Shown: one piece after another, positions 1-38,416 of the stretch | Position numbering within the stretch: position 1 is the first letter of the stretch | Layout: every line of letters starts with the position of its first letter | IMG/VR virus record: IMGVR_UViG_3300029893_000037 | Location: 1-38,416 of that record | DNA length: 38,416 nucleotides | Origin: a virus | Reading direction: 5' to 3' (one strand) | The notes under the pieces: model-generated | Told to the model about the DNA's origin: nothing | The model's database searches: none | Seen by the model: the letters and a program-made list of their open reading frames with translations, nothing else | Made by a program: the position numbers and the translations under genes

Positions 1-728
1 CACTCCTTTCCGGTATCGGTGCCCAACCCTGCATTCGAGCCGACCGCCGCAAGCGGCGTCGGCTCAATTTGAACGTTATGCACCGTCCCGCCAGCGCCGA
101 CTTTTTCAAGATACTCAGCAGTTGCTCGCTTGTACTTCGCGCGGTCAACCTCTTCAATATCTAGCGCGTCCACGAACATCCCGACCCTTGTAGGGTGGCG
201 CAGCTTCATCATCGCTTTATGTTCGATCTGCCGGATTCGTTCTCGCGTTACATCAAACCGTCTGGCGCATTCGTCATAGGTCAGTTCGTCCTCGAATCTC
301 ATCCTAATTACCTCTTGCTCTCTCGGCGTCAGCGTTGAGAGCGCCTGCGTTACAAGTGCCCTTGTTTGTGCTTGCTCGATGTCAGAAAAATCTGGAAGGT
401 AAAACTGCTGTTCGGCTGGAAGCATGGCAACCACCTGAGCGTGATCCATTTCCATCTCGCTGAAATTCCGTTCAAGCGGGTACAGTTGTTCGTTGCTCCA
501 CAGGTCTTCCGGCAACTTCCCGAGAACCTCACACAGGCGCGCGGCATCGGGGAATAGATCGCCTTCCGCAGTTAATGGGCTGCTGGTCATGTTAATTAGG
601 CTATTCACCCTCGCGTAGCCGAGACCGTTGGCCTCGCACCACTTATTACCGGGCGAACCGCCAACATCTTCAATCGCTTTTAGCAGCCTGTTATTCCTGA
701 CCTTTACGGTTATTCTGTAGTCTTTCAT
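1..728 (-). CDS. HTH plus sigma-70 region 4 protein, 3' end beyond the window
   Basis: At least 242 residues, running off the left edge without a stop. The ATG at 728 is chosen because GAGGACGAA precedes it and the N-terminus (MKDYRITVKVRNNRLL) continues smoothly; an internal ATG at 590 is a weaker choice. Residues 10-80 look like an XRE-type helix-turn-helix. Residues 125-178 match sigma-70 region 4, including LTPREQEVIRMRF and the recognition helix VTRERIRQIEHKAMMKLR, the RpoD signature. There is no region 2, so it cannot by itself bind a -10 element as a full sigma factor does. It may instead act as a regulator, an anti-sigma decoy or a region-4 mimic (inference). The C-terminal codons read KVGAGG and then through the attC-like site at 21-81, so its tail is probably acquired sequence. 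Confidence 0.85.
   Translation of the reverse strand, partial: MKDYRITVKVRNNRLLKAIEDVGGSPGNKWCEANGLGYARVNSLINMTSSPLTAEGDLFPDAARLCEVLGKLPEDLWSNEQLYPLERNFSEMEMDHAQVVAMLPAEQQFYLPDFSDIEQAQTRALVTQALSTLTPREQEVIRMRFEDELTYDECARRFDVTRERIRQIEHKAMMKLRHPTRVGMFVDALDIEEVDRAKYKRATAEYLEKVGAGGTVHNVQIEPTPLAAVGSNAGLGTDTGKE
21..81 (-). repeat. attC-like site 1
   Basis: GCCCAAC (21-27) and GTTATGC (75-81) flank a strong hairpin. On the minus strand GAGCCGAC pairs with GTCGGCTC and GCCGC with GCGGC around a two-base loop, with one unpaired G. The unpaired base on one arm is typical of attC sites, where it sets strand choice. The sigma-like gene reads through this site. Confidence 0.68.
83..104 (-). repeat. Copy 1 of a 22-23 bp direct repeat beside attC-like sites
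   Basis: Minus strand AAAGTCGGCGCTG, four variable bases, then GACGG. It lies just before attC-like site 1 and encodes the residues KVGA near the end of the sigma-like protein. The same sequence precedes two other attC-like sites in the window. Confidence 0.75.
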
Positions 729-743
729 TTCGTCCTCAAAAGC

Positions 744-809
744 GCATAACACAACGCTCGTTCGGACCTGCGCGAAAAGCCGCGCAGGCCGCACAGCTAA
801 GCGTTAGAA
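744..809 (-). repeat. attC-like site 2
   Basis: GCATAAC (744-750) and GTTAGAA (803-809) enclose a perfect 8-bp stem, CCTGCGCG with CGCGCAGG, around a six-base loop. Further inward AACGCT and AGCGTT boxes also pair. The stop codon of the 90-residue gene (797-799) lies inside the site, and the sigma-like gene starts 16 nt past its far end. Confidence 0.7.
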
Positions 810-1069
810 GGCGTGCCGCAGTTCCAATCGGGCCGCTCCCACTTGCCTTGGGCAACCGCAATGCAGTCGACCGAGTCCAGCATGTAGTCGCCGTCCGCGC
901 AGTGATCGTCTTCTGCCTTAATTGCAGTGCAAATTCGCTCGCACTCCGCAGCGGTTGCTGCCTCCCAAGCGCGGAAGGCAAACGTCTTTTCGTACTCGCC
1001 GCCACCCGCCCGGCAATACTGACCGTGCGCTTCCCACCATGCCTCAAAGCCTACTAACAAGTCGTTCAA
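797..1069 (-). CDS. Small phage-type early protein (90 aa), cassette gene
   Basis: Function not recognised. The protein begins MNDLLVGFEAWWEAHGQ and contains FAFRAWEAATAAECERICTAI. The FxAWxAA pattern with regularly spaced Ala, Glu and Cys residues is common in small early-region proteins of temperate phages of proteobacteria. The start is TTG at 1067-1069, supported by AAAGGAGCGAACC directly upstream; no ATG in frame has a better site. The TTG overlaps the preceding gene's stop as TTGA. The stop is inside attC-like site 2 and the last residues (CGTPSNA) are partly encoded by that site. It is soluble, with no membrane segment. The coupling suggests co-translation with the gene before it. Confidence 0.75.
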   Translation of the reverse strand: MNDLLVGFEAWWEAHGQYCRAGGGEYEKTFAFRAWEAATAAECERICTAIKAEDDHCADGDYMLDSVDCIAVAQGKWERPDWNCGTPSNA

Positions 1070-1129
1070 GGTTCGCTCCTTTCAGTCGCCGGACTGCCTT
1101 CGGCAGCCGCCTTAACTCCACCGTTGGGC
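1052..1129 (-). repeat. attC-like site 3, longer and degenerate
   Basis: On the plus strand it has TACTAAC (1052-1058), then CAAGTCGTTCAAG, a 20-base stretch, a CTGCC-TTC-GGCAG hairpin, CTTAACTC, and GTTGGGC (1123-1129). The TTCAAG and CTTAACTC elements match familiar attC internal boxes. The 20-base stretch holds the Shine-Dalgarno of the next gene, so the site may be partly rebuilt or inactive. One outer box deviates from consensus. Confidence 0.5.
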
Positions 1130-1419
1130 TGCTCTGCTGCGGCCTTCGCGGCGGCAATCTCTTCTCGCGTCGCAAGCCTCTTGTTCCCGAAGGCCCCCTC
1201 AATGAGCAGCGGCTTTTCCTCGCGCCACTTCTTGCACTCGTACTCGTGATACGTCCTCGCTCGATTGCCGTTCCAACTCGCATCGACGGTACGTTTTTCG
1301 GCGTCCACGCTCACGATGCGAACGGGCCACACCGCGACCGTCGAAATCGTTGTGTTGCCCATCTTGTGCCGACCCACGTCATAGACGGTCATGCCGGGCT
1401 TCAGCTTCTCGAACTTCAT
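1066..1419 (-). CDS. Hypothetical protein (117 aa), cassette gene
   Basis: Function not recognised. The start is ATG at 1419, preceded by CGAGGAGAAGAG; the longer frame upstream would run through attC-like site 4 and is unlikely. The N-terminal part (MKFEKLKPGMTVYDVGRHKMGNT) and residues 25-60 (TISTVAVWPVRIVSVDAEKRTVDASWNG) look like a small beta-rich, SH3-like fold, with KWREEKPLL after it. The C-terminal 25 residues are Ala/Glu/Gly-rich and low in complexity because they are encoded by attC-like site 3. The stop overlaps the TTG of the next gene. No cysteine pairs or membrane segment are present. It is a real gene judging by the ribosome site and ordered codon use, but its role is unknown. 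Confidence 0.75.
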   Translation of the reverse strand: MKFEKLKPGMTVYDVGRHKMGNTTISTVAVWPVRIVSVDAEKRTVDASWNGNRARTYHEYECKKWREEKPLLIEGAFGNKRLATREEIAAAKAAAEQPNGGVKAAAEGSPATERSEP

Positions 1420-1438
1420 CTCTTCTCCTCGGGCCGCA

Positions 1439-1496
1439 GCCCAACATTTCAATGCAGCGGATTCGCTGCGCTCACCGCTGATTTCCAGCGTTAGGC
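1439..1496 (-). repeat. attC-like site 4 (best match)
   Basis: GCCCAAC (1439-1445) and GTTAGGC (1490-1496) both fit the integron RYYYAAC / GTTRRRY core boxes exactly. Between them GCAGCG and CGCTGC form a hairpin with a GATT loop, and CAGCG / CGCTG outer pairs extend it. The site is 58 bp, within the attC size range. The 122-residue gene stops inside it (1472-1474), and the 117-residue gene starts 20 nt past it. Confidence 0.75.
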
Positions 1497-1840
1497 GCTA
1501 AACCCGCCGTCGTATCAGCGCCGACTTTTCCATCCTCGCGGCAAAATTCACGCCACTGCTCCAGCGCCTCATGTGCCGAGTCCCACCACTTGCTCACCGC
1601 TGCCGTGTCCTTGCTGCTCAACAGCAGGCATTCCAGTTCGAGCGCCAGCCTGTGCGCGACCGGAAAAACATCACGCATCCCCTCGCTCAGGTAATCGACC
1701 GTCTCGCGCAGTTCGCCGTTGTCCTTGTCAAGCTCTCGCAGCTTGCCGGCCGCCTGCCGCATCGCTTCGGCCTTCACTGGCGTTGCCGCCTTGAAAGCTT
1801 CGCGCTCCAAGTAGCCCGCGTATCGTTGTGCCATGCTCAT
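1472..1840 (-). CDS. Hypothetical helical protein (122 aa), cassette gene
   Basis: Function not recognised. The start is ATG at 1840 with GGAGGATTGAAG upstream; this places it 17 nt beyond the core box of attC-like site 5, the usual cassette spacing. Residues 1-65 (MSMAQRYAGYLEREAF ... LRELDKDNGELRETVDYL) are predicted helical with heptad-like spacing, and residues 70-105 include WDSAHEALEQWREFC. This is the style of many small early-region phage proteins. The C-terminus is KVGADTTAGLAPNAGNQR: KVGAD comes from the shared direct repeat and the rest from attC-like site 4. It may have lost its original C-terminus when the cassette formed (inference). Confidence 0.75.
   Translation of the reverse strand: MSMAQRYAGYLEREAFKAATPVKAEAMRQAAGKLRELDKDNGELRETVDYLSEGMRDVFPVAHRLALELECLLLSSKDTAAVSKWWDSAHEALEQWREFCREDGKVGADTTAGLAPNAGNQR
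1506..1528 (-). repeat. Copy 2 of the direct repeat beside attC-like sites
   Basis: Minus strand AAAGTCGGCGCTGA, then variable bases and GACGGC, ending about 10 nt before attC-like site 4. It encodes KVGADT at the end of the 122-residue protein. Confidence 0.75.
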
Positions 1841-1854
1841 CTTCAATCCTCCGC

Positions 1855-1917
1855 GCCTAACCAGGCGCTCAAGCGGGACCGCCCGCAAGCGGCCGGCCCC
1901 TTAGCTCTGCGTTGTTC
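1855..1917 (-). repeat. attC-like site 5, at the phage junction
   Basis: GCCTAAC (1855-1861) is an exact core box. The partner GTTGTTC (1911-1917) is only partly conserved. Between them the plus strand reads CAGGCGCTCAAGC, a GC-rich hairpin, and CTTAGCTCTGC, the classic attC internal boxes. The stop of the truncated DUF2303 gene (1869-1871) lies inside. This is the boundary between cassettes and ordinary phage early genes. Confidence 0.7.
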
Positions 1918-2366
1918 CCCTCGGGTGCCGTCTTGTCAGCGCCGACTTTCTGGCACGGCTCGAACGTGCAGCGGTGGTCGCGCCACTTGGCTTCGTCTGC
2001 GCCGTTGTCGTTCATGACGGCAACCAGTGTGCAGCCAGATTTCTCGGCGTCGACATTGGCGTAGATCACGCATTCATCGAGACTGCCATGCTTCTTGGCA
2101 TAGGCAATAAAGCTGTCGGTCGTGGTGACGCTGACCTCGGCGCGCTTGCGCGTCGGCGCCGGCAGCAGATGCTCAAGGCTATGCACCGTGTAGCCATCCG
2201 GTGCGACCAGATAGGGGATGCCGCTCGCTGGGTCGATGACTGCTTCCAGATCGGATGTGACGGGCGAGCGCGGCACGCCAACAGCTGAGCCAAAGCGCAG
2301 AAGCATTTCGGCGTCACCGCGCACGGTCTTGGCATTGGGTGTTTCGAGTTTGTTCGGCTGGTTCAT
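1869..2366 (-). CDS. DUF2303 family protein, C-terminally truncated (165 aa)
   Basis: Residues 1-138 match the start of DUF2303, a phage early family often found beside recombination genes. Recognisable parts are PDGYTVHSLEHLLPAPTRKR (57-76), TTDSFIAYAKKHG, CVIYANVD and VAVMNDNGADEAKWRDHRCTF. Family members are usually around 260-280 residues. Here homology stops just after WRDHRCTF, and the frame continues as KVGADKTAPEGNNAELRG, encoded by the shared direct repeat and attC-like site 5. The start ATG has GAGGACGCC upstream. It follows the 118-residue gene by 9 nt in the leftward operon. Biochemical role unknown in the family; this copy is probably non-functional or altered. Confidence 0.8.
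   Translation of the reverse strand: MNQPNKLETPNAKTVRGDAEMLLRFGSAVGVPRSPVTSDLEAVIDPASGIPYLVAPDGYTVHSLEHLLPAPTRKRAEVSVTTTDSFIAYAKKHGSLDECVIYANVDAEKSGCTLVAVMNDNGADEAKWRDHRCTFEPCQKVGADKTAPEGNNAELRGRPLAGGPA
1927..1949 (-). repeat. Copy 3 of the direct repeat, inside the DUF2303 frame
   Basis: Minus strand AAAGTCGGCGCTGA, then AGACGGC, placed exactly where DUF2303 homology ends. It encodes KVGADKTA. This copy therefore marks the recombination junction. Confidence 0.75.
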
Positions 2367-2375
2367 GGCGTCCTC

Positions 2376-2732
2376 TTAGGCGGCGACGTGCTTGAGTTCG
2401 CGCGCCGGTTCGGCGGCGACTGGCTTGAGTTCCATCTTCATCTGGCGCGGATCGTCGGCCAGCAGGTTGCCTTCCGGCGTCGGCCACAGCAGGGACTCGG
2501 GCGGCAATCCCTTCGGCTTCTTGATGGCGACGGATGCCTTGACGGCCATCGCGCCGGCCGTGCTGGGCTTGACGTCGACCTTGAGCGTCAGAGTGCCGGC
2601 CTTGTTGGTGGAAGAAATGGCCTTGATGAGGTCGGCAAATTGCTCGCCGGCATGGTCGAGCAGCGGGATCAAGTCGCCTTGCTCGTTCTCGACTCGGACA
2701 TCGCGCAGGTTTTCGTTGATGGGCTTGCTCAT
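2376..2732 (-). CDS. Conserved phage early protein (118 aa), function unknown
   Basis: Begins MSKPINENLRDVRVENEQGDLIPLLDHAGEQFADLIKAI and continues with a beta-rich stretch (TLTLKVDVKPSTAGAMAVKASVAIKKPKGLPPES). I know this type as the gene usually next to DUF2303 in recombination operons of phages from proteobacteria, but no activity is established. A good ribosome site (AAGGAGTAAGCATC) precedes the ATG. The C-terminus is lysine- and glutamate-rich (MKMELKPVAAEPARELKHVAA). No membrane segment or cysteine motif. It lies between dut and the DUF2303 remnant and is surely co-transcribed with them. Confidence 0.8.
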   Translation of the reverse strand: MSKPINENLRDVRVENEQGDLIPLLDHAGEQFADLIKAISSTNKAGTLTLKVDVKPSTAGAMAVKASVAIKKPKGLPPESLLWPTPEGNLLADDPRQMKMELKPVAAEPARELKHVAA

Positions 2733-2765
2733 GATGCTTACTCCTTGTTGTCTGTGGGTGATAGA

Positions 2766-3257
2766 TCAGTTGCCTGTGTGGCCGAATCCGCCAGCGCCGC
2801 GCGCCGTGGTTTCGGTGAATTCTTGAACGATGGCGAACTTTGGGCAGACGACAGGGGTAATGGCCATCTGCGCCAGGCGTGACAGTGGTTCAATCACGAA
2901 TACCTCGGAGCCGCGGTTCTCGATGGCCATGATGACTTCGCCCTGGTAGTCGGCATCGATCAGTCCGACGACATTGGAAAGGACGATGCCGCGCGAGCCA
3001 AGCCCGGATCGCGGCAGCAGCAGGGCGCCGAAGCGCAGTTCGACATCTGCCGGTTCGTCGATCGGCTGCATGTGGATGGAGAATCCAGCCCCGACCTTCA
3101 CCTTTCCGCCTGGGTACAGGTTGATTTTGGCTGTCATCGGCTTGGTTTCGAGTCGGCAGGCCCGCAGATCGAGTGCGCACGATCCTGCTGTTGCGTATTT
3201 CGGGCGTAGTTCGTCGGTATCGATGCGCGGGTCGAGAATCTGCATTTCAATCTTCAC
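2766..3257 (-). CDS. dut: dUTPase (deoxyuridine 5'-triphosphate nucleotidohydrolase)
   Basis: Hydrolyses dUTP to dUMP and pyrophosphate, limiting uracil in phage DNA and feeding dTMP synthesis. All five motifs of the trimeric family are present in 163 residues: motif 1 AGSCALDLRA (24-33), motif 2 PRSGLGSRG (82-90), motif 3 GLIDADYQGE (98-107), motif 4 RLAQMAI (127-133) and the C-terminal arm RGAGGFGHTGN (153-163). The length is normal (about 150-165). The ATG overlaps the stop of the exonuclease gene by 4 nt, so translation is coupled. Nothing suggests loss of function. Confidence 0.96.
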   Translation of the reverse strand: MKIEMQILDPRIDTDELRPKYATAGSCALDLRACRLETKPMTAKINLYPGGKVKVGAGFSIHMQPIDEPADVELRFGALLLPRSGLGSRGIVLSNVVGLIDADYQGEVIMAIENRGSEVFVIEPLSRLAQMAITPVVCPKFAIVQEFTETTARGAGGFGHTGN

Positions 3258-4888
3258 GCTGCTTTCCTCATGTTTGCGGTTTGCAAATGGCGAATGATCG
3301 CGTCGAGCATCAGCGACAAGTCGGATGCCTTGTAAAGCGTGGCCGCGCGATCGCGCCCGACAGCCTCAAAGCCGAGTTGCGCCAAGCCGGATGCCGTGAT
3401 GGAAAGCGGCGCGATGGCGGCGTTGATGTCGCCGAGCTTGATGCGGGCGCCGTTGTCAGCCGGCAGGGTTTCGCGTTGCCCAAGCGCAGGAGTTTCCCCG
3501 GTTCCCTCTTTCGTCGATGCTTTGACGAGGCTGGCTGGTGGTATTTGTTCGTTTGCCGCACGCGCTTCTGCTGCGGCCTTGCGTTCTTCCTCGGCCTTGC
3601 GCTGCGCTTCGCGTTCCTTTTCCTGCTGGACGCGATTGGCTACCAGATTGGCGAAGTCTTCCGGTGCCTTGGTGCACACTTGGGCGAAGTCGGGGAACAG
3701 ATGGCCATGCTCGGCCATGATCTTCTTGTTCTTCGTGACCATCAGGCTGAGTTCATTGGCTGCGCTTTTCTGTTTGGCGAGTTCGGTTTGAGCCGCGTCG
3801 CGCAGGCTGGCGATCGACTTCTTGCCCTTCATGGCATCGGCCAGGACATCCTTGATGGTGGGCGAGATAACCGCAATCCCGAGGTCGTCATTCAATTCGG
3901 CTGCGTGCTGCGCAAAGGCGAGTTGCGCATCCAGCAGAATCTCATGCCTGATGGCTTCTTTCCGCGCCTTCACTAGCTTATCCAGTTCGAGCCGCTTGCT
4001 GCGCATCATGGCCTTGATCTCGTCCATGGCGCGGAACAGGGTATCGATGTCGCTGGCCTGGGCTTGTGCCTGTGCCTTGACCAGTTCGATCTTCTTCTCG
4101 CCGTCGTCGAGGAACTTGACGGTCGATTCAGCAGTGGCGAAGTCAGTATCGCTTTTTAGGTCGGTGTTGATTTCGCCTATTCTGGCTACTACGACATCCT
4201 TCCATTGTGCGAGGTTCGATGCGACTACGCTTCCGCTGATCTGAATGTTGAGCGCCGGTAAGTCGGCAATCGGCGCGGCGACTGCCGCCGGGATGACTTC
4301 GAAGTGCTGGTAATTGCGCAGATCCTCGGCAAACTGCTTCCACCCGGCGATGATGGCGGCGCGGCGCTCTGGCCTGGATTCGTACCAGACCTTGCCGCGG
4401 ATGGCTTCGTTGTCCGCGCCGACGAACAGAATGCGTTCAGCACCGCTGACGAGCAGTTGCTGTTCAAGCTGCGGCCAGTGCGAGTCGGAGATCTCGGCGC
4501 CATCTGCCATCATCGCCTCGATCTTCTGCGACCACAGCTTGCACTCGAAGCCAGTCGATTCGTCCATCGTCAGGCCGTCCATGCTGGCGAGCAGCTTGAG
4601 GCCGTCGAGTTCGATCGACAGGGTGACGGGGTAGAGGTCTTCCTGTAGGTAGGCTTCGGCCAGTGGGCGGGCGACGGCTTCGGCTTCGTGTCCGGCATCA
4701 AAGCGGCGCTGCGCCATGGCATCGACTTCCGGCGCGATTCCGGTCGCTTTGAGGCGCAGCAGTTCGGTGCGCGTCATGTATGGGCTGGTGCCCATCATTG
4801 CCGCGGCTTCGCTGGCCGTGAAGCAGGTAGCGCGAAGGGCAAGCCATTCCCGGCTGCCTTGAGTGACTTCATGGATGGTTTTGTTCAT
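3254..4888 (-). CDS. YqaJ-type (lambda exonuclease-like) recombinase nuclease with long C-terminal extension
   Basis: A 5'-3' exonuclease expected to resect double-strand ends for the annealing protein encoded next to it. Residues 1-190 are the YqaJ domain: EVTQGSREWLALRATCFTASE at the start, then MDGL (Asp104), ECK (Glu115, Lys117) and WPQLEQQL (138-145), which supply the PD-(D/E)XK residues. At 544 residues it is much longer than lambda exonuclease (226). Residues 205-345 are helical and may form coiled coil (FLDDGEKKIELVKAQAQAQ); residues 400-460 are charged (QQEKEREAQRKAEEERKAAAEAR). The last 75 residues form a small Ala/Leu-rich domain. The start ATG lies 9 nt downstream of bet. Confidence 0.9.
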   Translation of the reverse strand: MNKTIHEVTQGSREWLALRATCFTASEAAAMMGTSPYMTRTELLRLKATGIAPEVDAMAQRRFDAGHEAEAVARPLAEAYLQEDLYPVTLSIELDGLKLLASMDGLTMDESTGFECKLWSQKIEAMMADGAEISDSHWPQLEQQLLVSGAERILFVGADNEAIRGKVWYESRPERRAAIIAGWKQFAEDLRNYQHFEVIPAAVAAPIADLPALNIQISGSVVASNLAQWKDVVVARIGEINTDLKSDTDFATAESTVKFLDDGEKKIELVKAQAQAQASDIDTLFRAMDEIKAMMRSKRLELDKLVKARKEAIRHEILLDAQLAFAQHAAELNDDLGIAVISPTIKDVLADAMKGKKSIASLRDAAQTELAKQKSAANELSLMVTKNKKIMAEHGHLFPDFAQVCTKAPEDFANLVANRVQQEKEREAQRKAEEERKAAAEARAANEQIPPASLVKASTKEGTGETPALGQRETLPADNGARIKLGDINAAIAPLSITASGLAQLGFEAVGRDRAATLYKASDLSLMLDAIIRHLQTANMRKAA

Positions 4889-4897
4889 GGCTTGCTC

Positions 4898-5797
4898 CTA
4901 GCCGTTCATCAGTGCGTCGGTGCGCTGCTGGTAGAGCGCGGTCAGTTCTTCCCGCTGCGCCGGGTCAGACACTTCCCCGATCAAGTCGGCGGCAACGTCG
5001 AGAACATCAACGCTCGTCGCCTTTTCTATCTGGCCCTTGATCTGCGCGAACAGGTCGGGTGCTTCGGCCGGCGCGCGGATCGCGGACTTCTGTTCCTCGG
5101 ATAGCACGCCCTTGCTGCTGACCATGGCAATGATCTGGTCTGCAGTCTTCTTGCCGGCTGCGATGGCCTGGTGCCATGCCGGCAGGTTCTTTTTGAACTG
5201 GTCGGCAGGGTAGGCGGATGGTTCCTTGACGCGCTCTGCTGTTCCGTTGATGACTGTCCCGCTGGCCTGCCCACCAACACCTTCCGTACCTTCGACAATG
5301 CGCTCTGCTTCGTCCTGGTCGTAGATTCCGGTGTAGCCGAAGGCGAGGCGAGCGCACTGGATCAGCGCCTTGTGCCTGAGCATGCGTTTCGGGTGCGACT
5401 TCCACGGCCCGGTGTCGCGGCTGCACTCGTCCTTGTATTCCGTGACCTTGATCGGCTTCGATCTGTCCTTGCGATAGATGACGCAAGTGCAGTCCTTTTC
5501 TGACTGCTCGAACTCCAGCCCATCGAATTGAGGATGCTCGTTGATGATCCGCGACCATCCGTCGACACCAACAACCGGGACGATCCCGTTGTTTTTGTCC
5601 GGGAAGGCGTAGATTTCCTTCGTCCAAGGATTCAGGCCGTACTGGTTGGCGACGATCAGCAGCGCCGTCATCTGTGCATCAGATACCTGTCCTTTGAATG
5701 CGGTCGCCTTGAGCGTGTCCAGAAGCTCCGGGCTGTTGCTCATGTCGAAGCGCTGCGCGAGCTTGCCGGTTAGAGAGGTCAATGCTGTGCTGTTCAT
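4898..5797 (-). CDS. bet: Bet/RecT-family single-strand annealing protein
   Basis: Anneals complementary single strands in phage Red-type recombination, working with the exonuclease encoded directly downstream. The core is residues 20-190: LLDTLKATAFKGQVSDAQMTALLIVANQYGLNPWTKEIYAFP, then VPVVGVDGWSRIINEHPQFDGLEFEQ and HPKRMLRHKALIQCARLAFGYTGIYDQDEAERI. These are hallmark stretches of the Bet/RecT superfamily. Length 299, a little above lambda Bet (261); the extra is a C-terminal tail of about 100 residues, possibly for SSB contact (inference). The start overlaps the stop of the winged-helix gene by 4 nt. Confidence 0.94.
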   Translation of the reverse strand: MNSTALTSLTGKLAQRFDMSNSPELLDTLKATAFKGQVSDAQMTALLIVANQYGLNPWTKEIYAFPDKNNGIVPVVGVDGWSRIINEHPQFDGLEFEQSEKDCTCVIYRKDRSKPIKVTEYKDECSRDTGPWKSHPKRMLRHKALIQCARLAFGYTGIYDQDEAERIVEGTEGVGGQASGTVINGTAERVKEPSAYPADQFKKNLPAWHQAIAAGKKTADQIIAMVSSKGVLSEEQKSAIRAPAEAPDLFAQIKGQIEKATSVDVLDVAADLIGEVSDPAQREELTALYQQRTDALMNG

Positions 5798-6099
5798 TCA
5801 GTGTTCTCCTTGAGTCGGTAGTAGTAGCTGCCGCGCGGCCCTTTGCGCTGTGCAACCTGGTTGGTGTCGATCAATTCACCCAGCAGGCGGCGGGCATGGG
5901 CTGAACTGAGTTGAGTTTTCTTGCAGATCTGCGCGACGCTGCATTCGGAGGTAGCTTGAGCGATCGCCTTGAGTACGTGTTCGCGCTTGGCGTCGAGTTT
6001 TTCGGTGCGCCGAGTTGTCGGTTTCTTGGCGGGCTTCTCGATTGGCGGCGTGGTGGTGGTTGCCATCAGCATGGCGATGCAGGTCAGCCATTTGCTCAT
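5794..6099 (-). CDS. Winged-helix DNA-binding protein (101 aa)
   Basis: The start is ATG at 6099 (MSKWLTCIAMLMATTTTPP); it overlaps the previous gene's stop as ATGA, so the longer open frame upstream is rejected. Residues 40-98 (KREHVLKAIAQATSECSVAQICKKTQLSSAHARRLLGELIDTNQVAQRKGPRGSYYYRL) have a winged-helix pattern: three helices and a wing ending in a YYYRL strand. The first 35 residues are Thr/Pro/Lys-rich and probably disordered. It could regulate the leftward operon or help recombination; there is no direct evidence for either. It overlaps bet by 4 nt. Confidence 0.75.
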   Translation of the reverse strand: MSKWLTCIAMLMATTTTPPIEKPAKKPTTRRTEKLDAKREHVLKAIAQATSECSVAQICKKTQLSSAHARRLLGELIDTNQVAQRKGPRGSYYYRLKENTE

Positions 6100-6314
6100 G
6101 CCTTCCGCTTCCGCTTCGCCATGCCATAGGACGGTTCGGCCGAGTAGGTGCAGATCGTCCGGTCGCGGTATTGTTCGCTGGCGATCAGCCGCTCGCCTTG
6201 CGCAGTCGGGCAGATGCGCGCCACTTGTTCGGCCTGGTGCTGTCGCCCGAAGTCGAAAGCCAGCGCAGGAATGCCGAGGATCATCACTGCGGCGAAAACG
6301 ATCCGGTCGGTCAT
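6096..6314 (-). CDS. Small protein with N-terminal membrane segment (72 aa)
   Basis: Begins MTDRIVFAAVMILGIPALAFDFG. The stretch 5-20 is a single hydrophobic segment, either a membrane anchor or a signal peptide cleaved near ALA-F. The rest is soluble, with Cys35 and Cys55 (VARICPTAQGERLI; RDRTICTYSAE) that could form a disulfide if exported, and a basic end (MAKRKRKA). It is linked to both neighbours by 4-nt ATGA overlaps. Function unknown. Confidence 0.7.
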   Translation of the reverse strand: MTDRIVFAAVMILGIPALAFDFGRQHQAEQVARICPTAQGERLIASEQYRDRTICTYSAEPSYGMAKRKRKA

Positions 6315-6475
6315 ACTGCTCTCCGTTCATTGATCGCCAGCGTGTCCAGCAGACGGTCGACTTCGGCGATCCGCTGCCGCGCATCGCTCTCGGCCGCCTT
6401 GTTGCCGGACGCGTGTGCCATGTAGAGGTCAAGCGCCGCGCCGTAGCGCAGGAACAGGTACCAGTAGCGCATCAT
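6311..6475 (-). CDS. Small helical protein (54 aa)
   Basis: The start at 6475 (MMRYWYLFLRYGAALDLYMAH) overlaps the preceding gene's stop as ATGA; a longer frame from 6493 is less likely. An aromatic N-terminal helix is followed by SDARQRIAEVDRLLDTLAINERRAV, a second amphipathic helix. Function unknown. Its stop overlaps the start of the next gene. Confidence 0.65.
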   Translation of the reverse strand: MMRYWYLFLRYGAALDLYMAHASGNKAAESDARQRIAEVDRLLDTLAINERRAV

Positions 6476-6798
6476 TCGCCTCGCTTCCCCCATTCCTTTT
6501 CGGCCATCATTACGATGGCCTGGGTAATGAGGTCGTCAAGCTCGATGGCAGCAACGAGCGTTCCGCCAGCGGCCTTCTTGAGCGTTTCCGCGAACTGCGC
6601 CGGGTTCTGTTCGAGGTACATGCCGAGCGCCTCGGCCAGCTCTTCCGGATCCTTGTAAATCTCGACCACGCGGGCATCCAGGAAGCGCCTGCGCATTTCC
6701 GGCACGGTGTCGTAGAAATCGGGCGGATTCACCGGCCAGTTTGGCGGAGAGGCCAGCGGATTGCAGATCGAGCGCGCGGCGCGGAAAAAGTCGTTCAT
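6472..6798 (-). CDS. Hypothetical early protein (108 aa)
   Basis: The start ATG at 6798 has GGAGAGATCGA upstream and overlaps the stop of the 26-residue gene. The protein begins MNDFFRAARSICNPLASPPNWPVNPPDFYDTVPEMRRRF and continues as helices (KDPEELAEALGMYLEQNPAQFAETLKKA; AAIELDDLITQAIVMMAEKEWGKRGE). No catalytic motif or membrane segment. It is the first sizeable gene of the leftward operon. Function unknown. Confidence 0.72.
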   Translation of the reverse strand: MNDFFRAARSICNPLASPPNWPVNPPDFYDTVPEMRRRFLDARVVEIYKDPEELAEALGMYLEQNPAQFAETLKKAAGGTLVAAIELDDLITQAIVMMAEKEWGKRGE

Positions 6799-6875
6799 TC
6801 GATCTCTCCATCGAACAGCCACCACAGCAGCATTGCGCAGCCGATGGCGATGTTGTCGAGCAGTTTGTCAATCAC
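6795..6875 (-). CDS. Very small membrane-type protein (26 aa)
   Basis: GTG start at 6873-6875 with an excellent ribosome site (AAAGGAGGACGAC). It encodes MIDKLLDNIAIGCAMLLWWLFDGEIE, an amphipathic helix followed by a short hydrophobic segment. The stop overlaps the next ATG by 4 nt, as in the rest of this operon. It may simply be a leader that couples translation. It is the first coding unit after the early promoter. Confidence 0.6.
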   Translation of the reverse strand: MIDKLLDNIAIGCAMLLWWLFDGEIE

Positions 6876-7353
6876 GTCGTCCTCCTTTGTCAATCACCCA
6901 GGGAGCCGGCTCTGTTGCGGCACCGTTCGACCGCAGCGGATTTACGGATTCCGCCAATCGGCGCGGTTTAAGGACAATGCCCGCGCCCCGTCCCTGCTCT
7001 AAGTGCCGTCAAGTGTTTGGCAGCCGTCGCACTTGTCGGCCAGCTATTCATGCCGCTGGCAGGCTCAATCAGCAGTATGGGCAAGCCCCCGGAACAGGGT
7101 GGCGCCCCATTCCTGCACAATTTCAAGCTCTGGCCGGCGCGGTGTCTCTCCGCATGTGCTGTACCGGCTTTCTCGTTACCCATGGGTGCCATCCCATGAG
7201 CCTCGACCGACCTCTGGCGTGTTGCTTGCCTCTACTGCTGACTACTTGTTGCGCCCTACCGGGTGATTCAGGTTTCGAGCGGCCTTATAGCGAAGCTAGT
7301 ACCGGAGGAACCCTGACAGTGCCTTTCGGGGTATTGCTGTAGTGCTTGGGAGT
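6876..7353 (-). other. Long leader of the leftward early operon, no convincing gene
   Basis: About 480 bp lie between promoter 7354-7382 and the first gene. An open frame at 6968-7192 (minus) has no family resemblance or good ribosome site. A perfect stem-loop, CATGGG-TGCCAT-CCCATG, sits at 7181-7198. GCGGATTTACGGATTCCGC at 6937-6955 holds two CGGATT half-sites like those in the operators. In lambda this position carries N and nut sites; I see no arginine-rich N-like protein. Confidence 0.45.
7181..7198. other. Stem-loop in the early leader
   Basis: CATGGG (7181-7186) pairs perfectly with CCCATG (7193-7198) across a six-base loop. There is no T-run after it on either strand, so it is not an intrinsic terminator. 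It may be a processing or antitermination element in the leftward transcript (inference). Confidence 0.35.
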
Positions 7354-7382
7354 ATTAGAATCCGAAAACGGATCCATGTCAA
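7354..7382 (-). promoter_or_regulatory. Leftward early promoter (PL-like) with operator in the spacer
   Basis: On the minus strand TTGACA (7377-7382) and TCTAAT (7354-7359) are separated by exactly 17 bp, a near-consensus sigma-70 promoter. The spacer carries the imperfect palindrome GGATCCGTTTTCGGATTC (7358-7375), which resembles a second palindrome upstream of the repressor gene. A repressor bound there would cover both hexamers. It reads into the bet-exo-dut operon. Confidence 0.75.
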
Positions 7383-7396
7383 GCCGGAAACGGCTT
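7381..7396. other. Stem-loop at the 3' end of the repressor gene
   Basis: AAGCCG and CGGCTT pair across a four-base loop (GAAA on the plus strand). It lies 17 nt past the repressor stop on the minus strand but is not followed by a T-run there, so terminator function is doubtful. It abuts the -35 box of the leftward promoter. Confidence 0.35.
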
Positions 7397-7412
7397 TCAC
7401 GAAAGAAAATTT

Positions 7413-7727
7413 TTAGTCGTGCTTGTTTTCTGCCGTAGACATTGCAGCGCGCAATCTGTCGTACAGGGCTTTTTCTTCTTTTGTGATATTGCTTATGATA
7501 TAGGGATTCCGAGGATCAAGATCGGGAACTAGCAGCATCCATGCTTGCAGATGGAAAGCGCTGGCAATCGCTTGCAGATTGTCAATCCCAATGGCGGACT
7601 GTTTATTGCACGCACGCGCGATCGTGCCTTCTCCGACGCCACAGCGCTTTGCCATCTTGAGGTTGGTTAGCTTGTACTCGTCCTTCAGGCGATTCAGATT
7701 GCCGGCCACAACAGATTTGATATCCAT
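7413..7727 (-). CDS. CI-like HTH repressor (104 aa)
   Basis: The ATG at 7727 (MDIKSVVAGNLNRLKDEY) is preferred over one at 7802, because the latter would put the operator palindrome and most of the control region inside the gene; neither has a strong ribosome site. Residues 5-65 are an XRE/CI-type helix-turn-helix: LTNLKMAKRCGVGEGTIARACNKQSAIGIDNLQAIASAF. The remaining 40 residues (QAWMLLVPDLDPRNPYIISNITKEEKALYDRLRAAM) form a short C-terminal arm. There is no S24 protease domain, so it is not a RecA-cleavable LexA/CI type. It is divergent from the Cro-like gene and probably holds the lysogenic state by binding 7358-7375 and 7750-7767. Confidence 0.85.
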   Translation of the reverse strand: MDIKSVVAGNLNRLKDEYKLTNLKMAKRCGVGEGTIARACNKQSAIGIDNLQAIASAFHLQAWMLLVPDLDPRNPYIISNITKEEKALYDRLRAAMSTAENKHD

Positions 7728-7749
7728 GTAGCCAGTTTGCAAAAGAAGT

Positions 7750-7767
7750 GAATCCGAAGGTGGATTA
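7750..7767. promoter_or_regulatory. Operator-like palindrome between the two regulators
   Basis: AATCC-GAAGGT-GGATT is an inverted repeat with the same arm sequence and 16-bp overall spacing as AATCC-GAAAAC-GGATC in the leftward promoter. Its position between the divergent HTH genes suits autoregulation and control of the rightward promoter. Confidence 0.6.
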
Positions 7768-7770
7768 ACG

Positions 7771-7799
7771 TTCTTGCAATGAAGCAGTTTACGTATTAT
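7771..7799 (+). promoter_or_regulatory. Possible rightward early promoter (PR-like)
   Basis: TATTAT (7794-7799) is a fair -10 box, and TTCTTG (7771-7776) stands 17 bp upstream as a poor -35 box. The transcript would start only a few bases before the Cro-like ATG at 7811, giving a very short leader. The weak -35 box contrasts with the strong leftward promoter. Confidence 0.35.
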
Positions 7800-7810
7800 C
7801 ATGTTTCACC

Positions 7811-8071
7811 ATGAACCTAGCAAACGACATTCGCGCACGGCTCAAGCCCATGAGCTACGAGGAACGGGATGCAGTAGCCAAGGCTACTGGAGTGCCGTTT
7901 TCCACGGTGCAAAAGATCGCCATTGGCCAGACTGAGGATCCTCGCGTTTCGACCGTGGAAGCACTGGCCAAGTATTTCGGCATGACGCTTGAAATCGCGC
8001 CAATGCAGAAAGCCGCCTCGCGCCAATGCAGAAAGCCGCCGCTCGCGATACGGCAAAGGCAGCCTAAATGA
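7811..8071 (+). CDS. Cro-like HTH protein with a frameshifted C-terminus (86 aa)
   Basis: First gene of the rightward operon, and a likely antagonist of the repressor. Residues 15-60 are helix-turn-helix: YEERDAVAKATGVPFSTVQKIAIGQTEDPRVSTVEALAKYFG. The last 20 residues are altered by a 23-bp tandem duplication (7995-8040). Without it the frame would end APMQKAAARDTAKAA at a TAA a few bases earlier; with it the protein ends QCRKPPLAIRQRQPK. The DNA-binding part is intact. A strong terminator follows at 8111-8141. Confidence 0.85.
   Translation: MNLANDIRARLKPMSYEERDAVAKATGVPFSTVQKIAIGQTEDPRVSTVEALAKYFGMTLEIAPMQKAASRQCRKPPLAIRQRQPK
7995..8040 (+). repeat. 23-bp perfect tandem duplication
   Basis: Bases 7995-8017 and 8018-8040 are identical (TCGCGCCAATGCAGAAAGCC plus GCC). 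Because 23 is not a multiple of three, the second copy shifts the reading frame of the Cro-like gene. Confidence 0.95.
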
Positions 8072-8110
8072 AATACTCCTCCCCCAGATGCGTCAGCACC
8101 TTTTGCCGGC

Positions 8111-8141
8111 AGCCCGCAAGGGTTCGCGGGCTTTTCTTTTT
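8111..8141 (+). terminator. Rho-independent terminator after the Cro-like gene
   Basis: AGCCCGC pairs with GCGGGCT across an eight-base loop, followed by TTTTCTTTTT. A textbook intrinsic terminator in the rightward direction. Downstream early genes may need antitermination or their own promoter. Confidence 0.85.
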
Positions 8142-8438
8142 CTACTGGCGGCAGTTGCGGATATCCGTATCCATCATGCGTTTGTCGACATCCGCTATGG
8201 TCTGTGCGTTGGCCTGCTGGATTTCGCGCGCCATGTCCATGCAGAGTTTGAATCCAGCATCGTTCGAGCCGAATTCGATGGCCATGGCCTTGCACTCGAA
8301 GAATGCCCGCGCGGTATCGGCCGACGCTTCTTTCCGCGTGGCCTCCAGCTGCTTGAGCTTGTCTGCGCACGTTGCTTGCCCGCATGCGGACAGCGGCAAC
8401 AAGAGGATCACGGCAATTACACCAATTGGCTTGTTCAT
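8142..8438 (-). CDS. Small secreted lipoprotein (98 aa)
   Basis: The start at 8438 has AGGAGCCTCAATCG upstream. MNKPIGVIAVILLLPLSACGQ is a lipoprotein signal with lipobox LSAC (Cys18). The mature part contains ATCADKLKQLEATRKEAS, CKAMAIEFGS, KLCMDMAREI and a C-terminal IRNCRQ; its four further cysteines could form disulfides in the periplasm. It is the only minus-strand gene to the right of the control region and so could be expressed in the lysogen. Such lone lipoproteins in prophages are sometimes superinfection-exclusion factors, but nothing here proves that. Confidence 0.8.
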   Translation of the reverse strand: MNKPIGVIAVILLLPLSACGQATCADKLKQLEATRKEASADTARAFFECKAMAIEFGSNDAGFKLCMDMAREIQQANAQTIADVDKRMMDTDIRNCRQ

Positions 8439-8452
8439 CGATTGAGGCTCCT

Positions 8453-8704
8453 GTGAGTTCTTCATTCTCGCGCAATAACGAAACCTCGCCACTCGGGAAA
8501 TGTACCGCGCCCGTGCCCGGTTTCAAAGTCCCCGAGGAAACCTTCGACGCGATGAACCGCGAGGCCCGCGATGCCGGGATGAGCTTGTCGGAATGGATGC
8601 GGACGCTGTGCATGGTGCGGGTCCATGGGATTGATGTTGTCACCAGCCTACATCGTCAGCGTCTCGAAGTCGTATCAGGAATGGTGAAGGAAAGGAGAGA
8701 TTAA
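8453..8704 (+). CDS. Ribbon-helix-helix type small regulator (83 aa)
   Basis: GTG start at 8453 with GAGG five bases upstream. Residues 20-50 (PGFKVPEETFDAMNREARDAGMSLSEWMRTLCMVRVHG) have the strand-helix-helix pattern of Arc/MetJ proteins: a short basic strand, helix A, the GMS turn and helix B. The first 15 residues are Ser-rich and flexible. It would bind DNA as a dimer. It starts 14 nt from the divergent lipoprotein gene and overlaps the next ATG as TAATG. Confidence 0.72.
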   Translation: MSSSFSRNNETSPLGKCTAPVPGFKVPEETFDAMNREARDAGMSLSEWMRTLCMVRVHGIDVVTSLHRQRLEVVSGMVKERRD

Positions 8705-8931
8705 TGGCCGAGCAGCATGACACGCTCAAGGAGTGCCGCTTCATCACATGGCTTGGGCTTGGTCCGAAGGAAGAACGGTACACCGCCTGTTCCAGGCTGG
8801 ATCTTCTGACGAACTACCACGCTGCATTGCAGCGCCGGGTGAATTGGGACGGCATCGATCGTGTTGTCGTGATGCGCCACATCACCCAGGAAATCGAGCG
8901 AGAGCAGATGCTTTCAAAGGATCGAGGGTAA
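8704..8931 (+). CDS. Hypothetical protein (75 aa)
   Basis: Starts MAEQHDTLKECRFITWLGLGPKEERYTACSRLDLLTNYH and ends in a charged helix (RHITQEIEREQMLSKDRG). The TAATG overlap with the preceding gene indicates coupling. Two cysteines are unpaired. No family recognised. Confidence 0.7.
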   Translation: MAEQHDTLKECRFITWLGLGPKEERYTACSRLDLLTNYHAALQRRVNWDGIDRVVVMRHITQEIEREQMLSKDRG

Positions 8932-8935
8932 AGCG

Positions 8936-9244
8936 ATGCAAGGCCAGCAGATCAGTATCGATTTCAGCGCCGCCACGCATGCTCGGCGCACGGATCCGGA
9001 AACCAGCAAGCAGGCCGCCGCACGGGTGCGCGAGTTTGCGTCCGGCCAGTGTGCGGAGATTCTTGTCCTGCTGCGCCGCTATGGCGCCATGACGCCGGAA
9101 ATGATCGCGGCCAAGATGGGGATCGATGCCTATGCGGTGAGGAAGCGCTTGCCTGAACTTGAGCGCAGTGGCATGGCCCGGCCCAATGGGATGACCGCGC
9201 CGACGATCAGCGGCAGAAGCCAGCGGGTTTGGGAGGCGGTGTGA
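8936..9244 (+). CDS. Winged-helix protein (102 aa)
   Basis: Residues 15-35 (HARRTDPETSKQAAARVREF) carry the RxTDPxTSxxAA motif seen in many phage proteins that end in a winged helix. Residues 40-100 form the wHTH: AEILVLLRRYGAMTPEMIAAKMGIDAYAVRKRLPELERSGMARPNG, then a wing and SGRSQRVWEAV. Probably DNA-binding; target unknown. It begins 4 nt after the previous gene, and the next small gene overlaps it by 4 nt as GTGTGA. Confidence 0.8.
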   Translation: MQGQQISIDFSAATHARRTDPETSKQAAARVREFASGQCAEILVLLRRYGAMTPEMIAAKMGIDAYAVRKRLPELERSGMARPNGMTAPTISGRSQRVWEAV

Positions 9245-9336
9245 AAACGATCAACCGGACAACGGGATTGCAACCCGGCGCGGCTTCGCCTATCGGCCGC
9301 GTGTCCGACCATCTTCACCTGATGGGCGGGAGATAG
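9241..9336 (+). CDS. Possible small gene (31 aa)
   Basis: GTG start inside the preceding stop, with GGGAGG four bases upstream. It encodes MKTINRTTGLQPGAASPIGRVSDHLHLMGGR. Length, ribosome site and overlap agree with the coupled small-gene style of this phage, but there is no homology to support it. Otherwise the 96-bp gap is non-coding. Confidence 0.4.
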   Translation: MKTINRTTGLQPGAASPIGRVSDHLHLMGGR

Positions 9337-9340
9337 GCAA

Positions 9341-9895
9341 GTGGCTGAAAAGCGAAAGCAAATTAGCAAACGAGTCCGCTTCGAGGTGTTCAAGCGGGAT
9401 GGGTTCAAGTGCCAGTATTGCGGATCAGTACCGTCACAAAGGGTTCTCCATGTCGACCATATCGTTGCGGTTGCCAACGGAGGGAACAACGGGATGGACA
9501 ACCTGATTACATCATGCGAATCCTGCAACCTCGGGAAAAGCGCGATTCCACTGACCTCAATTCCAGAAAGCCTTAGAGATAAGGCTATCCGAATCAGGGA
9601 GCAGGAGGAACAGATCAAGGGCTACGCAAAGGCAATGGACGAAAAACGGGAGCGCCAAGAGTGGGAAATGTGGCGCGTTGCTGATGCCCTTGATCAAGGT
9701 AGCCCGGAAAGTGGAATGCTTAAAACCAGGTTGCAGAGTATCAAGACGTTCCTATCTCGCCTTGACTACTACGAGGTTCTGGAGGCGGCAGAAAGAACTT
9801 CAAACATGAAGGGCCGGCTTACTGACTACTCATTCCGGTACTTCTGCGGAATCTGCTGGGCAAAGATTAAAGAGGCAGATAATGGCCCGCGCTAG
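9341..9895 (+). CDS. HNH endonuclease (184 aa)
   Basis: The HNH fold spans residues 12-67: RFEVFKRDGFKCQYCG (Cys24, Cys27), LHVDHIVAVANGG (His40), MDNLITSCESCNLGKS (Asn54, Cys59, Cys62). The cysteine pairs hold a structural zinc and His40 is the catalytic histidine of the betabeta-alpha-metal motif. The C-terminal 110 residues are helical (QEEQIKGYAKAMDEKRERQEWEMW) and probably bind DNA. It may be a free-standing homing-type nuclease inserted beside the replication gene, which it overlaps by 14 nt, or a packaging or replication helper. Its DNA looks AT-richer than the flanking genes, which fits recent arrival. GTG start with GGGAG upstream. Confidence 0.9.
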   Translation: MAEKRKQISKRVRFEVFKRDGFKCQYCGSVPSQRVLHVDHIVAVANGGNNGMDNLITSCESCNLGKSAIPLTSIPESLRDKAIRIREQEEQIKGYAKAMDEKRERQEWEMWRVADALDQGSPESGMLKTRLQSIKTFLSRLDYYEVLEAAERTSNMKGRLTDYSFRYFCGICWAKIKEADNGPR

Positions 9896-10730
9896 GAACA
9901 TAAAGCCAGGTTTCTTCCGCAACGCAGAGTTGGTTGAGCTTCCCACTGAAACCCGCCTTCTGTTCATAGGACTTTGGACGATCGCAGACAGGGAAGGGCG
10001 ACTTCAAGATCGCCCAAAGCAAATCAAGATGGAAATCTACCCTGCTGATTCTTTTGATATTGAAGCAATGCTTCTGCAGCTACATGAAGCCGGGTTGATT
10101 CTTCGGTACGAAGTTGATGGGAATCGGTACATACAAGTAGTCAACTTCACCAAACACCAGTACCCACACCGCGACGAAAAGCCAAGCACCATACCAGCAC
10201 CATACAAACACCATGTTGGCACCATGTTGGATGTAGGTAGGGACGAATCCAACCCGGCTGATATCCTGAATCCTGAATCCTATAACCTGAATCCTGATCC
10301 CCAGACTAAAACCTCTAGCGCTGACGCGCCGAGTTTGCCCGACGAGCCGGAAGGTTTTGAAGAGGCATGGGCGCACTACCCGCAACGTCCAGGTCGAAGC
10401 AAAGTAGATGCGCTACGGGCATGGAAAGCGAGAGTCAAGGAAGGCGTTGATCCTGCTGCGCTGATCGACGGAGTAAGGCGCTACGCGGCCTACTGTCGCG
10501 GGACGAATACCGAACCTCAGTTCGTCAAGCAGCCGGCGACTTTCTTCGGCCCAGGGCAGCACTACCTGTCCGACTGGACTATCCCGGCCGCAAGGGCATC
10601 GCCTCGCCAATCGCAAGCAGCAGAGCGTGAGCAGGTATCGATGATCTTGACTGGCAGGGGAAGGGGAAATGAACAACGAAGTGGCGGCAACGAGCGGGAC
10701 ATTACCGGGGAAGTTGTCCGTGTTGCCTGA
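9882..10730 (+). CDS. O-like replication initiation protein (282 aa)
   Basis: Residues 1-95 (MARARNIKPGFFRNAELVELPTETRLLFIGLWTIADREGRLQDRPKQIKMEIYP ... GNRYIQVVNFTKHQYPHRDEKP) form the winged-helix N-terminal domain of phage replisome organisers. A flexible middle (100-150) encodes two sets of short DNA repeats, like the lambda origin inside gene O. Residues 150-235 (FEEAWAHYPQRPGRSKVDALRAWKARVKEGVDPAALIDGVRRYAAYCRG ... FVKQPATFFG) form a helical C-terminal domain common in these proteins. Its job is to bind the origin and recruit the helicase loader encoded next. It overlaps the HNH gene before it and the P-like gene after it. Confidence 0.87.
   Translation: MARARNIKPGFFRNAELVELPTETRLLFIGLWTIADREGRLQDRPKQIKMEIYPADSFDIEAMLLQLHEAGLILRYEVDGNRYIQVVNFTKHQYPHRDEKPSTIPAPYKHHVGTMLDVGRDESNPADILNPESYNLNPDPQTKTSSADAPSLPDEPEGFEEAWAHYPQRPGRSKVDALRAWKARVKEGVDPAALIDGVRRYAAYCRGTNTEPQFVKQPATFFGPGQHYLSDWTIPAARASPRQSQAAEREQVSMILTGRGRGNEQRSGGNERDITGEVVRVA
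10187..10230 (+). repeat. Four 11-bp iteron-like direct repeats in the replication gene
   Basis: CACCATACCAG, CACCATACAAA, CACCATGTTGG, CACCATGTTGG, head to tail without gaps. As 11 is not a multiple of three the protein does not repeat, so the repetition lies at DNA level. Likely initiator binding sites. Confidence 0.7.
10264..10298 (+). repeat. Five 7-bp direct repeats, probable origin element
   Basis: TCCTGAA, TCCTGAA, TCCTATA, ACCTGAA, TCCTGAT in perfect phase, 33 bp after the 11-bp repeats, followed by an A-rich stretch (CAGACTAAAACCTCTAG). It resembles an unwinding or binding region of an origin placed inside the initiator gene. Confidence 0.6.
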
Positions 10731-11079
10731 ACCTTGGATCGACAGAATCTTTGGACGCATGGAGGCGCTTTATGGATCGCTGTTCCTTGAGCGGTGGCGT
10801 GGCACGCGGCTTGCCGAAGTCAAGGCGGTGTGGGCGTCAGAGCTTTCGAGCTTCACGGACAACCCGGAGTGTTTTGGCCTGGCGCTCAAGGCGCTGCTTG
10901 ATGAATGCAGGTTCCCGCCGACGCTGCCCGAGTTCGTCGCCTTGTGCCGCAAGCATTACCGGCGCCCGACCGAGGCCGTTGCTGTCCTCGAACACAAGCT
11001 GACGGCAGAAGATGTCGAGCGCAACCGGGCGCGGGCCAAGGATCTCGTTGAAAAGCTCGGGCGGAGGCTGGCCACATGA
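10669..11079 (+). CDS. P-like replication protein, helicase loader (136 aa)
   Basis: Expected to deliver the host DnaB helicase to the origin-bound initiator. The pattern fits phage replication protein P: PEPWIDRIFGRMEALYGSLFLERW, VKAVWASELSSFTDNPECFGLALKALLDECRFPPTLPEFVALCRKHYRR (50-100). The FPPTLPEFVALCR block is the most typical part. It is shorter than lambda P (233), which is common for this family outside lambda. The start ATG lies 62 nt inside the O-like gene; AGGGGAAGGGGAA upstream serves as ribosome site. It ends with a helical tail (RARAKDLVEKLGRRLAT). Confidence 0.85.
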   Translation: MNNEVAATSGTLPGKLSVLPEPWIDRIFGRMEALYGSLFLERWRGTRLAEVKAVWASELSSFTDNPECFGLALKALLDECRFPPTLPEFVALCRKHYRRPTEAVAVLEHKLTAEDVERNRARAKDLVEKLGRRLAT

Positions 11080-11285
11080 AAACTTGCGCGTGCGGCGGCG
11101 ATCTTCTCCGGCATGGCGTGACGCACTACGCCAGCGATCCTTCAATCGTAGGCGTTCGCTACAAGTGCCGCGAGTGCGAAAAGACGTTCACGCAGCGCAT
11201 GGAGTCAGACGAGCATAAAGGGGCGTTGTTTTTCAATTCGACCGGGGGGCGCCCGCATCGCAAGGACTGGAGGATGTCGGCGTGA
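11076..11285 (+). CDS. Zinc-ribbon protein (69 aa)
   Basis: CACGG near the start (Cys4, Cys6) and YKCRECEKTFTQRM (Cys31, Cys34) make a zinc-ribbon knuckle pair like the zinc-binding part of transposase or transcription-factor proteins. The rest is basic (GGRPHRKDWRMSA). It overlaps both neighbours by 4 nt. Probably nucleic-acid binding; role unknown. Confidence 0.7.
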   Translation: MKTCACGGDLLRHGVTHYASDPSIVGVRYKCRECEKTFTQRMESDEHKGALFFNSTGGRPHRKDWRMSA

Positions 11286-11488
11286 CCGTCCAGTGCATCG
11301 CCTGTTCATCGTTCAGCTTCCGCCGCGCGCATCCGGAAATGGCGCAAAACGGGTTTGGCCATTGCCAGCACCGGGAGAAGTTCATCGCGCACCTGGCCAC
11401 TTCGGAGCGGGAGTGCGACAAGTTCCGGCCCGAGCAGGACGATGTGGTGAAGGATCGCCGGGAATGGCTGGCGCGGAGGAAGGGTTGA
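11282..11488 (+). CDS. Small Cys-rich phage protein (68 aa)
   Basis: GTG start (GTGA overlap). CIACSSFSFRRAHPEMAQNGFGHC and a later ECDKFRP place four cysteines and a histidine as in a small zinc finger. This pattern (CxxCxxFxLRxxxxMAxxGxGxC) recurs in early genes of temperate phages near ninB. Function unknown. Confidence 0.72.
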   Translation: MTVQCIACSSFSFRRAHPEMAQNGFGHCQHREKFIAHLATSERECDKFRPEQDDVVKDRREWLARRKG

Positions 11489-11904
11489 TGGGCGAGAAGA
11501 GAACCTTCCGGCTGGTCAACATCGACGTGCGCCGCCGTGCCGCCGCCTACCTGATGGACGTTCCGGAGGGTTACGTCGTGACGGTGCAGGAACCGAATCG
11601 AACCTTGGAGCAGAACGCCGCGCTGCATGCGGCGATCACCGACATCGCCAAGCAGGTCAAGTGGCACGGCGAGCAGATGGACATCGAGGACTGGAAGCGC
11701 TTGCTCACGGCGGCTTGGGCGCGCGCCGAGCGCGAGCCGGTGAAACTGGTCCCGGCGCTCGACGGGCATGGCTTCGATGTTCTGTACCGCCGCACCAGCC
11801 GGATGTCGAAGCGGGAAGTGTCGAGCCTGCTCGACTACCTGCACGCTTGGGGTACGGAGCAGGGGGTCAAGTGGTCGGATGTTCCGTATCGGGAGGCCGC
11901 GTGA
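11488..11904 (+). CDS. ninB: NinB-like recombination protein (138 aa)
   Basis: In lambda, NinB (Orf) assists RecF-pathway-type recombination by binding single-stranded DNA and SSB. The diagnostic block is present: TVQEPNRTLEQNAALHAAITDIAKQVKWHGEQMDIEDWKRLLTAAW (30-75), then LVPALDGHGFDVLYRRTSRMSKREVSSLLDYLHAWGTEQGVKW. Length matches lambda NinB (146). The ATG at 11488 overlaps the preceding TGA; a longer open frame upstream is in an overlapping gene and is ignored. Confidence 0.92.
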   Translation: MGEKRTFRLVNIDVRRRAAAYLMDVPEGYVVTVQEPNRTLEQNAALHAAITDIAKQVKWHGEQMDIEDWKRLLTAAWARAEREPVKLVPALDGHGFDVLYRRTSRMSKREVSSLLDYLHAWGTEQGVKWSDVPYREAA

Positions 11905-12026
11905 AACGCGCAAGGATAACCAAACAGCAGGCGCACCGCAGGGCGTGGCGGTCGTTGTGGCGGCTACGTGGCTGGCTGAGTGGCAAGCGATGGAAGGACT
12001 ACAAACTGATGAGGCGTGCCGCATGA
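11901..12026 (+). CDS. Small basic protein (41 aa)
   Basis: GTG start overlapping the ninB stop, with GGAGG upstream. The product MKRARITKQQAHRRAWRSLWRLRGWLSGKRWKDYKLMRRAA is nearly half Arg, Lys and Trp, so it probably binds nucleic acid. Stop and next start overlap as ATGA. Confidence 0.6.
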   Translation: MKRARITKQQAHRRAWRSLWRLRGWLSGKRWKDYKLMRRAA

Positions 12027-12151
12027 GCTGCGTCGGCTGCAAGTTCTACAAGCACGCGCCTGGCCGCAAGCCGGTTTGCGAGCGGTATTGGAAAGACGAG
12101 CCGGTGCGCTGCATCGATTTCAGGCGCAAGCAGGGGCAGAGGGCGAAATGA
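12023..12151 (+). CDS. Small Cys-rich protein (42 aa)
   Basis: MSCVGCKFYKHAPGRKPVCERYWKDEPVRC has a CxxC and two more cysteines, a likely single zinc site. It starts in an ATGA overlap and ends in another with ninG. Similar micro-proteins occur between ninB and ninG in related phages; function unknown. Confidence 0.6.
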   Translation: MSCVGCKFYKHAPGRKPVCERYWKDEPVRCIDFRRKQGQRAK

Positions 12152-12705
12152 TCAGGGTCAAAATCTGCTCGATCTGCCGCGAGAAGTACCGGCCTACCTC
12201 GTCCATGCAGAAGGTGTGCAGCGTTTCATGCGCCATCGAATACACCCGCAGGCAGGCGGCGAAGAAAGAAGCGGACAAGGCGAAGGCCGAGCGCAAGGAG
12301 GTTAAAGCCATGCGCGAACGCCTAAAGACGCTACGGGATTGGCTGAAAGACGCGCAGGTGGCCGTGAATGCCTATATCCGAGAGAGGGACAAGGACAAGC
12401 CCTGTATCTCCTGTGGGCGGTTCCATCAAGGTGCATACGACGCTGGCCACTATCGTTCGACGGGGGCCGCTCCTGAACTTCGCTTCCACGAGGACAACAT
12501 TCACCGTCAATGTGTACCGTGCAACCAGCACAAGTCGGGTAACGCGATCGAGTACCGCATCCGCCTGATTGATCGGATCGGAGTGGCGCGGGTCGAGTGG
12601 CTGGAAGGAGCGCACGCGCCAAAGAAATACACCATCGATGAGGCGAAGCAAATCAGGGACAAGTACCGCGACATGCTGCGGGAACTGAAAAAGGCTGCCG
12701 CATGA
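12148..12705 (+). CDS. ninG: NinG/Rap-like recombination endonuclease (185 aa)
   Basis: Rap/NinG is a Holliday-junction and D-loop structure-specific nuclease in lambda recombination. The N-terminal zinc knuckle is KICSICREKYRPTSSMQKVCSVSC (Cys6, Cys9, Cys22, Cys26). A basic coiled region follows (RRQAAKKEADKAKAERKEVKAMRERL). The HNH-like core is KPCISCGRFHQGAYDAGHYRST (90-110) and FHEDNIHRQCVPCNQHKSGN. Length is close to lambda NinG (204). The ATG at 12148 overlaps the preceding stop as ATGA. Confidence 0.93.
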   Translation: MIRVKICSICREKYRPTSSMQKVCSVSCAIEYTRRQAAKKEADKAKAERKEVKAMRERLKTLRDWLKDAQVAVNAYIRERDKDKPCISCGRFHQGAYDAGHYRSTGAAPELRFHEDNIHRQCVPCNQHKSGNAIEYRIRLIDRIGVARVEWLEGAHAPKKYTIDEAKQIRDKYRDMLRELKKAAA

Positions 12706-13025
12706 CCTGGACGGCAGCTGACGAGGCCGAATTGCGCAGTCGCCTCAGAGCGGCCTACCTGCAGAGCGAGAAAATGCAGGCGGATCGAGAGCATCACGAC
12801 GCACGATGTACCGGAAAGGCTGCGTTCAGCACGCGTGAGGACGCGAATCGCGCGATCAAGCGCGCGAAAACGATCCATGCCAGGCGCCAGCCGTATCGGT
12901 GCCAGGACTGCGGCAAGTTGCACATCGGCAGTGACACGCACGGCCGGCAAGACCGGGTGAGGCTCTACGGGGATGAGGGGGGTTTCGAGCGAGGGGGCTA
13001 TGTCAAAACCAAGAAACGGCATTGA
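12702..13025 (+). CDS. Hypothetical Zn-binding protein (107 aa)
   Basis: Residues 35-80 show CTGKAAFSTREDANRAIKRAKTIHARRQPYRCQDCGKLHIGS: a Cys before an amphipathic helix, then CxxCGKxH, a small zinc finger seen in many short phage early proteins. The first 30 residues are helical. The end overlaps the next gene by 26 nt. Function unknown. Confidence 0.72.
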   Translation: MTWTAADEAELRSRLRAAYLQSEKMQADREHHDARCTGKAAFSTREDANRAIKRAKTIHARRQPYRCQDCGKLHIGSDTHGRQDRVRLYGDEGGFERGGYVKTKKRH

Positions 13026-13341
13026 TGTAGATGCGGAGGTCCGGGCCGTCCGGTGTTTCAGGACGGCGAACGAAGCGCGGGCCTGGGCGGAAACGACCAA
13101 CAAGGATGGTCGGGTATCGCCGTGCATCGACTGTTCCGAGGGGTACCGTGACCAGATGGTGCTTGAGGCGCGGTGTGCCCACCCGGAAACGGTGTTCATC
13201 CGGGATGACTCGGGCACGATCGTCGGGGTGAATTGCCACGATCCGCGCTGGCAGTATGTGGTGGCCGGCCGGGATTCGCGCAATAACCGGGAACTGGCCT
13301 ACCGGATGCGGTTGGTCGATGGCGGCACGCCGTTCAAGTGA
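13000..13341 (+). CDS. Hypothetical protein (113 aa), last early gene
   Basis: Start at 13000 (MSKPRNGIDVDAEVRAVRCF), after GCGAGGGGGCT. It contains CIDCSEGYRDQMVLEARCAHPETVFIRDDSGTIVGVNCHDPRW, a Cys/His arrangement that could bind zinc, and a polar C-terminus. It sits where lambdoid phages carry late regulators, but there is no resemblance to Q antiterminators. Function unknown. Confidence 0.7.
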   Translation: MSKPRNGIDVDAEVRAVRCFRTANEARAWAETTNKDGRVSPCIDCSEGYRDQMVLEARCAHPETVFIRDDSGTIVGVNCHDPRWQYVVAGRDSRNNRELAYRMRLVDGGTPFK

Positions 13342-13429
13342 AACATGGCGCCAAACTTGGCCCCGGCGCTTTCTGTGGGTAGTTTTGGCGGGCTATCGTC
13401 GTAATCCCATACTTTGAAAGGATGCTACC

Positions 13430-13675
13430 GTGGGTAAATATCGTTCCGCAGGACTGAATACGGCCAACGACGCCGAAGCCGTCACTCCCAGCGACTCGAC
13501 AGCCATCGAGTTCGTCGCCCTGTATGTCGGCGGCACTGGAAACGTGGTGGTCAAGACCGATGCCAACGGCCCAGCGATCACTTTCGCGGCCGTCCCGGCC
13601 GGTGCCATCCTGCCGATCAGTGGCGTCCGTGTCATGGCGGCCACGACAGCGACCAACATCGTCGCCCTGCGCTGA
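13430..13675 (+). CDS. Small Gly/Ala-rich phage protein (81 aa)
   Basis: GTG start with AAAGGATGCTACC upstream. ALYVGGTGNVVVKTDANGPAITFAAVPAGAILPISGVRVMAATTATNIVALR belongs to a widespread small beta-rich family (GTGNVxV ... TFxxVPAGxxLPIxxxRVxAT ... TNIVAL) found in phage structural regions, possibly a minor virion or decoration component. It is the first gene of the late cluster, preceded by an 88-bp gap that probably holds the late promoter; I see no clear one. Confidence 0.78.
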   Translation: MGKYRSAGLNTANDAEAVTPSDSTAIEFVALYVGGTGNVVVKTDANGPAITFAAVPAGAILPISGVRVMAATTATNIVALR

Positions 13676-13683
13676 CCAGCACC

Positions 13684-14349
13684 ATGCCAGAGGTTTCCAA
13701 GCCCGCAGTGAATTGGGCAGAAGTCGAGCGCCAGTACCGCGCAGGCATCAAAACACTGCGCTTGATCGCCTCGGAGCATGGCGTTACCCATACCGCAATC
13801 AACAAGCGCGCCAACAAAGAAGGCTGGACCCGCGACCTGAATGCGAAGATCCGGGCAAGAGCGGAAGAGAAGGTTTCCAAATCGGTGGTTTCCACGGAAG
13901 TTTCCAAACAGCGTTTGGCAACCGAGAGGGAAACGGTCGAGGCCAATGCGGAACTGCAGGCGCAGGTGATTATCGCGCAGCGCAAGGACATCCAAGGCTT
14001 GCGCAAACTGGTCAATGAACTGTCGGCGGAGCTTTCGTTGTCTGGAAACAATATCGAGGCGCTGGAGAATCTGGCCGTCCTGATGGCGAAGGGCGAAGAG
14101 TTGAGCGACAAGCGCCTCGATGCGGTGATGAAGGCGATTTCGCTGCCTTCGCGCGTGATGTCTGTTGAAAAGCTGGTGAATGCCTTTTCCAAGCTGGTGG
14201 CGTTGGAGCGCCAGGCTTTCGGCATCGATCGGGAAGAAGAAAAGCCGAAGGATCCGCTCGAAGGCATGTCAGAGGAACAGTTGGCGGCCGAAATGCAGGC
14301 GATCTTCTCGCGCATGCGCATTGTCGAGGGCGAGTCGGTTCGTGTCTAA
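13684..14349 (+). CDS. Terminase small subunit (221 aa)
   Basis: Recognises packaging sites on phage DNA and passes the end to the large subunit. Residues 10-50 (WAEVERQYRAGIKTLRLIASEHGVTHTAINKRANKEGWTRDL) are the DNA-binding helix-turn-helix of TerS proteins. Residues 60-140 are a long helical oligomerisation region (KVSKSVVSTEVSKQRLATERETVEANAELQ). The C-terminus (EEKPKDPLEGMSEEQLAAEMQAIFSRM) is typical of the contact region with TerL. It lies directly upstream of TerL, with an 8-nt overlap if the GTG start of TerL is right. Confidence 0.88.
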   Translation: MPEVSKPAVNWAEVERQYRAGIKTLRLIASEHGVTHTAINKRANKEGWTRDLNAKIRARAEEKVSKSVVSTEVSKQRLATERETVEANAELQAQVIIAQRKDIQGLRKLVNELSAELSLSGNNIEALENLAVLMAKGEELSDKRLDAVMKAISLPSRVMSVEKLVNAFSKLVALERQAFGIDREEEKPKDPLEGMSEEQLAAEMQAIFSRMRIVEGESVRV

Positions 14350-15112
14350 GGCGCTGGTCAGACCGTTGCCGGTGAGTCGGACGAGGATGATCCAGATCAT
14401 CCGGCATCTGCGCGCGAAGGAACAATCAATCAAGCGGCGCATGATCTACGGGCTATTCCCCGATGCCGGGCCGCTGCGGCGCGAGTTGTACCCGAAGCAT
14501 ATCGAGTTCTTCGCGGCCGGCGCCGAGTACCGCGAGCGCTGTTTCATGGCCGCGAACCGGGTCGGCAAGACGTTTTCAGGCGGCTATGAGGCTGCCTTGC
14601 ACCTGACTGGACTGTACGACGACATCGCGCCATGGTGGGATGGGCGCCGATTCTCTACTGCGGTTCGAGGTTGGGCAGCCGGCAAGACCAACGAAACGAC
14701 ACGGGACATCGTGCAGGCCAAGCTGTTTGGCGAGGTTGCATGGCGCGGTGGTCGGAAAACCGTGACCGGTACCGGCTTGATCCCCGGCGATGCGATTGGC
14801 GACATCACTTGGAAGCAGGGCGTGTCCGATCTGATCGACACGGCCAAGATCAAGCATGTTTCGGGTGAGTGGTCGTTGCTGGGCCTGAAAAGCTACCAAC
14901 AGGGGCGCGGTTCGTTTGAGGGCACCGAGCAGCATTTCATTTGGCTGGACGAGGAACCGCCCATGGACATCTACGGCGAGTGCCTGATCCGGACGGCGAC
15001 GACGCAAGGCTTGATCCTGATGACCTTCACGCCGCTCGATGGCATGACAGAAACGGTGATGCAGTACCTTCCGGACGAAATCATGTCGCAACTGTCGGCC
15101 GAGGCGAACTGA
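14342..15112 (+). CDS. Terminase large subunit, ATPase half (256 aa)
   Basis: Packaging motor ATPase. FMAANRVGKTFSGGYEAAL contains the Walker A-like RVGKT near residue 75; HFIWLDEEPP is Walker B with the catalytic Glu; ILMTFTPLDGMTE is the coupling motif (motif III). The frame then ends QLSAEAN and stops, while the nuclease half begins at an ATG overlapping that stop (TGATG). The start is uncertain: GTG 14342 (MSKALVRPLPVSRTRMIQ) or ATG 14387. Intact TerL proteins of this type join these two parts in one chain of about 500 residues. Confidence 0.85.
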   Translation: MSKALVRPLPVSRTRMIQIIRHLRAKEQSIKRRMIYGLFPDAGPLRRELYPKHIEFFAAGAEYRERCFMAANRVGKTFSGGYEAALHLTGLYDDIAPWWDGRRFSTAVRGWAAGKTNETTRDIVQAKLFGEVAWRGGRKTVTGTGLIPGDAIGDITWKQGVSDLIDTAKIKHVSGEWSLLGLKSYQQGRGSFEGTEQHFIWLDEEPPMDIYGECLIRTATTQGLILMTFTPLDGMTETVMQYLPDEIMSQLSAEAN

Positions 15113-15894
15113 TGCCGGCCGTATCGCCTTCCAAGTATCTGGTGATGGCGGGTTGGCAGGACGTGCCCCACATCGACGCCAAAACCCAGCAGGAATTGCT
15201 CGATGCCACGCCGGAACACATGCGCGCGGCCCGCTCAAAGGGCATCCCGATCCCAGGATCCGGTCTGATCTTCCCGATTGACGAGAACACGATCAAGGTC
15301 GATCCGTTCCCGATCCCGGCGCACTGGCCGCGCATTGTTGGCTGGGACTTTGGCTACGACCACCCCAGCGCTGGAGGCTGGCTGGCTTGGGACCGTGACA
15401 GCGACACGCTCTACCTGACCGATGCGTACCGGGCGCGCGAGGGCAATGTTCCTGTTCATGCCGCTGCAATCAAGAGCCGTGGTGCGTGGATCCCGGTGGC
15501 CTGGCCGCATGATGGCCTGCAGCACGACAAGGGTTCTGGCATCCAGCTGGCCAAGCAGTACCGCGACGAGGGCTGCAAGTTCCTCCACCATTGGGCGCAG
15601 TTCGTCGAAGAAGGGCTTGACCATGAAACGATCGCGGCCAAGACCAGCGTCGAGGCTGGCCTGTCGGAAATGCTGACGCGCATGAAAACCGGCCGGCTCA
15701 AGGTGTTCAGCACGGTGGGCGAGTTCTTCGAGGAAATGCGCCTCTACCATCGCAAGGACGGCAAGATCGTCAAGGTACGCGATGACCTGATTTCGGCGGT
15801 GCGCTACGGCATGATGTCCCGCCGCTACGCCATCGTCCAGCCGAAGGAAGAAGAGGATAACGTCGTGCGCATGCGCAACTGGCGCGTGCTGTAG
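15112..15894 (+). CDS. Terminase large subunit, nuclease half (260 aa)
   Basis: Starts MPAVSPSKYLVMAGWQDVPHIDAKTQQELL, the normal continuation of a TerL chain, in another frame from the ATPase half. GWDFGYDHPSAGGWLAWD (residues 75-92) has the first catalytic Asp of the RNase H-like nuclease. VRDDLISAVRYGMM near residue 230 carries the last acidic pair. HDGLQHDKGSGIQLAKQY in between is also typical. Both halves look uncorrupted, so it may be translated by stop-start coupling, or the split may be a single-base frameshift or sequencing error. Confidence 0.85.
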   Translation: MPAVSPSKYLVMAGWQDVPHIDAKTQQELLDATPEHMRAARSKGIPIPGSGLIFPIDENTIKVDPFPIPAHWPRIVGWDFGYDHPSAGGWLAWDRDSDTLYLTDAYRAREGNVPVHAAAIKSRGAWIPVAWPHDGLQHDKGSGIQLAKQYRDEGCKFLHHWAQFVEEGLDHETIAAKTSVEAGLSEMLTRMKTGRLKVFSTVGEFFEEMRLYHRKDGKIVKVRDDLISAVRYGMMSRRYAIVQPKEEEDNVVRMRNWRVL

Positions 15895-16014
15895 CAATTC
15901 CGGCGCGGCCGAGTCAAGCTCGCCGCCATGAATGCAAAAAGCTGACGCTCAACTCGGTTATCGAGAGGTCGGCATATTCAATAGCGTGCATGCGAGATTT
16001 CTTGTGCACGCGCC

Positions 16015-18075
16015 ATGCAGCAGAGTGAAGCGACTCAATCCGCCCCTGTAGCCCAGGACGAGCAGGACAGCCGCGGCGCTCCGCTGTCCATTCAGGAACT
16101 TGGCGAGTTCCTCGACGAGATCCGCAACCAGCCGGCGTGGCGCCGCGAGGCGAACAAGTGCGTCGACTACTACGACGGCAACCAGCTGGACGCCCAAACG
16201 CTGCAGGACATGGCCGACCTGGGCATGGCGCCGATCATCGAGAACCTGGTGGCGCCGACGATCGATGCCGTACTCGGTCTGGAAGCCAAGACGCGCCTCG
16301 ACTGGCGCGTGACACCCTCGAAGGACAAGCGCGACGCCGAAGTGGCCGAGGCGATGAACGTCAAGCTCTCCGAAGCCGAGCGCGAGGCGAAGGCGGACCG
16401 GGCGAATGCCGATGCCTACGCCAGCCAGGTCAAGGCCGGTGTGGGCTGGGTCGAAGTCAGCCGCGAGCATGATCCGTTCAAGTACCCGTACCGCTGCACG
16501 GCGATCCATCGCAATGAAATGTTTTGGGACTGGCGCGCGCGCGAGCCTGACCTGTCCGATGCCCGCTACCTCATCCGGAAGCGCAAGCAGGAAGCCGATG
16601 TGCTGGTGCTGGGCTTCCCGGAAAAGAAAGACCTGATCCGGCATGCCTCCTGCAACTGGACGAGTTTCGACGCGCTGCTGCTGGCCGGCGACGAGGTAAC
16701 GGGCCTCGCGCAATCGCAGCAGATCGAACGCGGATGGGGCTTGCACGATGACGACTGGCGCGATGCCTCGGCCCGCATCGTGTCGGTCTATGAGGTCTGG
16801 TATCGGCGCTGGGTGCGCGGCAAGGTTCTCAAGGTGCCCGGTGGTGGCGTGGTGGAAATGGACACGAACAATCCGCGCCACATTCAGGCGGTGGCGCGCG
16901 GCGTGGTCCAGATGCAGGACGCCATTTTCGCCAAGATGCGCGTGGCCTGGTACATGGGGCCGCACTGCCTGCTCGACATTCCCAGCCCGTACCGCCACAA
17001 CCGCTTCCCGTATGTGCCGTTCTTCGGCAAGCGCGAGGATCTGACCGGCATCCCGTATGGCCTGATTCGCGGCCAGATCCCGATGCAGGACGAAGTGAAT
17101 GCGCGCAACAGCAAGATGGTCTGGCTGCTGTCGGCGAAGCGCGTCACGGCAACAAGGGGCGTCGTCAAGGACAAGGAACGCGCCCGGCAGGAAGTCGCCC
17201 GCCCGGATGCGTGGATCGATCTGGAGCCGGATGCCCCGCCGAATGCCGTGTTCAAGGTCGAGTCCGACTTTGCCTTGAACCAGCAGCAGTATCAAGCGCT
17301 GGTCGATAAGCGCGAGGCGATCAAGAACGTCGCCGGAATCTACAACGCGATGATGGGCAAGGACGGTCAGGTTTCGTCCGGCATTGCCATTCAATCGCTG
17401 GTCGAGCAGGGCACGCAAACCCTGGCCGAGATCAACGACAACTACCGCTATGCCCGCGCCTTGGTGGGTGACCTCCTGCTGTCGCTGATCATCGAGGACA
17501 TCGGCCAGCAGCCGACCGAGGTTGTCGTTGATGGCGGCGGGTCGAAGGCATCCAAGACCGTGCTGCTCAATGGCAATGCGATGGCCGAGAACGGCGTGCC
17601 GGTCATCACCAATGCGGTGGATGTCGCCAAGCTCAAGGTGGTGCTGTCGGATGTGCCCAGCACGCCGAGCTACCGCATGCAGCGGCTCAACTCGCTGACC
17701 GAGATCGTCAAGAGCCTGCCGCCGCAGATTCAGGGCTTGGTTCTCGATTTCGTCATGGACGCGACCGATCTGCCGGAACGCGAGGCGATCGTCGAGCGCC
17801 TGCGTACCTCGCTCAACCTGCCGACGCCGGGCGCCGAGCAGGATCCGAGCGGCATGCCGCAGAACCCGCAGCAGTTGGACCAACTGATCAAGCAGTCAGT
17901 CATGCAGGCATTGCAGCAGGCCGGCGTGGAACTGAAGAACCGCGAACTGGCCGTCAAGGAGAAGGACGCGGAAACGCGCCGCCTGTCGGTCGAGCAAGCG
18001 GGCGAACACAAGGTACTCGATGCCGTCATGCGTGGCGGCATCGGGCAGCCGGGCGGAGGCACAGCACAGCCATGA
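16015..18075 (+). CDS. Portal protein, P22-like (686 aa)
   Basis: Forms the dodecameric ring at the capsid vertex through which DNA is packaged and ejected. The chain has features of the P22 gp1 family: LGEFLDEIRNQPAWRREANKCVDYYDGNQLDAQTLQDMADLGMAPIIENLVAPTIDAVLGLEAKTRLDW (25-100), PYRCTAIHRNEMFWDWRAREPDLSDARYLIRKRK, RGQIPMQDEVNARNSKMVWLL, and VAGIYNAMMGKDGQVSSGIAIQSLVEQGTQTLAEINDNYRYAR. Length is close to P22 portal (725). The last 90 residues are helical and Gln-rich, like a short barrel. A 120-bp gap before it shows no clear terminator or promoter. Ribosome site is weak. Confidence 0.93.
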   Translation: MQQSEATQSAPVAQDEQDSRGAPLSIQELGEFLDEIRNQPAWRREANKCVDYYDGNQLDAQTLQDMADLGMAPIIENLVAPTIDAVLGLEAKTRLDWRVTPSKDKRDAEVAEAMNVKLSEAEREAKADRANADAYASQVKAGVGWVEVSREHDPFKYPYRCTAIHRNEMFWDWRAREPDLSDARYLIRKRKQEADVLVLGFPEKKDLIRHASCNWTSFDALLLAGDEVTGLAQSQQIERGWGLHDDDWRDASARIVSVYEVWYRRWVRGKVLKVPGGGVVEMDTNNPRHIQAVARGVVQMQDAIFAKMRVAWYMGPHCLLDIPSPYRHNRFPYVPFFGKREDLTGIPYGLIRGQIPMQDEVNARNSKMVWLLSAKRVTATRGVVKDKERARQEVARPDAWIDLEPDAPPNAVFKVESDFALNQQQYQALVDKREAIKNVAGIYNAMMGKDGQVSSGIAIQSLVEQGTQTLAEINDNYRYARALVGDLLLSLIIEDIGQQPTEVVVDGGGSKASKTVLLNGNAMAENGVPVITNAVDVAKLKVVLSDVPSTPSYRMQRLNSLTEIVKSLPPQIQGLVLDFVMDATDLPEREAIVERLRTSLNLPTPGAEQDPSGMPQNPQQLDQLIKQSVMQALQQAGVELKNRELAVKEKDAETRRLSVEQAGEHKVLDAVMRGGIGQPGGGTAQP

Positions 18076-18203
18076 AGGCCGCCCAACTCATTCCCGCAGC
18101 AATGCGGAATACCGCAGGCCCCAGCGATACGGGCATCCCTTCAACTCCTAACGCTGCCCGGCGACAAGGGCTGCCAGCAATGGCATGGAGATTTGTGCAA
18201 TGA
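18072..18203 (+). CDS. Small protein between portal and scaffold (43 aa)
   Basis: ATG overlaps the portal stop and its own stop overlaps the scaffold ATG, both as ATGA. Product MKAAQLIPAAMRNTAGPSDTG, a Pro/Ser/Thr-rich middle, and AMAWRFVQ. The ribosome site is in the portal 3' end. No family recognised; it may only carry translation across the gap. Confidence 0.5.
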   Translation: MKAAQLIPAAMRNTAGPSDTGIPSTPNAARRQGLPAMAWRFVQ

Positions 18204-19192
18204 GTGGTGACAACACCAAAGACCTGGCGTACTACCAAGCCAATCCCGACGAACTGGCCGACCTGAGTCTTGAGGAAATCGAGGCGCTGGGTGTGGCTTC
18301 CGAAGAGGGCGAGACAGCAAGCGGCAAGGCGCCCGAGGCCGCGACGGAAGCAGGCGAGGACGACAAGGACGGCAAGGCAGGACAGCAGCAGGAGCAAGGT
18401 GAGTCGGCAACCGAAGGCGATCAAGACGCTGACGGTGTGCTGGCCAAGGACGGCAAGAACGTCCTGCCGTTTTCCGTATTGCAAGGTGCACGAGAGCGCG
18501 CCGCGAGCCTCGAACGCATGGTCGAGGATCAGAAGGCCGAACTCGAACGCTTGCGCGGAGAGCGATCGACCGAAGGAACGTCGAGCAAACCGGAAACCGG
18601 GGAACCGGCCGAAGGCGAGAGCGGCGAACTGTCGGATGAGGTCATGCAGGTGGTCGAGCAGGAGTTTCCTGCGCTGGCCAAGATCCTGCGTGCCCAGCAG
18701 AACGAACTGTCGAGCCTGCGTGAAGAGCGGATCGCTCGGAGTGCAGCCCAGGCCAGCGAGATCGCCGACAAGGTGCAGGCCATTATCGACGCCCAGCCCA
18801 AGCTCGCGCATCTGCAATCGAACGATCCGGATGCGTGGCGCGAACTGGTCGAACACGATAACCGGCTGGCAGCGTCGCCCAAGTGGAGAGGCAAGCCGCT
18901 CAACGAGCGTTTCGACGCGGCGCTGCGGATCTACGAGGCGGAAAACGGCGAGGTTGCCCTGCCGCAATCCGGCACCAAGAAACCCACTCAAACGGCAGAA
19001 CCATCCCTGGACACGCCTGCGGCTGCATCGCGTCGCGGACCGACCACCCTCTCGGATCTTCCGGGCGGGAAGCCGGCCCCGGTCGATGAGCAAGCGTCAA
19101 TTGAGCAGGCAAGCGCCGTCGAACTGACTGCCCGGTTCGAGGCCATGACCCCCGAGCAGCTTGAGGCGTTCATCGCCCGGTCTGGCGGGTAG
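18200..19192 (+). CDS. Scaffold-type protein (330 aa)
   Basis: Position between portal and major capsid, and composition, indicate a scaffolding protein that directs procapsid assembly. The start at 18200 (MSGDNTKDLAYYQANPDEL) uses GGAGATTTGTGCA. Residues 20-85 are acidic and disordered (EEGETASGK, EAGEDDKDGKAGQQQEQ). A coiled-coil region follows (ARERAASLERMVEDQKAELERLRGER) and a second helical part at 145-210. The C-terminus (SAVELTARFEAMTPEQLEAFIARSGG) is a short helix pair. Sequence similarity to any named scaffold is weak, so the call rests on context and fold style. Confidence 0.8.
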   Translation: MSGDNTKDLAYYQANPDELADLSLEEIEALGVASEEGETASGKAPEAATEAGEDDKDGKAGQQQEQGESATEGDQDADGVLAKDGKNVLPFSVLQGARERAASLERMVEDQKAELERLRGERSTEGTSSKPETGEPAEGESGELSDEVMQVVEQEFPALAKILRAQQNELSSLREERIARSAAQASEIADKVQAIIDAQPKLAHLQSNDPDAWRELVEHDNRLAASPKWRGKPLNERFDAALRIYEAENGEVALPQSGTKKPTQTAEPSLDTPAAASRRGPTTLSDLPGGKPAPVDEQASIEQASAVELTARFEAMTPEQLEAFIARSGG

Positions 19193-19221
19193 TTCATTTC
19201 TTTTATCGAGAGGACTCAATC

Positions 19222-20472
19222 ATGACGACCAATATCCCCTACGGTTCTCCGTTGGCTGTCAAGACCTTCTCTGCCGCTGTGTTCGCACAAACTCAGAAGA
19301 AGCCCAGCCTGCGCAAGAATCTCACCGGCCCCGCGCCGACCCAAGCCGATGCGGAAGCCAAACTGCGCGGCCAATCCAGCCCCGACATGCCGATCGTGCA
19401 GGTGCGCGATCTGGTCAAGAATGCCGGCGACTCGGTTTCCGTCGATCTCTTCAACATCGTGACCGGCAAGCCGGTGATGGGTGACAAGAAGCTCGCCGGC
19501 AAGCTGATGCCGCTGACCTTCGCCAGCATGGATGTCAAGATCAACCAGTGGCGCGGTGGCGTCGACGGCGGCGGCCGCATGACCCAAAAGCGCACCAAGC
19601 ACAACCTGCGCGGCATCGGCATTGCCAACCTCGCCGGCTGGGCTTCGCGTCTGGAAGATCAAGTGACCCTGGTGCAACTGGCCGGCCAGCGCGGCAGCCA
19701 GATGACGAAGGATTGGGTGGTGCCGCTGGATACCGATGCCGACTTCCAAGACATCATGGTGAATGCGCCCAAGACCCCGAGCTTCGGCCGCTACTTCACC
19801 GCGGGCGGCGGTTCGACGCCTTCCGGCATCAGCACGTCCGACAAGCTGACGCTGGACGACATCGATCGCGTCAAGGCGATCATCGAGGACATGGATTTCC
19901 CGCTGCAGCCGATCAAGCTGCCGGGCGATGTGATGTCCGACGATGAGCCGATGTTCCTGATGATGGTCACGCCGCGCCAGTGGCATTACCTCCAGACCAA
20001 CACCAGCGGCCAGGTGTGGCGCACCTTCCTGCAGAACGCATGGAACCGCGCGAGTTCGTTCGAGTCTGGCAAGAAGCATCCGCTCTTTACCGGCGAGCCG
20101 GGCATGTGGAACAACATCCTCATCCGCAAGATGGGCCGTTCCATTCGCTTCAATGCGGGCGATCTCATCAACCACTACAGCGATGCGACGACCGAAGTCA
20201 CTTCGGGTGCCAACGCGACGGCGGGCGTCGAGATCGAGCGCTCACTGATTCTCGGTGCGCAAGCCCTGTGTGACGCCTACGGCGCTGATACGGATTCCGG
20301 CACCCATTACCGCTACTTCGAGCGGCTGGTGGCCGAGGATCACAACAACAGCGTCGAGTGCTCTGTCTCCGGTATCGGCGGCAAGGCCAAGGTGCGTTTC
20401 ACCATCGACGGCGCTCCGGTTGACCATGGCGTGATTGCCATGGACAGCTACGCGCCCGATCCCCGCACCTAA
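19222..20472 (+). CDS. Major capsid protein, N4 gp56/DUF4043-like (416 aa)
   Basis: Forms the icosahedral shell. Typical stretches: PIVQVRDLVKNAGDSVSVDLFNIVTGKPVMGDKKLAGKLMPLTFASMDVKINQWRGGVDGGGRMTQKRT (55-125), ANLAGWASRLEDQVTLVQLAGQRG, and WRTFLQNAWNRASSFESGKKHPLFTGEPGMWNNILIRKM (265-305). This is the DUF4043/N4 gp56 class of HK97-fold capsids common in phages with P22-type portals. No signal or propeptide is obvious. Good ribosome site (GAGAGGACTCAATC). It is followed by a strong hairpin at 20482-20501 that may modulate distal expression. Confidence 0.88.
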   Translation: MTTNIPYGSPLAVKTFSAAVFAQTQKKPSLRKNLTGPAPTQADAEAKLRGQSSPDMPIVQVRDLVKNAGDSVSVDLFNIVTGKPVMGDKKLAGKLMPLTFASMDVKINQWRGGVDGGGRMTQKRTKHNLRGIGIANLAGWASRLEDQVTLVQLAGQRGSQMTKDWVVPLDTDADFQDIMVNAPKTPSFGRYFTAGGGSTPSGISTSDKLTLDDIDRVKAIIEDMDFPLQPIKLPGDVMSDDEPMFLMMVTPRQWHYLQTNTSGQVWRTFLQNAWNRASSFESGKKHPLFTGEPGMWNNILIRKMGRSIRFNAGDLINHYSDATTEVTSGANATAGVEIERSLILGAQALCDAYGADTDSGTHYRYFERLVAEDHNNSVECSVSGIGGKAKVRFTIDGAPVDHGVIAMDSYAPDPRT

Positions 20473-20481
20473 ATGAGTGAT

Positions 20482-20501
20482 CCGGAGGCTTCGGCCTCCG
20501 G
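20482..20501 (+). other. Strong stem-loop after the major capsid gene
   Basis: CCGGAGGC-TTCG-GCCTCCGG, an 8-bp perfect stem with a stable UUCG tetraloop. No T-run follows, so it is more likely an mRNA 3'-end stabiliser or attenuator than a terminator. Confidence 0.6.
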
Positions 20502-20532
20502 CCCCCTCTGACCATTTGAAAAGGAAACGATC

Positions 20533-21015
20533 ATGGCGACCATACAAGTCAAGAACCTCGCAAACCAAGAGCCTCGTTGGGCTGGCGCCGTTGGCAACCA
20601 GTTCGTCGAGCAATACAACCTGGCCGTCGATTCTGCCGGAAAGGTAAATGGCGTCGACCTCGGCACGGGCGATGTCATCCTGTTGGGCTTCCTCAAAGCC
20701 GGCTGGACCCTCCATCCGGCTGCTGCCGACGTGGTGATTACCGATGCCTTCGGCACAGGCGTTACCGGCACGCTCGGCTTTGCATATGTGGATGGCGTCG
20801 ATCTGGCTGGCGCTGACGCGCAGGATGCCGACTACTTCATGAAGTCGAACACGCTGGCCGCTGCTGCCATCGTGCGCGGCAACAATGAAGCCGTCAAGCC
20901 GATCACGCTCAAGAAGTCTGCGTATCTCACGCTGACCTTGGGCGGCACGGCGCACGACGCATCTGCGGCAGACATGGATGTGTTCATTCGCGGCATCAAT
21001 ACCGGCCTGCTGTAA
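20533..21015 (+). CDS. Probable capsid decoration or minor head protein (160 aa)
   Basis: Beta-rich sequence, MATIQVKNLANQEPRWAGAVGNQFVEQYNLAVDSAGKV, with repeated Gly/Ala/Val strands (DVVITDAFGTGVTGTLGFAYVDGVDLAGADAQDADYF) and KSAYLTLTLGGTAHDASAADMDVFIRGI. Located immediately after the capsid gene with its own good ribosome site (AAAAGGAAACGATC), where decoration proteins usually lie. No named family recognised; role inferred from position. Confidence 0.7.
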   Translation: MATIQVKNLANQEPRWAGAVGNQFVEQYNLAVDSAGKVNGVDLGTGDVILLGFLKAGWTLHPAAADVVITDAFGTGVTGTLGFAYVDGVDLAGADAQDADYFMKSNTLAAAAIVRGNNEAVKPITLKKSAYLTLTLGGTAHDASAADMDVFIRGINTGLL

Positions 21016-21087
21016 AGCCGGAATGTTGTAACCCGGGTGCCGGCCTGCCGATGGTGGGCCGGCTCCTTCCACCCACAAGGATGAACG

Positions 21088-21687
21088 ATGAACGAGGCGC
21101 CTGAAAACTTCATGTCGCGCGATGCTGGCGGATTCATGGACAAGATCACTGACCTGATGGACGAGGAAGAAAACGTCGTCATCGGCCCGCCCGGGTCGAG
21201 CAATTCCATCATGGTGCCGGTCAAGCACGTCGGTATCCGGACGGAACGGACGGACAACGTGGCGAACACGGGCCTGAAATGGCACGGCAATGAAACGCTG
21301 CTGGTTCCGGAACAGAAAGCGGTGATCCTGCTCAAGTATCCGGACGTGTGGGCATTCGACAATGAATACCTCGATGCCAATGCCGGGACGAATTACGATG
21401 GCCGTGTCCCGCTGGTGATCTACGTCACCACGGACGACTTTGCGGCACTGTCATCCGGCGCGGCGGAAGTCATGGTGATCCATGCCGACGATTCCAAGCC
21501 GGTCGGTCGCGCGGACGCGAACCTCTCGCTCAACGAGGAACTGGCGGCGCTCGACAAGGCAGGTCTGCTGGCCTATGCCGAGGCACATGGCGTCAAGCTG
21601 GACAAGCGTTCGGCCGAACCTAAACTCCGTGAGCAACTGTTGCTGGCGCTGGCCGGCGACCCGCTGGCACAGGAAAACGAGGAATAA
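21088..21687 (+). CDS. Hypothetical virion-region protein (199 aa)
   Basis: Residues 20-120 (DLMDEEENVVIGPPGSSNSIMVPVKHVGIRTERTDNVANTGLKWHGNETLLVPEQKAVILLKYPDVWAFD) are beta-rich; residues 150-195 end in a helical SAP/Rho-N-like piece (NEELAALDKAGLLAYAEAHGVKLDKRSAEPKLREQLLLAL), a shape often used for weak nucleic-acid or protein contact. It lies between the decoration-like gene and connector genes; probably a minor head protein. Function unproven. Confidence 0.7.
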   Translation: MNEAPENFMSRDAGGFMDKITDLMDEEENVVIGPPGSSNSIMVPVKHVGIRTERTDNVANTGLKWHGNETLLVPEQKAVILLKYPDVWAFDNEYLDANAGTNYDGRVPLVIYVTTDDFAALSSGAAEVMVIHADDSKPVGRADANLSLNEELAALDKAGLLAYAEAHGVKLDKRSAEPKLREQLLLALAGDPLAQENEE

Positions 21688-21690
21688 GCC

Positions 21691-22017
21691 ATGGCCACGC
21701 TGCAGGAAGTCATCGACCTGGCGCGCATCGACCTGAACGATCCTGTCAAGATCCGCTGGCCGGACGCCACCCTGCTCAAGTACGCCAATGACGCCCTGCA
21801 ACTGGCCCGCACTTTCCGCGCGGATCTGTTCGTCGGCAACCTGACATCCGCCCTTTCCGATCTGGCCTTGAGCGGAACATTCCCGCTGCCATTGGCCTAT
21901 CGGCGCCCGGTGGCCGACTACATCATTGGCCGGGCATCGTTGAAGGATGACGAGAACGCGCAGATGGATCGCGCCCCCGGCTATCTGCAGATGTTCAAAC
22001 TGGCGCTCGGGGTGTAG
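21691..22017 (+). CDS. Head-tail adaptor-like protein, DUF6682 type (108 aa)
   Basis: MATLQEVIDLARIDLNDPVKIRWPDATLLKYANDALQLARTFRADLF matches a widespread phage family whose members sit between capsid and tail genes: LxxARxxLxD ... RWxDxxLLxYxNDAxxxxxxxRPDLF. The helical C-terminus (LPLAYRRPVADYIIGRASLKDDENAQMDRAPGYLQMFKLAL) is typical of ring-forming adaptors attached below the portal. Position supports this. Confidence 0.8.
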   Translation: MATLQEVIDLARIDLNDPVKIRWPDATLLKYANDALQLARTFRADLFVGNLTSALSDLALSGTFPLPLAYRRPVADYIIGRASLKDDENAQMDRAPGYLQMFKLALGV

Positions 22018-22019
22018 CG

Positions 22020-22658
22020 ATGAAGGCGTGGAACACGTTTCTCGATTATGTGATGCCCTGGGTAGCCGGCGTCGAACAGCCCATGGCCGAACATGCGATC
22101 AAGCTGGCGGCCATCGAGTTCTTCACGGATTCACGCTGCGACCGGCGCACGCTGGCGGCTGTGGCGACGACGGCCGGCAGCCATGCCGCAATCGCCCTGA
22201 CGCTGCCCAGCGATGAACTCAAGATCGTGCGCATCGAGCGCGTCCGCTTCGAGGATGGCGATGACCTTGACCCGCTCATGGGCACCGAGGACACGGCCGC
22301 ACTGCTGAATGAAGATGGCGAGCCGGCCTACTTTCGCAGGTACTCGTCGTCCGGGGCAATCACGGTATTGCCTTACCCGGATGCCGTCTATCCGCTGATC
22401 CCAAGCGTTTCGCTGCGTCCGCACCTGGCCTCGACCGGGATCGAGAGCGACGATCTGGCCGAGCGCTACGCGCAATCGATCGGGTACGGCGCCATCGGCA
22501 AATTGCTGGCCATGCCGCGCAAGCCATGGACAGATGCGGCAACTGCCGCCCTGAACTTCGGGCTTTTCAAGCAAGCCGCACAGGATGCGCTGGACGATGC
22601 GAATGCGGGCGATACCAGCGCGCCGGCCAGGGTGCGGTCGGTATTTGGACTCAGGTGA
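22020..22658 (+). CDS. Putative head-tail connector or tail-base protein (212 aa)
   Basis: Begins MKAWNTFLDYVMPWVAGVEQPMAEHAIKLAAIEFFTDS, continues with a beta region (LTLPSDELKIVRIERVRFEDGDDLDPL; YFRRYSSSGAITVLPYPDAVYPLIPSVSLRPH) and a helical end (ERYAQSIGYGAIGKLLAMPRKPW). This layout recurs in the second adaptor gene of podoviruses next to the DUF6682-type gene. It begins 2 nt after that gene. Function inferred from context. Confidence 0.72.
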   Translation: MKAWNTFLDYVMPWVAGVEQPMAEHAIKLAAIEFFTDSRCDRRTLAAVATTAGSHAAIALTLPSDELKIVRIERVRFEDGDDLDPLMGTEDTAALLNEDGEPAYFRRYSSSGAITVLPYPDAVYPLIPSVSLRPHLASTGIESDDLAERYAQSIGYGAIGKLLAMPRKPWTDAATAALNFGLFKQAAQDALDDANAGDTSAPARVRSVFGLR

Positions 22659-23113
22659 TGGCGCGCATGACCCCGAATTTCACCTATGCCGAACTGATCC
22701 AGTCAGACATTGCCGAGCGCTTCGGCATCGACAACACGCCGGACGATCCGCATGTCGTCGGCAATCTCTATGTGCTGGCGAGCGGTTTGGAGCGCTGTCG
22801 CGCGATTCTCGACAAGCCCATGATCATCACCAGCGGATACCGCAGTCCGCGCCTCAATGCGCTGGTGAAGGGGGCGCGCAGCAGTGCGCACTTGTCCGGT
22901 CTGGCGGCCGACTTCCGCGTGCCCGGCATGTCTGCGCGCGACGTGTGCCTGCTGCTGAAAGATCACCGGCACATCGGGTTCGACCAACTGATCCACGAAG
23001 GAAGCTGGACGCATATCGCGTTCCCCGCCGAACATCGCCCGCCACGGTACAGCGTGCTGACGGCGGTCTTTCGCACCGGTGCGCCGACGACTTACCAGGA
23101 GGGCATTGCATGA
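22658..23113 (+). CDS. Peptidase M15-type endolysin (151 aa)
   Basis: Zn peptidase that cleaves peptidoglycan cross-links. MARMTPNFTYAELIQSDIAERFGIDN is the usual start of the phage M15A type. SSAHLSGLAADF (76-86) supplies the SxHxxGxAxD zinc ligands His78 and Asp85; HEGSWTHIAF has the third ligand His119 and the acidic base region. Size is normal for a single-domain endolysin. It has no signal peptide, so it relies on the holin encoded next. The ATG overlaps the preceding stop as TGATG. Confidence 0.9.
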   Translation: MARMTPNFTYAELIQSDIAERFGIDNTPDDPHVVGNLYVLASGLERCRAILDKPMIITSGYRSPRLNALVKGARSSAHLSGLAADFRVPGMSARDVCLLLKDHRHIGFDQLIHEGSWTHIAFPAEHRPPRYSVLTAVFRTGAPTTYQEGIA

Positions 23114-23511
23114 ACACGATGATACTTGGAAGCATTTTCGAGATCGGCAAGACGCTGATCGAGCGCTGGCTGCCAGACCCGGAAGCGAAGCGCCAGGCTG
23201 AACTCGAACTGATGCGCATGGCTGCAGACGGAGAACTCAAGCAGGTCATCTCCCAGCTTGAGATCAATGCGCGCGAGGCCACGCATCCGAGCGTGTGGGT
23301 ATCCGGGTGGCGTCCGTTCTTCGGCTGGATCGGCGGCGTAGGTTTCCTTTACGCGACGGTCGTACAGCCCGCGCTGGTCTGGTATGGCGCAGCAAAGGGC
23401 TGGCCGGTGCCGCCCGACGTGAATCTCGACCTGCTCTGGGTCGTCGTCACCGGCATGCTCGGCATCGGCGGGCTGCGAACCTTCGAGAAGGCGCGGGGGG
23501 TCAGCAAGTGA
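23110..23511 (+). CDS. Holin of the 3TM GTA type (133 aa)
   Basis: MNTMILGSIFEIGKTLIERWLPDPEAKRQAELELMRMAADGELKQVISQLEINAREATHPSVWVSGWRPFFGWIG fits the GTA-type 3TM holin family: a short N-terminal hydrophobic helix, an amphipathic helix, the HPSxWVxGWRPxxGWIG motif, then two membrane segments (VGFLYATVVQPALVWYGAA; LLWVVVTGMLGIGGLRTFE). It makes the inner-membrane lesion that lets the endolysin out. Starts in a 4-nt overlap with the endolysin gene. Confidence 0.88.
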   Translation: MNTMILGSIFEIGKTLIERWLPDPEAKRQAELELMRMAADGELKQVISQLEINAREATHPSVWVSGWRPFFGWIGGVGFLYATVVQPALVWYGAAKGWPVPPDVNLDLLWVVVTGMLGIGGLRTFEKARGVSK

Positions 23512-23945
23512 GCGACAAGGACTTCGATGTGCGCGGCGAGATCATGAGATCAATCAGCGCCACGGACGATGCCAAGGATCGTTCGATGCTGATGCTGATG
23601 CTCGGCGTGCTTGAGCGCGTCGAGAAGCTGCTTGCCGACGAAGAAACACTGCGACAGCGCGTTCTGAACGGCGACTACCCGCGTCACTCAGAACATCACG
23701 AGCTGATCGAAGAGCTTGCGGACATCAACGCTGCCGAGGCGATCCGTTGGGTCAATCAGTTCCGCGACTCTGGCGTGGATGAGGTCTGCCACTACTCCAA
23801 GACCAAGATGCAGGAAGACATAGATGCCAAGGCCACGCGCAAGGGGTTCAAGCATGCCGCGCTGATGTCGCTTGCCGGCGAGCTTGGGCGCGTTGCCATT
23901 ACCGCTGTGGCGGCGGTCACTGGCGTGCTGTGGGTGATCAAATGA
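23508..23945 (+). CDS. Lysis-cluster protein with C-terminal membrane anchor (145 aa)
   Basis: GTG start (GTGA overlap with holin). A mostly helical, charged body (MLMLGVLERVEKLLADEETLRQRVLNG; HHELIEELADINAAEAIRWVNQF) ends in a single hydrophobic segment, VAITAVAAVTGVLWVIK, making it tail-anchored with the N-terminus inside. It could assist holin timing or act like XhlA-type lysis helpers; no family is certain. An ATGA overlap joins it to the next gene. Confidence 0.72.
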   Translation: MSDKDFDVRGEIMRSISATDDAKDRSMLMLMLGVLERVEKLLADEETLRQRVLNGDYPRHSEHHELIEELADINAAEAIRWVNQFRDSGVDEVCHYSKTKMQEDIDAKATRKGFKHAALMSLAGELGRVAITAVAAVTGVLWVIK

Positions 23946-24064
23946 ACGACGCCTTCTACCTCAAGCTCTTCGCCGTCATCGCCGTCATGGTCTGCGTCGT
24001 CACTGCGACCGTCTGCGTGCGCGACGTTCTGATCGAGCAGATTCGGTGCGAGCAGACGAAATGA
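23942..24064 (+). CDS. Small membrane protein of the lysis cluster (40 aa)
   Basis: MNDAFYLKLFAVIAVMVCVV followed by TATVCVRDVLIEQIRCEQTK: one hydrophobic segment and three cysteines. Overlaps both neighbours by 4 nt (ATGA). It could be a second holin or antiholin, or a spanin-like micro-protein; no lipobox is evident. Confidence 0.62.
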   Translation: MNDAFYLKLFAVIAVMVCVVTATVCVRDVLIEQIRCEQTK

Positions 24065-25737
24065 CAGGCTGGGTAGTCCGTCAATTCCGAGGCATTGCAC
24101 CACGGGCCGAACCGCGACTGCTGGCCGACAATCAGGCGCAGATCGCCGTTGATTGCAAGCTCTGGCATGGCAGCCTGCGGCCGCTGCACGACAACCTTGA
24201 GGTACTTCCGGCACTGCCCAAGGCAGGTACCGTCAAGAGCATTTACCGTTTTGGCAAAAGCACGGACAGCGACGTTCTCTACTGGTTCCACTGGCTGTAT
24301 GACACGGATGTGGTGCGCGGTTTCGTGGCCGGCGACGACTACGAGCGCACCTATTGGACGGGCGGCGGAACTGAGCCGCGCGTAACCAACTTCCAGCAGG
24401 CGACCAATGGCGGCAGCAACTACCCTGTGGCCAGTTGGACGCTTGGGCTTCCGCGCGGGGTTGCTCCGAATGTTGCCGTGGGCGGCACTGCTGGCGGCGA
24501 GCCGGAAGAGCGCACATACGTTTATTGCTGGGTGACAACGCTTGGCGAGGTCGGGCCGCCATCTGCGGCATCTGCCATCGTGACAGTTGAAAGCGGCCAG
24601 TACGTCGATCTTTCGGGAATCCCGGCTGTTCCGCCGACCGGAAACTACAGCATCGCCGGCAAGCGCATCTATCGCGCCACGGCGGGCACATACCTCTATG
24701 TTGCGGACATCAGCGCCGTGGCGACGACCTACCGCGACAGCATCCTGACGGCTGACCTTGGCGAGGAAATGGGTTCCCTGTGGTGGGACATGCCGCCCGC
24801 CGATCTGCAAGGGCTGGTTTCGATGCCGAATGGCATCATGGCCGGGTTCAGCGGCAAGGACATCCACTTCTGCGAGCCGTTCTATCCGCACGCCTGGCCG
24901 CAGAAATACATCCTGACCGTTGATGATGACGTGGTGGCGCTTGGCGTCCTCGATACCACGCTGATCGTCCTGACGAAGAGCTACCCCTACACCATCAACG
25001 GCTCGCACCCGGATTCCATGGTGATGGTCAAGGGACAGTTGCCGCAAGCCTGCGTTTCCAAGCGCTCTGTTGTGTCGGCCGGTGATGGCGTGATATTCGC
25101 CTCGCCGGACGGCATGTTCATGCTTTCATCGGCCGGCGCGCGCAACCTGACGGAAACCATGTTCACGCGTGAGGAATGGCAGACATTCAAGCCATCTTCG
25201 ATGCACGGCTACCTGCTCGACGGCAAGTACATCGGGTTCTACGACACGGGCGCGGTGCAGGGCGGGTTCATTCTCGATCTTGCCGGCGACATGACGCTGA
25301 TCGGCTTCTATGCCTCGGCCGGTTATTACGACCCGCAGCGCGATGCCCTGTTCTTGGTGACGAACGGCAACAAGCTCGTCAAGTTCGATGCTGCCAGCAC
25401 CTACCGGACGGCGCAATGGCGCTCGAAGGCGTTCTATCTGCCCAGCCCGCGCAATCTCGGCTTTGCCCGCGTCGAGGCATCCGGCTACCCGGTCACGCTC
25501 AAGACGGTGGCAACGCTAGCGAATGCGACCGAAGCAGCTGCCGTCGCCGCGGCTTACCCTGGCGTGGTGACGGCAAGCGGGAGCAAGATCATTTACACCG
25601 TCAGCGTGACGGATGATCGCGTGCTTGGTCTGCCGAACGGCTTCGCGGCGAAGGTGTGGGAGTTCGAGCTGTCCAGCCAGTTCGAGATTCTGTCTGCCGG
25701 CTTCGCTCAAACGGTGCGGGAGTTCTCGCGTGGGTAG
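24061..25737 (+). CDS. Large tail protein (558 aa)
   Basis: MTGWVVRQFRGIAPRAEPRLLADNQAQIAVDCKLWHGSLRPLHD is the characteristic start of a large structural protein family in podoviruses (xFxGxxPRxxPRLLxDxxAQxAxNxxLxSGxLxP). The rest is beta-rich and propeller-like (VSMPNGIMAGFSGKDIHFCEPFYPHAWPQKYILTVDDDVVALGVLDTTLIVLTKSYPYTINGSHPDSM; SKRSVVSAGDGVIFASPDGMFML). It probably forms the tail tube or hub below the adaptors. ATG at 24061 overlaps the preceding stop; it overlaps the fibre gene by 8 nt. Confidence 0.82.
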   Translation: MTGWVVRQFRGIAPRAEPRLLADNQAQIAVDCKLWHGSLRPLHDNLEVLPALPKAGTVKSIYRFGKSTDSDVLYWFHWLYDTDVVRGFVAGDDYERTYWTGGGTEPRVTNFQQATNGGSNYPVASWTLGLPRGVAPNVAVGGTAGGEPEERTYVYCWVTTLGEVGPPSAASAIVTVESGQYVDLSGIPAVPPTGNYSIAGKRIYRATAGTYLYVADISAVATTYRDSILTADLGEEMGSLWWDMPPADLQGLVSMPNGIMAGFSGKDIHFCEPFYPHAWPQKYILTVDDDVVALGVLDTTLIVLTKSYPYTINGSHPDSMVMVKGQLPQACVSKRSVVSAGDGVIFASPDGMFMLSSAGARNLTETMFTREEWQTFKPSSMHGYLLDGKYIGFYDTGAVQGGFILDLAGDMTLIGFYASAGYYDPQRDALFLVTNGNKLVKFDAASTYRTAQWRSKAFYLPSPRNLGFARVEASGYPVTLKTVATLANATEAAAVAAAYPGVVTASGSKIIYTVSVTDDRVLGLPNGFAAKVWEFELSSQFEILSAGFAQTVREFSRG

Positions 25738-27514
25738 GTCTGGTCTGCCTTCCATCATCAGCCAGATCCCTCTCGATCTGCGGCAGTTCCTTGATCGTGT
25801 CCGCGAATTCATCGACACGGCGAAGCGCGGCGACATGGCCTTTGTGACGCGCGAGGATCTGCTGGATTCCGGCATTGCCACGCCCGGGCCTGGAGACACG
25901 CTGTTGCCGGTTGCGTATGTGCTTGACACGACTCCACCGCCGACACCTTCCGGGCTGTTCGCCGCAGGCACGCTGACATCGATCTATCTGGCGTGGGATG
26001 CTCCTGGGTACGCCAACCACGGCTATACGCTGGTCTGGCGCTCGCAGGACAACAACTTCTCGAACGCGGTCGAAGTAGGTAGCTCAGCCTCGCGCCTGTT
26101 CACGGATTCGACCGGGATGGGCGTTGCTGCCTACTACTGGATTCAGTTCGTCAGCAAGGCTGGCGTGGCCGGCCCGGTGATCGGGAATGGAACAGGACAG
26201 AACGGTGTTTTCGCATCGACCAGCGGGACGGTGCCTGGTTCGCTGATCGCGGCAGAGTCCATTACCGGCGACAAGATTCTCGCGGGCGAAATCCTCGCCT
26301 CGCACATCTACACGCCGACGCTCGACGCAATCACGGCCGACCTTGGCGACATCACGGCCGGGACGATCACGCTCGACAATGCCGGATTCCTGCGCTCCGG
26401 AAACATCGCCTACTTCAACGGCAATGGCTTCTGGATGGGCTACCACATCGACGCCTACAAGATGTTCATTGGCGATGATGGCGGCGAATACCTCGACTGG
26501 AACGGCACGAACCTGACGATTAACACGCCAGAATTCCACTTGTCAGGCGGGAATGCGACGTTCTCGGGTGATCTGAGCGCGGCAACGGGAACATTTGCTG
26601 GTTCTTTGAATGCTGCAACAGGGACTTTTACCGGCTCGCTGCAAGCGGCCACCGGCACCTTCGCCGGATCACTGCAAGCGGCAGACGGCTTGTTCTCTGG
26701 TCAGCTTCTTGCCGCGACGGGCACGTTCGCAGGGTCGCTGGCCGCTGGTGTTATTAACTCATCGGCATTTGATTCGCTGCGCTACGAGTATGCCTCGCCC
26801 GGCTCATTCGAGTTGACTATACCGGCGATGAACGCGGGTTGGACCTCAATGAAAATGAGGGTGACCGTGCAAGGCGCAGGTGGTGGTGGCGGTGGTGGTG
26901 GGAGAGGTTTGTTTTGGAATGGTGAGGATTGGGTGTCGTTTTTTGGCGGCGGCGGCGGTGGTGGCGCTGGTAGTCGTGTTGTTTATGACAATATTGCCTG
27001 TACTCCTGGGCAGGGAGTGTCGATAACGGTCGGAGCTGGCGGTCTACCAGGTACTAGCGCGTACAGCGATAATGCATCAAATGGGTTGAGCGGTGGCGCG
27101 ACAAGTGTTTACTACGGGACCTCATACACGGCGACCGCGGGTACTGGTGGCGGTAAGTCTAGTAGTAGTAACGCAGCTGGTGTTGGTGGTGTGTTGGGCG
27201 GCGGTAATGGCAGCGCATCCGACAGTATTGGGTCTGGCGGCCGCGGGGGTGCGTCACAATACGGCGTCGGCGGACAGGGTGGATATGTTAACGCGCAAGG
27301 GCCAGTGCCTGCTGTAAGTGGTGGGTTGGGCTGTGGTGGTGGCGGCGGCGGGAGTACCGCAAACTTTCTTGTGCCTCCTGCATCAGGTGGCCCCGGCTAC
27401 GTCCTGATCGAGTTCTACGATCCGAACACGATCGTCCTGAATTCCCGCTACAGCAACCTGATTACCTGGCTGGATTCGATCGGCCATGGCGCCGTGCCGG
27501 AGAACGCGAGGTGA
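25730..27514 (+). CDS. Tail fibre with decapeptide repeats and glycine-rich tip (594 aa)
   Basis: Receptor-binding candidate. GTG start at 25730 (GGGAG upstream). N-terminal attachment part: SGLPSIISQIPLDLRQFLDRVREFIDTAKRGDM. Residues 60-160 resemble a fibronectin III-type domain (TPPPTPSGLFAAGTLTSIYLAWDAPG). Residues 200-270 include ADLGDITAGTITLDN and GYHIDAYKMFIGDDGGEYLDWNG. Residues 277-338 hold about six repeats of ATGTFAGSLQA, a beta-structured shaft. Residues 380-560 are polyglycine-rich (VQGAGGGGGGGGRG; SFFGGGGGGGAGS; GCGGGGGGS), like glycine-rich phage adhesin tips. This tip uses many GGT and T-ending codons, unlike its surroundings. Confidence 0.88.
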   Translation: MGRSGLPSIISQIPLDLRQFLDRVREFIDTAKRGDMAFVTREDLLDSGIATPGPGDTLLPVAYVLDTTPPPTPSGLFAAGTLTSIYLAWDAPGYANHGYTLVWRSQDNNFSNAVEVGSSASRLFTDSTGMGVAAYYWIQFVSKAGVAGPVIGNGTGQNGVFASTSGTVPGSLIAAESITGDKILAGEILASHIYTPTLDAITADLGDITAGTITLDNAGFLRSGNIAYFNGNGFWMGYHIDAYKMFIGDDGGEYLDWNGTNLTINTPEFHLSGGNATFSGDLSAATGTFAGSLNAATGTFTGSLQAATGTFAGSLQAADGLFSGQLLAATGTFAGSLAAGVINSSAFDSLRYEYASPGSFELTIPAMNAGWTSMKMRVTVQGAGGGGGGGGRGLFWNGEDWVSFFGGGGGGGAGSRVVYDNIACTPGQGVSITVGAGGLPGTSAYSDNASNGLSGGATSVYYGTSYTATAGTGGGKSSSSNAAGVGGVLGGGNGSASDSIGSGGRGGASQYGVGGQGGYVNAQGPVPAVSGGLGCGGGGGGSTANFLVPPASGGPGYVLIEFYDPNTIVLNSRYSNLITWLDSIGHGAVPENAR

Positions 27515-27518
27515 GGCG

Positions 27519-28160
27519 ATGACGCGCATTCTTGAAACCACCCTCGATGTCGCCACGATGATCTTGCGCAAGCGCGTGGCGCCCGCCGGTGCGCTGGCCG
27601 ACGTGGCGGTGCTGTGTCGCGTGGCGGACATTGCCGCGGCGAGCGATCCCGCCATCGATGCGGTGATCGATGCCTTCGACTGGGCTGGCGCGCACGGGGT
27701 GTACGTGCTCGACCTGGCCACGCAGACTATCGCGCCACAGGGCATGCCGCCGAGCGCGTGGCACGTGTGGGACTGGACCACGCTGGCGTGGGTCGACCCG
27801 CGCACGCTCGATGGATTGAAGGCCGACAAGAATGCCGAGATCAATGCAACGCGCGCCGCACTGAATACCAGCTCATTCATCCACGACGGCAAGACGTTTT
27901 CCTGCGATTCGCTGTCGCGGTCGGATATCGACGGCGTGAATGGGTACGTCGCGCTTTACGGTGTTCTTCCGCCAGACTTCCCCGGCGCATGGAAGGCCAT
28001 CGACAATTCGTACTACCCGCTTGCCGATGTTGCGGCATGGAAGGCTTTTTACGCCTCGATGGTGGCGGCCGGAACTGAGAATTTCATGCGTGCCCAGCAA
28101 CTCAAGGCACAGCTCGCTGCGGCGACGACGGCGGAAGAAGTGGAGGCCGTGCGGTGGTAG
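27519..28160 (+). CDS. DUF4376-like tail fibre-associated protein (213 aa)
   Basis: Start at 27519 with GAGGTGAGGC upstream. The N-terminal half is helical (MTRILETTLDVATMILRKRVAPAGALADVAVLCRVADIAAASDPAIDAVIDAFDW), then WHVWDWTTLAWVDPRTLDGLKADKNAEINATRAALNTSSFIHDGKTFSCDSLSRSDIDGVNGYVAL, which is the DUF4376 pattern. Such proteins follow tail-fibre genes and are thought to be fibre-assembly or minor fibre proteins. Overlaps the GNAT gene by 7 nt. Confidence 0.8.
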   Translation: MTRILETTLDVATMILRKRVAPAGALADVAVLCRVADIAAASDPAIDAVIDAFDWAGAHGVYVLDLATQTIAPQGMPPSAWHVWDWTTLAWVDPRTLDGLKADKNAEINATRAALNTSSFIHDGKTFSCDSLSRSDIDGVNGYVALYGVLPPDFPGAWKAIDNSYYPLADVAAWKAFYASMVAAGTENFMRAQQLKAQLAAATTAEEVEAVRW

Positions 28161-28573
28161 GCAATCAGGCCGCCATCGTCTTCGGCCCGGCTGTCATCCC
28201 GTGGCTTGAGCAGCAGCTTGGCCAAACATTCAGCGGCGAAGCGATCGGGCTTGGCCTCATGCGCGGAGATCAGTGGGTTGCCGGCGTGGCTTACCGCGAC
28301 CGGCAATACCACAACGTCAATGTTTCGCTGGTTGCCATGCCGGGCAGCCTGACGCGGCCATTCCTGCGGGCAATCCACGATTACCCGTTCAACTATCTCG
28401 GTGTTAATCGGGTGACTGCCCATGTCCGCCGCAGCAATAGTGACTCGATCAGCATCATCGAGCGTGTCGGCTTTCGCTACGAAGGCTGTCAGCGCATGGG
28501 CTACCCGGACGGCGAGGACAAGCTGATGTACGGAATCTTGCGCGAGGAATACAAATGGCCCGCATCACGATAA
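28154..28573 (+). CDS. GNAT-family N-acetyltransferase (139 aa)
   Basis: GTG start at 28154. Transfers an acetyl group from acetyl-CoA to an amine. Supporting features: VSLVAMPGSLTRPFLRAIHDYPFNYLGVNRVTAHVRRSNSDSISIIERVGFRYEGCQRM (55-115), where NRVTAHV is the beta5 strand, SIIERVGFRYEG the motif B helix and turn (xxExxGFxxEG). The usual R/QxxGxG/A loop for CoA is not conserved, so catalysis is less sure. Similar GNAT genes occur near fibre and ejection genes of other podoviruses; substrate unknown. Overlaps the radical SAM gene by 19 nt. Confidence 0.83.
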   Translation: MVGNQAAIVFGPAVIPWLEQQLGQTFSGEAIGLGLMRGDQWVAGVAYRDRQYHNVNVSLVAMPGSLTRPFLRAIHDYPFNYLGVNRVTAHVRRSNSDSISIIERVGFRYEGCQRMGYPDGEDKLMYGILREEYKWPASR

Positions 28574-29844
28574 ACACGGACAAAGGCCCGTACCAGTACG
28601 AAACGGACGGCTGCCTGCTGCTGGATCAGGACGGGAAGCGCGTCGATCTGTCCATGTTCGGCTACCGCGAGTATCTGGATGGCGAGGCGATCGACAATGG
28701 CCAGCCGGTGTTTTCGCTGGATGCTCCGCTGATCGGCAAGGAACAGCCGAAGATTCTGAAAATACAGCTTGGCCTCGGCTGCAACTACTCCTGCGCCTAC
28801 TGCTCGCAGGGCGGTCAGGTCGAGGACAAGACGTCGACGGACGATGCCCTGCGGTTTGTCGAAGGACTCGATGCGTGGCTGAAAGAGGATCCTGACAAGA
28901 TCGAGTTGTGGGGCGGCGAACCGTTGCTGTACTGGCACAAGATCAGGATTCTCGCCCCGGCGCTGCGGTATCGCTTTCCACGGGCGCGCATGTCGCTGAT
29001 CACCAACGGGACGCTGCTGACACGCAAGAAAGCCCTGTTCTTGCATGAACTCGGATTCACGATGGCAGTTTCGCACGATGGCCCTGGGCAGACGGTGCGC
29101 GGCGTGGATCCGTTCGATGATCCTCGCTGGTCTGCAATGATCCGCGATGTCGCCAAGCTGTTCGGGGATCGGTTCAGTTTCAACACGGTCATCACGCCGG
29201 GCAACTACGATCTCTTCAAGCTCATCATGTGGTTCGAGGCGCGCATGGGCGAGTCGGTCAAGGTCAATATCGAGAACGTGGCGACGGACTACGGCGGGGT
29301 GCCATGGCCAAAGCAGGAATTGAAGGCACTGGAAGCGGCCATGCGCGAACAAGTCGGCAGCGGACTGGCGTTCATGTTCCCGCGCATTCGCTGGGCGGCG
29401 CAACAGTTCCTCGAATCGCTGGTCATCCACAAGCCGCTGGCCGGATCGCATCAGGTGTGCAGTATGGACCGGAGGGATTACCTGGCCGTCGATCTGAACG
29501 GGCAGGTGCTGACGTGCCAGAACGCCGGGGCTTCATCTGGCCATGCCATCGGGCGGGTTGAACAGCTTGAATCGGTCGCATTGAAGGCGACGCCATGGAG
29601 CGCGCGGCCGCATTGCGGCGAGTGCCCGGTCGTCCATCTGTGCTACGGCTCCTGCATGCTCATCAATAACATGGCGGCGAACTTGAGTTCTGCCTGTGCT
29701 GCTTCCTACCATTACAACATGGGCATTCTTGCTGGACTCATCAAGCGCTTGACGGGCGCCGAAGTGCGCTCGGTGAGTGGCTATCGCCCTTCTTCCATTG
29801 TGCCGATCGTGGCCATTCAACATGACGGGGTAGCACATGCTTGA
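28555..29844 (+). CDS. Radical SAM enzyme with SPASM domain (429 aa)
   Basis: Uses a [4Fe-4S] cluster and S-adenosylmethionine to make a 5'-deoxyadenosyl radical. CNYSCAYC (Cys76, Cys80, Cys83) is the CxxxCxxC cluster site; WGGEPL (119-124) contacts SAM. A complete SPASM-type cysteine set follows: Cys302, Cys321 (CX13GX4C), CGECPVVHLCYGSC (Cys354, 357, 363, 367) and Cys381, enough for two auxiliary clusters. This is the arrangement of anaerobic sulfatase maturases and peptide-modifying (RiPP) enzymes, so a protein or peptide substrate is likely. It lies between the GNAT gene and an ejection-type gene, overlapping both, so it belongs to the tail operon rather than being an inserted moron. Substrate unknown. 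Confidence 0.93.
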   Translation: MARITINTDKGPYQYETDGCLLLDQDGKRVDLSMFGYREYLDGEAIDNGQPVFSLDAPLIGKEQPKILKIQLGLGCNYSCAYCSQGGQVEDKTSTDDALRFVEGLDAWLKEDPDKIELWGGEPLLYWHKIRILAPALRYRFPRARMSLITNGTLLTRKKALFLHELGFTMAVSHDGPGQTVRGVDPFDDPRWSAMIRDVAKLFGDRFSFNTVITPGNYDLFKLIMWFEARMGESVKVNIENVATDYGGVPWPKQELKALEAAMREQVGSGLAFMFPRIRWAAQQFLESLVIHKPLAGSHQVCSMDRRDYLAVDLNGQVLTCQNAGASSGHAIGRVEQLESVALKATPWSARPHCGECPVVHLCYGSCMLINNMAANLSSACAASYHYNMGILAGLIKRLTGAEVRSVSGYRPSSIVPIVAIQHDGVAHA

Positions 29845-30928
29845 TTACCTGAAACGCAAATTGCACCCGTTTGGCGGGTATCGCATGGACAGTGATTGCG
29901 CCTGCGCGGCGGCGCCTGACTATTCAGGTGTTGCCGCAGCCTCGAAGGAATCCGCCGAAATCATGGCGGCGCTTGGAAGGGAGCAACTGGCGGAAACCAG
30001 GCGCCAGTACGACCAGAACAGCGCGGTTGCCAGGCCGATTGTCGAAGGCCAAGCGGCCTTGATGGATCAAGCCATCGAGCAGGGCGACGACTACTACAGC
30101 TTCATGAAGGAATACGGCCGCCCGGTCGATATCGCTCTGCAGGAAGAAGCGATGGCGGCCGGCAGCCAGGCAGCGCAGGATGCGGCAGCCGGGCGCGTGC
30201 GTGGCACGATGGAAAAGGCGCAGGCATCGGAAGAGGCGCAGCAGAATCGCGCCATGGCCGGCATGGGCGTCAATCCGAATTCAGGGCGCTTTGCAGGATT
30301 GGCGGCTGCGCGCTCCGTGGCCAATGCGTCGAGTACAGCAGGGGCAATGGATTCGGCCCGGCAGACGGAAAAGAACCTCGGCTTCGCCAAGAAGCTCGAC
30401 GTGTCCGGCGTGTTCCGTGGCCTGCCTGGGGCTTCGCAAGGCGCGTACTCGGTGGCGAACCAGTCGGGCAATTCCGCAGTCGGCAACCAGATGGCGCCCA
30501 GCGGGCAGTTGTTGGCCGGCATGTCCAGTGCCGCAGGAATCACCGGGCAGGGTCAAGCCATGCAACTTGGCGGGCTGCAAAGCATCATGAACTCGCAGCA
30601 GGCGATCAACATCGCCAATGCGCAGATGATGAATAGCGGTGGCGGCGACCTTCTATCCGGGCTTGGCAGTATTGCAATGGGGGCCGGTGCGTTTGGGTGG
30701 AAGCCATTCTCCGACCCTGCGCTCAAGGAAAACGTCGTGCTGGTGGATGAATCGCCGCTCGGCTTCAACATTTACGAGTTCAACTTCAAGGGTGACGAAA
30801 CCCGCTGGCGTGGCGTGATGGCGGATGAGGTCGAAGAGGTCATGCCGGAAGCCATCACGATCGACTCGGATGGGTACCGCCATGTGAATTACGACATGAT
30901 CGGCATTGAAATGACGAGGGTCGAATAA
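29837..30928 (+). CDS. Ejection-type virion protein with C-terminal S74 chaperone-like domain (363 aa)
   Basis: The body (APDYSGVAAASKESAEIMAALGREQLAETRRQYDQN; AQQNRAMAGMGVNPNSGRFAGLAAARSVANAS) is the Ala/Gln/Gly-rich helical type of internal virion proteins ejected with DNA. The C-terminus, SDPALKENVVLVDESPLGFNIYEFNFKGD and RWRGVMADEVEEVMPEAITIDSDGYRHVNYDMIGIEM, is a Peptidase S74 intramolecular-chaperone domain (SDxxLKxxI ... YxF ... GVxAxEVExVxPEAV). The N-terminus holds a Cys-Ala-Cys motif (DSDCACAAAPDYSG) just before the body; as the gene after the radical SAM enzyme it is one conceivable substrate (inference only). Confidence 0.83.
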   Translation: MLDYLKRKLHPFGGYRMDSDCACAAAPDYSGVAAASKESAEIMAALGREQLAETRRQYDQNSAVARPIVEGQAALMDQAIEQGDDYYSFMKEYGRPVDIALQEEAMAAGSQAAQDAAAGRVRGTMEKAQASEEAQQNRAMAGMGVNPNSGRFAGLAAARSVANASSTAGAMDSARQTEKNLGFAKKLDVSGVFRGLPGASQGAYSVANQSGNSAVGNQMAPSGQLLAGMSSAAGITGQGQAMQLGGLQSIMNSQQAINIANAQMMNSGGGDLLSGLGSIAMGAGAFGWKPFSDPALKENVVLVDESPLGFNIYEFNFKGDETRWRGVMADEVEEVMPEAITIDSDGYRHVNYDMIGIEMTRVE

Positions 30929-32577
30929 TGGGTAAAGGTATCGGCAGGGCCATCGCTGGACTTGGTGCAGTCATGGCTGGATACGCCAAGGGCAAAATGC
31001 TCTATGAGGATCGTGAATTCGACAAGGAAAAGCAGGCGCGCGAACGGTTGAAGTGGGAGGACGAGGATCTTGCCCGCGGCGACAAGAAATCTGAGCGCGA
31101 AGCCTTCAAGAGCGGTATGGCTGATGGCCAGCCGATGAGCAACGGCGTCCCGCAGCCCAATGTTCCGGCGATGTCGCCCGATCCTGAAAATCCGTCGCTT
31201 GGGTCAGCGTTCAAGCAGCAATCCATGGCGCCGACAGAACAGGTGCCTACCGATGCGACCGGACTGGCCAATGCGCCCAAGACGCCGACCATGCTGGCGC
31301 ATGCCCAACGCTTGCTCAAAGGCTACGATGCGGCCATGACCAGCGCTTCGCAGCGCGGCGACGTGCAGAGCTTTGCGCGCAACTTCGATGCCTCGGCACA
31401 GGTTCGGGCCGTGGTGCGCGAGCAGATGCGCGAGGAAGCCGATCGCCAGCATGTGCTGACGGGCGGGACGGACTTCTCGATGTACGCCAAGATCTACAAC
31501 GACATGGTGAACGACGGCACGAACGTCGAAGTTCAGGCCGACAAGGATGGTGGCTATCGTCTTGTCGGCACGGGACGCGATGGCAGTCAGATCGACCGCA
31601 AGATCAAGGATGCGCAGGAAATGCGCGGACTGGTGAATCAGCTTTTCGATCCGAAGGCGATGCGTCAGCTGGAAATGCAGAAGGCCGCGAAGCTATGGGA
31701 GGCGGACGTCGACGTGCGCAAGCAGACTGCGATCGAGGGCGTCAAGCACGGCAATGCGGTCGAGTTGGAAAAGACCAAGGCTGGACTCAAGGAACCGGAA
31801 GTCGTCAAGCGCGGCATGGGCGAAGGCAAGCCGGATCAGGTCGGCACGCTCAAGGACGGCAAGATCAGCTGGCAGACTCCTGGCGATACACCGCCTGGCA
31901 GCGAACCGCTCGACAAGAAAACCACGGACGCCATGCGCACCACGATCATGGGACTCTACAAGGTGTCAGACATGGAATCGATGAGTCCGGATATTCGCCA
32001 GAAGGTCGGCAGTGCCTTGACGTTCGGATCGCAGCTGCTGCAGTCGAATCAAGGCATGGAGTCCGGCAAGCGCCTTGACATCAACACGGCGGCGAAGATC
32101 GCTTCCGACCTTGCCGATGGGTCGCTCAAGGAAATGCGATTCAATGACAAGGATGGAAACGAGTGGCGCGGCGTCGAGGTCGGCGGCGTGAGGTACGTTC
32201 TTGACCCGGCTCCTGTCAAAGCCGGCAAGCCTGGGCAGCGAGAGGTCACAGGCAAAATTGGCGATGCGTCCTGGAAAGTGTCAAAGGAAGAGCAGTCCAA
32301 GCGCGACAAGGTTGCCGGCGAACTCATCATCAAGGAACACGGCAGCGTCGAAAAGGCCAAGGCCGCACTGGCAGATATCGAACGCGAGCTGGCCAAAGCC
32401 AAAGACGGGACGCAGCGCAAGATCCTTGAGACTGAGCGGAACAAGATCAAGGCTGGACTGGCCAGTATTGAAGGCAAGCAGGCCGCGCCGAAGGTTGGTC
32501 AGGTGGTGGATGGATACAAATTCCTTGGCGGGGATCCGCGCGACAAAAACAATTGGTCACAAGTGGGGGCCGGATAG
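30928..32577 (+). CDS. Probable internal virion / DNA-ejection protein (549 aa)
   Basis: MGKGIGRAIAGLGAVMAGYAKGKMLYEDREFDKEKQARERLKWED is the standard start of podovirus internal proteins: a Gly/Ala-rich hydrophobic helix, then a charged helix. Most of the chain is helical and polar (EMQKAAKLWEADVDVRKQTAIEGVKHGNAVELEKTK; HGSVEKAKAALADIERELAKAKDGTQRKILETERNKIKAGLASIEG). No enzyme motif. It is placed as P22 gp20/gp16-type proteins are, between two other ejection-type genes. Its ATG overlaps the preceding stop by one base (TAATG). Confidence 0.78.
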   Translation: MGKGIGRAIAGLGAVMAGYAKGKMLYEDREFDKEKQARERLKWEDEDLARGDKKSEREAFKSGMADGQPMSNGVPQPNVPAMSPDPENPSLGSAFKQQSMAPTEQVPTDATGLANAPKTPTMLAHAQRLLKGYDAAMTSASQRGDVQSFARNFDASAQVRAVVREQMREEADRQHVLTGGTDFSMYAKIYNDMVNDGTNVEVQADKDGGYRLVGTGRDGSQIDRKIKDAQEMRGLVNQLFDPKAMRQLEMQKAAKLWEADVDVRKQTAIEGVKHGNAVELEKTKAGLKEPEVVKRGMGEGKPDQVGTLKDGKISWQTPGDTPPGSEPLDKKTTDAMRTTIMGLYKVSDMESMSPDIRQKVGSALTFGSQLLQSNQGMESGKRLDINTAAKIASDLADGSLKEMRFNDKDGNEWRGVEVGGVRYVLDPAPVKAGKPGQREVTGKIGDASWKVSKEEQSKRDKVAGELIIKEHGSVEKAKAALADIERELAKAKDGTQRKILETERNKIKAGLASIEGKQAAPKVGQVVDGYKFLGGDPRDKNNWSQVGAG

Positions 32578-32579
32578 TT

Positions 32580-35500
32580 ATGGCTAATCCATGGGAAAGG
32601 GATTGGCTGGCGCAAGAAGAGATTACGCAACCCGCAACCTCTGGACAATCGCCATGGGAACGTGATTGGGGAGTGGCGCCACTGGACGATAGCGCAGCAG
32701 CCATAGCCAAGCCGCAGAAGAACGCCTTTGGCGCGCGCATGCCGACGCAGGATGAGCTTGTGCCTGTTGAGGGCTATGAGGCGCCGAAGCCCAAGAGCGG
32801 AGATCGTGATGCGCTGACAACCACCACGGATACGCTCAAGTCCTTCGCCAAGGGTGCGGGGACGCTGACGAAGGGCATCGGTTGGCTGGCCAACAGCAAG
32901 AAGCTGGAAGAGATCGGCAAGAGCGCCGAGGAATATTGGGCCAGCAGCCAGTCAGACTACCTGAAAGAGAAGATCGCCAATGTCGAGCAGGCGGAAGGAT
33001 TTATCGGCAAGCTGTCAGCCTACATCGACAATCCGGCCGCGCTGGGTGACGCGATCGTGCAGTCCATCCCCATGATGGTGCCTGGGATGGGTGCGGGTGC
33101 GGTGGGCGCGCGCGCGGCTGGGGCAATTGCGTATCGCCTGTCATTGCGTGCCGGGGCGACGGCAGAAGTCGCGGCGGCAGCGGCGCAGAAGGCAGCGTTG
33201 CGCACGGCGATCGGGACGAACATCGCTGGCGAAGGCGCGATCTCTGGCGGGGCGACAGGATCGGATGTCGAGGGCTTTGCCAAGAGCAAGGGCGCGACCG
33301 ATGAAGAAGCGCGCTCGATGGCCAATGAAGCCGCGGTGAAGGCTGGGCTATGGACGGCGGCTGGTGCGGCGCTGGGTGCCGGCGTGGAATCGCGGGCCAT
33401 GCTTGGGCAGATGACGGACATGGGCGTGAAGGGCTTTGCCAAGACGGTAGGCAAGGAAGCCGGGGAAGAAATGATCCAGAACCCCGGCGAGAACTACGCG
33501 GCCTACGAGCAGAAGGTCAAGCTCGACCCGACACAGAAGTTCGACCTGGGCGGATCCATCGCGGAAGGCATGGTAACGGGCGGGCCGATGGGGGCCGGGT
33601 TCCATGTGGCTGGGGCGATCGGGTCAAAGATGGGCGCCCAGCGCGATCCGATCGACACGACGCCGGTTTCGCCCGATGCAGAAATCAGCATGGCGGATGT
33701 GGTGGGCGGGAAGCCCGAACCGGAGCAGCCACAGCAGGCGGAAATCAGGACCGACTCGCCGGATCTGCAGATGCAGAACCGCGACCGTGGCACGGCGGCG
33801 TCAGTGGTGCAGATGCAGTCGATCGCCAACGCGCCAGACTTCGATCGGCTGAACGCTTCCCCAATTGCCGACGTTGGGGCGCCGCTGGTATCCGTCAAAG
33901 ACAACGTGGACGAGGCGATCCAGCCGCGCGATACCGGGCATGGTGGGGAAATCACGCTGCCTGATGGCGCGAAAGTGAAGTTCCGCTATGCCGTGGTCGA
34001 TGCCGGGTCTATTCTGGCGTCCCATGATGTCAGCGGCCGGGCGAATCCGGACTACGGTGCGCCGCAATCCGGGCGGATCGTTGCGCTGACAAACGGCCGG
34101 GTGGCCGGATTGCAGGAAGCCTATGCCCGTGGCACAGCCACCGCCCCGGGCGGGTACATGGACCGGCTGCTACAGGACGGCGAGCAGTTCGGCATCGCCC
34201 AGGAGGCCATCACCGACAAGGAGGCGCCGGTACTGGTGCGCCTCTACGATGACGCCGTGAATGCGCGGCCGGATATCGGCCGGATGTCGAACGCGGGCGG
34301 CTCGATGCGCATGTCGGCGCAGGAAGTCGCGCGCAACGATGCGCGGATCCTGCCGGATGTCGGGAATATCGCCGTGACCGAATCCGGCGACATCGATACC
34401 CCTGAGAATCAGCCGTTCATCCGCGGGTTCGTGCAAGGCATTCCAGAAAGCGAGCGGGCCGAAGTGCTGGACAAGACCGGGCGCTTGTCACAGGTCGGAC
34501 TGCGCCGGATCCGCAATGCGATCATCCACCGCGCCTATGGCGAATCGTCCGTGTTCGGCCGGCTGGTTGAGTCGCTGGACAGCGGCATGGCCAATCTGTC
34601 GAAGGCGCTGGTACGGGCCGCGCCGAAGGTGGCCAAGGTCAAGGAACTGATGGCGGCCGGGGCGGCGCGCGACATGGACATCACGTCGACGCTGGTCAAT
34701 GCCGTGTCCGAGTTGGAGAACATGCGCCGGGATGGCATCAGCCTCGCGCAGTTCTTGGCGCAGGCGCGGCTGCTCGACAACATCCCCCCGGAACTGGTGG
34801 AAGTGTTGTCGTTCCTCGATGCCAACCTGCGGGCACCGAATCGGATCTCGGCGTTCATCGAGGGCTATTACCAGCAAGTCGAGGCGCTGGGCGACCCGCG
34901 CACGGCCGATATGTTCGGGGCGCCGGAAGTCAGCACCGGGCAGATGCTCACTACCGCCGCGCAGTCGGCACAACAGGAGGCACAAGATGGACTCGATGAA
35001 CCTGGCGCAATCGCTGGATCAGGCGCAACAGGAAGCGAAGGCATTGCCGCCGATGCAGGCGGAACTGCGGGCAGCGAAGTTGCGGAGAGCGTATCCGGCC
35101 CTGACCAGCCTGGTGCAGCAGTTGGCGAGCAACCCGCAAGCCCTGCAAGCAGTACAGAAGGCGCTTCCGCAGGAGTAGAAGATGGCGCAACGGGACGCGC
35201 CGATGCGGCGGTGGATCGTGAAGGCGCAGCGGCTGAACCTGATCAGCCCGCAGGAAGCGTGGCTGTTCAACGCCCTGTCGACGGCGGCAGATCAGATGCC
35301 GGACAATCAGATGGTCCTGCCGGAAAGTCTGTATCCGGCAGCCGCGAGGATAAGACTGCACGAACTGACGATCGGGGAGAGAAAGCAGTAGCGGGCACTG
35401 GCCAGAAGATTGTCGAGGAACTGAAACGCGCCAAGAAGAAGAAAGCGGCTGCACCAAGCGCGCAGACCGTAACGGCACCGCCGAAAGGCGAGGCCAGCCC

Positions 35501-37544
35501 TGCAGAACAGGCTACGCCTCTACCGGAATCAGGCGCAAACCAGCCTGTCGTACAGCCAAGCCAGCAGCCGGTTGCTGGTGAGGCACCAGAACAAGTTCGG
35601 ACGCAGCCCGCTGTGTCCGAAAAAGAGCAGGCATTGGCTGATCTTGGCGAAGGCATCGATGAACTGGTCAGCCTGCTGGGCGGTAAGACGAACATGCTGC
35701 CCGAGGAAGAGTCGCGCATCATCCCGGTGATGTCCAAGATATTCCGGGCAGCGGCCAAGCTCGGTTATATCGAGTTCAAGGCGGCGGGCCGGTTCGTTCT
35801 CGAACAGATCCGCGCCAAGTCGAAGGAAGTCGCGGACAAGCTATCGATCGACAACCTGCAGGCCGGGTACGTCAACATCGCCAAGGAGATCGGCGGCGAC
35901 AAGAAGGCGGCGCTGGCGATCGAGTCCATCGATGAACTGATGGCGGATGAGGATTCTGAGAGTGCCAACGAGTTTGTCATTGCCCCGGATGGCTCAATCG
36001 ACTTTGGGGAAATCAGCGCAGACCAAGCCAGGGTGATGAAACGTCAAGCCGGGAAGATCAGGCTTGAGCGTGGAGCTCACAATCAGGATGGCACTGGATA
36101 TGGCTTAGTTCATATCGAAGCCAAGCATGGGAAGCAAATTCGCAATGCTGGGTTCCAAAGCATAGAAGAGTTCATCGCCCATGTTGCCAGTGATTTCGGG
36201 GAAATCTGGCAGGCTACGGGAAGGCAGTTGCTTGTCGCCTATCGCGATGACGAACAGCACATGATGTATGTGCAGCTTGAACCAGCACGCGATGAGTCTG
36301 GCGACTATTACCGTGTGAATACCGCATTCCCGGTGCGCCAAATGGATTACCCGGAGCGGCATGGATTCAAGGAGGTGTGGCCGGCGAAGGATGGGAGCGA
36401 ACCCGCATCTTCTGCAACTGGACAGCAGCCCGCATTCGCAGTCGATCAGGATTCAAAGTCCAGACCTGCCGACCCCAACGCTCGCGGAAATGCCGCCGGT
36501 CACATTCCAACTATAGCCGAACATCCAATTCAAGGCAATATCGCTGACGCAGCCCATGAAGCCGCCACCAGCCAGAAGAACGATCTTCCGCAGCCGACGA
36601 CGGCACAGAAGGATGCTGGTAACTACAAGAAGGGGCATATCCGTATCAACGGATTCGATATCGCCATCGAGAACCCGGACGGATCCCAGCGCTCGAACTA
36701 CGATACCGAGGCCGTCAAGGCTCTCCATGCCGCTGCACAACATCCTGACATGCTGGGGATCAGCGACCAGCCGGCGCGGCTGATAGAAGCGGCTGCCGCG
36801 CAGGCATCGCTGGGCGACTACCACATGGCGCGCGTGCGACTGAATGAGGCGGCCGTGGCTGCCGGCAAGCATGTGGGCATGAAGGATTTGGACAAGCAGA
36901 TCAGCAGACTCGCGGCCGATACCTGGGTGGCCACCATGCCGCCCGGCGTGCATTACGGCTACCTCAAGCGTACCGAAGGGGCGGACGGCGATCAGGTCGA
37001 TGTCTTTGTCGGCCCGAATCCTGAGTCAAAGGTGTATTGGGTCATCAACCAGCGTCAGCCGGATGACACGGCACAGCCTGGCGACAGTACCGGAACCTTC
37101 GATGAACACAAGGTCATGCTTGGGTTCCTGCGTGGCGATGATGCCGTAGCCGCCTATCTCAAGTCGTTTGAGGGACGTTTCGGCAGCAAGGTGTTCATGT
37201 CGAGTTCGCCCATGAAGTCGATTGGCGAACTTGCAGCGGAACTGCCCAAGCTCAAGAAGTCGCGGCCCGTCAAGGCGGAGAAACCAGAACCCGCCCGCCG
37301 AGCTTTGGAATTGAAAAATGACAAGATACCATCGGCTGCGAGTGAAGCCATGGGTATCGCGCTGGCACCGGAGCATCGCCAGGCGCTCTACGCCGCACTG
37401 AAAGGCAAGGATCTGTCATTGACCGTCCGTATCGAGGACACTGGAGAAACGGCAAGGCTGGACATGGATGCTGCTGACGCGCTGCAGAAGTCTGACGAAC
37501 GTGTGAATTCCTTGACGCAACTGCTGGACTGCGTGAGAGGGTAG
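32580..37544 (+). CDS. Polyvalent ejected protein: DdrB-like, PBECR-like nuclease and InPase-like domains (1654 aa)
   Basis: Start ATG at 32580, just after the preceding stop. PWERDW occurs twice at the N-terminus. Residues 150-360 are Gly/Ala-rich and partly hydrophobic (SIPMMVPGMGAGAVGARAAG), as in proteins crossing the envelope. Residues 400-785 are DdrB/ParB-like (KFRYAVVDAGSILASHD; YARGTATAPGGYMDRLL; RRIRNAIIHRAYGE). A low-complexity linker (790-1010) follows. Residues 1130-1280 resemble the phage barnase/EndoU/RelE-like nuclease group (GYGLVHIEAKHGKQI ... MMYVQLEP). Residues 1345-1570 resemble the pyrophosphatase-like domain (GNYKKGHIRINGFDIAIENP; HYGYLKRTEGADGDQVDVFVGP; TFDEHKVMLGF). 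Such polyvalent proteins are thought to be injected to protect phage DNA or act on the host. Two small genes overprint the linker. Confidence 0.87.
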   Translation: MANPWERDWLAQEEITQPATSGQSPWERDWGVAPLDDSAAAIAKPQKNAFGARMPTQDELVPVEGYEAPKPKSGDRDALTTTTDTLKSFAKGAGTLTKGIGWLANSKKLEEIGKSAEEYWASSQSDYLKEKIANVEQAEGFIGKLSAYIDNPAALGDAIVQSIPMMVPGMGAGAVGARAAGAIAYRLSLRAGATAEVAAAAAQKAALRTAIGTNIAGEGAISGGATGSDVEGFAKSKGATDEEARSMANEAAVKAGLWTAAGAALGAGVESRAMLGQMTDMGVKGFAKTVGKEAGEEMIQNPGENYAAYEQKVKLDPTQKFDLGGSIAEGMVTGGPMGAGFHVAGAIGSKMGAQRDPIDTTPVSPDAEISMADVVGGKPEPEQPQQAEIRTDSPDLQMQNRDRGTAASVVQMQSIANAPDFDRLNASPIADVGAPLVSVKDNVDEAIQPRDTGHGGEITLPDGAKVKFRYAVVDAGSILASHDVSGRANPDYGAPQSGRIVALTNGRVAGLQEAYARGTATAPGGYMDRLLQDGEQFGIAQEAITDKEAPVLVRLYDDAVNARPDIGRMSNAGGSMRMSAQEVARNDARILPDVGNIAVTESGDIDTPENQPFIRGFVQGIPESERAEVLDKTGRLSQVGLRRIRNAIIHRAYGESSVFGRLVESLDSGMANLSKALVRAAPKVAKVKELMAAGAARDMDITSTLVNAVSELENMRRDGISLAQFLAQARLLDNIPPELVEVLSFLDANLRAPNRISAFIEGYYQQVEALGDPRTADMFGAPEVSTGQMLTTAAQSAQQEAQDGLDEPGAIAGSGATGSEGIAADAGGTAGSEVAESVSGPDQPGAAVGEQPASPASSTEGASAGVEDGATGRADAAVDREGAAAEPDQPAGSVAVQRPVDGGRSDAGQSDGPAGKSVSGSREDKTARTDDRGEKAVAGTGQKIVEELKRAKKKKAAAPSAQTVTAPPKGEASPAEQATPLPESGANQPVVQPSQQPVAGEAPEQVRTQPAVSEKEQALADLGEGIDELVSLLGGKTNMLPEEESRIIPVMSKIFRAAAKLGYIEFKAAGRFVLEQIRAKSKEVADKLSIDNLQAGYVNIAKEIGGDKKAALAIESIDELMADEDSESANEFVIAPDGSIDFGEISADQARVMKRQAGKIRLERGAHNQDGTGYGLVHIEAKHGKQIRNAGFQSIEEFIAHVASDFGEIWQATGRQLLVAYRDDEQHMMYVQLEPARDESGDYYRVNTAFPVRQMDYPERHGFKEVWPAKDGSEPASSATGQQPAFAVDQDSKSRPADPNARGNAAGHIPTIAEHPIQGNIADAAHEAATSQKNDLPQPTTAQKDAGNYKKGHIRINGFDIAIENPDGSQRSNYDTEAVKALHAAAQHPDMLGISDQPARLIEAAAAQASLGDYHMARVRLNEAAVAAGKHVGMKDLDKQISRLAADTWVATMPPGVHYGYLKRTEGADGDQVDVFVGPNPESKVYWVINQRQPDDTAQPGDSTGTFDEHKVMLGFLRGDDAVAAYLKSFEGRFGSKVFMSSSPMKSIGELAAELPKLKKSRPVKAEKPEPARRALELKNDKIPSAASEAMGIALAPEHRQALYAALKGKDLSLTVRIEDTGETARLDMDAADALQKSDERVNSLTQLLDCVRG
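34987..35178 (+). CDS. Overprinted small gene inside the polyvalent gene (63 aa)
   Basis: Lies in the +1 frame relative to the polyvalent gene. ATG preceded by AGGAGGCACAAG, a near-perfect ribosome site. The product is a regular amphipathic helical protein, beginning MDSMNLAQSLDQAQQEAKALPPMQAEL and ending LVQQLASNPQALQAVQKALPQE, with codon use like normal genes. In contrast the polyvalent frame here encodes only Gly/Ala/Ser/Asp-rich linker. Short Gln/Ala/Leu helices like this are common among minor virion proteins. Function unknown. Confidence 0.65.
   Translation: MDSMNLAQSLDQAQQEAKALPPMQAELRAAKLRRAYPALTSLVQQLASNPQALQAVQKALPQE
35182..35391 (+). CDS. Second overprinted small gene (69 aa)
   Basis: Same +1 frame, 3 nt after the first overprinted gene; AGGAGTAGAAG lies directly before its ATG. 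The product MAQRDAPMRRWIVKAQRLNL, then ISPQEAWLFNALSTAADQMPDN and MVLPESLYPAAARIRLHEL, is an ordered helical protein with hydrophobic residues spaced as in a folded domain. The WIVKAQRLxLIxPxEAxLF pattern resembles acyl-CoA dehydrogenase C-terminal fragments but too short to assign. Expression needs to be shown. Confidence 0.6.
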   Translation: MAQRDAPMRRWIVKAQRLNLISPQEAWLFNALSTAADQMPDNQMVLPESLYPAAARIRLHELTIGERKQ

Positions 37545-37548
37545 GCGC

Positions 37549-37902
37549 GTGCCGGCTGTCAAAACCCGCGAAGATCTCCAGCGACTTGCGCTGCAGCGCG
37601 GCGGGGTGGCGACGTTCACCGATGGCAAGAAGTTCAATACCGGGCGCTCCGCTGTTCAGCTCAAGCCGGTTCCAGCCAAGCCTGCCGTACAAGCAGCTGA
37701 TCCGGCTGCGCCGGACATGACGCGCCAGATCGTGCAGCAAAGCGCCGCGCTGTTGATCGAGCAGCAGAAGATCACCGATGCGGTTGTCAAGGCGCTGCAA
37801 CAGAATCAGCCAGCCGCCCAGGTGCGGCAGTGGATATTCGATGTCGAGCGCGATGAAGACAATCGCATGACGCGCATCGTCGCTCGTCCGGAGTATTCAT
37901 GA
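37549..37902 (+). CDS. Hypothetical protein (117 aa)
   Basis: GTG start 4 nt after the polyvalent stop. MPAVKTREDLQRLALQRGGVATFTDGKKFNTGRSAVQLKPVPAKPA has a basic, Pro-rich first half; the second half is a Gln-rich amphipathic helix (MTRQIVQQSAALLIEQQKITDAVVKALQQNQPAAQVRQWIFDVERDEDNRM) ending in a short strand (TRIVARPEYS). Similar short genes follow internal virion genes in podoviruses. Function unknown; the following gene overlaps its stop. Confidence 0.72.
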   Translation: MPAVKTREDLQRLALQRGGVATFTDGKKFNTGRSAVQLKPVPAKPAVQAADPAAPDMTRQIVQQSAALLIEQQKITDAVVKALQQNQPAAQVRQWIFDVERDEDNRMTRIVARPEYS

Positions 37903-37913
37903 TGGAGAACAAA

Positions 37914-38396
37914 ATGACCCACATCCTCGTTGGTTTCAGCACCAGGAAGAACGATTGGATCAGCCGGTTGATCTGTTGGGTGACGCGCTGGCGGCACTCA
38001 CACGTCTGCCTGATCTCGCCGGATCGTGAGTGGATTGTTGAGTCTGTCGGCATCCCCTTCACCGATCCGCAAACCGGCGAAGAGCGCACTGGTGTGCGCC
38101 TCGTGCCTGCGACCTTCCTGGCCAAGCGCGACATGCTGGAAATCAGGAAGATCGAGCATCCGGCCCCTGACGAGGTTTGGAAATACGCCGTGAAGATGGC
38201 GCTCGACAAGGTGCCCTATGACCATGAGTACCTTGGATCGTGGCTGTTGCGTCGCGGGGGAGTCGGTGACGCGCGCAAACCGGCATGCCATGAGGTGATC
38301 GAGATCACCACGCGCCTGACTGGGTACCCGGTGTTTCCAGACGGCATGATCTACACCACCCCGCGTGACCTTTACCTGATCTCGAAGGAAGTCTGA
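37914..38396 (+). CDS. Permuted NlpC/P60-like (papain-fold) protein (160 aa)
   Basis: ATG at 37914 chosen because GGAGAACAAA precedes it; ATGs at 37899 and 37902 overlap the previous stop and are also possible. RWRHSHVCLISPDREWIVESVG (25-46) puts His28/His30 on a strand before the cysteine, and PYDHEYLGSWLL ... KPACHEVIEITTRLTG places Cys125 at a helix start. The His-then-Cys order is that of circularly permuted NlpC/P60 amidases (YiiX/YaeF-like). Phage copies lie next to tail or ejection genes and may hydrolyse amide bonds in cell wall or lipids. Catalysis inferred. Confidence 0.75.
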   Translation: MTHILVGFSTRKNDWISRLICWVTRWRHSHVCLISPDREWIVESVGIPFTDPQTGEERTGVRLVPATFLAKRDMLEIRKIEHPAPDEVWKYAVKMALDKVPYDHEYLGSWLLRRGGVGDARKPACHEVIEITTRLTGYPVFPDGMIYTTPRDLYLISKEV

Positions 38397-38416
38397 TGCC
38401 CACCTACCGCGTCCTC
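38396..38416 (+). CDS. Start of a further gene, cut by the window edge
   Basis: ATG overlaps the preceding TGA as TGATG. Only MPTYRVL is visible, too little to identify. The overlap suggests the tail operon continues to the right. Confidence 0.5.

What the first reader, a model, noticed from the sequence alone, without database searches (positions are those of the whole stretch)
1..1917. Integron-style attC cassette array carrying phage early genes, without integrase
Five sites with inverted core boxes and hairpins separate four small minus-strand genes; stops lie inside sites and starts just beyond them. The exact GCCCAAC/GTTAGGC pair at 1439-1496 and the TTCAAG and CTTAACTC boxes elsewhere are hard to explain by chance. 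The cargo looks like typical small phage early proteins, not resistance genes. If real, host integron integrases could shuffle early genes of a phage, a route for reassorting anti-host functions that I do not know to be described in this form.
Basis: partly seen in the sequence, partly recalled or inferred. Interest (0 to 1): 0.88.

Follow-up and report, generated by a model that had tools for sequence, protein, structure and literature searches.

The report
Phage-borne integron with inverted cassette genes
The left end of this phage contig is a real array of swappable gene cassettes (an integron array), and related phages carry the same kind of array together with their own integron integrase, so these viruses appear to have a built-in gene-shuffling platform, with the genes pointing the opposite way from ordinary integrons.

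Summary
A covariance model built from bacterial attC sites scores sites D, A and E at 45, 43 and 32 bits; B is moderate (16.9), C is at background (9.3). The sites lie on the PLUS strand, the genes on the minus strand. The array is probably not an orphan: the closest sister contig (L023) has the same phage recombination genes, a differently composed array, then an integron integrase. Window bases 1-78 are identical to its intI-proximal site, so the window most likely stops just short of intI. Related IntIs form a supported clade in phages with podo-, sipho- and myo-type marker genes and in a prophage of an isolate, with an attI-like sequence and intact catalytic residues. Nearly identical phages differ by whole cassettes, block edges mostly at the AAC/GTT core. 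In 96 inter-site intervals of 28 loci the gene is inverted relative to attC in 64, not inverted in 3, unclear in 29; bacterial-genome arrays show the reverse. The commonest recognisable cargo is DNA methyltransferases and Mom. Phage integrons are published (Qi et al. 2023); a phage-specific lineage with inverted cassettes I did not find described. Activity and expression are untested.

The parts
21..81 (+). attC site A; intI-proximal in the sister contig
   Evidence: R1 42.7 bits; 1-78 identical to L023 9474-9551; identity stops one base after the GTT of R'
744..809 (+). attC site B
   Evidence: R1 16.9 bits, E 0.054, over 746-807; structural scan 10.0; minus-strand fold z -4.9
1052..1129 (+). 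attC-like site C, probably degenerate
   Evidence: structural scan 9.3; R1 9.3 bits = background; fold not significant
1439..1496 (+). attC site D
   Evidence: R1 45.2 bits, E 4e-9
1855..1917 (+). attC site E, outer end of the array next to the phage genes
   Evidence: R1 32.0 bits; 94.7% identical over 57 nt to the L023 site 8650-8706, which stands with a different gene; fold not significant
3..728 (-). cassette gene c1, sigma-70 region 4 protein; 3' end beyond the contig
   Evidence: PF04545 1.9e-21, phrog_351 3.5e-17; the automatic codon rule did not pick this gene in its interval
797..1069 (-). cassette gene c2, unknown function; relative in an L023 cassette (61% aa)
   Evidence: codon score -: 5.1, +: -1.2
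1066..1419 (-). cassette gene c3, unknown function
   Evidence: codon score -: 23.8, +: -4.0 for the ORF 1066-1452; no family at E 0.001
1472..1840 (-). cassette gene c4, unknown function
   Evidence: codon score -: 17.6, +: -3.6 for the ORF 1472-1888; no family at E 0.001
1869..2366 (-). DUF2303 phage gene, truncated by the array (phage homology ends at about 1956)
   Evidence: PF10065 profile 21-109 of 269 only; full 294-aa gene in L019
83..105 (-). dispersed 23-nt element after site A
1507..1529 (-). dispersed 23-nt element after site D
   Evidence: 4 mismatches
1928..1950 (-). dispersed 23-nt element after site E
   Evidence: 4 mismatches
2376..5797 (-). phage early operon leading into the array: phrog_204 gene, dUTPase, YqaJ/RecE-like exonuclease, Bet/RecT annealase

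Best explanation
Window 1-1917 is the distal part of a phage-borne integron that belongs to a phage-associated integron lineage. The complete module in related phages reads: early recombination genes (Bet, YqaJ and the like) - attC cassette array - attI - intI - (in most) an ordinary phage integrase. [quoted passage not shown] The attC, attI and intI geometry is classical (intI reads away from the array), but the cassette genes are inverted. I infer that they are therefore transcribed by the phage early leftward operon rather than by an integron Pc promoter, and that intI is transcribed at the end of the same operon. Shown: sites, their strand, gene orientation, IntI and an attI-like sequence in relatives, phage genes on the same contigs, cassette turnover at the core. 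Inferred: activity, expression, that the window itself continues into intI, and a role in swapping host-takeover and anti-restriction genes.
For: attC. Sister contig L023/L070: Bet-like, YqaJ, truncated DUF2303, array and IntI on one 19-kb contig that also encodes a homologue of the window's 25.6-27.5 kb protein (63%). IntI: TIGR02249, closest solved structure IntI4 2a3v, catalytic R-H-R-H-Y in 31 of 31 clade members examined. Clade of 30 rows with 97/90 support: 22 viral records and 8 bacterial loci. attI-like sequence: a loose pattern matches upstream of intI in 30 of the 33 rows that I put in the lineage. attC hits in viral intI loci: 97 of 98 and 34 of 36 on the strand opposite to intI. 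Phage structural genes on the same records; a prophage in Aromatoleum toluolicum with portal, prohead protease, terminase, IntI and an integrase. Orientation: 64 inverted, 3 same, 29 unclear of 96 intervals against 3 inverted, 14 same, 13 unclear of 30 bacterial-genome intervals. Turnover: 30 of 39 hand-listed block edges within 5 nt of an AAC centre, 16.6% expected.
Against: The window itself has no intI and no attI; continuation is inferred from 78 identical bases in one other contig. Site C is at background and B is marginal; E does not fold better than shuffles. 29 of 96 intervals had no clear gene direction, and the cruder longest-ORF measure gives 49 inverted, 15 same, 31 ties of 95. In the window's first interval the codon rule preferred a plus-strand ORF (5.3 against -17.2), because the long c1 frame fell outside its overlap rule; Pfam puts the gene on minus. 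9 of 39 block edges are not at an AAC; edges are not independent, since one event gives several, both members of a pair were counted and one edge was listed twice. The attI pattern is loose: it also matches 8 of 16 other viral rows and misses L027 (no upstream DNA held), L032 and L035. The IntI bootstrap had not settled. Many records are incomplete metagenomic contigs. In Denitromonas halophila the clade member sits beside what look like host genes and I saw no second integrase there. The promoter scan is at background.
Confidence: 0.83

Rival explanations
1. Orphan attC cluster (CALIN): the phage picked up a few cassettes from a host integron and relies on host integron integrases.
For: I found no intI in the 38-kb record (ORFs, families; a dedicated integrase search of the window was not run). 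CALINs in virulent phages are published, and five of six tested phage sites recombined with IntI1 (PMC9892861).
Against: intI lies beyond a site identical to window 1-78 in the sister contig. In the two published phage integrons that I compared, genes run mostly in the attC direction; here they are inverted.
Confidence: 0.1
2. Chimera or neighbour: a chromosomal integron assembled onto, or lying next to, a prophage fragment.
For: The array is at the contig end, and metagenomic contigs can be chimeric.
Against: The same order (recombination or DUF2303-type genes - array - intI) recurs on other contigs and in an isolate genome. G003 is a 38.3-kb record with YqaJ, array, intI, int and structural genes; its two ends look by eye like two halves of one attC with about 10 nt of stem missing, as in a circular genome opened in the hairpin, but the scan called no site across the join. 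The attI-like pattern matched only 2 of the 41 other bacterial-genome rows of the tree set (L118, L142, both poor).
Confidence: 0.04
3. IntI serves as the phage's own lysogeny integrase, and the array is a by-product of integration into host integrons.
For: IntI sits where lambda-like phages keep int (recalled); no second PF00589 match was found on the 19-kb L023 contig.
Against: 16 of the 23 phage records searched (22 with an IntI, and G002 without) hold two or more PF00589 matches; in 14 of them a second integrase lies about 0.7-4.5 kb from IntI, in G023 and G024 it is farther away. T. denitrificans RG has a PF00589 integrase right after intI. L023's contig is partial.
Confidence: 0.06
4. 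Chance hairpins, terminators or another repeat family.
For: Sites B and C are weak.
Against: Three sites at 32-45 bits with a model from unrelated loci; no other structural hit in 38 kb; cassette turnover at the core in relatives.
Confidence: 0.01

Closest known systems
Integrons and CALINs in bacteriophages (Qi et al. 2023, PMC9892861; parts 1-3 of 7 of the text read: abstract, introduction, methods, results into section 3.4)
   Same: attC arrays, some with intI, in phage genomes; methyltransferase cargo in some; phage attC can be used by IntI1
   Different: Their complete integrons are parts of, or very close to, host chromosomal or class 1 integrons in temperate phages. In the two I fetched, annotated genes on the array side of intI run 12 of 15 (Vibrio p16, stretch fetched) and 14 of 14 (Shewanella M16-3, 6372-11674) in the direction of the attC hits, of which R1 found only 1 and 3. 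Here a phage-associated IntI clade has its own attI-like sequence, a recurrent place and inverted genes.
Sedentary chromosomal integron (recalled definition)
   Same: intI-attI-attC array, canonical site polarity, functionally obscure cargo
   Different: Carried by phages, short array, genes inverted, near phage recombination genes and int
Treponema 'reverse' integron (PMC3607928, passages only)
   Same: intI and cassette genes transcribed in the same direction
   Different: There intI is transcribed toward attI; here intI keeps the normal position and direction relative to attI, and it is the genes inside the cassettes that are turned
Phage accessory-gene hotspots such as those of P2-like phages (PMC9122126, search listing only)
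   Same: A defined genome place with variable host-interaction genes
   Different: Here a site-specific recombinase and its sites explain the turnover

Membership tests
Integron (complete) | Array of attC sites with R''/L''/L'/R' and an extra base in L'' | tested here: met
   3 of 5 window sites at 32-45 bits, one at 16.9, one at background
Integron (complete) | intI gene of the integron-integrase family | tested here: inconclusive
   Not seen in the window record; present in sister L023, G003 and 44 viral loci, L023's record included
Integron (complete) | attI next to intI | tested here: inconclusive
   Conserved attI-like sequence in relatives, where some exchange blocks also end (L328, L329, L337); not in the window; not tested functionally
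Integron (complete) | Cassette gain and loss at G|TT | tested here: met
   In relatives L044/L045, L036/L037, L322/L337, L008/L337; in the window, identity with L023 stops at the R' core of site A
Integron (complete) | Cassette genes in attC direction, read from Pc | tested here: not met
   Genes inverted in 64 of 96 intervals, same in 3, unclear in 29; Pc not sought beyond a consensus scan of window 1-8500
Integron (complete) | Recombination by IntI | not testable with these tools
   Catalytic residues conserved in 31 of 31 examined
CALIN | At least two attC without intI nearby | tested here: inconclusive
   True for the truncated record; the sister shows intI beyond the same site
Treponema-type reverse integron | intI transcribed toward attI | tested here: not met
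   The attI-like sequence lies at the 5' side of intI in relatives
Phage origin | Phage hallmark genes on the same record | tested here: met
   Window portal, major head protein, TerL pieces, internal virion protein; relatives

The most novel reading that the evidence does not exclude
There is a distinct class of viral integrons: a monophyletic phage IntI with its own attI and a pool of inverted cassettes, installed at the end of the early operon of podo-, sipho- and myo-like temperate phages, by which phages exchange DNA-modification and other host-interaction genes with each other by integrase-mediated single-strand recombination rather than only by homologous recombination.
Probability: 0.7. 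Interest if true: 0.87.

Novelty: new variant of a known kind. Interest (0 to 1): 0.78.

Why it matters
Phage mosaicism is usually explained by homologous or illegitimate recombination. A phage-encoded integron gives a site-specific way to swap single early genes between phages; in the cargo seen here the commonest recognisable genes are DNA methyltransferases and Mom, that is, likely tools against restriction. The inverted genes suggest how an integron can be rewired to another operon's promoter, and they define a cassette pool that an ordinary bacterial integron would take up in silent orientation. It can be tested in prophages of culturable, non-pathogenic bacteria.

Tried and rejected
(2) IntI as lysogeny integrase for the group: most records searched carry a second integrase; still open for L023's group. 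(3) A conserved C-terminal peptide 'KVGAD' at cassette ends: the 23-nt element is read in all three frames (44/21/31 of 96), so it is not a peptide signal. (4) SOS control of intI: a LexA-like pattern gave one match each upstream of L032 and L036 among 31 loci; a script slip left the matched letters unprinted, so I draw nothing from it. (5) Promoters and terminators: at background. (6) Relatives of c1 in viral contigs: none by this search. (7) Rfam (gathering threshold) and tRNA: nothing. (8) A first orientation control with the phage-trained codon model was too weak (7 same, 4 inverted, 12 unclear of 23) and was replaced, whose codon model is trained on long ORFs of bacterial loci.

Rows dropped: the IntI tree used 49 of the 80 genome loci (53 extracted, 4 dropped as truncated or duplicate) and 37 of the 44 viral loci, plus G003, Rctr41k and two published phages. 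The orientation count used 28 loci (27 records; L071 and L072 are one), some near-identical, L056 outside the clade, and some bacterial contigs not shown to be prophages. The bacterial control used 12 of 13 loci given (one interval was too long). The 39 block edges are those at or in the arrays; edges elsewhere in the same comparisons were not listed. The cargo alignment A2 held 79 proteins chosen by me.
Full report
WHAT THE WINDOW IS. The record is a 38,416-base virus contig: portal, major head protein, terminase pieces and internal virion protein on the right; Bet, YqaJ-type exonuclease, dUTPase and a DUF2303 gene leading leftwards on the minus strand. No Rfam family (gathering threshold) or tRNA was found. 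The finding lies at the distal end of that leftward operon and at the contig end.

THE SITES ARE attC, ON THE PLUS STRAND. Read on the plus strand the sites have the textbook layout (recalled) R''-5 nt-L''(3+1+n)...L'-5/6 nt-R' with one extra base in L'', e.g. A: GCCCAAC CCTGC ATT C GAGCC ... GGCTC AAT TTGAAC GTTATGC. A scan for that layout finds five hits in 38 kb, all in 1-1917 and all on plus; ten simulated windows gave 0-1 each. I wrote this scan after seeing the sites. The stronger test is model R1, built from 26 attC of bacterial-genome integron loci (picked with the same layout scan, none from the window). It scores D 45.2, A 42.7, E 32.0, B 16.9 and C 9.3 bits; 9.3 is also the score of an unrelated place at 26511. 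Folded as single-stranded DNA, the minus strand is the more stable at all five sites, by 0.5 to 3.7 kcal/mol; against shuffles A, B and D stand out, C and E do not.

GENES ARE INVERTED. c1 to c4 and the DUF2303 fragment are on the minus strand, so each gene runs against its attC, starts near the R'' box of its own site and stops inside, or runs through, the previous site. Direction rests on Pfam for c1, on the codon score for c2 (5.1 against -1.2), c3 and c4; in c1's interval the automatic codon rule preferred a short plus-strand ORF. DUF2303 is cut: only profile positions 21-109 of 269 match, while sister L019 has all 294 aa; homology ends at window 1956.

A SISTER HAS THE INTEGRASE. A search with the DUF2303 fragment gave L023, part of a 19,179-base contig: RecT/Bet-like annealase, YqaJ, a DUF2303 remnant, cassettes, then an integron integrase. 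The integrase passes TIGR02249 (352.4 bits, cut-off 265) and matches IntI4 2a3v (2.5e-61). The contig also encodes a homologue (63%) of the window's 25.6-27.5 kb protein. Window 1-78 equals L023 9474-9551 base for base and identity ends at the R' core of site A; site E is 94.7% identical over 57 nt to an L023 site that stands with a different gene. I infer that the window would continue through a short cassette and attI into intI, and that assembly broke at the shared stretch.

A CLADE, NOT ONE CASE. 44 viral loci, L023's own record among them, encode relatives of this IntI; an alignment query again gave 44, an overlapping set. R1 found 98 attC (E up to 1) in 48 phage pieces, 97 on the strand opposite to intI, the other in L057; 36 (E up to 0.1) in 21 further loci, 34 on that strand, the other two in L344; and 42, all on minus, in 33 loci, of which 17 of the 21 taken in by YqaJ or DUF2303 similarity had none. 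Upstream of intI the lineage has an attI-like sequence, RYYYAACTYRAATTCAACGACA...TGTCG with many variants. A loose pattern for it matches 30 of the 33 rows that I put in the lineage (not L027, where no upstream DNA is held, L032 and L035), 8 of 16 other viral rows, and 2 of 41 other bacterial-genome rows (L118, L142); so it is enriched rather than diagnostic. In a 90-row tree, 30 rows (22 viral, 8 from bacterial genomes) form a clade with 97/90 support; IntIs of Oryzisolibacter, Giesbergeria and Azonexus fall outside; the bootstrap had not settled. The catalytic R, H, R, H and Y are present in 31 of 31 lineage members examined.

THEY ARE PHAGES. Records with clade IntIs carry tail sheath (G013), tape measure (G009, G017, G018, G019), terminase (G003, G010, G015) and head-tail adaptor (G003, G012) genes; from these markers I infer myo-, sipho- and podo-like phages. 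With one terminase family, 5 of 23 viral records and 4 of 11 bacterial genomes gave a match. Of 23 phage records searched for PF00589 (22 with an IntI), 16 have two or more matches; in 14 of them the second lies about 0.7-4.5 kb from IntI. G003 (38,281 bases) holds YqaJ, array, intI, int and structural genes, and its two ends look by eye like halves of one attC with about 10 nt of stem missing; my scan called no site across the join. Aromatoleum toluolicum strain T has the module on a contig with portal, prohead protease and terminase, and a downstream integrase (Arm-DNA-bind_3 over its cut-off, PF00589 just below). In Denitromonas halophila the clade member is beside what look, by eye, like host polyhydroxyalkanoate genes, without a visible second integrase.

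ORIENTATION. Among 96 inter-site intervals of 28 viral or clade-bearing loci, a codon model trained on phage genes genes inverted, 3 in attC direction and 29 unclear; the cruder longest-ORF rule gives 49, 15 and 31 ties of 95. In 30 intervals of 12 bacterial-genome arrays the counts are 3 inverted, 14 same, 13 unclear (codon model trained on bacterial loci) and 4, 23, 3 (longest ORF); Fisher p 1e-10 and 6e-8, treating intervals as independent, which they are only partly. In two published phage integrons that I fetched, annotated genes on the array side of intI run along the attC hits in 12 of 15 (Vibrio p16) and 14 of 14 (Shewanella M16-3); R1 found only 1 and 3 sites there.

TURNOVER. L045 and L044 are 98.7-100% identical in most shared blocks (one at 90%) but differ by several cassettes; L036 and L037 differ likewise; L322 and L337, with no other shared block of 60 nt at 88%, share one 405-bp cassette (92.6%). 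Of 39 block edges that I listed by hand, 30 lie within 5 nt of an AAC centre (the GTT core read on the other strand), where 16.6% is expected; binomial P 2e-16, but edges are not independent. A cassette end that lies against attI in L337 lies against an attC in L008.

CARGO. Of 79 cassette proteins scanned, Pfam finds N6/N4 methylase in 4, Mom in 3, C5 methylase in 2, PAPS-reductase-like in 2, Dam in 1, and single cases of others including the window's sigma-70 region 4 protein; at least 56 of 79 match no Pfam family at E 0.001. PHROGs most often say DNA methyltransferase and Mom-like (25 of 79 families shown); of the 25 PADLOC families shown of 131, 24 are methyltransferases.

MECHANISM. Best supported: the phage encodes an integron whose integrase moves cassettes at attC and attI; with inverted genes the array is read, I infer, from the early operon, and new cassettes enter at the promoter-distal, intI-proximal end. 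Activity and transcription were not tested; consensus promoter and terminator scans of window 1-8500 are at background.

KNOWN OR NEW. Qi et al. 2023 (PMC9892861; parts 1-3 of 7 read) found 3 complete integrons and 1 In0 in temperate phages and 17 CALINs in 10,705 phage genomes, and showed that five of six phage attC sites work with IntI1. Treponema integrons have intI turned toward attI (PMC3607928, passages), a different inversion. A tblastn of the L023 IntI against 50,697 named phage records gave 9 records, none at 60% identity or more. Searches in an open-access library without preprints (only the listed titles and abstract starts seen) listed no description of a phage-specific IntI clade with inverted cassettes; subscription papers and preprints are not covered.

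VERDICT. Real; better than reported in that a phage integrase exists in the relatives, less new than reported in that phage integrons are known; the phage-specific lineage and the inverted genes are the new part.

Noticed in passing
L220 has five copies, the first four 316 bp apart. Unexplained.
   Followed up: partly
window 14180-15112 and 14941-15894 (+): The terminase large subunit is split over two overlapping frames (phrog_2 positions 250-403 and 423-597): a frameshift, sequencing error or programmed shift.
   Followed up: no
L050, L054, L058, L060, L061, L064: A second, separate viral IntI clade (98/97), some on records with a terminase match (L058, L060).
   Followed up: no
KX853513.1 (L154) 4680-5678: Virus Rctr41k from a DAMO/AAA enrichment culture carries an IntI-like protein (44%) annotated as xerD, integrase-like; no attC hit in the 25 kb searched.
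   Followed up: partly
L178 (Denitromonas halophila), intI at G030:C14:150956-151966: A phage-clade intI lies beside apparent host polyhydroxyalkanoate genes (named by eye) without a visible phage integrase: possibly a domesticated phage integron.
   Followed up: partly
L057 9420-12214; L344 10471-10565, 11748-11839: attC-like sites downstream of intI and in the opposite polarity from the other viral loci, as also in bacterial loci L106, L110 and L130.
   Followed up: no
window 3-728 (-): A protein with a sigma-70 region 4 as its only Pfam match over cut-off, as a cassette gene; no relative in viral contigs by this search.
   Followed up: partly

Follow-up and report, generated by a model that had tools for sequence, protein, structure and literature searches.

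A family of radical SAM/SPASM enzymes is linked, very strongly and in both directions, to virion proteins that carry Cys-X-Cys repeats. The member with which we are concerned is encoded in the 38,416-nucleotide stretch of viral DNA analysed here (the window). Maturation of a virion protein by this enzyme, as suggested by the original prediction, is the reading that we favour, because the link runs both ways and because the nearest solved structures belong to enzymes that mature peptides or proteins. Since relatives of the enzyme usually reside beside a Cys-repeat virion protein, these phages probably modify parts of their own particles chemically. For the family as a whole, gene order and motif content make modification of Cys-X-Cys virion proteins highly probable; that the phage enzyme is a SPASM maturase acting on cysteines within the Cys-X-Cys motifs of a virion protein encoded nearby is likely.

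Evidence for the link came firstly from the neighbours of the enzyme, a survey envisaged by the original prediction. Homologues comprise about 240 genes (127 representatives), recovered by alignment-based scans of viral sequences where a scan with the single enzyme sequence returned no relatives; plasmids gave only weak matches. Most have in their vicinity a virion protein, in the main a tail fibre, in which cysteines alternate with other residues, for example as NCNCNCNC or CACDCNC. For 86 enzyme clusters (70% identity), each with at least 4 kb of upstream sequence, we scored CxCxC or triplet-Cys open reading frames within 5 kb upstream or 3 kb downstream: these were found on the same strand in 68 clusters versus 11 on the opposite strand, and motifs of at least four Cys in 54 versus 1. 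The reverse survey began from proteins with a C-terminal (Asn-Cys)4, chosen by DNA pattern only and followed by 4 kb or more of sequence. For each of these 54, which comprise 31 non-redundant proteins and 28 enzyme clusters, the enzyme is encoded on the same strand no more than 6 kb away (median 1284 b); it was found at none of 15 out-of-frame (Asn-Cys)4 loci and at neither of two non-terminal ones.

The motif has a distinctive composition and position. In 63 motif proteins, Asn (130), Ala (73) and Asp (45) account for 88% of the 282 residues between motif cysteines, and in 46 of these proteins the motif lies no more than 20 residues from the C-terminus. Non-terminal motifs usually precede a Hint domain of the self-cleaving type; among 17 motif proteins inspected by hand nearly all internal motifs lead straight into Hint, with an S74-like segment following in one case. 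The PHROG matches of the motif proteins are to tail fibres, and the association is common to very different fibre proteins. Homologues that combine unrelated neighbours with a small-molecule substrate had been named in advance as evidence against the original prediction. As regards neighbours, these do differ, yet the Cys motif is common to them. Part of the family, a bacterial Variovorax/Ramlibacter group among them, shows no motif. As a separate observation, genes resembling 2OG-Fe oxygenases occur in 50 of 127 enzyme loci and Trp halogenase-like genes in eight.

Within the window, the region 28154-30928 consists of exactly three consecutive plus-strand genes encoding a GNAT acetyltransferase, the enzyme and a virion or ejection-type structural protein (VP; Table 1). 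The enzyme is complete and overlaps both neighbours, as had been predicted, by 19 nt on the GNAT side and by 8 nt on the VP side; the gene after VP starts at 30928. Genes for terminase, portal, major head protein, internal virion protein and tail fibre lie upstream, in surroundings that belong to a Bcep22/PBC5-like podophage. The enzyme gene has been inserted between GNAT and VP; relatives that lack it have these two next to each other or nearly so.

Table 1. Features of the window bearing on the enzyme and its candidate targets.
Feature	Position	Strand	Remarks
Internal virion protein (phrog_511)	24046..25737	+	E 4.6e-142; marks podophage structural module
Tail fibre, glycine-rich C-terminal part	25613..27514	+	without Cys-X-Cys motif; rival target
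GNAT (phrog_4470)	28154..28573	+	139 aa; apparently older podophage neighbour of VP
Radical SAM/SPASM maturase (predicted), phrog_1802 family	28555..29844	+	429 aa
Radical SAM cluster motif C76-N-Y-S-C80-A-Y-C83 (codons 76-83)	28780..28803	+	three Cys in 127/127 representatives
Seven-Cys SPASM region (codons 302-381)	29458..29697	+	Cys conserved; TIGR04085 match
Virion/ejection-type structural protein (VP)	29837..30928	+	363 aa; proposed substrate
Candidate modification site D-C-A-C-A (VP codons 20-24)	29894..29908	+	conserved clade motif

The original prediction had also joined the enzyme to the acetyltransferase in a single system, and this part is not supported. In 11 podophages where the window enzyme has no match, a VP-type gene is likewise preceded by a GNAT of this family, and in other phages such as JWF the enzyme adjoins tail-fibre genes. 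With GNAT-VP pairs present in phages lacking a match to the enzyme, GNAT was rejected as an obligate partner; from gene order it is best regarded as an older podophage neighbour of VP and not as a specific partner of the enzyme.

At the level of domains, the enzyme has hits to Radical_SAM of Pfam (1.6e-11), to TIGR04085, the SPASM domain of NCBIfam (29.4 bits against a cut-off of 27), and, across most of its length (residues 61-403), to the phrog_1802 'radical SAM domain-containing protein' profile (7.9e-51). Its cysteines conform to CxxxCxxC plus CX9-15GX4C-gap-CX2CX5CX3C-gap-C, with a full seven-Cys SPASM pattern (C302-x13-G-x4-C321 / C354-x2-C357-x5-C363-x3-C367 / C381), and these ten cysteines are 98-100% conserved among the 127 representatives and invariant in a 97-row alignment (A6). 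An AlphaFold2 model is confident (pLDDT 91.7, pTM 0.90), and among proteins of solved structure it comes closest to anSME, CteB (thioether formation), ChlB, TigE, SkfB and SuiB.

A central issue is the chemistry that such an enzyme would perform. The substrate motif would be a short alternating Cys-X-Cys, with Asn, Ala or Asp as the usual X. For most relatives the target would be a tail fibre at its C-terminal end, which is exposed as such or following presumed self-cleavage by Hint or S74; such self-cleavage could at some loci stand in for a leader-removing protease. In the window and its closest relatives it would likely be the N-terminal D[C/S]DCACA stretch of VP, the product of the next gene downstream. 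Enzyme and proposed substrate are encoded by overlapping genes. Cleavage of SAM would then lead, as expected of the enzyme class, to abstraction of hydrogen from a residue near Cys, and the Cys sulfur would be joined to that carbon, giving a Cys-to-Asn/Asp (perhaps Ala) thioether as in freyrasin and NxxcA; speculatively, the linked segment might rigidify or cap the end of the protein on the particle. Chemical precedent exists in the beta-carbon thioethers that join Cys to Asn or Asp in NxxcA and freyrasin (PMC8326336; PMC9413430), and PapB, whose type of maturase forms beta or gamma thioethers from Cys to Asp or Glu, accepts Cys-Xn-Asp with n = 0-6 (PMC9413430; PMC8326336). By analogy, thioether chemistry on the Cys-X-Cys motifs is a serious, if tentative, proposal.

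The same enzyme and target could instead be joined by other chemistry – formylglycine formation as by anSME, epimerisation, or alpha-carbon (sactipeptide) thioethers – leaving a reactive aldehyde or an altered backbone in place of beta-thioether links. SPASM and related radical SAM enzymes of similar fold perform all of these reactions; moreover, anSMEcpe is the top Foldseek match of the model, the sequence profile matches anSME too, and anSME acts on Cys or Ser within a full-size protein (PMC8326336), much as we propose for the phage enzyme. However, the phage motif has repeated Cys with no C-x-[P/A]-x-R sulfatase motif around them, its strong preference for Asn, Asp and Ala between cysteines agrees with Asn and Asp being established acceptors in beta-thioethers, and profile matches to TigE and CteB are about equal to or better than that to anSME. 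The enzyme also falls below the cut-off of the anaerobic sulfatase maturase model TIGR03942 (34.6 of 349 bits). We therefore consider other chemistry unlikely.

That VP is the target of the window enzyme is probable, on the strength of few sequences, one of them an enzyme-less fragment. VP matches phrog_8003 virion structural protein (6.2e-32) and phrog_4287 DNA ejection protein (6.3e-10); its match to Peptidase_S74 is borderline (21.8 bits, gathering 22). It contains two cysteines in total, both in the motif, and D[C/S]DCACAxxPDYS, short and N-terminal where others in the family have long C-terminal repeats, is kept in all window-clade VP proteins. DCAC is weaker than the family motif, but it nonetheless places a Cys-motif virion protein beside the enzyme. 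All 11 podophage relatives that lack the enzyme have a VP free of Cys; the association has a Fisher p of 0.0007, a value that ignores relatedness and comes from a handful of window-clade sequences, of which two (L285 and L286) are nearly the same phage. The DCAC​AxxPDY DNA pattern occurs in 4 contigs among 2.9 million, the enzyme being adjacent in 3, and one incomplete 16.9-kb fragment (L366) holds a DCDCAC protein and, within that fragment, no enzyme. Two further markers were discarded: DCDCACA alone is too unspecific at the DNA level, with chance occurrences in small enzyme-less reading frames, and a VP leader, MxxYLKxKLxPFGG, is present in the window and L016 and absent in L285. The VP motif is absent from 715 bacterial genomes of two orders, outside which the host of the phage may lie.

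Fibres upstream of the enzyme are the usual targets in relatives and the window has one, the glycine-rich fibre, so another late protein might be the target and the DCAC of VP incidental or metal-binding. This is quite improbable: among the late proteins of the window CxC is found in VP only, and Cys in VP is restricted to the window clade, within a conserved segment. Less probable still is that the Cys repeats serve unmodified, as tips that bind metal or form disulfides, the enzyme being co-inherited with the fibre cassette and acting on something different, be it a host protein, a small molecule or a cofactor. Metal binding by Cys-X-Cys runs is conceivable, and the loci hold the oxygenase- and halogenase-like accessory enzymes noted above; against this, the link is two-directional across very different fibre proteins, and peptides and proteins are the substrates of the nearest SPASM relatives. 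An auxiliary metabolic or counter-defence role (for example viperin-like) unrelated to the virion finds a weak NF038283 match (40.7 of 180 bits) and is most improbable given the full seven-Cys SPASM, the position in the virion module and the Cys-motif association.

If virion-protein maturation is correct, then enzyme-installed chemistry acts on virion parts that touch or enter the host, and peptide-maturase chemistry reaches beyond small natural products to the structural proteins of viruses. It would explain the odd Cys-repeat terminus of many tail fibres and offer a new route to making or tuning binding tips. It is somewhat more likely than not that these loci represent a widespread and so far undescribed phage system whose dedicated radical SAM enzyme, with or without 2OG-Fe oxygenases, covalently remodels the Cys-X-Cys end of fibres or ejected proteins, so that mature virions would bear non-canonical residues or cross-links where they touch or enter the host.

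Parallels with known systems are partial. The ranthipeptide maturases PapB, CteB and NxxcB likewise combine radical SAM with SPASM, CteB being among the nearest folds, and the phage motif sets Cys next to Asn or Asp, which are joined to Cys in NxxcA and freyrasin; the phage enzyme, however, falls far below the cut-off of the PapB-type model NF047865 (61.1 of 340 bits), and what it is proposed to act on is a structural protein of the virion, whose motif stands at one end or close to it, rather than a small leader-core peptide. Indeed, unlike the short precursors of RiPP systems, the proposed phage targets span about 70-620 aa, and many match tail-fibre PHROGs. In the open-licence literature we found no description of fibre modification by phage radical SAM enzymes or of NCNCNC repeats, itself weak evidence. 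Radical SAM cassettes are reported from the host-recognition/tail-fibre region of pelagimyophages (PMC7029224), with no Cys motif or substrate linked to them in the passages concerned. The phrog_1802 proteins of Achromobacter phages JWF and 2-1 belong to the same family, that of JWF being about 39% identical to the window enzyme; in JWF the fibre is gp028 and the enzyme gp030. In these phages the enzyme gene is the second one past a fibre gene whose product has CNCDCNCNCSC ahead of a Hint domain, whereas in the window it sits between GNAT and VP of a podophage and the motif is short and N-terminal.

The genomic link between the family of the radical SAM/SPASM enzyme encoded in the window and virion proteins bearing an alternating Cys-X-Cys motif holds in both directions. 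Scans of viral and bacterial contigs recovered some 240 enzyme genes, and alternating-Cys proteins recur among their neighbours. Across 86 enzyme clusters (70% identity, at least 4 kb of upstream sequence), a motif ORF lay close to the enzyme on the same strand in 68 and on the opposite strand in 11; for motifs of at least four cysteines the counts were 54 and 1. The reverse search – using a DNA pattern for (Asn-Cys)4 in viral contigs, blind to the enzyme – gave the same picture: among the matches listed, each of the 54 qualifying ORFs (60 aa or longer, motif no more than 20 aa from the C-terminus, 4 kb or more of sequence downstream) was accompanied by the enzyme, at most 6 kb away and on the same strand. 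These ORFs, again among the matches listed, correspond to 31 proteins once redundancy is removed, and to 28 enzyme clusters. The enzyme was present at none of the 15 listed loci where no ORF carries the motif in frame, and at neither of the two where the motif is non-terminal (Fisher p = 2e-12 for the non-redundant set among the matches listed, ignoring phylogeny).

In 18 of the 86 clusters there is no same-strand motif ORF close by, and several of these (L063, L047, L294, L067) have a Cys motif that is interrupted or shorter. A bacterial enzyme group (L084, L089, L092, L097 and L098, from Variovorax, Ramlibacter and others) is a real exception to the association, the Cys motif being absent nearby; the members inspected (L084, L092, L097) have as neighbours an ATP-grasp-like gene and one for a 770-aa protein.

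The motif proteins are mainly tail fibres according to PHROG, while Pfam assigns three to Shufflon_N and two to collagen repeats. Residues between the cysteines are Asn, Ala or Asp at 248 of 282 positions (63 proteins), and the motif lies within 20 aa of the C-terminus in 46 of the 63. Seventeen proteins were read by hand. Nearly all of those with an internal motif run into a Hint domain (CFPAGT...), the motif stopping at its first Cys (L038, L062, L066, L142, L143, L007 and others); in one, an S74-like segment follows instead. Self-cleavage, as expected of such domains, would expose the internal motif as a new C-terminus.

In gene content the 38.4-kb virus record itself matches a Bcep22/PBC5-like podophage: it has genes for recombination, replication, terminase, portal, major head protein, internal virion protein and tail fibres, the last followed by an acetyltransferase (GNAT)/enzyme/virion protein (VP) module and a 1663-aa protein. 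The original prediction of a complete SPASM enzyme overlapping both neighbours is borne out: the gene ends overlap, all ten cluster-binding cysteines are present, domains match (Radical_SAM, SPASM, phrog_1802) and the AlphaFold2 model is confident. G+C is even (enzyme 0.598, VP 0.610, window 0.605).

Genes of the module and the protein that follows it
Feature	Coordinates in the window	Remark
GNAT	28154-28573	end overlaps enzyme gene
Radical SAM/SPASM enzyme	28555-29844	ends overlap GNAT and VP genes
VP, virion protein	29837-30928	start overlaps enzyme gene
1663-aa protein	32553-37544	patchwork of matches to giant proteins of phages, among them DarB-like and virion structural families

The ten cysteines, which fit the radical SAM motif plus the seven-Cys SPASM pattern, are 98-100% conserved among 127 representatives, and the enzyme is intact. 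Its best solved Foldseek matches are anSME, CteB, ChlB, TigE, SkfB and SuiB. Their TM-scores, normalised to the query, are about 0.40-0.57, which makes the fold class clear, though not the exact reaction; a profile search agrees (TigE, 8vpo, 2.4e-23; anSME 2.3e-17; CteB 4.1e-17). Since its scores fall short of the curated thresholds for PapB, anSME and other maturase models, the enzyme is not filed under those families, but it may nonetheless work like them.

Drawing on knowledge of the family, the enzyme would cleave SAM and abstract hydrogen, whereupon the Cys sulfur would be joined to the beta carbon of a nearby Asn or Asp, perhaps Ala. Such thioethers are our best guess because these are the spacer residues, because beta-thioethers are known for Cys-Asn (NxxcA) and Cys-Asp (freyrasin) (PMC8326336), and because PapB accepts Cys and Asp as direct neighbours (PMC9413430). 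Formylglycine, epimerisation or alpha-thioethers are less probable alternatives. As for purpose, one may speculate that the modification staples or caps the end of a fibre or ejected protein.

Whether VP is the target in the window phage is less clear-cut. Within the family, a long branch leads to a clade made up of the window enzyme, L285 and L016 (SH-aLRT 100). None of the window's late proteins has a long Cys repeat, and only VP has any CxC; clade VPs (window, L016, L285/L286, L366) carry D[C/S]DCACAxxPDYS in their N-terminal part. VP-type proteins are cysteine-free in 11 podophages without a match in the enzyme search, where GNAT lies directly or nearly directly upstream of the VP-type gene; enzyme and VP cysteines thus appear together. 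Searched at the DNA level, DCACAxxPDY is rare (four contigs, three with the enzyme), DCDCACA alone being unspecific. Against VP, the window motif has only two cysteines, the clade sequences are few, and the 16.9-kb fragment L366 carries the VP motif but, within its length, no enzyme. In L016, a close relative of the window, an ORF resembling a reverse transcriptase lies upstream of the module (5358-6344) and possibly marks a diversity-generating retroelement.

The closest named relatives, from Achromobacter phages JWF and 2-1, lie two genes downstream of a tail fibre in which a Hint domain comes after CNCDCNCNCSC or CNCDCNCSC. Earlier work noted radical SAM genes in the vicinity of phage tail fibres (PMC7029224); our literature search found no description that ties such genes to a virion substrate with Cys repeats. 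The class is thus known (SPASM, phrog_1802), whereas substrate and setting are apparently new.

Among the 127 representative loci, 50 have, near the enzyme, a member of one cluster of 2OG-Fe oxygenase-like proteins (of three members sampled, two match PF13759) and eight have Trp halogenase-like proteins; these neighbourhoods (within L004-L162 and L285-L362) suggest multi-enzyme modification cassettes. A conserved 240-300-aa family, without a Pfam match in the members tried, neighbours the enzyme in 62 of 127, upstream of it as in L325 (4503-5300). The single genome of Magnetospirillum sp. SS-4 (L105) has four strong enzyme matches, one of them containing an internal stop; this suggests several prophages or copies. 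In Parasutterella (L152, 5506-6902), three tandem ORFs with triplet-spaced cysteines (CSYCSYCTYC) lie near a divergent family member.
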